Shown here one piece after another: positions 1 through 64,000 of a DNA stretch of 64,000 nt. Where the stretch lies: NCBI RefSeq assembly GCF_040183065.1, contig NC_091132.1:163358102-163422101 (forward strand), in the 5' to 3' direction. The DNA comes from Periplaneta americana. Taxonomy: Eukaryota; Arthropoda; Insecta; Blattodea; Blattidae. Position 1 is the stretch's first letter, and every line of letters begins with the position of its first letter. The notes under the pieces were generated by a model that had not been told where the DNA came from, did not search any database, and saw only the letters and a list, made by a program, of their open reading frames with translations. Position numbers and translations under genes: made by a program.

Positions 1-1005
1 TATCACTGTAATCAACGTATCTCTGAAGAAACCACGAGGAATACCTATGATTGTCATGAGCAGAAAGATGTTTACATTTATCACTCTTCTGCAAGTTGAT
101 TTGATATGCCAGTGCCATGATTTATATGAAAAATAGTGATTAGTACGGCATGCAAACTGAAGGAAAAACATGATCAGAATTGTCATCGCCATTAGTGGAA
201 ATGTATATTCGTTCAAGAGTATTTTCGAATGATTAAGAGAATCATTCATGGAAGAATATAGCGACTGCATAACTTCACTAACAAAGGATTACCGACGTTA
301 ACCTTTTGAGTTGCAACAATATTAATTAGATCTCAGTTATGTTGACCTGCAACATAACCATATGACTTGCAATTGTCTGGACTCTGACGATGTCAAATAT
401 ACGTACAACATTCGACACCACTGAGAGTCTTATGTCAGGCAGAAATGGCGATATCTCGGAGCTATGACCTTGAAACTGTAGTCACAGTTGGATCCAGTGA
501 CAAACCTATCACACAGACAAATTTACAAGACTTTAAAGCACACCCCACCAATACTCTGAATTAGTCACCATGAATTGTGATGTTCATACAGATCTGCCAA
601 CTACTGGCGTCCCAAGAAATACGCGGCTATGATGTGGACTTCAACTATCAAAAGAATTTAAAAAGGAAAATTACAAGTTACCTAAATAAAAGCATTCCAT
701 ACACCAGCCGGAAAGCACAAGTTTACTCATCAACCACCAAGTAACTCTATACTGGACTGTCAATTAAATTAGATGTAGATATTGTAAGATTTATCAATTC
801 CAATAGCCTTTAAAAAATTCAAAACTGATATGATTTAGTAAACTTTCAATATCAGTGTGTAGGAGAAAACTAGAGTGGAAAAAATTCACGAAGGACTACA
901 GGACAAAGAATTGGACAGCATGAGACTTAAAATCGTTCCCCTGGTCACGTGAATGTAGCAGCCACATCTGCGTTAAAATAAGAACCGACAACCTTCATAA
1001 ATTGC
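1..1005. repeat. Intron block A of gene Z1 (duplicated three times)
   Basis: Non-coding. The segment aligns by eye with 6880-7895 and, more diverged, with 33216-34140. Shared landmarks are the stretch around CACGAGGAATACC and the one around CTGCCAACTACTGGCGTCCC. It directly follows an acidic cassette exon in minus-strand reading, so it is read as intron of the zinc-finger gene Z1. The three copies share no conserved open frame. Confidence 0.65.
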
Positions 1006-1011
1006 ACTCAC

Positions 1012-1821
1012 CTCCACCTCCCTTTTTTTTTTTTTGTATGTATGTATGTATTTATTTACACTGCAAGTGGGCAAGCACCCGGTGGCAGTGGTATATACAA
1101 TATTAACAATACACAGTTAAAATGATAAGCAATACACAATAAAATTTACAATACATAATAAAATTTACAACACATATACAATTTTATACACAATACAATA
1201 AGAATACACAATACAATTTAACACAATAATAATAAAACATAAAATAAAACACCTAATTTTACAACACAACCTACATGATTATGTATAGGTCCTACATAAT
1301 TTTCAATAGTCTTTCACTTTACTCTCATCTCATTCCCTGTAGTGGCACTATGACGCATTTCACTGACACTCTGTAACACATTTCGCTGACACTATAGAAC
1401 ACATTTCATTGACGCTATAAATTATCACTGATCGGAACTGTTCACTGCACTGTAAAACCATAACTTCACTGACTCACCTCGCTTCACTGATACAACAGTT
1501 CAAATAAGTCAAATAATTGCATTCTTATGCATACTGTACTTATAAACAGAACTACATTTAAACTAAACATTTCTAGTCTAAGGCCCTCTTACACGCTATT
1601 TTTAAATAATTTACAATTCAAACCAAGGAAGTAAACTCGTCAGGCTAGATAAATACATGCCACCTTAAAAAATTAAATGTTGAATGTACCTTAATTTTCA
1701 TGATGGGAAAGTCAATTGGCACAGGAGATTTATCATGTGATATCTCTGATTTCAGACCATAGCTGTGATCCATACATTCCGTCTTTATTTCAGTCAAGTG
1801 CTGATCTAATACATTTTCTTC
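1012..1821 (-). pseudogene. Acidic cassette exon of Z1, interrupted by a retro-insertion
   Basis: The minus strand starts after a TTTTGCAG acceptor at 1822 with EENVLDQHLTEIKTECMDHS and continues to PIDFPIMK at about 1694. The expected end, REVE followed by a GTGAGT donor, is still present at 1006-1018. About 670 bp of poly(A)-tailed DNA lies between, which breaks what was a 138-bp phase 0-0 exon like those at 5627, 9827, 34146 and 37350. Splicing to the old donor would include the insertion and shift or stop the frame. The exon is probably dead or skipped; because it is symmetric, skipping would keep the frame. Confidence 0.8.
1026..1693 (-). mobile_element. Poly(A)-tailed retrotransposed fragment inside a Z1 exon
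   Basis: On the minus strand this ends in AAATAAATACATACATAC followed by a run of about 13 A at 1022-1035. It abuts exon sequence on both sides. No long reading frame is visible, and it looks like the 3' end of a 5'-truncated non-LTR element or other retrocopy. The target duplication cannot be resolved because the target has an A-run (AAAA) that merges with the tail. The source family was not identified. Confidence 0.65.
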
Positions 1822-2341
1822 CTGCAAAATATACAGTATAATAATTACGTCATATAACATAAGTCTATCGCGAAAAACCACTGACTGTTTAGAAAGTGTG
1901 TTCAATCTAATATTCATCATGATGTTAAAGATTTCATGTGTAACCACTCCAGTGTCAGTAGTGAAATAATTTATATGAAAAGTCGGAGGAATCCAATAAA
2001 GTCCGTGTTACCCGATCAATAAATTGGGGACGTAAGAAGCTTATATGATGTCACGTATGTCTACACATTATTTTCAAAGTACGAAAAATTGTTTATATAA
2101 TATTTTGGTAATTTAACTTACCTCAAAGTGTTCGTGCAGATTCTGAGTGTAATTGTGTATGTCTGTAATCCAGGTATGCTTTTTTAATGTTGTTTATAAA
2201 ATCGATAACATTTGATGAACTCGTGTTCTTCCGTTTGCACTTTCGGAATAGCAATACAGGAACACAAATGTACAAAATACAGAGCGTAGGTTTTTGGTGT
2301 TTTATCTGTAACCTAATAATTCTTGATCGATGCATCCATTT
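1822..2341. repeat. Intron block D of Z1
   Basis: Non-coding sequence that recurs at 5765-6310, 8025-8510, 34284-34860 and, upstream of the genes, at 12690-13080 and 40030-40450. Recurring pieces are ATGACGTCACGTAT-like palindromic CRE-type motifs and the stretch before ACATTTGATGAAC. It is the immediate 5' intron of each cassette exon in minus reading. Confidence 0.6.
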
Positions 2342-2349
2342 ACAGTACT

Positions 2350-3909
2350 ACATGAATGGAATACATCAAATTTGATGACCTCAATTTAAGCAAAAGTAAC
2401 TACAAAATATTTTCACTTGTTAAAAAAGAAAGAGAATTCAATATCCAATACAATGGCCAACCCCTTCCTAGGACTTATGAATCCAAATATCTTGGAGTTA
2501 TTTTCGATAGTAAGTTAACATGGAGCAACCATTTGAAATACATTTCTGAAAAAGCTCGTAAAAGATTCTCCCTTCTAAAAAGACTAGCAGGAAAGAAATG
2601 GGGATGCTCTAGGAATACTTTGAACACTACATACAAAATGTTTATACAGCCAGTGCTGACATACTGTGGAGAAACTTTAATTACTTCACCTTTCATAAAC
2701 GAAATAGAATATGTTCAAAGCAAGCTCTCAGACTCATTACTGGTGGAATCAAAAGAACTCCAATAGATTCTATGAGATTCCTCACTACTATTAACAGCAT
2801 CAAAATGACAATAGAAGAAAAAGCACTGATTAAATATAAAAACTTATCAGATTACCAGGAAACAATTGGCATTCATACAGTCCTCTCTGTAGATTGAAAA
2901 TTCAAAAAAGTTTTATATCCATTCTTCAAGAATTAGAACAGAAAATCAATATCCCGAATTTAAAAGAAAACTTACAAATTACACCAAACCCTTTAATTCT
3001 ATTACATATAGAATATAATCTAAATTTAACACAAGAAACACTGAAATCAGAAGTAAACACTGAAAAACTGAAACAATTGTCTTTAGGGACAATTAATATT
3101 AGGTACCCTCCACAAAACTGGCTTCATTTATACACCGACGGATCCTTGATCTCCAGAGAACAAGGTGCCGGTGCAGGTGTTATGTGCTGTCTCTTCTCAC
3201 TTTATAGATGTCTTGGATATGGAACAACAAGTTTTGATGGTGAAATCATTGCAATAAGTGAAAGTCTCAGGAATCTTCTATGCCACATCATTAAATTTAG
3301 GAATGCAGTTATATTGTCAGACTTCAAAGCAGCTATCCTATCAATTGTCTCTAAACACACACCTTCATCTCAAACAGCAGAAATAACTAAAATGCCCTCT
3401 CAATTAATATCACTCAATAAAAGAATTGTATTCCAATGGATACCATCCCATTGTGGAATCCTGGGAAACGAGAATGCGGATGCTTTAGCAAAGAAGGGCA
3501 ACACTGCTACTTACAGACCTGTTACTAAATCTACGTATTACTCTGTGAAAAGATTTATTAAATCTACATACTTAGACTTTAACAAACAAAATTTGATAAC
3601 ACAATCACAAGGGAAAAAATGGAACTCTCTGCATCAAAATCCACATTTAATTCCCGATTTACCACGAAAATCGTCTGTAGCTGCATTTAGATTGGCAACA
3701 GGCCATGATTGTTTGGCCAAACACCTGCATAGAATTGGAATATATCAGTCCCCTAACTGCCCATTGTGCAACTCAAACCAAGAAATGGATTCGGAACACC
3801 TCAAAATCTGTGCTTCAGTGGCTGGCCATGATAATTTCTTTGAAAAATATTGGAGTGCAAGAGGTCAAATGACTTTATTGTCAAACGCCTGGGATTAGAA
3901 AACAACAAC
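2350..3909 (+). mobile_element. 5'-truncated RNase H-bearing non-LTR retrotransposon, copy 1
   Basis: This is the 3' part of a LINE on the plus strand. It is flanked by an 8-bp direct repeat ACAGTACT at 2342-2349 and 3910-3917. The related empty site is visible in the duplicated intron blocks at about 6300 and 8505 (TTTACA.TACTTTCGTT), which supports a true insertion. A second copy lies at 38075-39336 on the other strand, and both end in ATTAGAAAACAAC. The tail here is short AAC repeats, not poly(A). Confidence 0.9.
2356..3898 (+). pseudogene. LINE reverse transcriptase C-terminus, RNase H and zinc knuckle
   Basis: At 2356-2766 there is the end of a reverse transcriptase with the thumb motif YLGVIFDSKLTWSNHLKYIS. 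A frame change near 2766 leads to 2894-3898. That part has an RNase H fold with LYTDGS (about residue 80), DGEII, LSDFKAAI and NENADALAKKG, so the D-E-D-D catalytic set is recognisable. A CPLC...H...C knuckle follows (about residues 291-308). The overall type is I/R1/jockey-group. It is broken by at least one frameshift and by 5' truncation. The stop codon lies only 11 bp from the element end. Confidence 0.88.
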
Positions 3910-3917
3910 ACAGTACT

Positions 3918-5626
3918 TTCTTTATGTGGTTTGCTGATTTTACATAGTCCGTGGAAATTAAAGTTCTTTCTTGATGCACCAGCCATCGTTAGATTACTAG
4001 AATACTAAAGCCTTTAGCCTAAATTCAGTAATGTAGTAAATCGATTTAATATACGTAAATAAGACAACTGACAGAAGATAAGTGGAGTAACAGTATCTCT
4101 TGGATATGTATCATATTACTGTACTGGCTAGTATAATACAAGTTAATTAATCTGTAATTAATTTGGGAGGTTAAATGGAATTACGTGTATAGCAAACTAA
4201 TGAATTCAATTATGTTATACAATAATGAACTTCTATATTCAATGCGTTTGGAAGTATTTCACGTTAATTGTGTCTAAGTTTATTTCTTAAGTGTTCGCGT
4301 AGGCTTCCGCGGCTGGTGTGTATGTAGAGTGGATAAACTTTGGGGCTTATACCGCGTTGCCTTGGTGTTTGTGGATGACGTTTCGACCACTGTGTTGTGG
4401 TCATCCTCAGAGCAATACTTCCTTATCCAACTGCCCCGACGTTTATCCAACCATAATTATTAAGTTTTTGTTCTTCAACGAATTTGTAACATAAAGGCTA
4501 TGATAACGGTTCACTGAACAAAAGGTCATAGGATCGAATCCCAGAGTATACAAAAGTAAGCCACGTATTCCAATTTAAGATGAACTAGTTTATAGAATAA
4601 AGTAGGTACAGGGCTAAATACAGAAAAATATGTGAGATAGAGTGGATAGTGAAATGGTGCAGGGAGGAAAAAAGATAAAGAGTGTGTAGTGGTAGTTTCG
4701 GGGGCCTGAGTCCTCGATATCATTCATATTTTCAAGTATTATCATTGTGTGACGTCATATATTGCATGGTCGATCTCCAATTCGTCTGCAAGAACAGCGA
4801 CTGAAACTTGGATCTTACCGAAAAACCACGTCTACAATGATTTCAGTGTGCACAAATCTCTCCGTTGGTTTATATAATGGTTGCGTGTGAAGACACGATT
4901 AATTCTTCCTCCCATGTAAGTCAGTGTGACGAAGCTATGTACTGCAGAATGGAGGAGGATGGAGAAAGGAACTCTAAAGTAGTCTTTGTGTTATGTCTTT
5001 ATTGCGTAATTACAAACAAATACCACCAAGAAATAGGCATCAAATAAGTTTGGTTAAAAAGTAATTTAAAAAGAAGGATTAGAAAGAAAAACAAAATTAA
5101 GATTATTTCCTAAATCAGGTGTGAAGCACAACTTTAGTCAGCTACTACGGGATCAACTGAAAGTGGTATGCATTCCATACTGGCCTGTCAAGTAATCACT
5201 GTGAATTGTAATCTTCATGCGTATGTGCCAACTACTGACGTCACAAGAAATAGGCGTCTATGATGTGGATTTCAACCATCAAAAGAATATGAAAAGAAAA
5301 ATTACAAGAAACATAATTAACTGTACTCCCTACAGCAGCTACAAAACATAAGTTTACTCACCAACCACCGAGTATAACTGGGTTTTCAATTAGAAGTATA
5401 TATTGTATGAATTATCAACAGTGATTAAAAAATTAAACATTGATATGATTTAGTGAATGTTCAGCATCACTTTATTGAATAAAAATTGAGTGGAATAAAT
5501 TCACCAATGACTAAATGACGAAATATTGGGCAGATGTGAGCTAAAATCGTTTCACTGGTGATGTGAAGCTAGCGGTAACATCAGCCAGTATGTAACAGAG
5601 AGAGAAATACCGACTAACACACTTAC
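3918..5626. repeat. Intron blocks D end and C of Z1
   Basis: No gene. From about 4470 it matches 8890-9820 and 36375-37345 (block C). Block C starts with a tRNA-like stretch around TTCAACGAATTTGTAAC and GGATCGAATCCC. A private insertion of about 150 bp sits at 4297-4456 and contains GACGTTTCGACC and GTGGTCATCCTCAGAGC, a motif typical of Penelope-like element ends. Its family call is tentative. Confidence 0.55.
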
Positions 5627-5764
5627 CTCTGCCTCGCTTTTAATGATGGGAAAATGAATTGGCACAGGAGATTCCTCACATATCATCTCTGATTTCCGAT
5701 CATAGCTGTGATCCATACATTCCGTCTTTATGTCAGTCATGTGCAGATCTAATACATTTTCTAT
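5627..5764 (-). CDS. Acidic cassette exon of zinc-finger gene Z1
   Basis: A 138-bp exon with both boundaries in phase 0. The acceptor is AATTCGCAG at 5765 upward and the donor is GTAAGT at 5626 downward. It encodes 46 residues beginning IENVLDLHMTDIKTECMDHS and ending HFPIIKSEAE. The usual first Glu is Ile. Cassettes of this kind form the non-finger leader of cockroach-type C2H2 proteins; their role is unknown and may be protein interaction or regulation. Neighbouring cassettes are at 7902-8024 upstream and 1012-1821 downstream. The splice consensus and frame preservation among copies support a real exon. Confidence 0.78.
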
Positions 5765-7901
5765 CTGCGAATTATACAACATAATAATATGTCATATAAC
5801 ATAAGTCTCTCACGAAAAACCACTGACTGTCTTCAAAGTTTCTTCACTCTATTATTAATCCTCATGTCAAGGATTTCACGTGTACCAACTCCAGTGTCAG
5901 TAGTGAAATATTTTGTGTGAAAAGCAGGAAGGATCCAATGCAGAGTCACTGTTGTCTGACCAATACGTTGGATGACGTAAGAGGCTTATATGACGTCACG
6001 TATTTCTACACATTACACTGCAAGTGGGAAAAATTGTTTTCATAAAATGTTGGTAATTTAACTTAACGAAAATTTGTTGTCCCGTGTTGATGTAAGCTCT
6101 GGATGTTAATGGTGTATGTCCATAGCCCAGGCATGCATAGTTAATGTTGTTTATAAAGTCGATAAACATATGATAAGCTTGTGTTTTTCCGTTTGCACTC
6201 TAAGAATGGCGTTACGACAACTCCAATATACAGCATGTAGATCCTCAGTTCTTAGTGTTTTATCTGCAATCTAATTATCCTTGTCCGATGCATCAATTTA
6301 CACTACTTTCGTTGTCTGTGTCGATGGTTTACATAATTCACGGGAGTTAAAGGTCTTTCGTGATGCACTAGCCGTCGTAAGATTACTAGATTATTATATC
6401 CTTTAGTCTAACGGAACTAGTATAGAGAATCGATTCAATATATACGTAAATGTGACAATTGATAGTAGCTAAGCGGATTAGCGCCATCTTATGGATATTT
6501 ATCATAATATACTATTGGCTTGTATTATACAAATTAACTAATTTATAATTTATTTGTGGGGTTAATTGTGATTAGCATACTAGCAAACTAATGAATTCAA
6601 TTGTGTTATATAATAATGAACTTATATACTTAATGCCTTAGGGATTATTTGACGTTAATGGTGTCTAAGTATAATTAAGTAAACAGTGTGATGTGGCTAC
6701 TGCAGAGAGGAGGAGAATGGTAGAGGACCTTTTGAGCAGATGTGGGGTTTTGCTATTACATGTCCGAAGTGTGTAAGTCCGGAAGAATTGCTGAGATAGA
6801 TAATTGCGATTTTGTGAGACTGTGATTTTGTCTTCAGATGATGCTTGGCGATTGTAGGGAGAAAACGTAAGTTTCCTATCTGTAGATTTCCAAGTCGTCT
6901 AGAACTCAATATTACTGTAATCAACGTTTCTCTGAAGATACCACGAGGAATACCCATGATTGTCATGAGCAGATGGATGTTTACATTTATCACTCTTCTG
7001 CAAGTTGAATTGATATGCCAGTCCCATGTTTTATATGAACAACAGTCATTACCACGGCATGCAAACTGAAGAAAAAACACGATCAGAATTGTCATCGCGA
7101 TTAGTGGGAATGTATATTCGTTCCAGAATATTTTCGAATGATTGAGAGAATCATTCATGGAAGAATATAGCAATTGCATAGCTTCACTAACAAAGAGTTA
7201 CCGACGTTAACCTTTTGAGTTGCACCAATATTAATTAGATCTCGTTATGTTGACCTGTAACATAACCATCTGACTTTCAACTGTCAAATATACGTACAAC
7301 ATTCGACACCACTGAGTCTTATATCAGGCATAGATGGCGATATCTCAGAGGTGTGATTGTGGAACTGTAATCACAATTGGATCCAGTGACAAACCTATCA
7401 CACAGACAAATTCACAATACTTCAAAGTACACCCCACCAATACTCTGAATTAGTCACCATGAATTGTGATTTTCATACAGATCTGCCAACTACTGGCGTC
7501 CCAAGAAATACGCGGCTATGATGTGGACTTCAACTATCAAAAGAATTTAAAAAGAAAAATTACAAGTTACCTAAATAAAAGTATTCCATACACCAGCCGG
7601 AAAGCACAAGTTTACTCATCAACCACCAAGTAACTCTATACTGAACTGTGAATTAAATTAGATGTAGATATTGTAAGAATTATCAATTATCAATAGTGAT
7701 TAAAAAATTCAAAACTCATATGATTTAGTAAACTTTCAGCATCAGTCTGTAGGAGAAAAATTGAGTGGAAAAAATTCACGAAGGACTACAGGACAAAGAA
7801 TTGGACAGCATGAGACCTAAAATCGTTCCCCTGGTCACGTGAGTCTAGCAGCCACATCTATGTTAAAATAAGAACCGACAACCTTCATAAATTGCACTCA
7901 C
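5765..7901. repeat. Intron blocks D and A between Z1 cassettes
   Basis: No gene supported. 5765-6640 matches block D and 6690-7895 matches block A (1-1005, 33216-34140). The region around 6298-6312 is the empty site of the LINE found at 2350-3909. An apparent 160-codon minus-strand frame at 6697-7179 is not kept in the other block A copies and is treated as chance. Confidence 0.6.
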
Positions 7902-8024
7902 CTCCACCTCCCTTTTCATGATGGGAAAGTCAATTGGCACAGGAGAGTCATCATGTGATATCTCTGATTTCAGACCACAGCTGTGATCCATACTTTCCGT
8001 CTTTATTTCAGCCTCATTTTCTTC
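7902..8024 (-). CDS. Shortened acidic cassette exon of Z1
   Basis: A 123-bp phase 0-0 exon encoding 41 residues, EENEAEIKTESMDHSCGLKS and on to FPIMKREVE. The acceptor is ATTTTGCAG and the donor GTGAGT. Compared with its 138-bp siblings it lacks five codons net: VLDLHMT is replaced by EA just before EIKTE, so the frame is kept. This in-frame loss, with intact splice sites and no stop, suggests a functional constraint. It lies between cassettes 9827-9964 and 5627-5764 of the same gene. Confidence 0.8.
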
Positions 8025-9826
8025 CTGCAAAATATACAACATAATAATTACGTCATATAACATAAGTCTATCACGAAAAACCACTGACTGTTTACAAAGT
8101 GGGTTTAATCTACTATTCATCATGATGTCAAAGATTTCATGTCCAGTGACAGTAGTGAAATAATTTGTATGAAAAGCCGAAAGAATCCAATAGAGTCCCT
8201 GTCGTCAGATCAATAAATTGGGGACATAAGAGGCTTATATGAAATCACGTATATCTACACATTATTTTCCAAGTACTAAAAATAGTTTATATATAATTTT
8301 GGTAATTTAACTTTAATTGTGTATGTTCATAGCCCAGGTATGCATTTTTAATGTTGTTTATAAAGTCGATAAACATTTGATGAACTTGTGTTCTTCTGTT
8401 TGCCCTATCGGAATGGTGGTATATGAACTCAAATATAGAGATATACATGGTCGCTTTTCGTGTTTTATCTGCTAACTTAATAATCCTTGTTTAATGCATC
8501 AATTTACAATACTTTCGTTCGTTGTGTCCTTTACGTAATTCGTGGAAGTTAAAATTCTTTTGTGATGCACTAGCCATCGTAAGATTACTAAAATATTAAA
8601 GTCTTTTGTCTAAATGCAGTAGTGTAGTGAATCGATATCATATACGTAAACAAGACAATTGATAGTAGGTAAGAGAGTAACGCCATTTTTTGCATATTTA
8701 TCTTATTAATCTTGCAGGCCTGTATAATACAAGTAAATTAATTTGTAATGTATTTGAGAGATTAATTTTGATTAGATTAATTACAAACTAATGAATTCAA
8801 TAGTGTTACATAATGATGAAGTGATACATTTAATGCCTCTGGAAGTATTTCACATTAATTGTGATTATGTATAATTTTTAAGGGTTTGTTATTCAACTAA
8901 TTCATAGCATAATGTCTATGATGGTGGTTTACTCAACGAAAGATTCTAGGATCGAATTCCGGGGTTTCAAAGATAAGTGATGTATTGCAATTTGAGAAGA
9001 AGCAATTTTTTAGAATAAAGTAGGTAGAGGCTGGAATAAAGAAAAATATGTGAGGAAGAGCAGATAGTCAAATGGTGTGCGGTGGAAGAAAATCATATTT
9101 TCAATTATTAACATCGTGTGTGACGTTACATATAGCATCATCGATCTCCAATTCGTCTGGAAGAATAGCAACTAAGTCCTGGATATTACTGAAAAGCCTC
9201 GTCTAGAATGATTTCAGTGTTCACAATCTCTCCATTCATTTATTCAAGGGTTGGACGTGAAGACATGATTAATTCTTCCTCCTCATATAAGTCAGTGTGA
9301 GGAAGCTACATATTGCAGAATGGAGGAGGATGGAGAAAGGAACTCTAAAGTAGCCTTTGTGTTATGACTTTATTGGGTAATTATAAACAAATGATACCAA
9401 GATATGGGCATCAAATACGAGAAGTTTGGCTAATAAACAATTTAAAAAAGAAGAATTTAAAAGAAAAAGGAACAACACAATTAGGATTATTTCCTAAAGC
9501 AGGTACAAAGTACAACATAATTCTTCTACTATGGGATTAACTGGGATTGGCCCGCATTCCATACTGGACTATCAAATTAAAGGACGCATGGTACAAATAA
9601 TCAGTGGGGATGAAATCATCAACATGTATATCATTTTGTATACGTTAAGCATTGCAGTTCCTATGATAAAACTTGGGTCGAAAAGAATTACAAAAAATGT
9701 AGGACAAAGAAATGGACCGCATGAAAGCATCAATCGTATCTCCAGCTCACCCGAAAGTAGCAGCCACATCAGCCAGTGAAGAACAGAGACAACTAGCGAC
9801 CATCACACTTCATTAACTGCACTCAC
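8025..9826. repeat. Intron blocks D and C of Z1
   Basis: No gene. 8025-8880 is block D and 8885-9820 is block C (compare 4470-5620 and 36375-37345). The sequence near 8505 and the one near 8889 are pre-insertion versions of the sites hit by LINEs at 2350 and 35238 respectively. Confidence 0.6.
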
Positions 9827-9964
9827 CTCGACTTCACTTTTGACGAAGGAAATGTCAATTGGCATATAAGTTTTATCAAATGTCATCTCAGACTTTACAT
9901 CAGTGCTATGGTCCATACATCCTGTCTTTATTCCAGTCACTTGCAGATCTAATATTTTTCCTTC
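9827..9964 (-). CDS. First acidic cassette exon of Z1
   Basis: A 138-bp exon in phase 0-0, acceptor GTGTTACAG, donor GTGAGT. It encodes EGKILDLQVTGIKTGCMDHS, then TDVKSEMTFDKTYMPIDISFVKSEVE. It is most like 37350-37487 of Z2, which occupies the equivalent position right after the start exon. Negatively charged residues dominate. It should be joined to the start exon 12282-12373 (also phase 0). No domain of known structure is recognised. Confidence 0.83.
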
Positions 9965-10467
9965 CTGTAACACACAAACAAAATAATTATGAAATGTACC
10001 ATATGTAGTTATTCACGATAAACCAGTGATCATATTTAATTGCCCTCCACTGTATTATTAAATCCTGATGTCAACGAAAGCACGGGTAGATACATCAGAG
10101 TCAGATGTGATATAATTTGTACAGGAAGCACGGTAACACAGCGTATGAAAGAATAGCTGTATATTACTAGATTGTTTTGTTAAAGTGGATTATTACTCCA
10201 TTTTACATTTGCACATACAAACACATTTCACTTCAGAAGTATTTAATTTATTTATAAAATGTATGGTGGGAAATTCGAAACATGATTTAAAAGATTTATT
10301 GCATTAGATATTTCTTCTGAGAGTAATCGATGGCAGAAAATAGTAGAGTTTTTCTCTTAAATGTTAATTCGAGGAGCAATTATATGTGAACACTGACGTC
10401 TCTCATAATATTACTACAGTGAGACAAGTTAGAATGCGGGCTATATAATCTGTGCCTCAAAGCTAAG
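9965..10467. other. Z1 intron, unique part
   Basis: AT-rich intron sequence between the first cassette and the CACAGTC element. No gene or repeat recognised beyond the 7-bp target ACGATAG at 10468-10474. Confidence 0.4.
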
Positions 10468-10474
10468 ACGATAG

Positions 10475-11811
10475 CACAGTCTACTATATACAGTCGTGAA
10501 GCTCAATATGTAGTAAAAATGCAAACATACGTAGTTGCCCACCACTAGGATCGCTACTATCGCCTCATCATCGCACATCTCTCACCTAGCAGACGACAAA
10601 ATATGTTACACTTTCGTTGTCGTGTTCTTTTGGAAAAATTAACACCTTTCTTCCATTATTGAAATATTAAATGCAGTAAGTTAATTTATTATTTTAATGA
10701 AGTATATTAAATTCCACCATAAACTCGAAGATACCTGCAAGAAATAAGTTAATATAATTTTTGTTTGTGCAAAACGAACTGAAATTTACTATAATAGCTT
10801 CACTCATTCAAGATTATAGCGATAATTAACTGTGAATTGAAACCAATAAATATTAATTTGCATTTCTCTTTACAACAATAATAATGGAAATATGAATTAA
10901 TGTAGTAACTTACGTGTACTTGTACTTGTAGTACAGGCTTACGTAGTTAACAAAATGGGATGAGGTTAAGCAATAATAATCACACCAGAATTGGAAATAA
11001 AACGTGATCAATACATTTTATTGTAACAGACTTTTTCTACGTCTCTAGTTAAAGCAACAAATAAAAATAACAACAAAATTAACAGCTATAATTAAAAACA
11101 TATCCTTTGAAGAAAAAAGTAGGCCTAAGCAATAATAATCCCACCAGAACTGAAAATAAAACGTGATCAATAGATTTCATTAAAACAAATTTAATTTTTC
11201 TACGTCTTTAGTAAAATAACACATAAAAATAATAACAAAATTAATAGCTACAATTAAAAATATATCCTCTGAAAAAAAAAGTAGACCTAACCTTTATTTC
11301 TCTGGAAGTTTAGCAGCCTAAGTGACAGAACTTTAACCGGTATCTAATGACCTTTCGGTTAGACTAAAACATTTCATTGTGAAATTTAAGGATATAATGT
11401 ATTCTAACAGTCACAAAGAACTTCAAAATTAAGAGTTTTGTTTCTGCACAGCATTCTTGTGGAAACCCAGGAACCTTTCTGAATCTTTCGGAAATAGGAA
11501 AAAGGATAACTCTGGCCTCTTTCTCTTACTGTTGCTACAATTTATAGCACTACAAACGTCTCCTCCTTGTCCCATATTATTATTCCAATTATTATGTTTT
11601 AGCCATTAACATGTTCATTATAACCAATAACGAACATTTCACAAGCATCAATGTGAAATACGCAACGAGCTAGCACTCGATAGAAATACGACACAGTCCA
11701 AAGTCGACCATGGACAGTCTATTGTTTCTAGTTGCCAACTGCTTGGAGCGCTTTATCATGAGATTTGCAAAAAAACACCTCAAGCTTCGCGACTGTATAT
11801 AGTAGACTGTG
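10475..11811. mobile_element. CACAGTC-ended DNA element, long copy 1 (7-bp target duplication)
   Basis: Terminal inverted repeats begin CACAGTCTACTATATACAGT on both sides and extend about 32 bp. The element is flanked by the 7-bp direct repeat ACGATAG at 10468-10474 and 11812-11818. Inside, a segment of about 150 bp (10976-11120 and 11126-11283) is tandemly duplicated, with CAATAATAATCACACCAGAA as a landmark. No transposase-like frame is present, so the element is non-autonomous. Relatives are at 58262-59299, 48610-48797 and 39443-39624. The superfamily is not assigned: a 7-bp duplication is unusual, and P-like or Dada elements are possibilities. Confidence 0.88.
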
Positions 11812-11818
11812 ACGATAG

Positions 11819-12281
11819 TAAGAAGTGAAAGCCAAGTTTAAAGCAGTGACATCTCCTTCCCGATGAAACCAGTAGCAAGGCATCACTAATAAACTATTCT
11901 TCCAGCTTAAGAACAAAATCTGTCTGGCGCATTAGCTAATGCGTCTTCTCTAGGTAGAAAATTTGTCATATCACATTTTGAATCTTTCTAATGAGTCTGA
12001 GAAATTACAACAAGTGGCGAAGTCTGTTCCGAGGACCAGTTAAAGTGGCAGGGAAGAACATCACGATAGCCATAAGATACCCCTGCACTGGTCAGACCAT
12101 AGTGCACCATCGATAATGTATGAGGACACCTGATCAGCCTCGTCCCTGTGTGATCTCTCGCGTCCAGTCATTGTATCATTGTAGGATGTTTTTTTCCACA
12201 CACGCGATAAGCTATATTGTTATAACCGACTTATTAAAAAATAAATAGCAAGTAGTAGTCAATCTCATATGTAATAGGTAC
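11819..12281. other. Z1 intron 1, unique part
   Basis: Non-coding sequence between the CACAGTC element and the start exon. The last 100 bp (12150-12281) matches 37500-37640 in front of the Z2 start exon. Confidence 0.45.
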
Positions 12282-12373
12282 CTCAAGTTTCTCCTCTTCT
12301 ATATCTGTGTTATTACTTCCTTCTAATGCTAGAGTGTCGATCTCACGTCCCATCTTGATTGCGTCCATCATGG
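12282..12373 (-). CDS. Start exon of zinc-finger gene Z1
   Basis: The minus strand has a pyrimidine-rich acceptor (CTTCTTTTTCAG) followed by CC and ATGATGGAC. It codes for MMDAIKMGREIDTLALEGSN and on to EEEKLE (30 codons), then a GTACCT donor in phase 0. The second ATG (12368) corresponds to the start of Z2 at 37727, so either could be used. An acceptor upstream of the ATG implies at least one 5' non-coding exon, perhaps near 13518-13720. The MDxIKM...DIEE start is the usual one for this family of C2H2 proteins. The rest of the gene runs left through 9827-9964, 7902-8024 and 5627-5764, and the fingers should lie before position 1. Confidence 0.85.
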
Positions 12374-13440
12374 CTGAAAAAGAAGAAAAAAAAAATGAAA
12401 CAAATTGACAAGGAATATGTCACCCATTTGGATATACTTCTAGTAGCTGGAATAATAATTCCACATATTCCTAGCAGACACAAACAAACGTACATGTTAA
12501 TTCTAGGACTGTTAAAGTGAATCTACAGGGTACGCATGTAATCTGTGGGAAAAATTGCAAGAATAAAGGTGAAAACGCAGGTGCAATTGAGATGGATGTA
12601 TAGTTTGTGTCTAAATGGTGGACTGTATTGAACATCATCTTCACTACGTGTTTACCATTAAGGTACAACCCAAGGAAGAGTCGCTGTTTTCCCAAGCAAT
12701 AAGATGGATGACGTAATAGGCCTATATGACGTCACATATCTCAGCACATTACATTGCAAGTTCGAAGAAATATCTTAATAAAAATGTAACAATAAAACAT
12801 AGCTAAATAAGATTAATTGAATACTAAATGAAGTAGAGTACTGATTCGATTTGATATAGCTACGCATAGTAATACAATTGATAGTGGGTAAGTGTAGCAA
12901 CGCAGTCATATCATATGAGTTCCCAGTACATAATAAAGTTAATTGATTCGTGACCTATTTGCCATATTAACTGTAATAAGTTAATTGGTAAACTAATGAA
13001 TTCAGTTCTATTACATAATAATACAGTCACGTGTTTAATAATTTTGGAAGTATCTGATGTTAATTGTTCATAAGTATGCTATAATTCGTAAGGGTTTGTT
13101 CATCAACGAATTCGTAGCTTAATGGCTATGAAAGTGATTAACTAAATGAAAGGTCCTATGATTGAATCCCGGCGTATTTATAGGTAATTAGGAATTCCAA
13201 ATTAATCAGGAAAATTTGTGAAGGAGGGAGAGCAGTGAAATGGTGTAAGATAAGAGAAAGAAATGTGAATCTGTGGGGGTGTTGGGGACGGCAGCCCCCG
13301 ACTAAATTCATGTTTTCAAGTATTGCCATGACACATGATGACATATATCGCGTCATCTATCTTCTATTGGTCTGGAAAAACAGTAAATTAATCTTGGATT
13401 TTATCAATATTCAATATCAATCCAATACTTAGGCCTACTT
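12374..13440. repeat. Upstream region of Z1 with block D and C copies
   Basis: 12374-12600 matches 37733-38030. 12690-13080 matches 40060-40450 (block D-like, with ATGACGTCACATAT). 13090-13380 is a block C copy matching 46470-46960. No gene is visible. Confidence 0.55.
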
Positions 13441-13735
13441 GATTCTCAAATTTGTCACTGGACACTTCATACATACTCGTATTTGCGATAATCTTCAATA
13501 AAGCTAATCGCACTTGCAGCCATTTTCAGCGTTAAAGGTCCAACGTCACCAAAGAAAACAACTTTCAGTTTATCCTCGGCCATCTGAAACAATCAGCTGC
13601 TCGCTACAAGCTACTATTGAACGAAATACGTACATGATACCCACAGGCGTGTGTAGATTTGAATTCCCGCATGCGTTGTCATTTTTATTCGGAAATGGGA
13701 TGAATCCTTCTTATGTCCCAGCCACTAACAAATAA
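13441..13735 (-). promoter_or_regulatory. Putative 5' untranslated exon and promoter region of Z1
   Basis: One of three copies (13441-13735 minus, 39643-40015 plus, 49880-50110 minus). On the minus strand it contains a short open frame starting ATGGCCGAGGATAAACTGAA. In the copy at 49.9 kb the frame meets a perfect GTAAGT donor after AAAATGGCG. Here the same position reads GCAAGT (13512-13517), a possible GC donor. Joining to the start exon would put a stop early in this small frame, so it would act as an upstream ORF. The lead position and conservation suggest a transcribed 5' exon; this is inference. Confidence 0.45.
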
Positions 13736-14034
13736 TCAAAAAACATTTTGATAATGCCTTGGATTTGAAGTATTAAGTACTGGGAAGGCTGTAAGCCCAA
13801 CCGACCCGCCCTAAATACGTACCTTACTTAAATACAAAAATCGCCGTGCGTGAACGAAGAATACCGCCATATTTCTTTAATGTGACAGTGGGTTTCAGTG
13901 TTGCCAGGATAGCAATAACATGCACACCTAATCTAACCTAACTTAACTTTTCTCATAATACTACATACCTAATCAAACGTGTCACATAATACACACCTAA
14001 TCAAACCTAATGTAACCTGTCACATCATACAACA
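13736..14034. other. Non-coding, degenerate CCTAA-like tract
   Basis: No gene. 13925-14034 has loose repeats of CCTAATCTAACC and ACACCTAATCAAACC type, superficially like degraded insect telomere repeats but too irregular to call. Confidence 0.35.
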
Positions 14035-14047
14035 CACCTGTAGTAAC

Positions 14048-14206
14048 TTTTATCAATTAGGTTACTTTGCGACGATCTATCAACATATTGGCTTGAGGGA
14101 AAACCACGCAAAAAGACCTCAACCAGGTAACCTGCCCCGACTGAGAATCGTACCCGGGCCACTTGGTTTCACGGCCAGACTCGCTAACAGTTATTCCACA
14201 GGTGTG
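14048..14206 (-). mobile_element. tRNA-derived SINE type 1, internally deleted copy
   Basis: Minus-strand SINE with the tRNA-like head (CCACAGGTGTGC end, CGGCCAGACTCGC) and the GGTTACCTGGTTGAGG region, but lacking most of the 3' body. It is bracketed by a perfect 13-bp duplication CACCTGTAGTAAC at 14035-14047 and 14207-14219. The full-length copies are at 22630, 26121, 27073, 45799 and 53967. Confidence 0.88.
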
Positions 14207-14219
14207 CACCTGTAGTAAC

Positions 14220-15142
14220 ATTCCTCATTCGTTTTCATGTATTGCCCGCTCTGTCAATCGTGTCGGTTTCCATCTAGTGGAAGTGGATCGTACTAATATT
14301 AATAATTTGAAGATGAAGCAATTGCGACTTTCATAATAACTACATTTTACATGTTTCGTGATATACTAAATGTGTTAATGCAGTAATAATTCTCTATAAC
14401 TTGTATGGTACAAAAAGATTTTTAATGTTTCGGAATATGTATTATACCGGTACATCTTTCTCGCGTTAAATTATATCACCTGGTTAACATGTGTAATCAA
14501 GATGTATATATTTTAAATGTGTTGTGGTTCTGATAAAATTATTGAAAATTGGTTTATAGTGCCACACTGTCAGTGACAAAACTGCAATATTCGTTCAGTG
14601 GCTGGTGGATGCTCTATATTGACCGAAAAAGATATGCACAATTGAATGACTGAAGTTGTGTGAAACACATTAACCGCCAACATAACATATGTTGTACTAA
14701 CAATTCAACGATAACGCAAAACTAGAATCAGTATAGCATAAAAGTTTGAAATGTAAATAATTCGTTCTGTTGTTCAATTTTTACCTACGAGTGTGAATTG
14801 AGGAGATGTACACCACAAAGAACAGATGGGTTCCAATGCCAGTACAAAAATGTGTGGACGCTCTTTAATCCAAAAGCTTGTATCGCTCGAACTCTATTTA
14901 TGAAGATCAGATCACATAACTTACACTTTTATAGAATACAATAAAATTTAAAAATACACTTACCTGTATGAAACATAATATAACGTATTTATAATCCTCC
15001 TTCATATATCAGCCAGCATAGTTGCAACTTTTTTATTTTAATGGCTTGTTGAAGATAAAGTGATCAAGGAAGCCGCGACAGCATCTGTCTTGTCAACTTC
15101 ATTTTTCCACACAACTCAGGTTTGTACCACAACCTAAATAAA
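14220..15142. repeat. Segmental duplicate, non-coding (matches 50170-50820)
   Basis: No gene. Parts align with 50280-50820, including AACATAACATATGTTGTACTA and GCTCGAACTC landmarks. The rest appears unique. Confidence 0.5.
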
Positions 15143-15148
15143 TAAACG

Positions 15149-15183
15149 CCATGGATAAATATATATATATATATTTATCCATG
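15149..15183. mobile_element. Palindromic mini-element, copy 1
   Basis: 15150-15183 is a perfect 34-bp palindrome (CATGGATAAATAT...ATATTTATCCATG). The unit 15149-15183 is flanked by TAAACG on both sides (15143-15148, 15184-15189). The paralogous locus at about 51060-51080 lacks it here but carries a near-identical palindrome elsewhere (51138-51169). This suggests a tiny mobile hairpin. Confidence 0.6.
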
Positions 15184-15189
15184 TAAACG

Positions 15190-16169
15190 CGTTAGAAGAC
15201 AGATTATGAAGTGGCCAAGTTGCCTTGTATGGCGCTCTTAGCGGTGCGGAAGAAATGGAAGATGTGTTTCGTTGTGTAAATTCTCCTGTTTACAACATTA
15301 TGTATAAGGAGATAGGCACTACGAAAATATAAAAATCCCTCTTATGTGTGCTGCTTATAACTGGAATAGCAGAAGAAAAAAGACAAATAATATATAATAT
15401 TTCCGGGAATTGTTATAATGTAAAGTTACATCCATAGTTGTTAATAAGCATCACTTTTTTTCGTGCGTACATGTCTAACGAAGCCGGGCATACCATACAG
15501 TCTTTTCTTGCAGATTCCCTTTGGAAAAAAGAAAAGAAAAAAAATGGGAACTGGCCAAACAGTGTGTAATAAATACGAAACTAATAACTCTTCTTATGCA
15601 ATCTGTAATAATCTTATATTCAAATGTATCAAAATATCTAATACACATACACAGATACTTATGATCAGAAATATCAGTACATTCGTCCTATATTAACGAA
15701 TAAAATAAATCTCCTACAAAATTAACTACAGATTCAAGTCTTTAATGGGGAAATATCACTATCTATTAAACGTGAGCACATTGTCCTAAATATCTGAAGA
15801 TTTTGAAAAATGTGATCCTTGCCCGTCATATCACAATGTCTTATAAGGGTGATCACTTGTTCTAACCGATGAATGAATTGCAATGTGTAGGTTTGCAGCC
15901 AATTTCAAATCTAATGCCTTCTTCCCTCTGGAAGCAACAGAAATATGCTTTCATAACATTTGATTTTCGACAAAAAAAACTAGTAGACAACATCCTTCTA
16001 CAAAATATCACATTAGATTTTTTTTTAATCTGTATCCTCTTGAAGCCAGCCTGAAAATATTAATTTTTTGCATTACGTGTGTCTGTAGCCTAATGGGAAT
16101 TTAAAAAAAAATGGTAGTGGTTTTGAATTGTGACTTAATACCAGCATCGAATTTTAAGGCTTGGATATA
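15190..16169. repeat. Segmental duplicate, non-coding (matches 51170-52320)
   Basis: Aligned by eye with 51170-52320. The duplicated short frame starting MNELQCVGLQPI (15869; 52074) is kept only in its first half and then diverges with frame changes, so it is not called a gene. About 16058 is the empty site for the Tc1-type element at 52322-55104. Confidence 0.55.
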
Positions 16170-17518
16170 CAGTAGTGTGCAAATTAATCCGAACACGACA
16201 TATTTTTACATTTTCTGTCATTGTTGGCCTCACAGCTGCTCATACCACTTTAATTGACATTTGTAATATGTGTAATTCCATTGTTGAAGGTCTGTCATTA
16301 TTTTTTTATAATATGTGACATTTTGCCTGTCGTTTTGTACTTATAAGCATTTCAGTTGTGTTGAAGACTTAATACTGCAATCCTGTGTACATTCTGTCGT
16401 CTTCACAAATGGATACAACTCCACGAAAACGGTCTAAAATTATAACATTAGCAGAGCATTCTTCTATGACACAGAGGCAAATTGCTGCAGAATGTCACAT
16501 CGGTTTGGCTACTGTTAATTCGATTATAAAACGATACAGGGAGACTGGATCCATCACACCCCAGAAAAAAGGAAACTGTGGCCGGAAAAGGAAGACTTCA
16601 CCTGCAGATGATCGTTTAATTGTCAGGAAAAGTAAATTAAATCCTAGACTAACAGCTGCTGTCGACTTAACCCGCGAGTTAATGGCTACCACTGGGGCGA
16701 ATATTCACGTCACAACAGTGCGGCGTAGGCTTTTGGAAGCTGGACGAAGGGCTCGTAACCCTATTAAGAAGCAACTGCTAACCCCTGTTATGTGCAAAAA
16801 ACGCTTAATATGGGCAAAATTACATCAACACTGGACAGTGAATGACTGGAAGAATGTACTTTTTTCCGATCAGTCTCATTTCGAGGTCTAAGGCTACCGT
16901 GTTTCTTACTTACGGAAAGGATCCGAAAAAGTAACAGCAGCTCATCTCCAACAAGCACCCAAATACCCCCCTAAAGTAATGTTTTGGGGTTGTTTTACAC
17001 ATGAAGGGCCTGGAGCATTAATACCTATCAAGGGAATGATGAATTCTGACAAATACATTCACTTATTGGAAACCAGAATCGTACCCCAGCTGCAAAAATC
17101 ATTTCCAGATGGCAGAGGTGTGTTCCAACAAGACCTGGCACCATGCCATACGTCTCGAAAAACTACAGAATTCTTCAACAAGAAGAATATTCAGGTACTC
17201 CCCTGGCCAGGCAACTCACCCGACATCAACCCCATTGAGAACTTGTGGTCAATTTGCAAAAGAAGAATGCAAAAAATGGATTGTTCTACAAAGGAGAAGA
17301 TGATTTCTGCCCTCATTGGTGTATGGTTTCGCGATGAAGAAATGAATATGTGTGGGAAATTAGTGGAATCCATGCCAAATCGTCTCAGAGCTGTTATTAG
17401 GAACAAGGGAGGCCACATAGATTACGAGGTAAGTCTTAGATCCTTTTTTTTTTTTTTATCCCGTTTGAGTGTTTTTGGATAAGTAATTACGTTGTTCGGA
17501 TTAATTTGCACGCTACTG
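16170..17518 (+). mobile_element. Tc1-type DNA transposon, nearly intact
   Basis: 1349 bp. The inverted ends start CAGTAGTGTGCAAATTAATC (left) and match CAGTAGCGTGCAAATTAATC (right, complement), with a TA duplication at 16168-16169 and 17519-17520. The paralogous locus near 55214 is an empty site with a single TA context. It contains a transposase interrupted by one stop. Confidence 0.95.
16409..17482 (+). pseudogene. Tc1-type DD34E transposase with one premature stop
   Basis: The reading frame opens with MDTTPRKRSK and has a paired-type helix-turn-helix (about residues 10-60: SMTQRQIAAECHIGLATVNS). Next comes the catalytic core: first Asp in LFSDQSHFE, second in FQQDLAPCHT, Glu in SPDINPIENLW. 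There are 34 residues between the second Asp and the Glu, which is the Tc1 signature. A single in-frame TAA at 16889-16891, right after the first catalytic Asp region, splits an otherwise continuous frame of about 357 codons. The enzyme would cut and join transposon ends in the nucleus. This copy cannot make it without readthrough. Confidence 0.93.
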
Positions 17519-17520
17519 TA

Positions 17521-18188
17521 TAATTTTTGTTTAAATTACAATTACCTCCAGCCCAGGGCCGTTTCTCCCAAAGTTATCAATGCCTAAAGGGATTCTTTAA
17601 AATACTTGTGCCTAAAAACATTAAGTATTCGCTTTGGGCACTGCTACTCATTTTACCCACAGCCAAAGAAAGAGCAATATTAAATGTAGAATTTCCATTC
17701 AGTACGAAATCAATACATTAACTTGATCTTTCATGACATAAATACAGTATCTATTACACATAGCATAAATAACAAATTTAACGTTAATATTTACATTTTA
17801 GTCCGTATTATTCTGAGGTTACAAAGTGCAGAAGTCATTGCTTGCATTGTATGAGTCCAGTTCTTGGTTATTTGGTTCTTTACATCTCCGACTTCACAAC
17901 TGTAATTCTGGGACGTGTGGAGAATGTACAGAACGCTATGTTAACATCAGTAACTACTTAACAAATATTTATGGAAAGAACTAGTCTTATTAACAATTAA
18001 AAGAAAAATTAACGCGAGAAAAAACATTACAGTAACAGCAAGCAGAGTTGAATCAACATTTCCAAAGAAAATTTGACTTTACCACAAGGCCATTAAATAA
18101 ATCTGTAAACAGATAACTGATTTCACAGAGAAGAATCACATGAAATTGGGGTAGTAGATTTTACAATCACCACAGCTGAATATCTCAC
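17521..18188. repeat. Segmental duplicate, non-coding (matches 55215-55830)
   Basis: Aligns with 55215-55830, sharing GGGACGTGTGGAGAATGTACAG-like and CCCAGGGCCGTTT landmarks. No gene. It may be the 3' flank of the finger block at 18189-18728. Confidence 0.5.
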
Positions 18189-18728
18189 GTGGCTACGAGC
18201 GCATCCTCTTTTAGACTACCAGATTCTGAAAAGATCTTTTCATTCATATCACAACTGAATGCCTTATCTCCGTGTGTGTACGAGAGCATGCCTTTTCAGA
18301 GTACCAGATTGAGAAAATTCCTTTCCACATATATCACAACTGAACGCCTTCTCCCCAGTTTGTACGATTGTATGCTTTTTCAGAGTACTAGATTGCGAAA
18401 ATTTCTTTCCACAAATATCAGAACTGAATGCCTTCTCCCCTGTATGTACGACTGAATGTCTTTTTTAGACCACCAGATTCCGAAAATTACTTTTCACATA
18501 AATGTCACAAATAAATGCCCCTGTGTGTACGAGTCTATGCTTTTTTAGATACATGGCTTGGGAAAATTTCTTTCCACATATATCACAACTGAATGCCTTC
18601 TCCTTTGTATGTAACAGTGCATGCCTCTTTAGATTACAAGAGTGGGTAAACTGAATTGGGTCCTTGAAGTAATTGGTTTGCAAGTGGACTTCACAAAATT
18701 CTGTTGTTTTTTTGTGTTTGTGGGACAA
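18189..18728 (-). pseudogene. Decayed C2H2 zinc-finger block
   Basis: On the minus strand, finger units such as CDICGKKFSQAMYLKKHRLVH are clear at 18490-18660. Further fingers continue to about 18190 but in another frame after a 1-bp insertion near 18465 (GGT GGT CTA read as a stop). Near the end the frame is lost again. The upstream part (FCEVHLQTNYFKDP) has no standard finger. About 5-6 finger units remain, none forming a long frame. It is read as a third, dead terminal exon of the cluster, downstream of 20212-21973. Confidence 0.85.
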
Positions 18729-19132
18729 GCGTGCTGCAGAAGAACATTATGTGGTACAACAGTGGAACAAGCAGCAGGAATACGTTCTGGGGGAAAGTAA
18801 TGTCAAAGAAACACTAATGGTTCAGACTGATAGATTCTTCGTCCTTCTTATACGTAAAACTTGGGCTTATGAATTATGTTGAGGCACTCAACAACGACAG
18901 TAGTGGGTATGCATACTTACAAACCAAATTTCCACACTTAACAAACGAAAAACTGAAAAAAGGGATTTTTATTGCACCTGAAATCAGAATACATGCAGGA
19001 CCAAATGATTGAGAAAAATTTACAAACTGTTGAAAAAGCAGCTTGGAAATCACAAGTGGTTTTCTTGGAAAGACAAAAGAAGATAAGTTGTTCAAATAAG
19101 TGGGTTGTCGAATGTCTTTAAAAATCCATTTC
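18729..19132. other. Unassigned spacer
   Basis: No gene or recognised repeat. Confidence 0.3.
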
Positions 19133-19140
19133 CTTCATTC

Positions 19141-19335
19141 CAGGGGCGTATTTTGCGGGCTACCGGCGGTAGCCCAAGGAAATTACAAAAGAAAAAGTTT
19201 ATAATATAGCATAATGTAATAATTTTGTATTATTAGTTTTCCCATAGTAATTAAAATTAAAGTAATTGTTAGATATATTTTGTGTAATAATAGGGTCAGC
19301 GGTAGCCCAAACCCTTTAACCAGTATATGCCACTG
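19141..19335. mobile_element. hAT-type MITE
   Basis: 195 bp with ends CAGGGGCGTATTT and (complement) CAGTGGCATATAC. It is flanked by a perfect 8-bp duplication CTTCATTC (19133-19140, 19336-19343), as expected for hAT. Both sides also carry GGTAGCCC subterminal copies. No coding capacity. Confidence 0.88.
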
Positions 19336-19343
19336 CTTCATTC

Positions 19344-20211
19344 ACATCTAAAAGTTTTTCCGGAGAATCTGGGTGATTATACTGATCAAAAAGGAGAATG
19401 GTTTCATGATAGCACTTCCATTTTGGAGTAGATATACCAAGGTCCTAAGGATCCAGTGATGACGGTGAATTACTGTTGGTTTCTTGTGAGGAAGAGCAGG
19501 CAGGAGTAAAAAAGAAAATCACATACTACCAAAATTTTAAGCAAGATTACAGGAAAGTTCCATTAAAATATGGCCCATATATTATTGAATGCATATAATA
19601 CAACTATGAATTAATTTCAACCTAGCATAAAAAATCATTATATCAGATATCATAAGAATTAATCTAACATAATAGTTCAGCTGAAAGAGTGTATGTCAGA
19701 TTTTAATATGTTTATATCTTTTTAACCTGAAATAATAGGAGACTTCTGTGGAGATTTTCAAAATCTGCGCCAATTTTCGTTAAGAACCACCTCGTTTTAT
19801 TGCAGTGATATGACAATATTTTTTTTCTTGGGTAGTGTTATCTTTCATAAGTGACCGTAAGATCTCGAGAACTGAATGTCTGGGGTCTCAATCTGGTTTC
19901 ATCATGCATTAAAACTTCAAAATGCACAAGCAAAATGATCGAAAAGCATGACAGCGTGAGCCACAATTAAGAGTGCAAGTCTTTCGAAGGACTTGTAACC
20001 GAACTTGAATGACTAGTGGTCTGTTTCCACAAGTCTTTCACATCTTGCGAAATGCAGAAACATTCAACACAAACATCACAATCACATCAATTCTCACCTG
20101 CGTATCCGGTTACATGCATCTCAGATCTCACGAACACGAGAAATACAACCCAGAGTAATTGCAACTTACTTCTCACTTGTGTTTACCAGATGGTCCTTTA
20201 GAATACCAGAT
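19344..20211 (-). repeat. 3' flank of finger exon B (block shared three times)
   Basis: 19690-19990 matches 26765-27060 and its last part matches 63850-64000 (ACTTCAAAATGCACAAG, CGAAAAGCAT). It lies just downstream (minus reading) of the finger exon stop. It is likely 3' untranslated or flanking sequence of each finger exon. It preserves empty sites for SINEs at 26505 and 27073. Confidence 0.6.
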
Positions 20212-21973
20212 TCAACCTAAATCACAAGTAAATCCCTTCTCCACTGTGTGTATGAGTGCATGCCTTTTCAGATTACCAGAGAGCGAAAATTTCCTTCCAC
20301 AAGTATTACAACTGAATGCCTTCTCACCAGTGTGTACGAGTGTATGCTTTTTTAGAGTACTAGAATCCAAAAATTTCCTTCCACATATATCACACCTGAA
20401 TGACTTCTCTCCTGTGTGTACGTGAGTATGCTGGTTAAGAGTACTAGAACTCGAAAATTTCCTTTCACAATTATTACAACCGAATGGGTTTTGCCCTGTA
20501 TGTACGCGTTTATGCATCTTTAAATTACTAGAAAGCGAAAATTTCTTGCCACATGTATCACAACTGAATGCCTTCTCCCCTGTGTGTACGAGTGTATGTC
20601 TTTTCAGAGAACCAGCGAGCGAAAATTTCTTTCCACATATGTCACAACTGAATGCCTTCTCCCCAGTGTGTACGAGTGTATGCCTTTCTAGAGTATTAGA
20701 ATCCACATATTTCCTTCCACATATACTACAACTGAATGACTTCTCCGCTGTGTGTACGAGTGTATGCTTCTTTAAATTACTGGCAAGGGAAAATTTCTTT
20801 CCACATATATCACAACTAAAGGGCTTCTCGCCGGAATGTACTGACGCATGATTTTTCAGGGTGTAAGGCTTCGAAAACTTCTTTTCACATATATCACAAC
20901 TGAAAGGTTTTTCGCCTGTATGTAAAATTACATGCTTTTTTAGATTACCAGATTCTGAAAATTTCCTTCCACATACATCACAACTGAATGCTTTCTCCCC
21001 TGTATGTAAGATGATATGCCTTTTTAGATTACCAAATTCCGAAAATTTTTTTCCACATATGTCACAAATGAATCCCTTCTGCCCTGTATGTACGGCTGCA
21101 TGCCTTTTCAGTGTACTAGAAAACGAAAACTTTTTTCCACATATATCACAGATGAATGCCTTCTGCCCTGTATGTACGAATACATGCCTTTTCAGTGTAC
21201 AAGAGAGCGAAAATTTTTTTCCACATATATCACAACTGAACGCCTTCTCCCCTGTGTGTATGTGGGCATGTTGCTTTAGAGTAATAGAACCCGAAAATTT
21301 CTTTCCGCATATGTCACAAGTGAATCCTTTGTCATGTAAGATGACATGCTTTTTTAGATTACCAGATTCCGAAAACCTCTTTCCACATATGTCACAACTG
21401 AATGCCTTCTGCCCTGTATGTAAGACTGCATGCCTTTTCATTGTACTAGAGAGTGCAAATTTCTTTCCACATATATCACAACTGAATGCCTTCTGCCCAG
21501 TATGTACGACTGCATGCCTCTTAAGTGTACTAGAGAGCGCAAATTTCTTTCCACAAACATCACAACCGAATGCCTTTTCCCCTGTATGTACGAGTGCATG
21601 TTGCTTCAGAGAACTAGAACTCGAAAATTTCTTTCCACATAAATCACAACAAAATGCCTTCACCTCTGTCTGTAGGGATGCATGCTTTTTTAGACTACCA
21701 GATTCCGAAATTTTCGTTCCACATAAACCAGGACCGAATGACATCTCGTCTTTGTGTACGCGTGCGTGTTTTTTGAGGTGATGCAAGTGCAAACAATCCT
21801 TTCCACAAACATCGCAAATAAACCGTTTCTTGCTTTTGTGTAGAACACCGTGGCTTTTTAACCTTGTAGAATCGAAAAAACACTTTCCACAAATATCACA
21901 GTTAAATGGCTTTTCATCTGTCACCAGGCAGGGATCATCTGTATTGGTGTCGCAGGAAGATGGAACTCCAGTG
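20212..21973 (-). CDS. Large C2H2 zinc-finger terminal exon (finger exon B)
   Basis: The acceptor ATTTTCTTCACAG leads into C ACT GGA GTT CCA, the same sequence and phase as finger exon A (28563). The exon encodes about 586 residues: a short linker GVPSSCDTNTDDPCLV, then 20 C2H2 units with TGEKAFSCDICGKKFS-type linkers. Unit 3 is degenerate (first Cys and last His replaced), and the end is truncated at CDLG by a small deletion relative to exon A. Recognition helices are unusually uniform (for example LSGNLKR, LSSTLKR, ESGNLKK). The product would be a nuclear DNA-binding protein. No 5' exons lie between this exon and finger exon A, so it is either an alternative last exon of gene Z2 (predicted about 735 aa) or an orphan duplicate. 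Confidence 0.88.
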
Positions 21974-22135
21974 CTGTGAAGAAAATGTGCTCTTAGTTGG
22001 AGCAAAAAGACTAACGCAGAATAAATCACAAACAAAACTACATCCAATACAAATATGTTTACTGTTATTAGTAATTAGCAGAATTAATATAATAGGATGG
22101 AATCGCATTATCTTGCGATATCTATAAGCTTGTAC

Positions 22136-23790
22136 TTGCTATTTGGGAAAATAAAATTGTACCAGAGAGATGAAAGGAGTCCATAATCATGCCAATTTTT
22201 AAGAAGGGGGACAAAACTAACTGTAGCAAATTTCGAGGAATATCACTTTTGTTGAAGTTGAAGTCCTACAAAATTTTATCGAATATCCTTTTGAGAAGAT
22301 TAACTCCATGTTAAAATTATTGGGAATCATCAGTGTGGTTTTCGGCGTAATAGATCGACTATTGATCAGATTTTTTATATTCGACAGATATTGGAGAAGA
22401 AATGGGATTATTAAGGGTACAGTACATTAGTAATTCATAAATTTGAAAAAAGGCATATGACTCGATTAAGAGAGAAGTATTATATAATATTCTGATTGAA
22501 TTTGGTATTCCTAGGGAAGTAATTCGATTAATTAAAAATGTCTCTAGGTAAAACTTAGAGCAGAGCTAGTATCGGCCAGTTTCTATCTGATCTTTTCCTA
22601 TTCACTGCGGGCTAAAGCAAGGAGATGCAGTCCACACCTGTCAGCGCGTCTGGCCGCGAAACCAGGTGGCCCGGGTTCGAATTCCGGTCGGGGCAAGTTA
22701 CCTGGTTGAGGTTTTTCCCGAGGTTTTCCCTCATCCAATACGAGGAAATGCTGGGTTAACTTTCGGTGCTGGACCCCAGACTTATTTCACAGGCATTATC
22801 ACCTTCATGTCATTCAGACGCTAAATAACCTAGATATTGATACAGCGTCGTAAAATAACCCAATAAAATAAAAAAAAATAAAAGGAGATGCACTATCACC
22901 TTTGCATATTAACTTCGCTCTAGAAAATGCAATTAGAAATGTTCAGGATAACAGAGAGGGTTTGGAATTGAACGGGTTACATCAGCTTCTTCTCTATGTG
23001 GATGACGTGATTATATTAGAAGAAAATCCACAAACGATTAGGGAAAACACGGAAATTCTACTTGTAACAAGTAAAGTGATAGGTTTGGATATAAATGCCG
23101 AAAATACAAAGTATATGATCATGTCTCGTGACCAGAATATTACACGAAATGGAAATATAAAAATTGGAGATTTATCCTTCGTAGAGGTGGAAAAATTCAA
23201 ATAACTTGGAGCAACAGTATCTAATATAAATTACACTCGGGAGGAAATTAAACGCAGAATAAATATGGGAAATGCCTGTTATTATTCGGTTGAGAAACAT
23301 TTTTCATCTAGTCTGGTGTCAAAAAATCTGAAAATTATAATTTATAAAACAGTTACATTACCGGTTGTTCTGTATGGTTGTGAAAAACTGACTCTCACTT
23401 TGCAAGAGGAAGAGAAATTAAGGGTGTTTGAGAAAAGGATGTTAGGAAAATGTTTGGGGCTAAGACACAGGAGAATGGAGAAAGTTAAACAACGCACAAC
23501 TGCATGCGATGTATTCTACATCTGTCATAATTAGGAACATTAAGTCCAGACGTTTGAGATAAGCAGGGCATGTAGCACGTATGGGCATATCCAGAAATGC
23601 ATATAGTGTTAGTTGGGAGGCTGGAGGGAATAAGACCTTTGGGGAGGCCGAGACGTAGATGGGAGGATAATATTAAAATGGATTTGAGGGAGGTGGGATA
23701 TGAATGTAAGGACTGAATTAATCATGCTCTGGAAAGGGAGCAATGGGAGCCTTATGTGTGGGCGGCAATGAACGTCCGGGTTCCTTAAAA
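22136..23790 (+). pseudogene. RTE-like LINE reverse transcriptase, decayed
   Basis: In several frames it reads WKESIIMPIFKKGDK, KKAYDSIKREVLYNIL, then GLKQGDA (cut by a SINE) and LLYVDDVIILEENPQ, the YVDD active-site box of a reverse transcriptase. GATVSNIN...MGNACYYSVEKHF and RRLR-AGHVARMG-like C-terminal pieces follow. Frameshifts and stops are frequent. It is the same family as 30286-31090, 32142-32744 and 35238-36374. The ending resembles (GTAA)n. The clade is called RTE-like from memory and is tentative. Confidence 0.82.
22630..22881 (+). mobile_element. tRNA-derived SINE type 1 inside the LINE
   Basis: The tRNA-like head has GGTTCGAATTCCGGTCGGGG (B box), then the CAAGTTACCTGGTTGAGG body and an AATAAAATAAA tail. 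A perfect 11-bp duplication AAGGAGATGCA lies at 22619-22629 and 22882-22892. It is inserted in the QGDA codons of the reverse transcriptase, so it is younger than the LINE. The A-box part is shortened. Confidence 0.95.
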
Positions 23791-25303
23791 GCCGTAACTA
23801 TGTAAGTAGTCATTAGTAAGAAATGTCGAAAAATATTTGAAATATAGACTTTGACTCAGGTTTAGATATTAAACGACTCTAGATATGTCAGATTTCTTCG
23901 AAATTTTGGTAAATAATGTTTTCGCCTTACCTGGAAACTTATTTCTTCTAGTTGTAAATAATATATAACTTGTACCCATTATCTCAATAACTTCATAATT
24001 ATTTGGTCGTTTATAATATATGCACAATATACTTTCTATATCTTCTTATTTTTCTCTTGTACAGAGGAGAAACCTGAAGGCTTGCACTGCAGCCTGAGTG
24101 TTATTGTGCTTACCACTCTTATCTTGTGCATAATTGTGTGGTCGAATGGCCGCACTCTTGTACAAATACAGCCCACTGCACCGTGAACTTAACCTGGACT
24201 ATTATATGCACGGTGATGATACGTGATTTCATGATGGCGAAAAGAATCCAAGTTCCAACTGAATTTTACATTATGTATCAAGGTACGCAATCGTAAAAAC
24301 ACAGCTTTGTTTATTAAAATTTTCCTTTTCATCTCAAACAGATTTTACATCTTGAAAACAAAATACAATTGCTCTTTGTGTCAGCTGCAATTGTGTTCAT
24401 GAAACAGTCCCCACTAACGCCAGTCTTTTCGTTGTTACAAATACAAATTTTTACCCTATTATTTACTAGAAACTTTAAACTTACAAAATCGACTGAATTG
24501 GGCTAGAAAAGTCCACACATTCATGAGATAATACCAGTTTTCTTGAAATTACTGTCTCGTACTTAGATCTACTGATTGTAACTGTTCCAAAAGAAATCAT
24601 ATTTACTTCTGTTCTTGTATCTAGCTTAAAAGTGATATGTATGTTTTCGACTTTTATAAATTTCTACCAGACTTCTCCTACACTATTTATACAGGACATC
24701 TGATACTTGGTGATTTGGAGGATTTGCTGTTTCTATTAATTTTCCATTTATTTCACTAATATTGCTATCAGATTCTTCTTCCATTACATTTTTGACAGTT
24801 CCTATGTTACACGCACGCGCACAACCTTTCCCTTACACCTTTCATATTGTTTTCCAAAAGAAGAGTGGCGACTTCCTGTCCACCTCCATTGCATACATCG
24901 CTCACTAGTAACATATTACACTAATCAACATTGAGATGTGCTGTTCCTCTGATACATATTGTCGTCAGCGTTGTAATGTGACTAACAATGTTCCCTTCAA
25001 CAACTCGTTTTTTCACAATGTTCTCGTTCCTTCCCCACCTATTTCATTATAAGAAATATCACTTCAGTAACGATAAATTCTTTACATCAGCAATGATTAC
25101 AATACCCAACATGAAATTTATCTCCTTGAAAATAATACATGTTTTTAGTCCATTTTCAAGTGTAGATTCTGAAAAAAATGCCTAAAATGTCACATCTCGT
25201 CACATAATTTTTAGATACTTCAGAAATCCCACATCGAAAATCAGTTCGCTTGCCAAATGGTAACGCGTGTCATATGTTGGCTACCCTTGTGCTACACGAA
25301 TAC
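23791..25303. repeat. 3' flank block of the cluster (24300-25100 matches 63060-63850)
   Basis: No gene. Shared landmarks with the right edge are GTTACAAATACAAATTTTTACC, CTGTCTCGTACTTA and CTCACTAGTAACATATTACACT. 23800-24300 is unassigned. Confidence 0.55.
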
Positions 25304-25306
25304 TTA

Positions 25307-25850
25307 GGCCGTGTCTCAAAGCTAAAGTCCATACTACGCACTAGTGACTAGCAACTAGGTGACTTGTAAACTACACACTAGGGAGCTTTGGACATGTATG
25401 CTTGAAACATGGCATTCTTTATAAACTATTTTTCTAAAAACCATGACATTACGGTGCGGCACTGAATTAAGAAGGCAGTGTGCTAATGCAGTTTCATTAC
25501 GAGTTATGTGGAAAAGATAAGGACTTAATATATTATAATAATGTGTAAAACCTTGTACAGATGAATCTAACAATGTCAGTGTTCAAAGTTAAAGTGTTAT
25601 TCTACATTATATTTATATTATTTCACTTCCAAACCATTTTCAGATTCCATAACCCCAATTGCTAATGAGGTATCCATGTTTTTTTTTAGTGAACAAGTCA
25701 ACAATCAAACAAGCATTTTCGTTTACTACTACTACGGACTTGATTGCTATGCACTACGTAGCTTTGGATCGTAACTTCTGACGTCAAATCCGGCTATTTA
25801 GTCAAAAATCTAGTTCACTTCAGCTGAAAATGTAGCTTTGAGACACGGCT
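25307..25850. mobile_element. Harbinger-type MITE
   Basis: 544 bp. The ends are GGCCGTGTCTCAAAGCTAAA and (complement) AGCCGTGTCTCAAAGCTACA, flanked by TTA at 25304-25306 and 25851-25853, as expected for PIF/Harbinger. The corresponding place in the 63 kb copy lacks it. No coding capacity. Confidence 0.8.
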
Positions 25851-25853
25851 TTA

Positions 25854-26120
25854 CATACTTACAAAATGTAAAGATAAAATGTGTTATTTCTTCCACCATC
25901 TAACCAAGTCTTTGTCACATCATTATATCATAAGAGGGGCTTAGAACAAAAAGCAGGTAAGTGACATTGTTAAAAAAATGAGGTAATTGCGTGTTGTGAT
26001 AGCCCAAAAGAATGTTTCTTTGGGATAAAATCAGGCAAGTGATCACACTGTGCAGTGCTGCTATATGGGCATCACTTCACCAAACTAGTGTATAATATTC
26101 CATTGCATGTAGAACTTTAA
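25854..26120. other. Spacer
   Basis: No recognised feature other than the SINE target TAGAACTTTAA at its end. Confidence 0.3.
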
Positions 26121-26387
26121 GTCCACGCCTGTGGAGTAACGGTTAGCACGTCTAGCCGCGAAACCAGGTGGCCCGGGTTCGATTCCCGGTCGGGACAAGT
26201 TACCTGGTTGAGGTTTTTTCCGGGGTTTTCCCTCAACCCAATATGAGCAAATGCTGGGTAACTTTCGGTGCTGGACCCCGGACTCATTTCACCGGCATTA
26301 TCACCTTCATCTCATTCAGACGCTAAATAACCAAAGCTGTTGATAAAGCGTCGTAAAATAACCTACTAAAATAAAAAATAAAATAAA
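26121..26387 (+). mobile_element. tRNA-derived SINE type 1, full length
   Basis: The head has GTGGAGTAACGGTTAGCACG (A box) and GGTTCGATTCCCGGTCGGG (B box). The body and AAATAAAATAAA tail follow. Perfect 11-bp duplication TAGAACTTTAA at 26110-26120 and 26388-26398. Confidence 0.96.
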
Positions 26388-26504
26388 TAGAACTTTAACT
26401 GCAATTTCCTCAAAACTAGGTTTCCGTCACTTCTGCTTTTTGTTCCAAGCCCCACAATTAATTTAATATAATATTTTATACCAAACAGTGTATGTCAGAT
26501 TTTA

Positions 26505-26765
26505 TTTTTATTTTAGTTGGTTATTTAACGACTCTGTATCAACTACTAGGTTATTTAGCGTCGATGAGACTGGTGATAACGAGAAGATATTTGGCGAGAA
26601 GAGGCCGAGGATTCGCCAGAGATTACCTTGCATTCACATTACGGTTGGGGAAAACCTCGCAAAAATCCCAACCGGGTAATCAGCTCAAGCAGGGATCGAA
26701 CCCGTGCCCGAACGCAACTTCACACCACGAGGCAAGCACCTTAAGCGACTGAGCCACACAGTTGG
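26505..26765 (-). mobile_element. tRNA-derived SINE type 2
   Basis: On the minus strand the head TGGCTCAGTCGCTTAAGG and GGGTTCGATCCCTGC (B box) are followed by a body distinct from type 1 but ending alike (GACGCTAAATAACCTAGTAG). Duplication TGTCAGATTTTA at 26493-26504 and 26766-26777. The empty site is visible in the paralogous block at 19694-19706. Confidence 0.93.
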
Positions 26766-27072
26766 TGTCAGATTTTAATATGCTTATATCTTTTTAATCT
26801 GACGAGATAGGAGCCTTTTAAGGGGATTTTGAAAAGCAGCGCCAATTTTCGTTAAGAGCCACCTGGGTTTATCGCGGAAGTATGACAGCTCTTTTTTTTT
26901 TTTTTGGGCAATGACATTTTCCATAAGTCACCTAAGATGTCGTGAAGTCAACGTCTGGGGTTCCAATAGGGTTCCATCTTGGATTAAAACTTCAAAATGT
27001 ACAAGACAAATGATACAAAAACCATGACTTTGTGCGGCACAATTAAGAGTACATGTCTTTCGATAGCACTGG

Positions 27073-27335
27073 GTCCACACCTGTGGAGTAATGGTCAGCG
27101 CGTCTGGCCACGAAACCAGGTGGTCCGGGTTCGAATCCCGGTCGGGGCAAGTTATCTGGTTGAGGTTTTTTCTGGGGTTTTCCCTCAACACAATACGAGC
27201 AAATGCTGCGTAACTTTCGGTGCTGGAACCTGGACTCTTTCCACCGGCATTATCACCTTCATATCATTCAGACGCTAAATAATATAGATGCTGATACAGC
27301 GTCGTAAAATAACCCAATAAAATAAAAATAAAAAA
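27073..27335 (+). mobile_element. tRNA-derived SINE type 1
   Basis: Full length with A and B boxes and an A-rich tail. Duplication ATAGCACTGG at 27063-27072 and 27336-27345. The paralogous position about 19984-19998 is empty. Confidence 0.95.
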
Positions 27336-27476
27336 ATAGCACTGGTAACCGCACTTGAATGGCTAGTGGAATGTGTCAACAAGTCTTTCATATCTCGCGA
27401 AATGCAAAAACTTCACCACAAACATCACAGTCACATCGATTATCAACAGCGTATCCAGTTACTTGCTTTTCACATC

Positions 27477-28563
27477 TTATGAACAAAAGAAAGGCATCCC
27501 ACAATTATCGTGAGTTAAGTTCTCCCTTGTGTCTACGAGATGCTGTTGTAGACTACCAGATTCCGAAAATATCTCTCGATCCAAGTCACAAGTAAATGCC
27601 TTCTCCACTGTATGTAGGAGTGCATGTCTCTTCAGATTACCAAGGAGCGAAAATTTCTTTCCACAAATATTACAAATGAATGCCTTCTCCCCCGTGTGTA
27701 CGAGTGCGTGCTTCTTTAAAATACTAGTTCGCCAAAATTTCTTTCCACATATATCACAACTGACAGCCTTCTCCCCTGTGTGTAAAAGTGCATGCTGCTT
27801 TAGAGTACTAGAATCCGAAAATTTCCTTCCACATATATCACAGCCGAAAGGCTTCTCCCCTGTGTGTACGCGTGTATGTTTTTTCAAATTACTAGAAAGC
27901 GCAAATTTCTTTCCACATATATCACAACTGAATGCCTTCTGCCCTGTGTGTACGAGGATATGTCTTTTCAGACTACCAGGTAGCGAAAACTTCTTTTCAC
28001 ATATATAACAACTGAATGCCTTCTCCCCTGTGTGTACGAGTGTATGCTTTTTTAGAGTACTAGAATCCAAAAATTTCCTTCCACATATATCACAACTGAA
28101 TGACTTCTCCCCTGTGTGTACGAGTGTATGCTTTCTTAAATTACAGGTACGCGAGAATTTCTTTCCACATATATCACAACTGAAAGGCTTCTCGCCTGAA
28201 TGTACTCTGGCATGATTTTTCAGTGTATAAGAGTTCAAAAATATCTTTCCACATACATCACAACTGAATGATTTTTTACCTGTGATACGTATAGTTTCCG
28301 AAAATTTCTTTTTACACATATCAGAACTGAATGACTTGTCTCTGTGTACGCAAGCGTCTCTTTTGAGAACATCCACCTGCAAACAATAATTTCCACAAAC
28401 ATCGGACACCAACGGTCCCTTCGGTTCGTGTAGAACAGAATGTCTTTCGAGTTCTATCGTATCGAAAAAACACTTCCCACAAACATCACATTTGAATGTC
28501 TTCTCACGTGTTACCAGGCATTCATCTTCTGTAATAGTGTCGCTGGATGGTGGAACTCCAATG
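27477..28563 (-). CDS. Zinc-finger terminal exon of gene Z2 (finger exon A)
   Basis: The acceptor CATTTTCTTCACAG is followed by C ATT GGA GTT CCA. With the GG left by the 83-bp exon it continues the frame as GIGVPPSSDT. It codes for 361 residues and a stop. There are about 12 finger units: nine look intact (first CDVCGKCFFDTIELERHSVLH, then eight in a row from CDVCGKIFLNSYTLKNHARVH). Units 2 and 3 and the last (CDLDREIFSESGSLQQH) have lost ligands. Linkers are HTGEKAFSCDICGKKF. The protein is a probable nuclear DNA-binding factor. The order of fingers resembles a subset of exon B, so one array arose from the other by unequal exchange. Confidence 0.92.
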
Positions 28564-28955
28564 CTGTGAAGAAAATGTGGTCTTAGGTCGAACAAGAAGA
28601 CTAGAGAAGAATAAATCACCAAAAGACAACTACATCCAACACAAATATATTATACTCAGTCAGTAAATAAGTGAAAGTATGCGTCTATATATGACTTAAG
28701 TCTCATATGTGCATCTGAATGATATGAAGATGTAAATGCTAGCAAGATGAGTCCAGAGTCCAGCACTCCAATGAATGGGTTGATAGGAAAACTACGGAAA
28801 ATAACTCAACCTCACAGAACTGCTATTTCAGTAAACATGTATTTCGATTAATAGAATTTACGCAGATATCTCCATGGCATGGCACGTCCTCAGGTTGTAA
28901 ATAAAGGAGACAGCATACAGTTATAGAAGGTAGCTGTGAACATATTAAGCTGATA
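28564..28955. other. Z2 intron 4, part
   Basis: Non-coding sequence upstream of the finger exon acceptor. Only short low-similarity pieces of repeats seen. Confidence 0.35.
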
Positions 28956-29180
28956 AGGGGTGGTTCTCCAGCTAGGGGGTTAGGCGAAGGACTAACATCC
29001 CTTCACCGTAAAAAAAACAGCTTGTTACGAATCCCTACAATAAGCTTCGGAATGGGACTGATTCTCTGGCACGAACACAGCAAAGGAATAAGGTTATGAG
29101 ATTTGGCACTTGGAACGTAACTAGTCCTTATAGAACAAAAGGGGCAACATTAGTAGCAAAAGATCTAGCTAAATATAGAA
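28956..29180 (+). pseudogene. 5' end of an RTE-like LINE (endonuclease start)
   Basis: At 29096 the frame MRFGTWNVTSPYRTKGATLV corresponds to the start of an AP-type endonuclease (GTWNVRTLY motif) of the same kind of LINE as 22136 and 30286. The stretch before it resembles the LINE 5'UTR. It stops after about 25 residues at unrelated DNA, so only a fragment is present. Confidence 0.6.
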
Positions 29181-29517
29181 TATATATCAGCCATTGCGAC
29201 ACATGCCCCTGTCTCCACTCAAGCGTAACCATGGCATCATACCCCCACCGTCTGTTTACAGCCTTCTCTTCGATATAAGATTAGACATTTATCAGCAGCA
29301 GACGTACACAAGTATGTAGGATAAAATGTTTCGATGTCTTTTCCAAAACAGAAAATTTAATATTTATAGGAGGATGGGAGCAAAAGTATTTCTTTTTGTG
29401 TGCAGACAAAAATATGAGATAGTTAATTTGTTGTAAAATGTTAAATGAAGCATAAAAGAACAATGTATGTTGCCATTATTCTTCTTCATATAAAGACTAC
29501 CACGTCCTAACCTGTAA

Positions 29518-29710
29518 ATCGAATATTTTGTTAATAAACGAACAATAAAAAGTTTCGGCTTCTATGTCTTAATCGGAGTAACATATTTCGACGTTTTTTT
29601 CGACGTATGCAACATAATTAGAATATTTAATTAATAAACAAATAATAAAAAGTAATGGCTTCTATGTCTTAATCGGGATGAAACACTTTGACTTTTTTCT
29701 TAAGTAGTGT
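29518..29710. repeat. Imperfect tandem pair of about 112 bp
   Basis: GGCTTCTATGTCTTAATCGG occurs twice (about 29555 and 29659) with matching flanks TTAATAAACRAAYAATAAAAAG and CGACGTTTTT-like. It lies in intron 4 of Z2 with no gene nearby. Confidence 0.7.
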
Positions 29711-30049
29711 AGTTTACAATTTTGTGACCAGCCTGGTACGTTTTTCTAATTTCAAACATCTGGTGATGTAAAGTACACGTTCTTTTTATGGTAAATAAGA
29801 AAACATATTTTATTTTATTAATAATACAAAAATAATGAATAGGAGGATAAAAGGTAATACGGAAAAAAAGTGTGTGTAGTGAATAAGTAAAAGAATATTA
29901 CATTGCTTTTGTTTTTTGGTCACAGTCCGTCTCAGCACTGTTTTTCACTGCATTACCTGAGGAGATACCCACTCCACCCCTCTCCCTGCGATAGTGGTGT
30001 GCGGGTTGCATTTCTATTACGTCACAATTTCGTGATGAATGGCAACCAC

Positions 30050-30102
<53 letters not shown>

Positions 30103-30285
30103 AGGTAAGATGGGAATGGCATATCACAAATAGGAGACTACTATTATGAGGAAGGAAAAAATAATCACCAACTAAGAACAGGAATCTTTATTAGAGAAAA
30201 TCAGCAGTAAAAAAGGTCGAAATTATCAGTGACAGGTCATCACTTAGAGTACTTAAGGGTAAATGGAGCGATATCGTAGTTATAA
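29711..30285. repeat. Intron 4 sequence with (TA)n microsatellite
   Basis: 30052-30099 is a pure TA dinucleotide run of 24 units. No other feature seen. Confidence 0.85.
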
Positions 30286-31090
30286 ATGCTCACGCATTAT
30301 GACGTGATTATGTTTGCAAAAAATCCAAAAATGATTAGTGAAAACACGGAAATTTTACTTGAAGCAAGTAAAGCGATAGATTTGAAAGTAAATCCCGAAA
30401 AGACGAAGTATATGGTTATGTTTCGTGAGCAGAATATTGTACGAAATGGAAATATAAAAATCGGAGATTTATCCTTCGAAGACGTGGAAAAATTCAACAG
30501 TAACAAATATAAATGACACTTGGGAGAAAATTAAACGCAGAATAAATATGGAAAATGCCTGTTATTATTCATTTCAGAAGCTTTTGTCATCTATTCTGTT
30601 GTCAAAAAATCTGAAAGTTAGAATTTATAAAAACAGTTATGTTACCGGTTGTTCTGAAAGTTGGACTCTCACTTTGAGAGAGGAACAGAGATTAAGGATA
30701 TTTGAGAATAAGGTTCTTAAGAAAATATTTGGGGCTAAGAGGGATGAAGTTAGAGGAGAATGGAGAAAGTCACACAATGCAGAACTGCACGCATTGTATT
30801 CTTCACCTGACTTAATTAGGAATATTAAATCCAGACGTTTGAGATGGGCAGGGTATGAAGGACGTATGGGCGAATCCAGATACGCATATAGAGTGTTAGT
30901 TGGGAGACCAGGTGAAAATGGACCTTTGGGTAGGCCCAGACGTAGATGGGTTGTTAATGTTAAAATGGATTTGAGGGAGGTGGGATATGATGATAGAGAG
31001 TGGATTAATCTTGCACAGGATAGCGACTGATAGCGGGGCTTATGTGAGGGCGGCAATGAACCTGCGTGTTTCTTAAAAGCCATCTGTAAG
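30286..31090 (+). pseudogene. RTE-like LINE, 3' part
   Basis: The frame at 30286-30516 (AKNPKMISENTEILLEASKA) follows a lost YVDD box. 30548-31030 carries ENACYYSFQKLLSS, ESWTLTLREEQRLR, RRLRWAGYEGRMGES and RPRRRWVVNVKMDLREVGYD, the conserved C-terminus of this LINE family. It ends in CTGTAAGTAAG. It is 5' truncated, with a frame change near 30505. Confidence 0.85.
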
Positions 31091-31648
31091 TAAGAATTTA
31101 CGCAGCTGCTTTTCTTGTGTGGAATTCTCCATGACAGTTTCATCTTCACTGTCCTGTATGACAATCACTGAGAAATAGCTTACAAGTTGCACCTGCTCCA
31201 GGAACTGAATCGTTATATAAGGATGTAAAATAATGAAAACTTCAAGTTAAGATATGGGGGATGACATTATTGTCATCCACTTCTAAGGTTTGGACACTGG
31301 AAATGGAAAAATGAGAACAAATCGGTTACAAAGAAGTTCATATGGATGGGTAGAGGGAAGGATGGATACATAGACAGACCATCACACGAAAGTATAAATG
31401 GACGAATAGATTCACAGACAAAAAACGATACAGAGAAACAGATAAGGAGAGGCAGACATACAGACAGACAAACACAAAGAAAGACATACAGACAGATTTA
31501 CGGGTGAACATGGCAATTCAGGATAATGAGTCCTTCATTTGAACAACAATCATGTTGAAACTAATCAGTAATTCCTATTCTTCGTCAGTATTGTTTAAAT
31601 AAAGCAATGAAACCAACAACCAAGTAAAGGCCCACACACTTCACTCAC
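31091..31648. other. Z2 intron 4 near exon 4, with ACAG-rich low-complexity tract
   Basis: 31370-31510 is rich in CAGACAGACATACAGACAGA-like repeats. Otherwise featureless. Confidence 0.45.
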
Positions 31649-31731
31649 CCTTCAGTAAATACTTCATTCTCTTCTGCCGTTTCTTGTAGTTCGGCCTCCT
31701 TATCCTCTTTAATTATGTCACATGCCTCGTC
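31649..31731 (-). CDS. Small acidic exon 4 of zinc-finger gene Z2
   Basis: An 83-bp exon with acceptor CTTTTGCAG and donor GTGAGT. It codes for DEACDIIKEDKEAELQETAE and then ENEVFTEG, the last Gly codon being completed by the first base of the finger exon. It enters in phase 0 from the cassette at 34146 and leaves with two bases, matching the acceptors of both finger exons A and B. It is strongly acidic and helical-looking. It is too short for routine gene finding; the frame fit across four junctions is the evidence. Confidence 0.85.
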
Positions 31732-32134
31732 CTGCAAAAGAGTACGTGAAGAAAGGCTATAGAAAAATAATAGTCTCAAGATTCAATGGATGGTAGCTTA
31801 AATGCAGCAGACTAGATTTTAAATCATACTTTATCCAGTCAACAATTCAAACATTATTGGTGTAGAATGAAAATGAATTTAACAAACACAAAAACAAAAT
31901 ATTATGTCATTTTGTGAGCAATGTCCCGTTTTAAGTAACAATTACGAAAACTATGTCAATTGGCAGAGTAAATAAGAAAATCACTAGAATCATATTCTGA
32001 GATGGTCATGTGAGAGTAGGATTCAGGAAGACCTAGTTGATAAATGATGAAATTATTACGGTAAAATTGGTGATGGACATTTTTGGTAAGGTAGTTTGAA
32101 ACTATTTCAGATATCTGTGGATCTATAACAACCA
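31732..32134. other. Z2 intron 3, unique part
   Basis: AT-rich; nothing recognised. Confidence 0.35.
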
Positions 32135-32141
32135 CACGACT

Positions 32142-32744
32142 TAAGAGGGAGCAACAGTAACGAGTATAAATAAGAGTTGGGAGGAAATTAAACACAGAAT
32201 AAATATGGGAAATGCCTGTTATTATTCGGCTGAGAAGCTTTTATCATCCAGTCTGCTGTCAAAAAATCTGCAAGTTAGAATTTATAAAAACAGTTATAAT
32301 ACCAGTCGTTCTGTATTGTTGTGAAACTTGTACTCTCACTTTGAGAGAGGAACATAGGTTAAGTGTGTTTGAAAATAAGGTGCTTAAGAAAATATTTGGT
32401 GCTAAGAGGGGTGAAGTTACAGGAGAATGGAGAAAGTTACACAAAACAGAACTGCACGCATTGTATTCTTTACCCGACATAATTAGGAACATTAAATCCA
32501 GACGTTTGAGATGGGCAGGGCATGTAGCACGTATGGGCGAATCCAGAAATGTATAGTGTTAATTGGGAGGCTGGAGGGAAAAAGACCTTTGGGGAGGCCG
32601 AGACGTAGATGGAAAGATAATATTAAAATGGATTTGAGGAAGGTGGGATATGATGGTAGAGACTGGATAGGGACCAATGGCAGGCTTAAGTGAGCATGGC
32701 AATGAACCTCCAGGTTCATTAAAAGCAAGTAACTAAGTAAGTAT
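32142..32744 (+). pseudogene. RTE-like LINE, short 3' copy
   Basis: GNACYYS..KLLSSSLLSKN, TCTLTLREEHRLSVFENKVL, RRLRWAGHVARMGESRN and RPRRRWKDNIKMDLRKVGYD in two frames. The tail is AAGTAACTAAGTAAGTAT. A partly matching ACGACTTAA / ACGACTAAA pair flanks it (32135; 32745), a likely target duplication. Frameshift near 32290. Confidence 0.82.
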
Positions 32745-32752
32745 ACGACTAA

Positions 32753-34145
32753 ACTAAATGAACGAAGGTTAGTAAAAATCCAACACGATTTCAAAATGGA
32801 GGAAAAGTAATTTGGACAGTGTAAACAACAATAGAAGAAATTACCTCACTTGTGAATATTCAAGGAGATATTTCGACCTATTATTATGTTTATTTACTTC
32901 ACTTACGGCCTTCATCTGTTTATTTTTCCAGAGTCCAGTTCCAAGTTACTGTTCCCAATTCTTTCTATTTGTTTAAGGCGGCAGTCTGAACTCGATGAAA
33001 TGATTAAATGGTCCTCCCCATGTAACAGTGTCAAGTTGCTTCTGGAGAGTGGAAGGAAATGGCAAAGGAACTCTGAAGCATATGTTGGATATTGCTCTTA
33101 CATCTGCCAATTGTGTAAGCTCCGGCAAAATCGCTGCGATACGTAATTGTGATTTTGTCAAAGTGTGATTTTTGTGTTCAGATGATTCTTGGCGATTGCG
33201 GGGAGCAAACCACCCCTATCTGTGGATTTCTAAGTCGTCTAGAAGTCAATATCACTGTAATCAACTTACCTCTGAATAAATCAAGAGGAGTAATCAACTT
33301 TTCATGAGCAGAAAGATGTATACGCTTATCACTCTTCTGGAAATTGAATTGATGTGCCAGTGTCATGCTTTATATGAACACAGTGATAAGCACGGCGTGC
33401 AAACTGAAGAAAAAAACTGTCCTGAACTATCATTGCGGTATGTGGGCATGTATATTCGTTCAAGAACATTTCCGAATGATGAAGGGAATCAAACATGGAA
33501 GAATATGGCGTCTGCATAACTGCACTGACACCTAATTACCGACACTAACCTTTTGAGTTGTACCAATATTAATTAGATCTCAGCTATGTTGACCTTCAAC
33601 ATATGTTGGAGATGTAATTTAGGAACTGTAGTCACAGTAGAATCCAGTGACAAACTTATCACACAGACAAATTCACAAATCTTCAAAGCACAGCCCAAAA
33701 ATACTCTGAAGTAATTGAGAAATGTGATGTTCATGCATATCTACCAGCTACTTACGTCACAAGAAATAGGCGTCAATGATGTGGATTTCAACTATCAAAA
33801 GAATGTGGAAAGAAAAATAAAAAGAAACCTAATTAACTGTACTCTCTACACCAACCAAAAAGAAAGTTTACTCTGCAACCACCAAGTCACTCTATACTGG
33901 TCTGTCAATTAAACTAGAAGTGGTTAATGTAAGAATTATCAATAGTGATTAAAAAATTCGAAACAGATATGATTTAGTAAATGTTCAGTATCAATCTGTG
34001 GAAAAAATTCACGAATGACTACAGGACAAAGAATTGACAGAGGAGAGCTAAAATCTTTTCCTTGGTGACGTACATTTAGCAGTCACATCAGCCAGTACGT
34101 AACAGATAGAGAAATACCGATCCACACATCATAAATTGCACTCAC
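32753..34145. repeat. Z2 intron 3 with block A copy
   Basis: 33216-34140 matches block A (1-1005, 6880-7895). 32753-33215 is related to 6660-6880 only at its end. No gene. Confidence 0.55.
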
Positions 34146-34283
34146 CTCAACCTCGTTTTTCATGATGGAGAAGTCAACTGGTACAGGAGATTCCTCAAAT
34201 GTCATCTCTGCTTTCAGATCATAGCTGTGATCCATACATTCCGTCTTTATTTCAGACATGTGCAGTTTTAATACATTTTCTTC
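34146..34283 (-). CDS. Second acidic cassette exon of Z2
   Basis: 138 bp, phase 0-0, acceptor GTTTTACAG, donor GTGAGT. It codes for EENVLKLHMSEIKTECMDHS, then YDLKAEMTFEESPVPVDFSIMKNEVE. It sits between cassette 37350-37487 and exon 31649-31731 and joins both in frame. The 46-residue unit is the repeated leader module of this protein family. Confidence 0.88.
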
Positions 34284-35225
34284 CTGTAAAACATACAAAA
34301 TAATTATTATGTAATAAAACATAAGTCTGTCACAAAGAACCTTTCACTGGTTTTATAACGTGTCCACTCTATTAATAATGCTGATGTCAAGGATTTCACG
34401 TCTACCAACTCCAGTGTCAGTAGTGAAATAATTTGTATCAAGAGTCGGAAGGATCCAATGAAGAGTCGCCGTTGTCTAATCAATAAGTTGGATGGCGTAA
34501 GAGGCTTATATGACGTCACGTATATCATCACATTACTTTGCAAGTAGGAAAAAATTGTTTTTATAAAATCTTGGTAATTTAACTTAGCTGAAAGTTTACG
34601 TAAAGATTAAATATTAATTGTTACCTGAAAGTTGTTGTTTCGTGTTGGTGTAGATTCTGAATGTTAAAGATGTATGTCCATAAGGTAGCTATGTTTTTTA
34701 ATGTTGTTTATAAAGTCGAAAAAAACATTTGATGAGCTTGTGTTCTTCCATATGCAGTCTAGGAATGGCGGTATAGGAACTCAAATATACAGTAAATAGA
34801 TCGTCGGTTTTTAGTGTTTTATCTGGTAACCTAATAATCCTTGTTAAATGCTTCAATTCACAATACTTTCGTTATCTGTGTCGATGGTTTACATAATTCG
34901 CAAAAGTTAAAGTTCTTTCGTGATGCACTAGCCATCCTAGGATTACTAGAATATTAATGTCTTTAGTTTAAAGGGATTAGTGTAGTTAATCGATCTAATA
35001 TACGTAAATAAGACAATTGATAGTAGATAAGTGGAGTAACACGATCTATTGGATATATATCATATTAGCTTACTGGCTAATATGTAATTTACTTGCTAAG
35101 TTAATATAATTAGGTTAATAGTAAACTTATGAATTCAATTGAGTTACATAATAATGAACTGATATATTTAATGCCTCTGGAAGTATTTCACGTTATTTGT
35201 ATCTGAGTATAATATTTAAACGTTT
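34284..35225. repeat. Z2 intron 2, block D
   Basis: Matches 1822-2341 plus 3918-4290 and 8025-8880. The stretch at about 34855 is another empty site for the LINE at 2350. No gene. Confidence 0.6.
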
Positions 35226-35237
35226 GTTCTTCAACGA

Positions 35238-36374
35238 GATAGGTTTGGAAGTAAATCCCGAAAAGACTAAGTATATGACTATGTCTCGTGACCAGAATAT
35301 TGTACGAAATTGAACTATAAAAACTGGAGATTTATCCTTCGAAGAGGTGGAAAAATTCAAACATCTTCGAGCAACAGTAACAAATATAAATGACACTTGG
35401 GAGGAAATTAAACGCAGAATAAATATGGGAAATGCCTGCTATTATTCGGTTGAGAAGCTTTTGTCATCTAGTCTGCTGTCAAAAATTCTGAAAGTTAGAA
35501 TTTATAAAACAGTCATATTACATGTTGTTCTGTAAGGCTGTGAAACTTGGACTCTCACTTTGAGAGAGGAACAGGGATTAAGGGTGTTTGAGAATAAGGT
35601 TCTTAGGAAAATATTTCAGGCTAAGAGGGATGAAGTTACAGGAGAATGGAGAGAGTTACACAAGGCAGAGCTGCGCGCATTGTATTCTTCACCTGACATA
35701 ATTCATCATCATCATCATCATTATTGGCGCCACAGCCCTTGGTGGGCCTGGGCCTCCCTTAGTAATTGTCGCCATCCATCTCTATCTTGTGTAGCAGCCT
35801 TCCAATTCTTGCACCCCAACTTTCTGGCATCCTCTTCCACTCCATCAATCCACCGCAAGTGCGGTCGACCTCGTCTTCTCTGACCTCCGGGATTTGTTAT
35901 TACAATTTTTTTGCAAGGTTCACTTGGGTCCATGCGTATTACATGTCCTGCCCACCTCAACCTGCTAGTTTTAACTATATTGATTATATTTGGCTCTCCT
36001 AGAAGTCTATATAATTCATAGTTGCATCTCCTCCTCCGGAGACCTTCCTCAAATGTTGGAACATAGATCCTTCGCAGAATACCTGACATAATTAGGAACA
36101 TTAAATCCAGACGTTTGAGATGGGCTGGACATGTAGCACGTATCGGCGAATCCAGAAATGCATAGTGTTTTAGTTGGGAGGCCGGATGGAAATAGACCTT
36201 TGGGGAGACCGAGATGTAGATGGGAAGATAATATTAAAATGGATTTGAGGGGGGGGGGTGGCATATGATGGTAGGGACTGGATCAATCTTGCTCAGGATA
36301 GGGACCAATGGCGGGCTTATGTGAGGGCGGTAATGAACCTCGGGTTCCTTAAAAGCCAGTCAGTAAGTAAGTAA
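35238..36374 (+). mobile_element. RTE-like LINE copy with nested second LINE
   Basis: A 5'-truncated copy starting in the thumb region (VNPEKTKYMTMSRDQNIV) and ending with the GRPRRR-type region, a short AAAAGCCAGTCAG end and a (GTAA)n tail. It is flanked by a perfect 12-bp duplication GTTCTTCAACGA at 35226-35237 and 36375-36386. Paralogous empty sites are at about 4470, 8889 and 13098. The open frames at 35347-35883 and elsewhere are interrupted by stops (for example TAA at 35535) and by the nested insertion. Confidence 0.93.
35704..36080 (-). mobile_element. Second LINE fragment nested in the first
   Basis: The minus strand encodes EEGLRRRRCNYELYRLLGEP, TSRLRWAGHVIRMDPSEPCK, RRRGRPHLRWIDGVEEDARK and KNWKAATQDRDGWRQLLREA, the C-terminus of a related but different LINE, with an ATG-repeat tail (ATCATCATCATCATCATTAT on plus at 35705). 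A perfect 13-bp duplication ACCTGACATAATT lies at 35691-35703 and 36081-36093. It splits the host LINE codons ...SSPDII / RNIKSRR. Confidence 0.95.
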
Positions 36375-36386
36375 GTTCTTCAACGA

Positions 36387-37349
36387 ATTCGTAGCGTTAA
36401 TGACTATAATGGTGGTTCAATGAACGAAGAGTTCTAGAATCTAATCTCGCGTTATTCAAAGATAAGTGATGTATTCCAATTTCAGAAGAAGCAGTTTTTT
36501 AGAATAAAGTAAGTAGACGGTCAAATACAGAAAAATATTTGAGGAAGTGTGAACAGTGAAATAGCATAGGGTGAAAGAAAAATAAGTGGGGGTAGTGAGG
36601 GTTTTGGGGGCGTGAGTCCTCCATTTCATTCATTTTTTCAAGTATTATCATCGTGCGTGACGTCACATATTGCGTCATCGATCTCCAATTCGTCTGGAAG
36701 AGCTGCGACTGAATCTTGGATTTTACCGAAAAGCATCGTCTAGATTAATTTTAGTGTTCAAAAATCTCTCCGTTGGTTTATAGAAGGGTTCAGCGTGAAG
36801 ACACGATTAATTCTTCCTCTCCATGTAAGTCAGTGTGAGGAAACTATGTATTGCAGAACGGAGGTGGATGAAGAAAGGATCTCTAAAGCATTCTTTGTTT
36901 TATGAACTTATTGCGTAATTATAAACAAATGGTACGAAGAAATTGGCATCAAATATGTGAAGTTTGGCAAATAAACAATTTAAAAAGAAACATTGAAAAG
37001 AAAAAATAAAAATACAATTCAGATTATTTTCTAAACCAGGTGCAAAGTACAACTTTAGTCAACTACTATTGGAGTAACTCAGAGTGGCCCACATTCCGTA
37101 CTGGACTGTCAATTAAATGAAAGGAAGCATGGTAAAAATAAAATCAGTGGGGATCAAATCATCAACATGTATATCATTTTGTATGCGTTAAGCATAGCAG
37201 TTTTTGTGATAAAACATGGGCGGAAAAGAATCACGAAATATGTAGGATGTTGAAATGGACAGCATGAAAGCATCAATCATATCCCCTGGTCACCTGAATG
37301 TAGCAGCCACATCAGGCAATTAAGAAAAAACGTCATAAACTGCACTCAC
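36387..37349. repeat. Z2 intron 2, block C
   Basis: Matches 4470-5620 and 8885-9820. It begins with the tRNA-like stretch. No gene. Confidence 0.6.
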
Positions 37350-37487
37350 CTCGACTTCATTTTTGACGAAGGAAAGGTCAATTGGCACATGAGTTTTATC
37401 AAATGTCATCTCAGATTTTACATCACTGCTGTGGTCAATACATTCTGTCTTTATTCCAGTCACTTGCAGATATGATACATTTCCCTC
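37350..37487 (-). CDS. First acidic cassette exon of Z2
   Basis: 138 bp, phase 0-0. Acceptor TGTGTTGCAG, donor GTGAGT. It codes for EGNVSYLQVTGIKTECIDHS, then SDVKSEMTFDKTHVPIDLSFVKNEVE. The intron separating it from the start exon is only about 150 bp (37488-37640), against about 2.3 kb in Z1, where the CACAGTC element and other DNA lie. Confidence 0.9.
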
Positions 37488-37640
37488 CTGCAACACACAA
37501 ATCATAGTAATTATACAATGATCTCTCGCACCCAGTCATAGTAGGATGTATTTTTTACGCCCACATGATAAGCTAAGTTGTTATAAACGACGAATTTAGA
37601 AAATAAATAGCACGTAGTAGTCACTCTCAATATGGCATAC

Positions 37641-37732
37641 CTGGAGTTTCTGCTCTTCTATATCTGTGTTAATCTTTCTTTCTAATGGTAGAGGGTCGGT
37701 CTCACATTGCATCTTGATTACGTCCATCACGG
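37641..37732 (-). CDS. Start exon of zinc-finger gene Z2
   Basis: The acceptor has a long pyrimidine run (TTTTCTTTTCTTTTTCAG), then CCGTG and ATGGACGTAATCAAGATG. The coding part 37641-37727 is 29 codons, MDVIKMQCETDPLPLERKIN and then TDIEEQKLQ, with a GTATGC donor in phase 0. Start choice: this ATG is conserved with Z1 and there is a non-coding 5-bp leader after the acceptor. With the four exons downstream it gives a 1533-bp coding sequence, 510 aa, without an internal stop by my joining. The upstream 5' exon may be that near 50014. Confidence 0.88.
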
Positions 37733-38033
37733 CTGAAAAAGAAAAGAAAAAAAAAAACAGGAAATTTAAATTGACAATTCAATATGTCAGCCATTTGGAT
37801 ATACTTAGTAGTAACTGGAATAATAATTCCACATCTACTCAGGAGACACAAACAAACGAGCATAATGATTCTTGGGGGTGGTAAGGTGTATCTACACAGT
37901 TCAATTTTCTGCTCTTGTACGCATATAATCTGAGGAAAATAGTGAAAGAATGAAGTTGAAAAAGCAGGTTGAATTGAGATGCATGCATATTTTGTGTCTA
38001 CACGGTGCGCTATATTGAACGTCATTATCTATA

Positions 38034-38074
<41 letters not shown>
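37733..38074. repeat. Upstream intron of Z2 with (TA)n
   Basis: 37733-38030 matches 12374-12640. 38029-38074 is a TA dinucleotide run next to a LINE 3' end. Confidence 0.7.
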
Positions 38075-38080
<6 letters not shown>

Positions 38081-39333
38081 TTCTAATGCCAGGTGTTTGA
38101 CAATAAAGTCATTTGACCTCTTGCACTCCAATATTTTTCAAAGATATTATCATGGTCAGCCACTGAAGCACAGATTTTGAGGTGTCCCGAATCCATTTCT
38201 TGGTTTGAGTTGCACGCCGGGCAGTTAGGGGACTGATATATTCCAATTCTATGCAGGTGTTTGGCCAAACAATCATGGCCTGTTGCCAATCTAAATGCAG
38301 CTACAGACGATTTTCGTGGTAAATCGGGAATTAACTGTGGTTTATGATGGCGGGAGTTCCATCTTTTCCCTTGAGATTGTGTTATCAAATTTTGTTTGCT
38401 GAAGTCTAAGTATGTAGATTTAATAAATCTTTTCACAGAGTAATATGTAGATTTAGTAACAGGTCTGTAAGTAGCAGTGCTGCCCTTCTTTGCTAAAGTA
38501 TCCGCATTCTCGTTTCCCAGGATTCCACAATGGGATGGTATCCATTGGAATACAATTCTTTTATTGAGGGATATTAATTGAGAGAGCATTTTAGTTATTT
38601 CTGCTGTTTGAGATGAAGGTGTGTGTTTAGAGACTATTGATAGAATAGCTGCTTTGGAGTCTGACAATATAACCGCATTCTTAAATTTATTGATGTGGCA
38701 GAGAAGATTCCTGAGACTTTCACTTTTTGCAGTGATTTCTCCATCAAAACTTGTTATTCCATACCCAAGAGATCTATAAAGTGAGATGAGACAGCACGTA
38801 ACACCTGCACCGACACCTTGTTCTCTGGAGATCAAGGATCCGTCAGTATATAAATGAAGCCAGTTTTGTGGAGGGTACCTAATATTAATTGTCTCTAAAG
38901 ACAATTGTTTCATTATTTCAGTGTTTACTTCTGATTTCAGTATTTCTTCTGTTAAATTTAGATTATATTCTATATTTAATATAGTTAAAGGGTTTGGTTT
39001 AATTTGTAAGTTTTCTTTTAAATTCGGGATATTGATTTTCTGTTTTAATTCTTGAAGAATGGATATGAAACTTTTTTGAGTTTTCAATATACAGAGAGGA
39101 CTGTATGCATCCCAATTGTTTCCTTGTAATCTGATAAGTTTTTTAAATTGAATCAGTGCTTTTTCTTCTATTGTCATTTTGATGCTGTTAATATTAGTGA
39201 GGAATCTCATAGAATCTATTGGAGTTGTTTTGATTCCACCAGTAATGAGCAAGTCAATGTTTATAGAGCCAGTTCTGACATACTGCGGAGAAATTTTAAT
39301 TACTTCACCTTTCATAATCGAAATAGAATATGT

Positions 39334-39336
<3 letters not shown>
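38075..39336 (-). mobile_element. RNase H-bearing LINE copy 2, with a 5' inversion
   Basis: The minus strand ends in ATTAGAAAACAAC exactly like copy 1, then runs into (TA)n. From about 39255 down to 38083 the sequence is collinear with copy 1. 39256-39336, however, is the adjacent upstream part of the same element (coding IEPVLTYCGEILITSPF) in the opposite, plus, orientation, with about 17 bp missing at the junction. This is the structure left by twin priming. The insertion sits between two (TA)n tracts (38029-38074, 39338-39381), so it probably hit a TA microsatellite. Confidence 0.9.
38083..39258 (-). pseudogene. LINE RNase H and zinc knuckle region, open frame
   Basis: An uninterrupted frame of more than 380 residues. 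It has LYTDGSLISREQGVGAGV, DGEITAKSESL, LSDSKAAILSI, FQWIPSHCGILGNENADTLA (RNase H D-E-D-H-D set) and CPACNSNQEMDSGHLKIC near the end. It keeps Ser in LSDSK where copy 1 has Phe, so this copy is closer to the active form. It lacks the polymerase. The first residues of the apparent frame (39259-39315) come from antisense reading of the inverted piece and are not real. Confidence 0.88.
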
Positions 39337-39337
<1 letters not shown>

Positions 39338-39384
<47 letters not shown>

Positions 39385-39442
39385 AGGTAAAATCCAAGAA
39401 GAGTCACTGTATTCCCAATCAATATGACGGATGAGGTAATAG
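39338..39442. repeat. (TA)n microsatellite and flank
   Basis: 39338-39381 is a TA run. 39385-39442 resembles 12660-12715. Confidence 0.75.
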
Positions 39443-39624
39443 CACAGTCTAGTATATACAAACACGAAGCTTGAGTTGTTAAGAGTACTAGGAACAATAG
39501 ACTGTGCTGGCACTATTTCATATTGTCTGTGATGAGGCGATAGTAACGATCCTACTGGTTAGCAACTATTTATGGATGCACATTCCCTACGTATTGAGCT
39601 TCGTGACTGTATATACTAGACTCT
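39443..39624. mobile_element. CACAGTC-ended short element, copy 1
   Basis: Starts CACAGTCTAGTATATACAAA and ends TATATACTAGACTCTG. It is about 87% like 48610-48797 by eye. It contains an internal CAATAGACTGTG. The right end is one base off the family, and a flanking 7-bp repeat is not seen, so the right junction was probably rearranged. Confidence 0.7.
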
Positions 39625-39642
39625 GTAGTAGACTGCATATAC

Positions 39643-40015
39643 ACGCTTCAACTTTACCTTCCCCTTTAACCATTCAAATAACGAATGCAAGAGGAAATTA
39701 AACGCATTCAATTGTGCATATTTTTTTCGAATAAAAATGATAGCGCATGCGGCAATTGAAACCTAGCAACGCCGCTGGGTATCCTGTGCGTATTTTCTTC
39801 AATAGCAGCTTGTAGCGAGCAGCTGATTGTTTTAGATGGCCGAGAATAAACTGAAAATGTTTTTCATTGGTGATGTTGGACCTCTTGAACTGAAAATATC
39901 TGCAAGTACGATTAGCTTTATGGAAGATTATCGCAAATACGAGTGCGTATGGAGTGTTCAATGACAAATTTGAGAATTAAGTAGGCCTAAGTATTGGATT
40001 GGGTACTTTTACCGC
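39643..40015 (+). repeat. Inverted copy of the Z gene 5' exon region
   Basis: Plus-strand copy of 13441-13735 with the short frame beginning ATGGCCGAGAATAAACTGAA (ATGFRAME ends in ...YRKYECVWSVQ). Orientation is opposite to the zinc-finger genes, so it cannot serve Z2 as a leader. No gene called. Confidence 0.6.
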
Positions 40016-40450
40016 CATCTTAGATAACAGTGATACTATCCAAGGAAGAGTCGCTGTTTTTCCGAAAAATAAGACGGATGACGTAATAGGCCTATATGAC
40101 ATCACATATGTCCGCACATTACATTACAAGTTCGAAGAATTATCTTAATATAAAAGCGATAGTGAAACATACCTACTAACATTAATAGAATACTAAATGA
40201 AGTAGAGTAGTGATTCGATTTCATATACGTATAGTAACACAATTGATAGTGGGTAAGTGTAGTAACGCAGTCATATCATATGAGTTCACTGTGCAATACA
40301 AAGTTAATTGATTCGAGATCTATTTGCCTTATTAACTGTTATAAGTTTAATGACAAACTAATGAATTCAGTTCTATTATATAAAAATACAGTCATATGTT
40401 TAATACTTTTGGAAATATTTGATGTTAATTGTGCGTAAGTATGCTACAAT
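40016..40450. repeat. Block D-like upstream copy
   Basis: Matches 12680-13085 (CCAAGGAAGAGTCGCTGTTT, ATGACGTAATAGGCCTATAT). It is cut at about 40452 by a large composite insertion; homology resumes at about 46465. Confidence 0.65.
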
Positions 40451-40892
40451 TCTCGGGCGTTTTCACAAAACTGAACATCTATAGAAATTTTGAAGTTTGA
40501 GATATTGGTGTATCCTTATGTATTAGCACCCGCAGAATTCATTGGTATAGCCGAAATTTAGTTAAACTTAATATCTACCGGCGTAAAATGTCGGTAACTG
40601 CTGGCCTTTCACAGAACTTAACATCTACTGCCAATGAGTTTCAATAAAACTGAATATCTACGCAGCATTTCTTTTGACGTAAAAACTTCCATTAAATTTA
40701 CCTATTTTCTCAGATAAGAATGGTAAATTATTATGCGAATATTTGGAAGAATGATTTGGCCGTTTCCAATTAATTTATTTCATCAGGTGCAGACTACTGT
40801 CATTGCTGGTTGGTACATTTTTTGGCAGTACATCAGACGTTAATAAGCTATATCTTCATGTTTGTGTGAATTAAAATAAACTTTATATAAAG

Positions 40893-41025
40893 CGAGATGT
40901 CTGATTACATGTCTCCTGTCCAAGAAGTTGAACAAGGTCTTAAGAGTTGCAGGGAAACATCATCTGTGCAGAAACATTTGAAATACGATGATCTAGATAC
41001 AGAACTCAATATAGTAAGTTTGCAT
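40893..41025 (+). pseudogene. N-terminal remnant of a transposon-borne DUF7869-like gene
   Basis: ATG at 40893 opens MSDYMSPVQEVEQGLKSCRE and goes on to LDTELNIVSLHGL before a stop. Orientation and place fit the larger remnants at 42480 and 44910. By itself it would not be recognisable; linkage is inferred. Confidence 0.35.
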
Positions 41026-41251
41026 GGTTTATAGGCTATATGCATGCTGAAGATCAAAATAAAGGTAGTAACTGCTCAGCGGCTGATTTGTCACTAAATG
41101 ACTTAGTTAATTTTAGACACAAATTTAAAATGACTCTAAGATTAAACAGTATACATTTTTCCTTAAACATTTGACAATAATAAAACCTGCAAGGAGGACA
41201 GTAGAGCCTGAAGAAGTGAGAAATAAGAGATATGTATCGGTATCTGTAGTA

Positions 41252-42430
41252 CAGGGTGGGGCATAGGAACCAAGTGTTTTTAAAACAATCATAAAATAGT
41301 TTTTGTTTTCAACACAATTAATTGGTAGAACAACATTTGTGAGAACATACCATTTCATTTATGAGCGGAAAATTACATCTGGCATGTGATGTCAGTCTGC
41401 GTTGACGCATTGTTGAAAGCGCTGACGAAAATTGAACTCTACTCTTTCCAGGAGATCTCTGTTGATTTGAGTGATATGTTGACGTATCGTGTCCTTTAAT
41501 TCCTATAATATTCTGGGCTTATCCTCGTAAACACTTGCCTTTAGCTACCCCCATAGAAAAAAAATCACATGTGGACAGGTCAGGGGACCGAGGGGGCCAA
41601 GAAACATCACCAAATCTCGAAATGAGACGATTGGGAAACACGGGCAAAGAACTGCCATTGAAGCTCTGGCAGTTTGCGCCATGGCCCCATCCTGCTGAAA
41701 CCAGAAACGTTTACAGTAACTGTAACCCCATTTTCTTGAAAAACGTAGGAACCGATGACGCGAAACTGTCCCACCACGCACCAAACTGTTACTTTAGGTT
41801 TTTCGTGTAAGTGTCGCGGATTTTCAGCAGCCCAATACCGAAATTTTGTCTGTTAACGGCTACATTAAAGTGGAAATGGGCTTCATCACTCATTTCAACC
41901 ATCATGTTTTCATACTTCTCGTTGAGTGCAAGCATTTCCTGTGCGAAATTCATCGTTGGGGTAATCCCTTACATTGACTTTCTAAACAACCAGTCATCTT
42001 GTTTTGGTGTAAATGTAAATCGTCATGCAAAATCCGTCTTACCGTACGACTGCTGAGTCCAAGTGCAGCTGAATGTCTTCGAGCAGAGTGGCCTGGGCTG
42101 CACAGTATCGCTTGTCTAACTCAAATTTCTCTGGAGTACGCACTCTGCGTTGGGGGCCAGGTGGTTTATTCTTCAGTATTGCGCCCAATATAAGATTGTG
42201 TCACGCACGGGAACAGAATCATTGCGATTAATATTGAATCTGTAGCAAAACTCACGCCATATCTAACAAAACAATCATACGAAAACATGCGTCCACTGCT
42301 CCATGATGCTGACTGCAGATGAAATGCTATGAGCCACGGAATGGACTGTCAAATGACGCACGTCTCTCCCTTTCATAATGACTGAGTACAAGCCATTCCA
42401 AAAAATACTTGGTTCCCATGCCCCATCTTG
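41252..42430 (-). mobile_element. Rosa-like mariner element, inactive
   Basis: 1179 bp with ends CAGGGTGGGGCATAGGAACC and (complement) CAAGATGGGGCATGGGAACC. TA duplications at 41250-41251 and 42431-42432. It interrupts the gene remnants to either side. Confidence 0.88.
41290..42300 (-). pseudogene. Mariner transposase, frameshifted
   Basis: Minus-strand pieces in shifting frames: MSDEAHFHFN (first catalytic Asp), WFQQDGAMAQTARASMAVL (second Asp), and WPPRSPDLSTCDFFLWG (third). By following the frame over a 1-bp deletion near 41635 I count 41 residues between the second and third Asp, the DD41D spacing of rosa-type mariners. Several stops and shifts make it non-functional. Confidence 0.78.
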
Positions 42431-42479
42431 TATATCATGTGTAGAAGGAAAATAGCGAATCTGTGGTTGTATGTGCTGT

Positions 42480-43254
42480 CACTTTTGCAAGCATTTTGAG
42501 TGTGCCAAAGAGAACATTACTATGTTTAGCGAAAACAAATTTTACCTCCAAAGAGATGCCAGTAGAAAGTCGCGGAGGTCGAAGAATAAAGGAAAGACAT
42601 GAAGAGCAAACCGAACTTATTATGGGAATATATTAAAATACAAATGTAGCGAAGTTCATTATTCTCGATGGGATTCCTATCGCATTTACCTGCCGCTGGA
42701 ACTAAGTATTAAGTTGATGTGGAGAAGATGTGATGAAGATGTTCGCCATGGCCATTTCCCTGTTCTCTCTCAAGATACAAATCAGTTATCTACAAACATT
42801 TTAATCTTGGCTTTGAAAATCCTCGCTCGGATACATGCTCTGCATGTGCAGAGTTCTTGCTGAGAATTAAATCAACTCCCGATTCAGAAGAAAAGAACAA
42901 AGTCAGAACTGAAAATAATGGAGACAAAAGAACATGAAATAAATATTTATTTCGATTGTGAACAAAACTAACCACTCCCTAAATTACCAATAGGAGAAAT
43001 TTTATAGTAACCAAGTGTGGCTGTACAACTTCACAGTACTGCAGGTAGAAAGTAACAACAGTACACACATTTCACACCACACTTGGTTCGAGACTCAGAG
43101 TGGTCATGGTTCGAATGAAAATGCATCTGTATTAAAACACTACGAAACAGAACTGGAGAAGAACTTGAATGAAAAGATAAGAAAAAGAAAATTGTTCTTT
43201 ACCTCTTCTCTGCCTCTTGTGCCTCATAACAAGAATTCTACAGACATGTCCATC
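42480..43254 (+). pseudogene. Middle part of the DUF7869-like gene
   Basis: Decayed frames give YRIYLPLELSIKLMWRRCDE and FNLGFENPRSDTCSACAEFL, then acidic and lysine-rich linkers. The FxLxFxxPRSDTCxxC motif is typical, from memory, of insect transposon-associated proteins with a DUF7869 domain. Stops and frame changes are frequent. It is cut at 43255 by a TIR-bearing insertion. Confidence 0.5.
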
Positions 43255-44909
43255 CTCATGAGTAGGGCTAGGATTTTGATGAAATTGCATAATTTTTTCT
43301 AGTAAGCCAGAACACAGCTGTTTTAGTATTTATATGTTATGTGATAACCTGAGTGTTTTAAAACATATTTGTTAGGGCATTTTTTGCCTGTTTCAACTCA
43401 TAAGAGCAACTTTTATTTTACTTGGTCATTTTTTAGTCATTTTCGTTTAATTTTGGCCATAAATCCTTATTATTAATGTACAACGACACACAGATTAATT
43501 AATATACCAATGAACAATGACAACTACACTGAAGAATTAAACACAATAAAATATATAGCGCAAGACAATGGACACAACCCTAACATAATAGACACACTAA
43601 TAAAAATGGCAAAACAAAAACAGAACAAACCAACACAAACAGCACGCGAGAATAAATACATAACATTAACATATCACAATACCAATACCCACAAAATTGC
43701 AACTTCATTCAGAAAACTAAAGTACAAAATTGCATACAAAACAAATAATACAACACAGAAATACTTAAATAACCACACTAAACATTCAAATAAGTATAAT
43801 TCAACTGGAGTTAACAAATTAAAATTTAATAGTTGCCCACATTTTTACATAGGACAGACAGGAAGATCCTTTCATACAAGATATAATGAACATATTAAAT
43901 CTATAACCAAACCTTACATCACATCAAATTATTCAGATCACATTATCAACAATAATCATGACTACAATAATATAGAAACAGATATGGAAATTTTACACTT
44001 CACACCAAAAAGTTCACAGTTAAACATCCTAGAACAGTACGAAATATATAAGAATACAATAGCATACCCACAATATATACTTAACACACAACTACAGTTC
44101 GATACACACACATTATTTGACGTCATAATACATCATGACATGCAAACAGCCAACCCCCACCATAGGAGCAACACACCCCCACCCCTACCATCGACAAATG
44201 CACATCACAGAGTCAAGATCACCAGTGGCTCAAGAGACACTGAAGACGACGACACATAGCGTCGAAATGGGCCGTCTGTCGAAGGTAAATACCTTTTTTT
44301 TAACAATTTTAACACTTTTAACGTATGACAAAGTAAATTTTATGTAAAATAATGTTTATTTCCTTTGATATTTTCCTTACATATTTTATCCATTAATATC
44401 CATTATTTTGTATCATATTTTAATTGTTTTTCTACACAAATATTGCCATTTTAATGCAGTACACCCTCACATAATGGATCAGTCCAACCACCCCTTCAAT
44501 ATAGACTCCTCTATACCTGCTAATTCGGGATAAGAGTGTTCTTGTGGTAGACTACATGGAAACTAAACGTAAAGTAAATCCATGGTGCTACAGCCCATGA
44601 AGGGCCAAGACTGACCATCCGACTGGTGACCTCACGTCCACATGCCTACGCAGAGGTGAACGATCATACATGGAAATTACATCAGGTAAAATAATTAATT
44701 CAAGTGTACTACTTACAAAAAATTATGTAAAATTTAATTTAATTACTAGTCTAAATATTAAGCAGTAGAAAACTTCATTTTCTACTAAGCCAATTATGTA
44801 AGATTAATTTTTAGGGCATTTTTGAAAGATTTTTAGGTCATAAATGCATTGTTTTTTAGGACTTTTTTTCATGATTTATAGGTCATCAAAATCCTAGCGC
44901 TACTCATGA
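43255..44909. mobile_element. TIR-bearing insertion containing a Penelope fragment
   Basis: The ends CTCATGAGTAGGGCTAGGAT (43255) and CATCAAAATCCTAGCGCTAC followed by TCATGAG (44909) are inverted copies, about 27 bp, with outer CATG possibly a target duplication. Subterminal TTAGGGCATTTTT / TTTAGGGCATTTTT repeats sit on both sides. It interrupts the DUF7869-like gene. The superfamily is not assigned. A repeat-like stretch around 44575-44672 was not identified. Confidence 0.65.
43510..44259 (+). pseudogene. Penelope-like element 3' part, GIY-YIG endonuclease
   Basis: An open frame of 249 residues with FNSCPHFYIGQTGRSFHTRY (GIY-YIG core with catalytic Tyr and Arg at about residues 112-128), SDHIINNNHDYNNIETDMEI, and LNILEQYEIYK with the metal-binding Glu. 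After the stop comes GACACATAGCGTCGAAATGG, typical for the 3' end of Penelope elements. The reverse transcriptase is absent, so this is a 5'-truncated copy. The frame itself is still intact. Confidence 0.87.
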
Positions 44910-45490
44910 GAATAATAGAAGAGTCTACTGTTTTCAGAATGATTCTACATTATTTCCCCATCTGGGGCACAGTTATCTTCCTCCAGACCGCATATTCGGA
45001 AATACTGAGAAAGAATACCGAAGTCTAGACAAGATTACTTTACCATCAGAATACTATATGATAATAGGAAAGGATACTATAAGCCTAGTTCTTGACGAAG
45101 ACAAAGTATTTGCTATTAAATCCAAATCGCAAGAAATTTTGAAAAAGAAGCTTCCATTCAAAATGACCGATGTCCGTGTACTGCGATGTGAGAAAGGCCA
45201 AGTAAGTTATCTGTCAAGACAACATATTATGCAGGATCAAGTATTGAAATTCAAGTTCTTAAGCCGGGAATCCGTAATGCAAAGAAGATTGATACAGCTA
45301 TGCAACTTACATTTGTAAATCATGTTAGTGCAAAAGGTGTGCTGACATAAAGAAGTTTTTGAAGTACTTTGACATATCTTCAGAAGAAGTCACAACATTT
45401 TATGGAGACGTGCGCCGAGATTGCAAGGAGAAGGATGACGATATTGCTGCCTATATGTATCATGATGAAGCTTCATATTAAGCGCCATTG
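44910..45490 (+). pseudogene. C-terminal part of the DUF7869-like gene
   Basis: Frames give FPHLGHSYLPPDRIFGNTEK, then EYRSLDKITLPSEYY, then an open stretch 45058-45318 (MIIGKDTISLVLDEDKVFAI, KLPFKMTDVRVLRC), and a degraded end. The GHSxLPxDRxFGxxEK block is the recognisable part. The link to the DUF7869 family is from memory. It directly resumes the gene cut at 43255. Confidence 0.55.
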
Positions 45491-45798
45491 TTTCTTCCAG
45501 TAAACAATACAGAATATTATCGTTCTTGTATGTCTTATTAAATGGCATTGTGAGTTCCAGTTAACAATGCTATTGTTCTTGTATGTCTTCACTGAGTACT
45601 ACTGAACAAAATTGAGTAGTAAAAAAGACTAGATGTATTTATATGTATGAAAAGTGCTTTCCTGCAGGCCCAGTAACATATAAATTTAAAACAACATCAA
45701 ATTTTAAATTGAAAATATTAGTAAAAACATTTGGAAGTGATGGAGACGTTTTGTAGACGTTGAGTTTTGTGAAAATTTGTTATTTTTGGGTTCTATTT

Positions 45799-46068
45799 TT
45801 TACCTTATTTTTATTTTAGTACGTTATTTTACGACGCTTTATCAACATCTTAGTTTATTTAGCGTCTGAATGAGATGAAGGTGATAATGCTGGTGAAATG
45901 AGTCCAGACTCCAGCACCGAACGTTACCCAGCATTTGCTCATATTGGGTTGAGGGAAAAGCCCGGGAAAAAACCACAACCACGTAACGTGTCCCGACCGG
46001 GAATCGAACCCGGGACACCTGGTTTCGCGGCCAGACGCGCTAAGTGTTACTCCACAGGTGTGGACTTC
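45799..46068 (-). mobile_element. tRNA-derived SINE type 1, full length
   Basis: The minus strand has CACCTGTGGAGTAACACTTA and GGTTCGATTCCCGGTCGGG. Flanks are GGGTTCTATTT (45788-45798) and GGGTTCCATTT (46069-46079), an 11-bp duplication with one mismatch. Confidence 0.93.
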
Positions 46069-46180
46069 GGGTTCCATTTAGTGATAGTATATACTTACAA
46101 AATAATAGGCCTATGTATACAACCATAATCTATGTCAATTATTCTCTTTTCAGTAAATATTTATTCCCTGTGAAGATATT

Positions 46181-46369
46181 GGGTGCTATGCATAGACATT
46201 TTGCTAGCCCACGCTACGAGCGTGCTAAACTAGCCCCGGCTATCGAGTGATTACTTGTACAGGATTCATATCATATTGCATCGCTGACACTGGTTTATGA
46301 ATACGAAAAACGTTAGTTCGCTAATCATCCACCGGAAACTCGCGCTAAGAATGTCTATGAATATGGCCC
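46181..46369. mobile_element. MITE with GGGTGCTAT ends
   Basis: 189 bp. The left end GGGTGCTATGCATAGACAT and right end (complement) GGGCCATATTCATAGACAT are inverted copies. An ATA-like trinucleotide borders it. No frame; superfamily unclear (Harbinger-like is possible). Confidence 0.65.
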
Positions 46370-46469
46370 ATAGTGTTTGAATTGCGAGTTAGTTAAACAA
46401 GTATGTCTACGGAAAATTTTATTTTTCTATATCTTAAGTTTTGTAAAGATCCCTCTCAATTTTTAAGGG

Positions 46470-46574
46470 CTTGTTGATCAAAGAATTCGTAGTGTAATGG
46501 CTATGATTGTGGTTCACTAAACGAAAAGTCCGTATTAAAGGTAAGTCGGGTATTTGAATTTAGTGAGGAAAATA
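46470..46574. repeat. Block C-type tRNA-like stretch
   Basis: TTCGTAGTGTAATGGCTATG matches 13115 and other C blocks. Together with the downstream part it is split by the MITE at 46575. Confidence 0.55.
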
Positions 46575-46796
46575 TCTGCAGTGCTTGGGAAAAGTGACAT
46601 AAGTCAGTTTCCACAAACCTTTTTTGAACTTACACTGGTTTATGTCGATTTCATTTTTTTTCTGTCTGAATTATTGTAATGGGAGAAATACTTACGTATT
46701 TTTTTCCAAGCGACCAGATGTTCCGTAAGTTATCAATAAATTATCGAAAAAAGGTTTGTGGAAACTGACTTATGTCACTTTTCCGAGCATTGCAGA
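46575..46796. mobile_element. MITE with long inverted repeats, TA target
   Basis: 222 bp. Inverted ends of about 45 bp: TCTGCAGTGCTTGGGAAAAG and (complement) TCTGCAATGCTCGGAAAAGT, continuing with GACATAAGTCAGTTTCCACA on both. TA on either side (46573-46574, 46797-46798). The paralogous locus near 13208 is empty. Confidence 0.88.
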
Positions 46797-46798
46797 TA

Positions 46799-47003
46799 TG
46801 TGAAGGAGAGCAGTGAAATGGTGTAGGTTAAGAGAAAGAAAGGTGAGGTAATGGGGATGTCGTAACAGCCCCCGATTAAATTCATATTTTCAAGTATTGC
46901 TATGGTACATGATGCTATACACCACGTCATCTATCTTCTATTCACTGACGACACAATTTACTAAACGCCCACAATATCGCGACACACTTATTTCATTTTC
47001 TTA

Positions 47004-47044
<41 letters not shown>

Positions 47045-47590
47045 TAGTACATTTCTTCTGCAGAAAAATGTGGTGGAACTCTGTATAGAATATTTTATAG
47101 CGCACAGGGAGATGATTACTACTCACTGCACGGGAATTTTGTCGTTTTTAACCCCCTTTTCGTCCAACTAAGACATTGAAGGTCTAAGCCAGGGAGCGTC
47201 AAGTGACTACACTCTCGTGCGTACGTACAAACCCTCAAGCCCTGACGTACGGCTGCGGGCAAGGGTAGCTGCTTCCACAGTGGCGGAACTAAGAACTTGT
47301 ATGTGAACTAAATTTGTGATAAGAATATAAATTAATTTCAACTTTTAACTGAAGTACACTTTCACTGTTCAAAACATTACTCAACATAATTTGGTACAGT
47401 TAACTCTATATACGAAATAAATTTTTGCATGTTTGCACAATAATGAAACAAAACAAAATATACACTTTTATACAGATCAACATACTACGAAATAAAACTG
47501 TTCACCGTTTGTCTTCTTCTCATTGCTATACAATTCAATTAACAAAATAAAACAACAATACAAACGTTATTATTCAAATACAATTCTCTA
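46799..47590. repeat. Block C end, (TAA)n and spacer
   Basis: 46799-46960 matches 13215-13375. 47008-47043 is (TAA)12. 47044-47590 shows no gene. Confidence 0.6.
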
Positions 47591-47593
47591 ACA

Positions 47594-48300
47594 ATAGTAC
47601 TTTTTCTTATACATCAAAGATCCGCGGCGATTTTTGCAGTTTTTTTTTTTTTTAGTAAGCAACTTTTCAATTCGCGGAGGGTTTGTTTTAGTACCAGCCA
47701 ATCGCAAACATGCTTTCAAGTGTTCATCACTTAATTGGCTTCTGTGACGTGACTTTGTAAACTACATTAAAGAAAACAATGTTTCGCATACGTAGGTTGT
47801 CCCGAACATGCACAACGTTCTTGCAGCAAGATTGTGCAGTTTAGGAAACCTTTCTCGTGGAAAACAAGTATAGAAATGTTTAATACTTTTTCTGTTTTGA
47901 TACTTATCCTTTAGCTCAATATCACTTTGTAAATAAAGTATTCCTAATTGTGGTCCAGCAGGAATATCCAGGATACTCACTGAAAAAGGTGTTGAAAATA
48001 TCTTAAATTGTTGTTCAAGTTCTCTCGTATCCTGAAATCTACGTTCGAAGCCTTGGCACAATTGTTGCATTATTCTTATATATTCTTTCAAGGCCTCTAT
48101 CAAGTTTCCTATGTACATCCATAAATAAGGCAATTTCATTTCTAAGTGCGAGAAAACGCTCCAGAACTTTTCCTCGACTTAATCACCTTAGCTAGGTATG
48201 GTAGAGCAAATCCCCATACTCACTGTTAATATCATCAAGTACTGCCCTGAACTCCATGTGATTAAGTCCTTTAGACCTTGTGAAATTAATTGTTCGCACA
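47594..48300 (-). pseudogene. hAT-type transposase C-terminus (GTF2IRD2/ZBED5-like), dead
   Basis: At 47762-48139 the minus strand reads FSTPFSVSILDIPAGPQLGI, LQSDIELKDKYQNRKSIKHF and CMFGTTYVCETLFSLM. Then, after a stop in place of Lys, KSRHRSQLSDEHLKACLRLA follows. This is the dimerisation domain at the end of hAT transposases, of the type also domesticated as GTF2IRD2/ZBED5. Upstream, ALRNEIALFMDVHRKL-like residues are split by frameshifts near 48130. The rest of the gene is missing. Confidence 0.8.
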
Positions 48301-48602
48301 ACAACAACCAATACATTGCTAAGATTCATGTTTTTAGCACATCAATTTTCCTGGTGCAAAATGCAGTGCACCGGTGCCCCCAAGCGACCTCGATAGGTTC
48401 CACCACTGCTAGACTGCAGTGTACAACTGTACTGAACGCAGTGGAAGCCGTAAGCAGGCCTGTATGCCCTCTCGCGATCTTGACTCGACCTGGCGGAGTC
48501 TGGTCTAAGCTGAACTCAAAGAAAAATTATATTAAAAACATAGTTATTCACACATATTTCAGTTCCATGATGAAAAATGCAACAAAAAGGTGCCAGAACG
48601 CC
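48301..48602. other. Spacer
   Basis: No recognised feature. Confidence 0.3.
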
Positions 48603-48609
48603 GATCCAG

Positions 48610-48797
48610 CACAGTCTAGTATACAGAGTCACGAAGCTTGAGTTGTGAGGGTACTAGGAACAATAGACTGTGCAGGTACTATTTCGCATTGTCTGTAATG
48701 AGGCGATAATAGCGATCCTAGTGGTTAGCAGCTATCTATGGATGCATATTTACTATGTATTGAGCTTCGTGACTTTATACAGGTCTACTAGACTGTG
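48610..48797. mobile_element. CACAGTC-ended short element, copy 2
   Basis: 188 bp. Ends CACAGTCTAGTATACAGAGT and (complement) CACAGTCTAGTAGACCTGTA. Flanks GATCCAG and GATCCAT, a 7-bp duplication with one mismatch. Internal CAATAGACTGTG. Confidence 0.82.
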
Positions 48798-48859
48798 GAT
48801 CCATCGCGTTCCGGCAGAAAACAGGCATTGATAACAACTTCTATGTAGTGTTGTAGATA

Positions 48860-49423
48860 CAGAGGTGTGAAAATTATTAGAATAATCTTAATTTTAAAAG
48901 ATTTTTAATAGTTCCTTCACAAATATTAATTGAATTGATGAATATTGGTGTATATTACTATACTGATGTAGGATATATTTACTACTAACAATGCCGGAAA
49001 GCATTGTTGTACATTGGTATTTTTCTTATTTTACAATTGTTATGGGAATTCAGAAATTATTATATTATGTTGGCGGAATTGGAAACGTAAAAAATTATAT
49101 CCACAAAACAGATGTATACGTTCATTTGAACCTTCACAACAATGTAAACGCAAAGAACAATTTGTTTAAAGCATTTATTAATTAATTTTTTATGTTTCCA
49201 ATTCCGCCAACATAATATAATAATTTCTGAATTCCCATAACAATTGTAAAATAAGAAAAATACCAACGTACGACAATGCTTTCCGATATTGTTAGTAGTA
49301 AATATATCCTACATCAGTATAGTAATATTAGATACCAATATTCATCAATTCAATGAATATTTGTGAAGGAACTATTAAAAAGCCTTTAAAATTAAGATTA
49401 TTCTAATAATTTTCACACCTCTG
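48860..49423. mobile_element. Foldback Tc1/mariner-type element
   Basis: 564 bp, almost wholly two inverted arms (48860-49097 and 49183-49423, about 240 bp each) around an 85-bp loop. Ends CAGAGGTGTGAAAATTATTA, TA target duplications at 48858-48859 and 49424-49425. The arms differ at only a modest number of positions. Short frames in the arms are mirror images and not genes. Confidence 0.92.
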
Positions 49424-49425
49424 TA

Positions 49426-49879
49426 GGTCGATGTTAACATGCAATCGAAAATTCTAAAACAAACAGCAACTTGAGTGGCATTAGAAAAAAAAAACAAAGG
49501 TAAGTATGTGTCAAGAATCACAACCTAATTATGCTGGATGTCCGATCAAAGATTATCGTTTTTGAAAACTCGACTATTTAAATTAATGTGAAAGGTTGGT
49601 GGATTGCACATAATTTCATTATACTTTGCTTCATGGTTGAAAAACTGAACTGAGCATTCTTGCAGGTGTTCACGAATCGTTGGTAAATTCTGTCTCAAAA
49701 TAAAATGTACCATATCAAAGATTCGTTGCAAATAATAAAAAAAAAATGCGTTGTAAAGAGACATTCTGGATGGCATAAAATTTATGTTTCTAACCCAAAA
49801 TTTCGAGACACACTACATGGAGCACAGTGACACACTGGTTGGGAACCACTGTTATATTGGTCTGTAAAAACAGCGACTG
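49426..49879. other. Spacer inserted in the duplicated region
   Basis: No gene recognised; not matched in the 13 kb copy. Confidence 0.3.
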
Positions 49880-50110
49880 AATCTTAGATATTACCAAAAT
49901 TAAATATCAATCCAATACTTAGGCCTACCAGTACTTGATTCTCAAATTTGTCGTTGAACACTTCATAGGAACTCGTATTTGCGATAATCTTCAATGAAGC
50001 TATTCGCACTTACCGCCATTTTCAGTTTCAAAGGTCCAATATTACCAAAGAAAAGAATTTTCAGTTTATTCACATTCACCTAAAATTACCTTCTCGCTAC
50101 AAGCTACTCT
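49880..50110 (-). promoter_or_regulatory. Putative 5' untranslated exon region of Z2
   Basis: Copy of 13441-13735. The minus strand ends AAAATGGCG followed by a GTAAGT donor (exon end at 50014). It lies about 12 kb upstream of the Z2 start exon, the gap being filled by insertions. A transcribed leader exon is inferred from conservation and splice consensus. Confidence 0.45.
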
Positions 50111-50814
50111 TGAACGAATTACGCACAAGATACCTACCGACAATGGGTAGCTTTCAATAGCCGTATGCGCTCTCAATTTTACTGGAAAAAAGCATGCACA
50201 ACTGAATGTGTTTCGTTCACTCTTGAATTCGTTATTTGAATGCTTAAAGGAGAAGGAAATCTGAACAGTGTAGAGCATATTTACAGTGTTTACCACAAAA
50301 AGCAGGAGAATTGAAGACTTAAGTTGTACGAGAAACATTAACCCCCCCAACATGATATATGTTGTACTAGCAATTCAAAGATAATGCAGAACAATAGTGA
50401 GTATAGCATAAAAGTTCCAAATGTAAATAAGTTTTCATGTTGTTCAATTTACATACGAGTATATATTGAGCACACGTATACCAATAAGGAAAGATGAATG
50501 AATTCCCATGCAGGTACAAAAATGTTTGGGTGCTGTTTACTCCAAAAGTTGAAGCTTGTTTCGCTCGAACTCCATTTGTGAAGATCAGATCATATAAATT
50601 ACACTTACATACAATATACCAAATTTAACAATATACTTACCTGTATGAAACATAAATTAACGTAGTTTTATCCCTTCTTCAGGTGTCAGGCTCCATAGTT
50701 GCAACGTCATTATTTTTAACTACATGTTCAAGATGTAGTGATCAAAGAAGCCCTGCCAGAAGCAGTGTCAAAAAAACCTTAACTTAAATTTGCAACACAA
50801 CTGAGATTTCTCCC
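50111..50814. repeat. Segmental duplicate, non-coding (matches 14580-15130)
   Basis: Matches through AACATGATATATGTTGTACT and TTCGCTCGAACTCCATTTG. No gene. Confidence 0.55.
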
Positions 50815-50822
50815 ACAACCTA

Positions 50823-51058
50823 GTTTTTTTTTTGTTTATTTAACAACGCTGTATCAACTACTAGGTTATTTAGCATCGATGAGTTGGCGATAGCGAGATG
50901 GTATTTGGCGACATGAGGCCGAGGATTCGAAATAGATTACCTGGCATTCACATTACTGATGGGGAAAACATCGGAAAAAAACACAACCAAGTAATTAGCC
51001 CAAACGGGGATAGAACCCGCGCCCGAACGTAACTTCAGAGCGGCAGGCAAGCGCCTTA
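50823..51058 (-). mobile_element. tRNA-derived SINE type 2
   Basis: Minus-strand copy related to 26505-26765 (GGGTTCTATCCCCGTTTGGG, ACCTAGTAGTTGATACAGCG). Flanks ACAACCTA (50815-50822) and ACAACCCA (51059-51066). The empty site is visible at 15128-15142. Confidence 0.88.
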
Positions 51059-51137
51059 ACAACCCAAATAAACCAACCAGTTAGAAGAGAGTTATAGAGT
51101 GACTAAGTTGCTTTGCACAGCACTGGTAGCGGTGCCA

Positions 51138-51169
51138 CCATGGATAAATATATATATATATGTATCCAT
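51138..51169. mobile_element. Palindromic mini-element, copy 2
   Basis: CCATGGATAAATATATATAT then ATGTATCCATGG, a 32-bp near-palindrome. It is flanked by TGCCA on both sides (51133-51137, 51170-51174). The paralogous spot at about 15235 (GCGGTGCGGAAG) lacks it. Confidence 0.6.
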
Positions 51170-51174
51170 GGTGC

Positions 51175-52319
51175 CACTGTGAAACAGCAGAAATGGAAAA
51201 AAGTGACTTCCGTTGTAGAAATTCGTCAGCTTACAACGTTGTTTATACGTTTATAGGCGGTATTTGGGGGGGGGGGGGGATGAAAGCCTCTCGTGTGTGC
51301 TGATTATAGCTGCAACAGCAGAAGAAGAAAGAAAAATGATATATCATATTATACAGGGAAATTTTATGAAGTTAAGTGTATAGGTTTGTTAATTCCCTGC
51401 ATTTTTTTTTTGCCTACATGTGTAACAGTGTTCAGTCCCAAAGAGTTTGTAATATGTAATTATACGGTGAAACATGCATTGATATAATAATCTGCTGGTA
51501 GTCCTGTTACCTCCACATCCATTCTAATCCGTTTACGTATGAGGAAAACCGACAGTAGCAATTTAATATTTGGCAATTGGCGATATTTCGCGGTGGATTA
51601 TGGGGCATAAAGGGTGTACTTTAACGTCATATCCGTCGCACCTATTTCAAGCATATTTCCCTTGGAGTACTCCCTCTTTTCTTTTTACCCTCTCAGTGTG
51701 TAAGAAAGCCGGACATATCATACGATCTTTTCTTGCAGATTCCCTTTAAAAGAAGGAACTGATGAAATAGTGGGTAGTAAGTATGAAACAAGAAACTATC
51801 CCTAAGTAATCTGTAATAATCCTATATTCAACTTTATGAAAATATCTAATACACATACACAGATACTTTTAATCAGAAATATCAGTATACTCGTCCAATA
51901 TTAACGAATAAAATACATTTCCTACAAAATTAACTACAGATTCAAGCCTTTAACGGAAAATAACACAGTCTATTAAACGTGGGCGCTTTGTCCTAAGTAC
52001 CTGAAGATTTTGAAAATGTGATCCTTGCCTGGCAGATCACAACGTCTCATAAAGGTGAGCACTTGTACTACCTGATGAATGAATTGCAATGTGTAGGCTT
52101 GCAGCCAATTTTAAACTTAATGCCTTCTTCCCTTTGGAAACTACAGGAATATGCTTTCATAACATTTGATTTTCGGCAAGAAACTAGTAGACAACATCCT
52201 TCTGTGCATAATACTGCTAGCATGCTTTGCAGATAAGCTACATTGTTGTCAGACAGGAGTTGCATATTTTACAAAATGCCTCATTAGAATTTTTTTTAAT
52301 CTTGAAACCAGCCTGAAAA
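51175..52319. repeat. Segmental duplicate, non-coding (matches 15240-16060)
   Basis: Includes an 11-G run near 51270 and the block around CAGATTCAAGC. 51490-51700 appears unique. No gene called. Confidence 0.5.
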
Positions 52320-52587
52320 TACACTGCTCAAAAAAGTTGAAGGGGCAAGTACATTATGTGCTTCAGTTTATTATTCATAGCAGTGAAATGGATATTACCT
52401 TATGTAAGGAGTAAGTTATTTGACTAACAAAAAATCAAGTAAATTTAAATTATTGTTTTTATTTTTTATGTTGAAAACTAAACAATAACAAAAATACTGC
52501 TTGTTGAGTAAAATGTTAGAAACATTTTGACAGGAAAAAAAAAAAAGAATTATTCCATACAGATTGAAATGAATCCAGTTGTCAGCA

Positions 52588-53560
52588 ACGAGTATGACCC
52601 TTTCGTGCATTTAACACTGCTTGACATCGACTCTGCATGTTTGAAATCAGATGTTCAAAGTCTTCTTGCGGAAGATTAGCCCAAGCCTGAATTAGAGCAG
52701 TCTGGAAGTTTTCAGCTTTCTCTATATTCTCCATATGTAGTGTCACAGCCCTTTGAAGTTGACCCCATGCATATTCTATGGGATAAAGATCCGGGGACTG
52801 AGTAGGCCAAGACAGTACAGAAATCTCCCCTTGCTGAAACCATTCACAAACCGCTCGAGCAGTATTAGCGTGGGCACAGTCATGCTTAAGAATGAAACAT
52901 TCTCCTTGGTCATTAGCAAATGGTCTCACAATTGGTTGCAGAACAGAATTTAAGTACACATTGTCCCTTCCAGGAAAATGAGCCGTGTTCTTCTGTCCAT
53001 CATTACTCCTGCCCACACCACCTCCGTAGCTATGGACTTCCTGAACACGACGAAGTCTTTCTGCTGACCCAGGTTGATGCCAAATCCTGCTACGCCTTCC
53101 ATTGGGTGAAAGCAGAATCTAGACTAATCAGAAAATATAACATGAGCTTATTCTTCATAACGCCAATTGATATGTTGTTCTGCCCTTGTGAGACTTGCTG
53201 CCCGATTGATTCTCCGAAAGGCTGGTAATCTGAGAGGGCGTCAAGAGAAGAGTGGTGGTTCCTGAATTCGTTTTCTTACAGTACGGTCACTTACAATAAC
53301 CTATGAGTGTACTGGAGAATAGATACAGCTTGCCAGGCAGTGATAGTCCCCTGATGCTGTGTAGAACCAGAAATCGATACTGCTATGCAGTTGTTTTCCT
53401 TCCTCGGCCTTGATAACGTAGCCATAATCGGTTAATAGTACTGCGTTATGTGTTCAATACTCGAGCAACATGACCTTGATTTTGACCACCTTTTATCATT
53501 CCAACAGCTATGAGTATTTCAGAAGTTGTGAAATGACGACCTTCCATGATTAAATAAAAT
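52588..53560 (-). pseudogene. Tc1-type DD34E transposase, decayed
   Basis: The N-terminus (about 53548) opens MEGRHFTTSEILIAVGMIKG, a helix-turn-helix region, then falls into stops and frame changes. 52582-53016 is open: LKHDCAHANTARAVCEWFQQ (second Asp) and SPDLYPIEYAWGQLQ (Glu) with 34 residues between them, ending KGHTRC. The usual QQDNA is HDCA here. Confidence 0.83.
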
Positions 53561-53966
53561 GACTTCTTATGATTCCAGTAAGAAAACAAGAAGATATCTT
53601 CAAAATGTTACATTTAAGAACCAAGCATAAAGACCTTCAACAGTATAATATCCACGAAAATCTATAAAATAAACGATTTAGACAGGAAAATCAAAAACTC
53701 CCTAATTCCAATAAACTAAATTTTACAGGAGAGAGAAAAAACTTATCATATATCTTACTAACTTTAAATATTATACATTTACCTATTAATATTATGTAAA
53801 GTTACATTCTTAATCAATTAAATACTTCAAAACCTAAATTTTTACATTATCTTACGGCACACTTTGAAATCAACACTGCTGGAGTGAGTGGTTGTCTGAC
53901 TTCCACAGCGTATGAATTAAGCAAAATGAATAAATATGACCCATATGAACTAATAAAATAATTATA

Positions 53967-54221
53967 GTCCACACTTGTGGAGTAACGGTCAGCGCGTCTG
54001 GCCGCTAAACCAGGTGGCCCAGGTTCGAATCCCGGTCGGGGCAAGTTACCTGGTTGAGGTTTTTTCCGGGGTTTCCCTCAACCCAATACGAGCAAATGCT
54101 GGGTAACTTTCCGTACTGGACCCCGGACTCATTTCACCGCCATTATCACCTTCATATCATTCAGATGCTAAATAACCTAGGTGTTAATACAGCGTCATAA
54201 AATAAACCAAGAAAATAAATA
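53967..54221 (+). mobile_element. tRNA-derived SINE type 1, full length
   Basis: GTGGAGTAACGGTCAGCGCG and GGTTCGAATCCCGGTCGGGG boxes. Flanks AAAATAATTATA (53955-53966) and AAAATAACTATA (54222-54233). Nested in the Tc1-type element. Confidence 0.93.
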
Positions 54222-55104
54222 AAAATAACTATATCATAATTCCGTTATGAAACATTGGAATATGCGAGAAAATGGAAGTTTATTATTACGATTAACATTA
54301 CTACTTTTTTTTTTTTAATTTCAAATATATGAGACAGAAAATCACAAATTACCTTAAAGCACATCAAAATACACAAATAAAACCACAAACAATATTAAAA
54401 TGTTAACACAGCCTGATTCATGTTACAGATTCTGTTTTTTCTCTCACTCTCGTGTTCTTCATGTGCATCTAGATTATGACTGTCCAGAAACAGAATTTGA
54501 TAATACATCCTACTTTCCTCAGAAATAAACCATTAAATTTTGCAAGTCACTTTCCTTTATTTTTTGAATGGCAATGCTGAATTACATTTTACTTTACTGG
54601 GGAATGATGCATCTGTATCGGGTTTCTGGAAGATAAATCGACTTCATATTGTGCCTTCTATAGCCTTACATGTCCTAGATTTTTGTGAGGGTCTGAATAC
54701 TGTATCACTTTACTCAGCTAGTTGAGTGATAGTGTTGCCACCTACCGGGAAATTAAGCTTGCAATGAAAAAACTCTCTTATTCCATGGAGTAAGTGGAGT
54801 TCTGACTTCCACGAGTTTTAAAACAGCCCCCAAAATGCAGATGAATGTCGAAATGAATGTATTCTTGCTTTCCGCGCATAAGTTACGGGACAAACTAAAA
54901 AGCACCATTCAGTCCACAACTCAATTTTGTAAAAAAAAATTGGAGTTAGTGGGTTTTTGATCTCCCTGTCTCAATTGTTCAAAATGTTGTCATAGCAACG
55001 ACAAGGAGTAAATATTTTACTGACGTCATAATCAGAAATATAGCATAAAATATACAAAAAATGTGGCTCAGTTCTAATTGTCCCTTAGACTTTTTTGAGC
55101 AGTG

Positions 55105-56105
55105 TATTAATTTTCTGCATTAGGTATCTCTGTAGTCTAAAGCAGAAATTTAAAAAAATGGTAGTGCTTTTGAATTGTGACTTAATACCATTACCAACAT
55201 TTTAAGGCTTGAATATATAATTTTATTTAAACTACAATTACCTTTAGCCCAGGGCCGCTTTACCCATAGTTATCAATGCCTAAAGAGAGTCTTTAAAATA
55301 CTTGAGCCTAAACAAATTAAGTATCCACTTTAGATTTTACGCACTGCCGAAAAAAGTGCAGTATTCAATGAATAATTTCCATTCAGTACAATATCAATGC
55401 ATTACCTTGATCTTTGATGACTTAAATACAGTATTACACGTAACACAAATAAGTAACAAATTTAGCATTAATATTTACACTTTAGCCCGTATTATTCTAA
55501 GGTTACAAGTTTAGTACTCATTGCTTGCATTGTACGATTCCAATCCATGGTTACTGGTATTTAATTCTTTACAATTCCGACTTCACAAATGTAATTCAGG
55601 AACGTGTACAGAATGCTATGTTAAAATCAGTAACTTATTAACAAAAATTTCTGGAAAGAGCTAGGTTCATTCACAATAAAAAAAATAATGCGAGAGTGTA
55701 AACATTACAGTAACGGCAAGCAGTTGAATCACCATTCAAAATTAAAATTTTACTTTACCACGAAGTCATGAAATATATCTGCAAACAGAAGACTGCTAAC
55801 ACACAGGAGAATCACACGAAAGGGGAGTCGTATATTTTATGTTCGTATAAAATAATGGCAAGGTAGATATTTGTTCCATAAAGCAGAACATACGGCTGAG
55901 CACTACAAATTAGTATTTATGGTTATTAGACGAGAAAAATTCGGGCTGGCACTGGGGATCGATGCCAGGTACCTTAGTTGTACGTACCAAGCACTCTAAC
56001 CACGATCTACGCCAAAGTTGAATCCACACCACCAGATCGAATTCCTCTCGCCTAGTGTATTTCCCTTTGTGGCCAAATTCGAGATATACTGTATGTTCAC
56101 ATATA
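55105..56105. repeat. Segmental duplicate end (matches 16060-16168 and 17520-18160) and spacer
   Basis: 55107-55830 aligns with the Z1 upstream copy and holds the empty site (about 55214) of the Tc1 at 16170. Similarity stops at about 55830, where the 18 kb copy continues into finger sequence. A degenerate tRNA-like stretch GGGATCGATGCCAGG sits near 55955. Confidence 0.6.
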
Positions 56106-56832
56106 CACAGGATATTTCCGAGGTGGTGTTACAATCTTTCAGGGATGATGGCGAAGGGCACATGTATGAATTTGAGATCAGGAACCATGGTCCGGAAATG
56201 ACTGAGTCGAAAGTTATAAGCAAAAATGGTTGTGTGAAAATGGAATTGTAATTTGGCACCACGTGCCCTCCTTCCCTTAACTTTTGGAACAGTCTTGGAA
56301 AAATGGTATGGGCCGGATGTCTCCTACGTGGGTACTTGCCCCGATACAATCTGTGAACTTGTCTATTGTTCCCATTGGCTCATCCGTATTCGAAAATCAG
56401 GTCTGCTTATTCTGCTCTCGTGTACTCCTTCATTTCACTAGGACTGATCTACTGGACACTGCAACTTGTACACATACACTGCTGTCTACAGACGTGTATA
56501 TCAGGACCGACCATGTCCGTTACACATTACGCTATCTGCATTGCTTTAGTGTAGTTTCCTGTCCCCATCCCTCAGACAGCGCACTGAATTGAATACTGTA
56601 AGTAGACAAAGTAAACAACGTCAGATGAATACAGTATGTGTAAGATGTACAGATAAATACACATAAATAAGGTGTAGAGAGGAATAAAAATATTTCATTT
56701 CCACACAACTATTTTTGCTTGTAACTTTCGACTCGATTATTTTCGGACCAGGGTTCTTTATCTCAAATTGACACATGTGCCCTTCGCCAACATCCCTGAA
56801 AGTTTGTAACACCACCTCGAAAACACCCTGTG
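56106..56832. mobile_element. Element with about 140-bp inverted repeats, TA target
   Basis: 727 bp. Left arm 56106-56245 and right arm 56693-56832 are inverted copies (CACAGGATATTTCCGAGGTG; complement CACAGGGTGTTTTCGAGGTG, both with GGGATG.TGGCGAAGGGCACA). TA on both sides. Internal frames are short. Mariner-like ends, superfamily tentative. Confidence 0.82.
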
Positions 56833-56866
56833 TATGTGTGTGTATGTATGTATGTATGTATGTATG

Positions 56867-56922
<56 letters not shown>
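56833..56922. repeat. (TATG)n-(TA)n microsatellite
   Basis: TATG repeats to about 56870, then a TA run to 56922. Confidence 0.95.
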
Positions 56923-56928
<6 letters not shown>

Positions 56929-57185
56929 AGGGTAAACCACCCAGTTATTGGCACCTTAAGGACATTGGATGAGGAAATCTTAAATTTCTATGAAAATACT
57001 CTTTACTGGAACCTAGAAAAACTCTGATAAATAGAGTAAAGATTGACAAATGCAATGGTAATATTAAATAGTATTTTATTTCACAATTAATGCAACAATG
57101 TCTTGTTAAATATTTAGGATCAAATATGCCAGTTATTGGCACCCTTTTACCAGTACTTGTCACCTTTTTTCCTATATATTTATTT
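56923..57185. other. Spacer
   Basis: Contains CCAGTTATTGGCACC twice (56940, 57130) in the same orientation. No gene called. Confidence 0.35.
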
Positions 57186-57189
57186 CTAA

Positions 57190-57986
57190 CAGGTGCAGCG
57201 GAGCGCAAGGGTATGGCTAGTGTAAGATAAAACTATAAACACAAAGCTACCTAATCTAAACTTTCTGAGATTTAAAGTCTTGCGTAACTTTGGTAAGTTT
57301 TTTTTTGTTACAATAACTACGCGCAATGTACTGATTAACTCAATGTCCGCAGCACATGTCACTCGGAGTTTTCCAGTTTCTGTTTTCACCATCATCACAC
57401 CATCGATAGTCCATAGTAAGCCAGTATTTCTGGATGCATTCCTGGAACAATTTATGTCTAATTCTAGTCAGATCTTCTTGAATAGTAATACTGCTCCCCT
57501 TCAGAAGTCTTCTGTTACAGAACACCTCACTTCTTTTACGATAACTAACGTACTTAACTATTATAGGCCTTGGCTTACCTGCGTTCAGTCGGTCTACACG
57601 ATGACTCCTGTCCAAGCAAACACATCTTTGCTTCTGTCTATATCTTGCGTGTCGATCTTCACTCCGATCTGAATAGCAACGTTGCCTGCAATGTCGTCGG
57701 CGTTTTCACCTTCTTCTTCTTCCTTCATGCCGAATATACGAAGACATAGGCGTCGCTGATACTGCTCTAGTTCATTTATCTCTCGTCCCGTTCAACTAGA
57801 GCTACTTGAAGTTTCTCGATGACCTCTGTATTTCACTCTATTGTGCTTTTCAGTTCCGCCACCAGTGTCTTCCACGAGGTTGGCAAGAATGCGAAGCATG
57901 GATTCATCTTTCCAAACCTCCATGGCAACCCTCTTAATAACTTCTTCTGTAGATTCGGTGTTCGATTTATCATTTCTTCGAGACAT
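57190..57986 (-). pseudogene. L1-like LINE ORF1 remnant
   Basis: Starts MSRRNDKSNTESTEEVIKRV at 57986, continues with a coiled-coil-like stretch (ERDERINELEQYQRRLCLRI) and after a shift reads RLNAGKPRPIIVKYVSYRKR and then EDLTRIRHKLFQECI. This is the RRM-type RNA-binding part found in ORF1 of L1/Tx1-like elements. At least two frameshifts. The Harbinger element is inserted 36 bp upstream of its start. Confidence 0.7.
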
Positions 57987-58261
57987 TCTCGTTAAATAGT
58001 CAGAACACGAATCACAAACACTTAAGGTACGGTTTGTTTACGGCGATCATCGCCGAGCGCACAACGTCAGCTGAGGTGTTTCCTTTAACAGCGAACATCG
58101 CCGTCTTTGCTGTAGAGATTAATCGATTTCTAAGTAACGACAATCAGTCGATCGAAGACATCGCAGATTAATATCGATTGTCCCCAGCTGTTTAAGAATG
58201 AACTGAGAATTTACAAGTTCTAAAATGACTTTGAGTAAAGAAAAACTAATGACTATATTAC

Positions 58262-59299
58262 CACAGTCTACTATATACAGTCGCGAAGCTTAATATGTAG
58301 TAAAAATGCAAACATGAGTAGTTGCCCACCACTAGGATCGCTACTATCGCCTCGTCATCGCAGATCTCTCTCCTAGCAGACGACAAAATATGTTACACTT
58401 TCGTTATCGTGTTCTTTTGGAAAAATTAACACCTTCCTTCCAAAGACGTTTTATAGTTTAACCATTATTGAAATATTAAATGCGTTAAGTTAATTTATTA
58501 TTTTAATGAAGTATATTAAATTTCACCATAAACTCGAAGATACCTGCAAGAAATAGGTTAATATTATTTTTGTTTGTTTGTGCAAAACGAACTGAAATTT
58601 ACTTTAATCGCTTCACTCATTCAAGATTATAGCGATAATTAACTATGAAACCAATAAATATTAATTTGCATCTCCCTTTACAACAATAATAATGGAAATA
58701 TGAATTAATGGAGTAACTTAAGTGTACCGGTACTTGTAGTGTAGGCCATAGACATATAAAGATACTTTCATGTCAATGGTGTAGGCTTACGTAGTTAACA
58801 AAGTGGGGAGAGGTTAAGCAATAATAATCACACCAGAATTGGAAATAAAACGTGATCAATAAATTTTATTGTAACAGACTTTTTCTACGTCTCTAGTAAA
58901 GTAACAAATAAAAATAACAAAATTAACAGCTATAATTAAAAACATATCCTTCGAAAAAAAAAAAGTAGGCCTAAGTAATAATAATCCCACCAGAATTGAA
59001 AATAAAACGTGATAAATAAATTTCATTAATACAAACTTAATTTTTCTACGTCTCTAGTAAAATATTATTATTCCAGTTATTTTATTTTAGCCATTAACAT
59101 TTTCATTACAACCAATAACGAACATTTCACAAGCATCAATGTGAAATACGCAACGAGCTAACACTCGATGGAAATACGACATAGTCCAAAGTCGACCGTG
59201 GACAGTCTATTGTTTCTAGTTGCTAACTGCTTGGAGCGCTTTATCACGAGATTTGCAAAAAATCACCTCAAGCTTCGCGACTGTATATAGTAGACTGTG
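58262..59299. mobile_element. CACAGTC-ended DNA element, long copy 2 (7-bp target duplication)
   Basis: 1038 bp, same ends as 10475-11811 (CACAGTCTACTATATACAGT). The perfect 7-bp duplication ATATTAC lies at 58255-58261 and 59300-59306. It has an internal deletion relative to copy 1. It inserted in the Harbinger transposase codons, so the order of events is clear. Confidence 0.94.
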
Positions 59300-59857
59300 A
59301 TATTACTTCTTGAGGAAGAAGAAGATTATGATGATCGAATTAAATATATGTACACCAATAGACAGAGGCTCCAAACCAATTACTGTGTATGTTTAAAACC
59401 AGACATAACTTACAGAAGGATGTTTCAATGCTCTAATTTGTAGACATCTACTCACTGATGAAATTAAATTCAAAGAATATTTTAGACTTACCTTAGAACA
59501 GTTTAATTTTATTTTGTCTTTAATTGAAAGTGATGTGAAGAGAAATCCTACCTCATTTGTTGAAAAACCAGTAAGTCCAGCAGAGAAATTGTCTATTACT
59601 TTAAGGTACCTTAAATAATAATGCAATTATAATGTTCGAACAACTATTCATGTTTATTAAATTATATCATTTTTAGAAATATGAAATTCTGCAATAATTT
59701 TAGTCCATACATAATTTAATACAAAAGTAACAATTTCAATTTTAAAGTCATTTTCGCAAATTTTAAAAAATGTTGAGAAGCTTGCTTCATTCTTATACTT
59801 CGAATTTCTAAATCTGTTACAATTTTACATATTTGAGCCTTCGCTTCTGCAATAAGT

Positions 59858-60354
59858 TCAGGGGGGGAAACTTGTAACTGTTTGTGACATAGATTCAAAG
59901 AAACTTCGTACTCCATTATCATCTTTTTCTGGGAACATAAGTTTTTCTAACAAGAGAGTCCGTTCGCGATCTCGTTTCTCCATTGACTCCCAAAATCTTT
60001 CATCACTGTTTCGTTTTCTCTTCTTAGTCCTTTCAGGAAACGGTGTTTGTTGACGAACTTCATATTGATCGTTTTGTTCGGCCGAGAAACCATAATCTTC
60101 GTCTATTAGCAGTAGGCCTACATCAGTTTCTTGAGGTTGACTTAAATCAGTACTCTCTTCGTCTATGGCCAATGGCACAGAAACATTGGTTATAGTGCAT
60201 CTTTCATTTTCAACTGTATCCAAAAATGCCATACTTTCGTAGTGTTCCCATTGGCTACTGGGACCAGCTGACGAACCTGTGCCCTGCTTCAGATTTTTTT
60301 TTTTCCTATTATAAGTATCACTGAGACTTTTCCACCTAGTTTTGCATTCATTTA
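59858..60354 (-). CDS. MADF/Myb-like protein of the Harbinger element, exon 2
   Basis: The acceptor TTTTTTTATTTCAG is followed by TAAATGAATGC, continuing the frame of exon 1 as SVNECKTRWKSLSDTYNRKK (end of the MADF domain). An acidic middle (DEESTDLSQPQETDVGLLLI) and a basic KKRKRNSDERFWESMEKRDR helix follow, then the stop at 59858. Harbinger elements use such a protein for nuclear import of the transposase and binding to the ends. With exon 1 it gives 221 aa without interruption. Confidence 0.88.
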
Positions 60355-60797
60355 CTGAAATAAAAAAATACAATTAGGCCTACTTTCTGTTTCGGGTATA
60401 TGGCTACTGGGGAATCATTTCGATCTTTGGCCTTCACTTTCAGAATTTCACATTCCTACATCAGCAGAATAATTCGAGAGAAATTAACACCAATTTATCT
60501 GCCAACCCAATTAAAGATAAAATGAAAACTATTGCCAGTGACTTTTATGAAATGTGGAACTTTCCTAACTGTTGTGGAGCATTGGTCGGTAAACACTGTC
60601 GTATTGTGTGTCCCAATAATAGTGGATCTTTGTACTTCAATTATAAAAACTTTCACTCACTAGTACTGCTTGCATTGGTTGATTTTAAATATAGGTTTAT
60701 TGCTATTGATGTAGGATCGTTTGGGAAAGAAGGTAATTCTTTAAGAAAGCTACATAAAAGAAGGCATACTTTTCTCTTTCATAACTGGCTTCTTTGA

Positions 60798-61568
60798 GAT
60801 GTATATATTTATAAACACTTGGTTTTAGTTTGCAGCCACATACATTCAACACAAAAATCGTTTGATACCTACCTGTAAATTAGACTAATGCACTGCTGTA
60901 GCCTCCCTCCGTCTACTTGTTACAAATATAATACTCGAGAGGTCCAGGAGCAATGCTAAGGAAACTGACCACTTCCCTAGTACAGTTACGTCCTGTCATG
61001 TTATGTTGGTAATTATTAACAAGTGGGGTGGAGCTACAACAGTGCATTAGAATGTATAGGTAGATATTAAATGACTTTTATATGGTTCCGTATTGAAAAT
61101 ATTTGTGGCTACAAACTAAAACCACGTATGTATCAATATATGTAGCCATATCTCACAGAAGTTAGTGAAGGGAAAGAATATTATGTCTTCTTTGTTGCAG
61201 CTTTTCTAGAAAAATATCTTTATTTTCCGAGCGAGCAAACCATAAATTACATCGTTCGTTATAAATTTTAGTGGTTTAAATATTCAAGCTATGGCCAAGC
61301 TATTCGACTTAAATCTAGTGATAAGATAACTTCATTTGAATTTTAAAATAGTCTCAAGTAGGTTAATTAATTAGCCATATATTACTGTAATCGTCATTAA
61401 AGATTGAAATTTCAAGGAAAAGATTCTCTTGACACCCTATTTATATGTTCCTGCTTTAAAAACACCCAGTCAGCATTTTTATAAACACTGTTATTAAAAA
61501 GTTCATTTGTAATATTGTTTTTCTTATGTATTTGCATTATAGCCTATCTTGAAAATAAGATACTTTAC
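60798..61568. other. MADF gene intron part
   Basis: Non-coding in both directions; no transposase C-terminus found here. Confidence 0.5.
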
Positions 61569-61737
61569 CACTCTTCCCTATAATTTCACCAACTTCCTTC
61601 CACAACATTTCTTTTTTATGGGCATCTCCATATTCTTTCGAACCCATATCATACAGAACAGAATGATTGGAAACAAAATTAATTAAAATATCATTATTTA
61701 TTGTTGAGAAGTTGCTAAATATACGTTTTGAAGCCAT
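61569..61737 (-). CDS. MADF/Myb-like protein of the Harbinger element, exon 1
   Basis: ATG at 61737, MASKRIFSNFSTINNDILIN, then FVSNHSVLYDMGSKEYGDAH and LWKEVGEIIGKS. A GTAAAG donor in phase 1 at 61568. It matches the first two helices of a MADF domain (N-terminal FV.NH..LYD, W..V). The intron to 60354 is 1214 bp and contains the transposase second half on the other strand. Confidence 0.88.
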
Positions 61738-62010
61738 ATTGTTTTATCGTGAGTAACGCGTACAGATTAGATATTCCATATTACAACATGACCTTCTCTA
61801 AATATCGATTATTGAAACGAATGCGGCGATGTGCGTCCTGAATTTGCTTCAGAAGCAACCTTCAGTGATCTGCGTCGCGTCCAACGAACTGCGCTGGCGA
61901 TCATCACTGTAAAGAAACCATGCGCATTCATTTTAACTGCTAGCAATTCCGGCGACAATCGCTGGCGATGTGCGCCTGGCGATGATCGCCGTAAACAAAC
62001 CGTACCTTTA

Positions 62011-62500
62011 GACTTATTTTCTACAACAATTGATAGTCGCTAGTCTCACTATGCACCTGCTAAGGAACTGATAATCAGGAGCGCGATTTTTCTGTGTTTA
62101 GCTGCGAGCCGCCATGACACACATAAAGAATCGATTGGTGATAGTACCATTTCCCGTAACAAACTGGAAGTAACCTGTGGTAAACTTCGAAATTTCAAAT
62201 GAAAACATGGGTCATTGAAGGTACAATTGGAAACTACTTTTAAAAAGAAACAACTTTTACTGAAACTTCATAGTGTAACTTTTATTGTTTACTCACAAAG
62301 CAACAAAAATGGTATATTCTGAGAAATGCTTTATGTTGTTTATGTACATACACTCTTCATAGTAAATGTTCAAAATGTACGCCATCCTGAGCTAAACAAT
62401 GTTCTGGTCACCTCCTAACATCCGTGATTGTACTACAGCACAGCTAAGAGACCCACAGTCTGATTCTTTGTTTCATGTCTTTTCTAGTTGTTGGAAGCAC
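62011..62500. other. Spacer right of the Harbinger element
   Basis: No gene recognised. It should be the continuation of the sequence left of 58022. Confidence 0.3.
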
Positions 62501-62534
62501 TGAAGTGAACATTTAGAAACAGCTCCCAAAAATG

Positions 62535-62825
62535 GATCTCCCACAGCAAAACCACCCAAAAAGAGTTAATTGAATATCGTGGAGACTTAATACTTCAAAA
62601 AGTTCAAGATCGTGTAGAAAATGGTATTTGCAATAACAGTTGATGAGACAATTGATGAAAGCAGGTCTACATGTGAGCAATTGAAATTGTGCATTAGTAA
62701 TGTAGAAATGCCAGGTAACACAGTAAAGTAAGATATTGTTGGATATGTAAACATCAGTGACTTAACAGTAGGACAAGAAACAAACACCACATTAACAATT
62801 ATTGTTAGTAATATTGGTTTATCAG
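62535..62825 (+). pseudogene. hAT/ZMYM1-like DUF4371 fragment
   Basis: Frames give KPPKKS..NIVE, QDRVENGICNNS and VDETIDESRSTCEQLKLCIS, then VGYVNISDLTVGQETNTTLT. These resemble the DETTD...EQLSLCxR...FLGFV core of DUF4371/zinc finger MYM-type 1-like transposases. Stops and shifts are present. A short remnant, plus strand. Confidence 0.65.
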
Positions 62826-64000
62826 TTCACGATATATGAGTAAACCTATGATATAGACGTCAGCATGGCATCGATTTATCTCGTCACTTCTACACCACGT
62901 AAACATTTTCTACTATTTTTAATCTTCTACATCACATATCTTTTGTCTGAGTGTGATCCTAACTAGCAAAGCAACTCTTCTACGTAGCCTACCACTGGTA
63001 GTGTGTGGCACTTTCTTTCTAACTGAAATTTACCTATGTTTGTAGTTACCTAATCCTAAAGATATGTCTTTGTTATAATAACATTTTACTTTTCATCTGG
63101 AAGAGATTTTTCAAATTGAAAACAAAATCCACCTACACTTCACGAAACAAACCTACAAAGGCCTGTTTTTTAGTCCTTACAAATACAAATTCTTACCATT
63201 TTCTCACACTATTTACTACAAAGTTTCAGCTTACAAAACAAATGATTTGGACTAGAAATCTGAACAATAATGCGTGAGGCAATATCGGTTTTTCTTCAAA
63301 TTATTGTCTCGTACTTAAAACTACCGATAGTAACTGTTCTAAACCGAAATATATTCACTTCCGTTTTCCTGTCTACCTTAAAATTGATATCTCTGTTTTC
63401 AATGTTTATAGCCTTCTACCATACTTTTGCGACACTATTTATACAGCTCATTTGATACTTGGTGTTTCACAACATTTGATCTTTCTAGTAATTATCCAGT
63501 AATTTCACTAATGCTGTTATCACATTCTTCTTCCATTACCTTTTTGACAATTATTATAAGGGAAGGTGCATAATATTTCCTTTACACATTTCACATTCAT
63601 TTCCAAAAGCAGAGTGGCATTTTTCAGTTCACCTCAATTGCATTCATCGCTCACTAGTAACATATTACACTATCCAGACATACAAACAATTGCTGTGCCA
63701 CTGACACATATTGTCATGTCGGCATTTTAATGTGACTAACACTGTTCCCTTCAACTACCACTATTTTCAGAATTGTTCCATTTATTTCCTTCCCCTTCTG
63801 TTTGATTATTACAAAAGACATTGATGTAGCGATGATTCCTTTTCGTTAGCAATGATTATTCTTCATAAGTAACCGTAAGAAAAATTAGTGAACTGAATGT
63901 CTGTGGTTTCAATCGGGTTCAATGTTGGATTAAAACTTCAGAATTCAGAAGTAAAATGAACGAAAAGCATTATTGTGTGCCACCATTAAGAGGGGATATC
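62826..64000 (-). repeat. Third copy of the zinc-finger 3' flank block
   Basis: 63060-63850 matches 24300-25100, and 63850-64000 matches 19845-19995 and 26920-27060 (GTAACCGTAAG, AAAACTTCA, GAAAAGCAT). In both other copies a finger exon's stop lies about 220 bp beyond the end of this block once later SINEs are removed. Confidence 0.65.

Follow-up and report, generated by a model that had tools for sequence, protein, structure and literature searches.

A cockroach zinc-finger gene with a multi-exon leader rich in candidate SUMO-consensus sites is one member of a large tandem family

A zinc-finger gene of Periplaneta americana, spread over five coding exons of which several are small, raises the question of what its N-terminal leader is and what it might do. 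The window analysed was a 64,000-nt stretch of contig NC_091132.1. In it, the original prediction had placed a single, complete five-exon gene on the minus strand (gene A), with small hidden exons and a leader of repeated acidic cassettes.

We examined gene A exon by exon, and every coding exon lay where it had been predicted. Coding exon 1 (37641..37732) comprises 5 nt of 5'UTR and the ATG at 37727, and begins MDVIKMQ. It is followed by cassette 1 (37350..37487; IKTE, VKSE, VKNE) and cassette 2 (34146..34283; IKTE, LKAE, MKNE), both of 138 nt or 46 codons, by acidic exon 4 (31649..31731; 83 nt, IKED, phase 2 donor), and by the terminal finger exon (27477..28563), which encodes nine strict C2H2 fingers plus degenerate ones and ends with TAA. 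All four introns were GT-AG, with phases 0, 0, 0 and 2, giving a product of 510 aa plus the stop. The proposed 'EIKTE' cassette was exact in exon 3, but exon 2 reads GIKTE. When the window was scanned for open stretches of 138 nt bounded by AG and GT, the minus strand gave 62 and the plus strand 66; when a strong donor (G/GTRAGT), YAG and a pyrimidine tract were added, four and none remained, respectively. All four were the cassette: gene A's two and those at 9964 and 5764.

The gene was complete in its coding exons 1-5 only. Exon 1 starts directly 3' of a polypyrimidine tract and CAG/CCGTG-ATG, and a YAG lay within the 15 nt upstream of the start in all 20 distant exon-1 copies hand-picked from 150 scored. 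Because a conserved 3' splice site starts exon 1, one or more upstream noncoding exons are implied that the gene A model lacks. A conserved block lies upstream of the tandem exon 1s (in gene A at ~49.9-50.9 kb); no shared donor was seen in these blocks, so we make no first-exon claim for it, and the first noncoding exon was not located.

The exon order and phases of gene A were found again in its tandem neighbours, which independently supports the model; together with the exon check, these copies bore out the hidden exons and the repeated cassette. Within 264 kb around gene A, one strand carries a tandem array of ten leaders that share one arrangement, in which exon 1 precedes one to five cassette copies, and these a short acidic exon and the fingers. 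One of them, paralogue C, is partly contained in the window (minus strand). The window includes its exon 1 (12282..12368), cassette 1 (9827..9964) and cassette 3 (5627..5764); cassette 2 (7902..8024) has a 15-nt in-frame deletion, cassette 4 (1690..1821) has a poly(A)-tailed insertion near its 3' end, and the remainder, from cassette 5 through exon 4 to the fingers, falls outside the window to its left. This partial five-cassette leader was absent from the original prediction, as were a second finger exon downstream of gene A and the presence of up to three ψ-K-x-E sites per cassette. The finger exon of gene F was omitted from the finger-exon and intron-flank comparisons because the acceptor search gave no match of the required form there.

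We then considered the whole genome. The best 150 of 1478 candidate cassette matches were scored, and all were stop-free (E ≤ 1.3e-9). Of the best 150 of 298 exon-1 candidates, 149 had no stop at E ≤ 10, as did 25 of 25 exon-4 matches at the same threshold. For 35 of the 150 scored exon-1 matches, a scored cassette followed downstream at no more than 15 kb on that strand; for 5 one lay upstream, and for none on the opposite strand. From the best 150 of each kind we hand-picked 20 exon 1s and 20 cassettes at distant places, the cassettes among near end-to-end alignments; the cassettes are not 20 independent samples, because L041 and L042 encode the same protein sequence and L056 and L057 nearly so. 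All 20 of these picked cassettes kept 46 codons, the frame and both AG/GT ends. Similarity alone proves little here, because the segment has been duplicated in its entirety and its introns contain fragments of repeats; this would suit a view in which coding is confined to the finger exon and the small exons are remains of repeats or stretches left open by chance. The kept lengths, frames and splice sites and the stop-free scored matches speak against that view, which is refuted as far as sequence can do so and which we regard as exceedingly improbable. The single-gene picture gave way: gene A is, from its sequence, a polydactyl C2H2 zinc-finger gene of a very large, tandemly duplicated family. 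The predicted gene is modular, with exon 1, one to five cassettes of ~46 codons and a short acidic exon spliceable in frame to a single finger-array exon.

To what extent is the leader constrained? Substitutions numbered 84/612 in exons and 736/3991 in introns, with 1 (in-frame) and 53 indels, respectively, a comparison that is not independent because cassette A2 enters it three times. No stop was observed in the cassettes, against rough expectations of 7.8 for the 21 local ones and 10.8 for a 24-sequence set. For the latter set, omega = 1 was disfavoured (lnL -1459.4 vs -1464.5, p = 0.0014) in iqtree tests based on likelihoods alone. Among close local paralogues omega = 1 was not rejected (cassette 1, p = 0.43; cassette 2, 0.37; exon 1, 0.94; exon 4, 0.18; all cassettes, 0.07); these sets held 8 of 10 exon 1 copies, the stop-bearing and frameshifted ones having been dropped, and 7 of 9 exon 4 copies, two of other length having been dropped. 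The stop counts of exon 1 (P = 0.10) and exon 4 (P = 0.18) were uninformative, and the NG86 ratio exceeded 1 in several second-type cassette pairs. Neutral evolution of the leader among close paralogues thus stays compatible with the data. This would also be expected if gene A were itself decaying within a birth-and-death array, as might the loss of its exon-1 IKxE site, the degenerate fingers within its array, and the insertion, frameshifted exon 1 and exon-1 stop of neighbours C, D and F. However, all five exons of gene A are open and every splice site is intact, and fingers A and B differ at non-contact positions with a pN/pS of 0.41 (biased low, the fingers having been chosen by their Cys/His pattern). 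We consider decay of gene A improbable.

Domain searches indicated that the fingers, but not the leader, belong to known families. The fingers matched PF00096 and PF13465; arrays A and B, with 9 and 19 strict fingers, both show the tandem C-x2-C-x12-H-x3-H pattern of polydactyl C2H2 proteins with linkers of the TGEKP type (mostly TGEK). The leader matched no Pfam family at E ≤ 0.1, and at a threshold of 10 only DUF5996 (E = 0.16). As predicted, it had no Pfam match to KRAB, ZAD, BTB or SCAN, so that Pfam does not place gene A among the KRAB-ZNF, ZAD-ZNF, BTB-ZNF or SCAN-ZNF genes. PDB matches were at chance level (E = 0.5 and 0.71) and were rejected, as were two weak NCBIfam matches (best, asparagine synthetase A, E = 0.0022, 17.6 bits vs a cut-off of 322). 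Rfam had no match in the window. No relatives were confirmed in viral contigs (two-cassette peptide, cassette alignment and finger array B) or in bacterial and archaeal genome contigs (two-cassette peptide); these searches are uninformative about insects because the collections are viral, bacterial and archaeal. Five leader sequence strings did not occur in the literature text searched, and the papers listed for zinc-finger expansions in cockroaches or other insects, or for SUMO in connection with zinc fingers, described no such leader in their titles or the starts of their abstracts.

The leader is, however, distinguished by SUMO-consensus (ψ-K-x-E/D) sites. The gene A leader contains six ψ-K-x-E sites vs 0.69 in shuffles, of which 3 in 100000 reached that number, while the nine finger exons of the array contain none, and nine ψ-K-x-D in all. 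We found 50 ψ-K-x-E/D sites in the 21 local cassettes vs 5.78 in shuffles (maximum 16 of 5000), and 57 in the 20 distant cassettes vs 5.57 (maximum 15 of 5000), with E rather than D in 55 of the 57. In cassettes, the motif ran forward 117 times and reversed 8 times; in the 45-sequence cassette set four local cassettes were entered twice, leaving 41 distinct places. All 20 distant exon 1s that were picked had an IKxE-type site. With consensus sites above chance, the leader has the sequence pattern of a putative SUMO substrate. Points against a SUMO-acceptor leader include the short and permissive nature of ψ-K-x-E, the absence of site 2 from 6 of the 21 local cassettes, and the loss of the exon-1 site in gene A, which reads IKMQ. 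An AF2 model of the leader showed no fold (pLDDT 61), and predicted disorder is weakly supported.

An acidic leader might instead serve as an activation or cofactor-docking domain, with K-x-E arising from another linear motif and without SUMO modification. Its net charge of -26 over 148 residues and the conservation of non-lysine columns (D18 and P35 in 21/21 local cassettes; E1, N3 and C16 at ≥85% in the 24 sequences) would agree with this. Against it, no aromatic column other than F29 reaches ≥85% conservation in the 24 sequences, three K columns hold 60 of the 81 lysines of the 21 local cassettes, and pN/pS was 0.22 at the ψ/K/E columns vs 0.69 at other columns, although this contrast was modest (1479 of 100000 permutations). 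We judge an activation or docking domain unlikely.

Downstream of gene A, we found finger exon B (20212..21973, minus strand), which has 19 strict C2H2 fingers without an internal stop, the TTCACAG acceptor and phase 2 of finger exon A, and 588 codons including the stop; further on lies a decayed finger relic (18171..18650, minus strand) with frameshifts and stops. No leader exon was found between 27477 and 21973, and the 9.7 kb from exon 4 to B is near the other distances between exon 4 and fingers, which span 0.9 to 8.3 kb in eight genes. The 3' flanks of finger exons A and B are 84% alike over 140 nt. One leader with two alternative last exons, in which 31731-31649 is spliced to fingers A (28563) or B (21973), is possible but doubtful; it would yield two proteins differing in target specificity and is compatible with a SUMO-acceptor leader. 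Such an arrangement would be an exception, because the other eight exon-4-bearing leaders in the 264 kb have one main finger array each, some with decayed extras. Exon B could also be the headless remnant of a gene that no longer has its leader, and its intron flank is barely closer to that of A (83.9%, 93 nt) than to that of G2 (83.5%, 85 nt).

On balance, we favour the explanation that gene A belongs to a KRAB-like repressor family whose DNA-binding protein would itself bear a SUMO docking array. The fingers would recognise a target site in DNA, while the leader, acidic and probably disordered, would act as a multi-site SUMO acceptor, each cassette offering up to three ψ-K-x-E sites. Attached SUMO could then bring SIM-bearing co-repressors and enzymes of H3K9 methylation to that site, with the SUMO platform forming part of the DNA-binding protein rather than being supplied by KAP-1. 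Cassette number would set the SUMO dosage, and finger change would set the target. By analogy, transposable elements would be the most likely targets. Contrary cases are reported in two papers: dipterans without a TE-ZNF correlation and Drosophila ZNFs without TE enrichment (PMC10547256), and Hemiptera in which repeats and the ZF271-like expansion are uncorrelated (PMC6444547). More tentatively, one insect lineage may have assembled hundreds of zinc-finger genes into a KRAB-like silencing force, in which duplicated or lost SUMO cassettes tune repression, swapped or duplicated finger exons change targets, and the KAP-1 step is unneeded.

The leader sites may suggest how insects, which reportedly lack the vertebrate KRAB/KAP-1 system, could silence DNA via zinc fingers. 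According to the milkweed-bug genome paper, insects have large lineage-specific zinc-finger expansions, reportedly without a direct KAP-1 orthologue, and alternative partners are explicitly called for (PMC6444547). The SUMO-consensus columns are among the leader's most constrained, which makes the SUMO pathway a concrete candidate partner. ORF-based surveys would count the family by its finger exon only.

Several known systems resemble this family in part. ZAD zinc-finger genes are likewise a large finger family of insects whose proteins carry a module at the N-terminus. The ZAD is a Cys-based zinc-binding fold with two Cys pairs, whereas the gene A leader has four isolated Cys, no CxxC and no Pfam ZAD match. 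KRAB zinc-finger genes, as described in PMC10547256, share the layout of one or more leader exons ahead of a finger array contained in one exon, as well as large tandem clusters, and their route ends in SUMO-dependent SETDB1 recruitment, according to PMC7915335; the gene A leader differs in having no KRAB match. The FiNZ genes of cyprinid fish (Wells et al., 2023; PMC10547256), described in a paper whose main text contains none of 'SUMO', 'insect' and 'cockroach', are similar in their short Glu-rich N-terminal module without similarity to a known domain, encoded by an exon upstream of the finger-array exon; in zebrafish, hundreds of them cluster on one chromosome arm rich in TEs. They are set apart by description: the FiNZ module is 28 aa in a single exon, whereas the leader here has three exon kinds and a 46-aa cassette in one to five local copies. 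The ZF271-like (APEZ) expansions of Hemiptera are also lineage-specific insect C2H2 genes, partly tandem and with many fingers; PMC6444547 reports no domain in them beyond the finger arrays, whereas the cockroach family has a conserved leader of separate small exons.

The original prediction placed a complete zinc-finger gene, gene A, on the minus strand (37732–27477). Its five-exon model was confirmed, with 510 residues, GT-AG ends at all introns and phases 0, 0, 0 and 2. The word complete had to be dropped: a YAG lay within 15 nt 5' of the aligned start in 20/20 hand-picked distant exon 1s, indicating that the gene has a further exon upstream of exon 1. The leader ahead of the finger exon comprises exon 1, cassette exons of 138 nt and a short acidic exon 4. 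A scan of both strands of the window found 62 open 138-nt AG..GT stretches on the minus strand and 66 on the plus strand. When a strong donor, a YAG and a pyrimidine tract were added, 4 remained on the minus strand and 0 on the plus strand, and all four were leader cassettes. Gene A is a real gene model, and it belongs to a large family.

Using tblastn, we located the leader of a paralogue, gene C: its exon 1 lies at 12368, followed by cassettes at 9964, 8024, 5764 and 1821, and the gene continues past the left window edge. A poly(A)-tailed insertion of ~0.65 kb (about 1027–1694) interrupts the fourth of these cassettes (C4) close to its end. Large intron blocks were also duplicated between genes A and C (~75–82% alike), so similarity by itself is no proof of coding. 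Substituted sites numbered 84/612 in the leader exons versus 736/3991 in the introns (Fisher p 0.0045), and indels 1 (15 nt, in frame) versus 53 (p 0.0075); both p values are optimistic because cassette A2 was counted three times.

The 264 kb around the window contained 10 leaders, all on one strand; their cassette counts were 1, 2, 2, 5, 2, 2, 2, 2, 2 and ≥1. All 21 local cassettes were open with an AG acceptor, and 20 had their own GT donor, the exception being C4. A finger array followed each of the nine leaders with an exon 4. The nine finger exons with a recognised acceptor (those of eight leaders plus finger exon B, with that of the tandem neighbour F omitted) were open in phase 2. Decay was seen in the exon 1s of three neighbours: a stop in F, a frameshift past the ATG in D and a GC donor in E. 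A conserved block lies 5' of many array exon 1s (in the window at about 49877–50927, ~12 kb from the gene A ATG); no shared donor was seen in it across the array.

Other elements in the window were a Tc1/mariner-type transposase (16373–17482, plus strand) split over two frames, with Pfam searched on the first part; two LINE-type ORF pieces, at 2840–3898 (plus strand, RNase H matched by Pfam) and 38083–39333 (minus strand); an ORF piece at 43477–44259 (plus strand), presumably GIY-YIG/Penelope from its look, with no Pfam match; and a MADF domain gene fragment (59858–60373, minus strand; Pfam E 7e-9).

We then searched the genome (3.23 Gb, 91 contigs; the window is C16:163358102-163422101). The best 150 of 1478 cassette candidates all had E<=1.3e-9 and none contained a stop, and 149 of the best 150 of 298 exon-1 candidates, at a permissive E<=10, were stop-free; both sets are biased toward good copies. 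The exon-4 search gave 25 matches at E<=10, all stop-free. With a 15-kb limit, 35 of the 150 scored exon 1s (best of 298) had a scored cassette downstream on their own strand, 5 had one upstream and 0 had one on the opposite strand. Twenty distant cassettes, hand-picked on contigs C9, C12, C16 and C17, were all 46 codons long with AG and GT ends. The 20 distant exon 1s had the ATG at the aligned position in 19 cases and no stop in the first 27 codons. By chance, roughly 7.8 and 10.8 stops were expected in the 21 local cassettes and in a set of 24 cassette sequences, and none was found; the absence of stops in local exons 1 and 4 was not improbable (P 0.10 and 0.18, with the stop-bearing exon 1 excluded).

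A GT stood at offset 93 in all 20 distant exon 1s (L059–L078), preceded by GAG in 18; local exon 1s (window 37641, 12282) were mostly 87 nt, with CAG before the GT, a 6-nt subfamily difference that preserved phase 0. Most scored leader matches and many finger matches fell in chromosome-scale clusters at C16:150-183 Mb, C17:0-16 Mb, C12:34-37 Mb and C9:5-6.5 Mb. Several finger matches were paired at equal score between C16:180.3-180.9 Mb and C17:0.2-0.6 Mb, which looks like recent duplication or duplicated assembly. Two cassettes (L041 and L042; C16:157.05 and 160.29 Mb) were identical in protein.

The leader matched no Pfam family. As far as we searched the open-licence literature, by title and start of abstract, no description of it was found, and within that literature it appears undescribed. 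AlphaFold analysis of one cassette with 6 rows gave a pLDDT of 61 and a single short helix, weakly consistent with a disordered leader. Psi-K-x-E is the SUMO acceptor consensus. The gene A leader contained 6 such motifs versus 0.69 in self-shuffles (3/100000 as high). The nine array finger exons contained none; most had one psi-K-x-D, and that of gene A had two. The 21 local cassettes carried 50 psi-K-x-E/D motifs versus a shuffle mean of 5.78 (max 16, 5000 shuffles), and the 20 distant cassettes 57 versus 5.57 (max 15, 5000 shuffles), 55 of them with E. The three sites were retained in 19/21, 15/21 and 16/20 local and in 19/20, 20/20 and 17/20 distant cassettes. The forward motif occurred 117 times and the reversed motif 8 times. 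An additional exon-1 site was present in 20/20 distant and 7/10 local copies and lost in gene A. An extended form of the consensus is given in the accessible text of PMC7915335.

Pooled pN/pS at the nine psi/K/E columns was 0.22 versus 0.69 at other columns in 24 sequences (20 distant, 4 local), and 0.32 versus 0.81 in the 21 local cassettes. Equally low variation occurred in 1479/100000 random nine-column sets and, for the K columns, in 797/100000 random three-column sets. Psi-K-x-E is a leading conserved feature of the leader. In the local array, omega=1 was not rejected for any leader exon set, and in several close cassette pairs nonsynonymous change per site exceeded synonymous change; in the broader set, however, omega=1 was disfavoured (lnL -1459.4 free vs -1464.5 fixed, p 0.0014). 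Thus, the leader evolves rapidly locally, with constraint seen mainly over longer times.

Finger exon B (21973–20212, minus strand) encodes 19 strict fingers and shares the acceptor and phase of the gene A finger exon; the stretch separating it from gene A yielded no leader exon. There are two readings: gene A uses the A fingers and the B fingers as alternative last exons, or exon B is a remnant that lacks a leader of its own. Helix position -1 was the most variable (entropy 2.75) among the strict A and B fingers. Their pN/pS was 0.79 at contacts versus 0.41 at other positions, the latter biased low because strict fingers were selected by their Cys/His pattern.

The exon structure, the family and the enrichment and constraint of the motif are observed; beyond these, we propose that SUMO may be attached to the leader, that this SUMO would recruit co-repressors, and that silencing would follow at bound sites. 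The targets might be transposons; however, the accessible text of PMC10547256 reports no transposon link for the finger genes of dipterans or of Drosophila, and that of PMC6444547 no link between finger expansion and repeat content in Hemiptera. According to the same portion of PMC6444547, the expanded hemipteran finger families have no other domain, and a direct KAP-1 orthologue is reportedly absent from insects. In vertebrates, as described in the accessible text of PMC7915335, KRAB zinc-finger proteins recruit KAP-1, which, once auto-SUMOylated, brings SETDB1 via SUMO-SIM contacts; in the gene A family, the SUMO platform would instead be built into the zinc-finger proteins' own leader.
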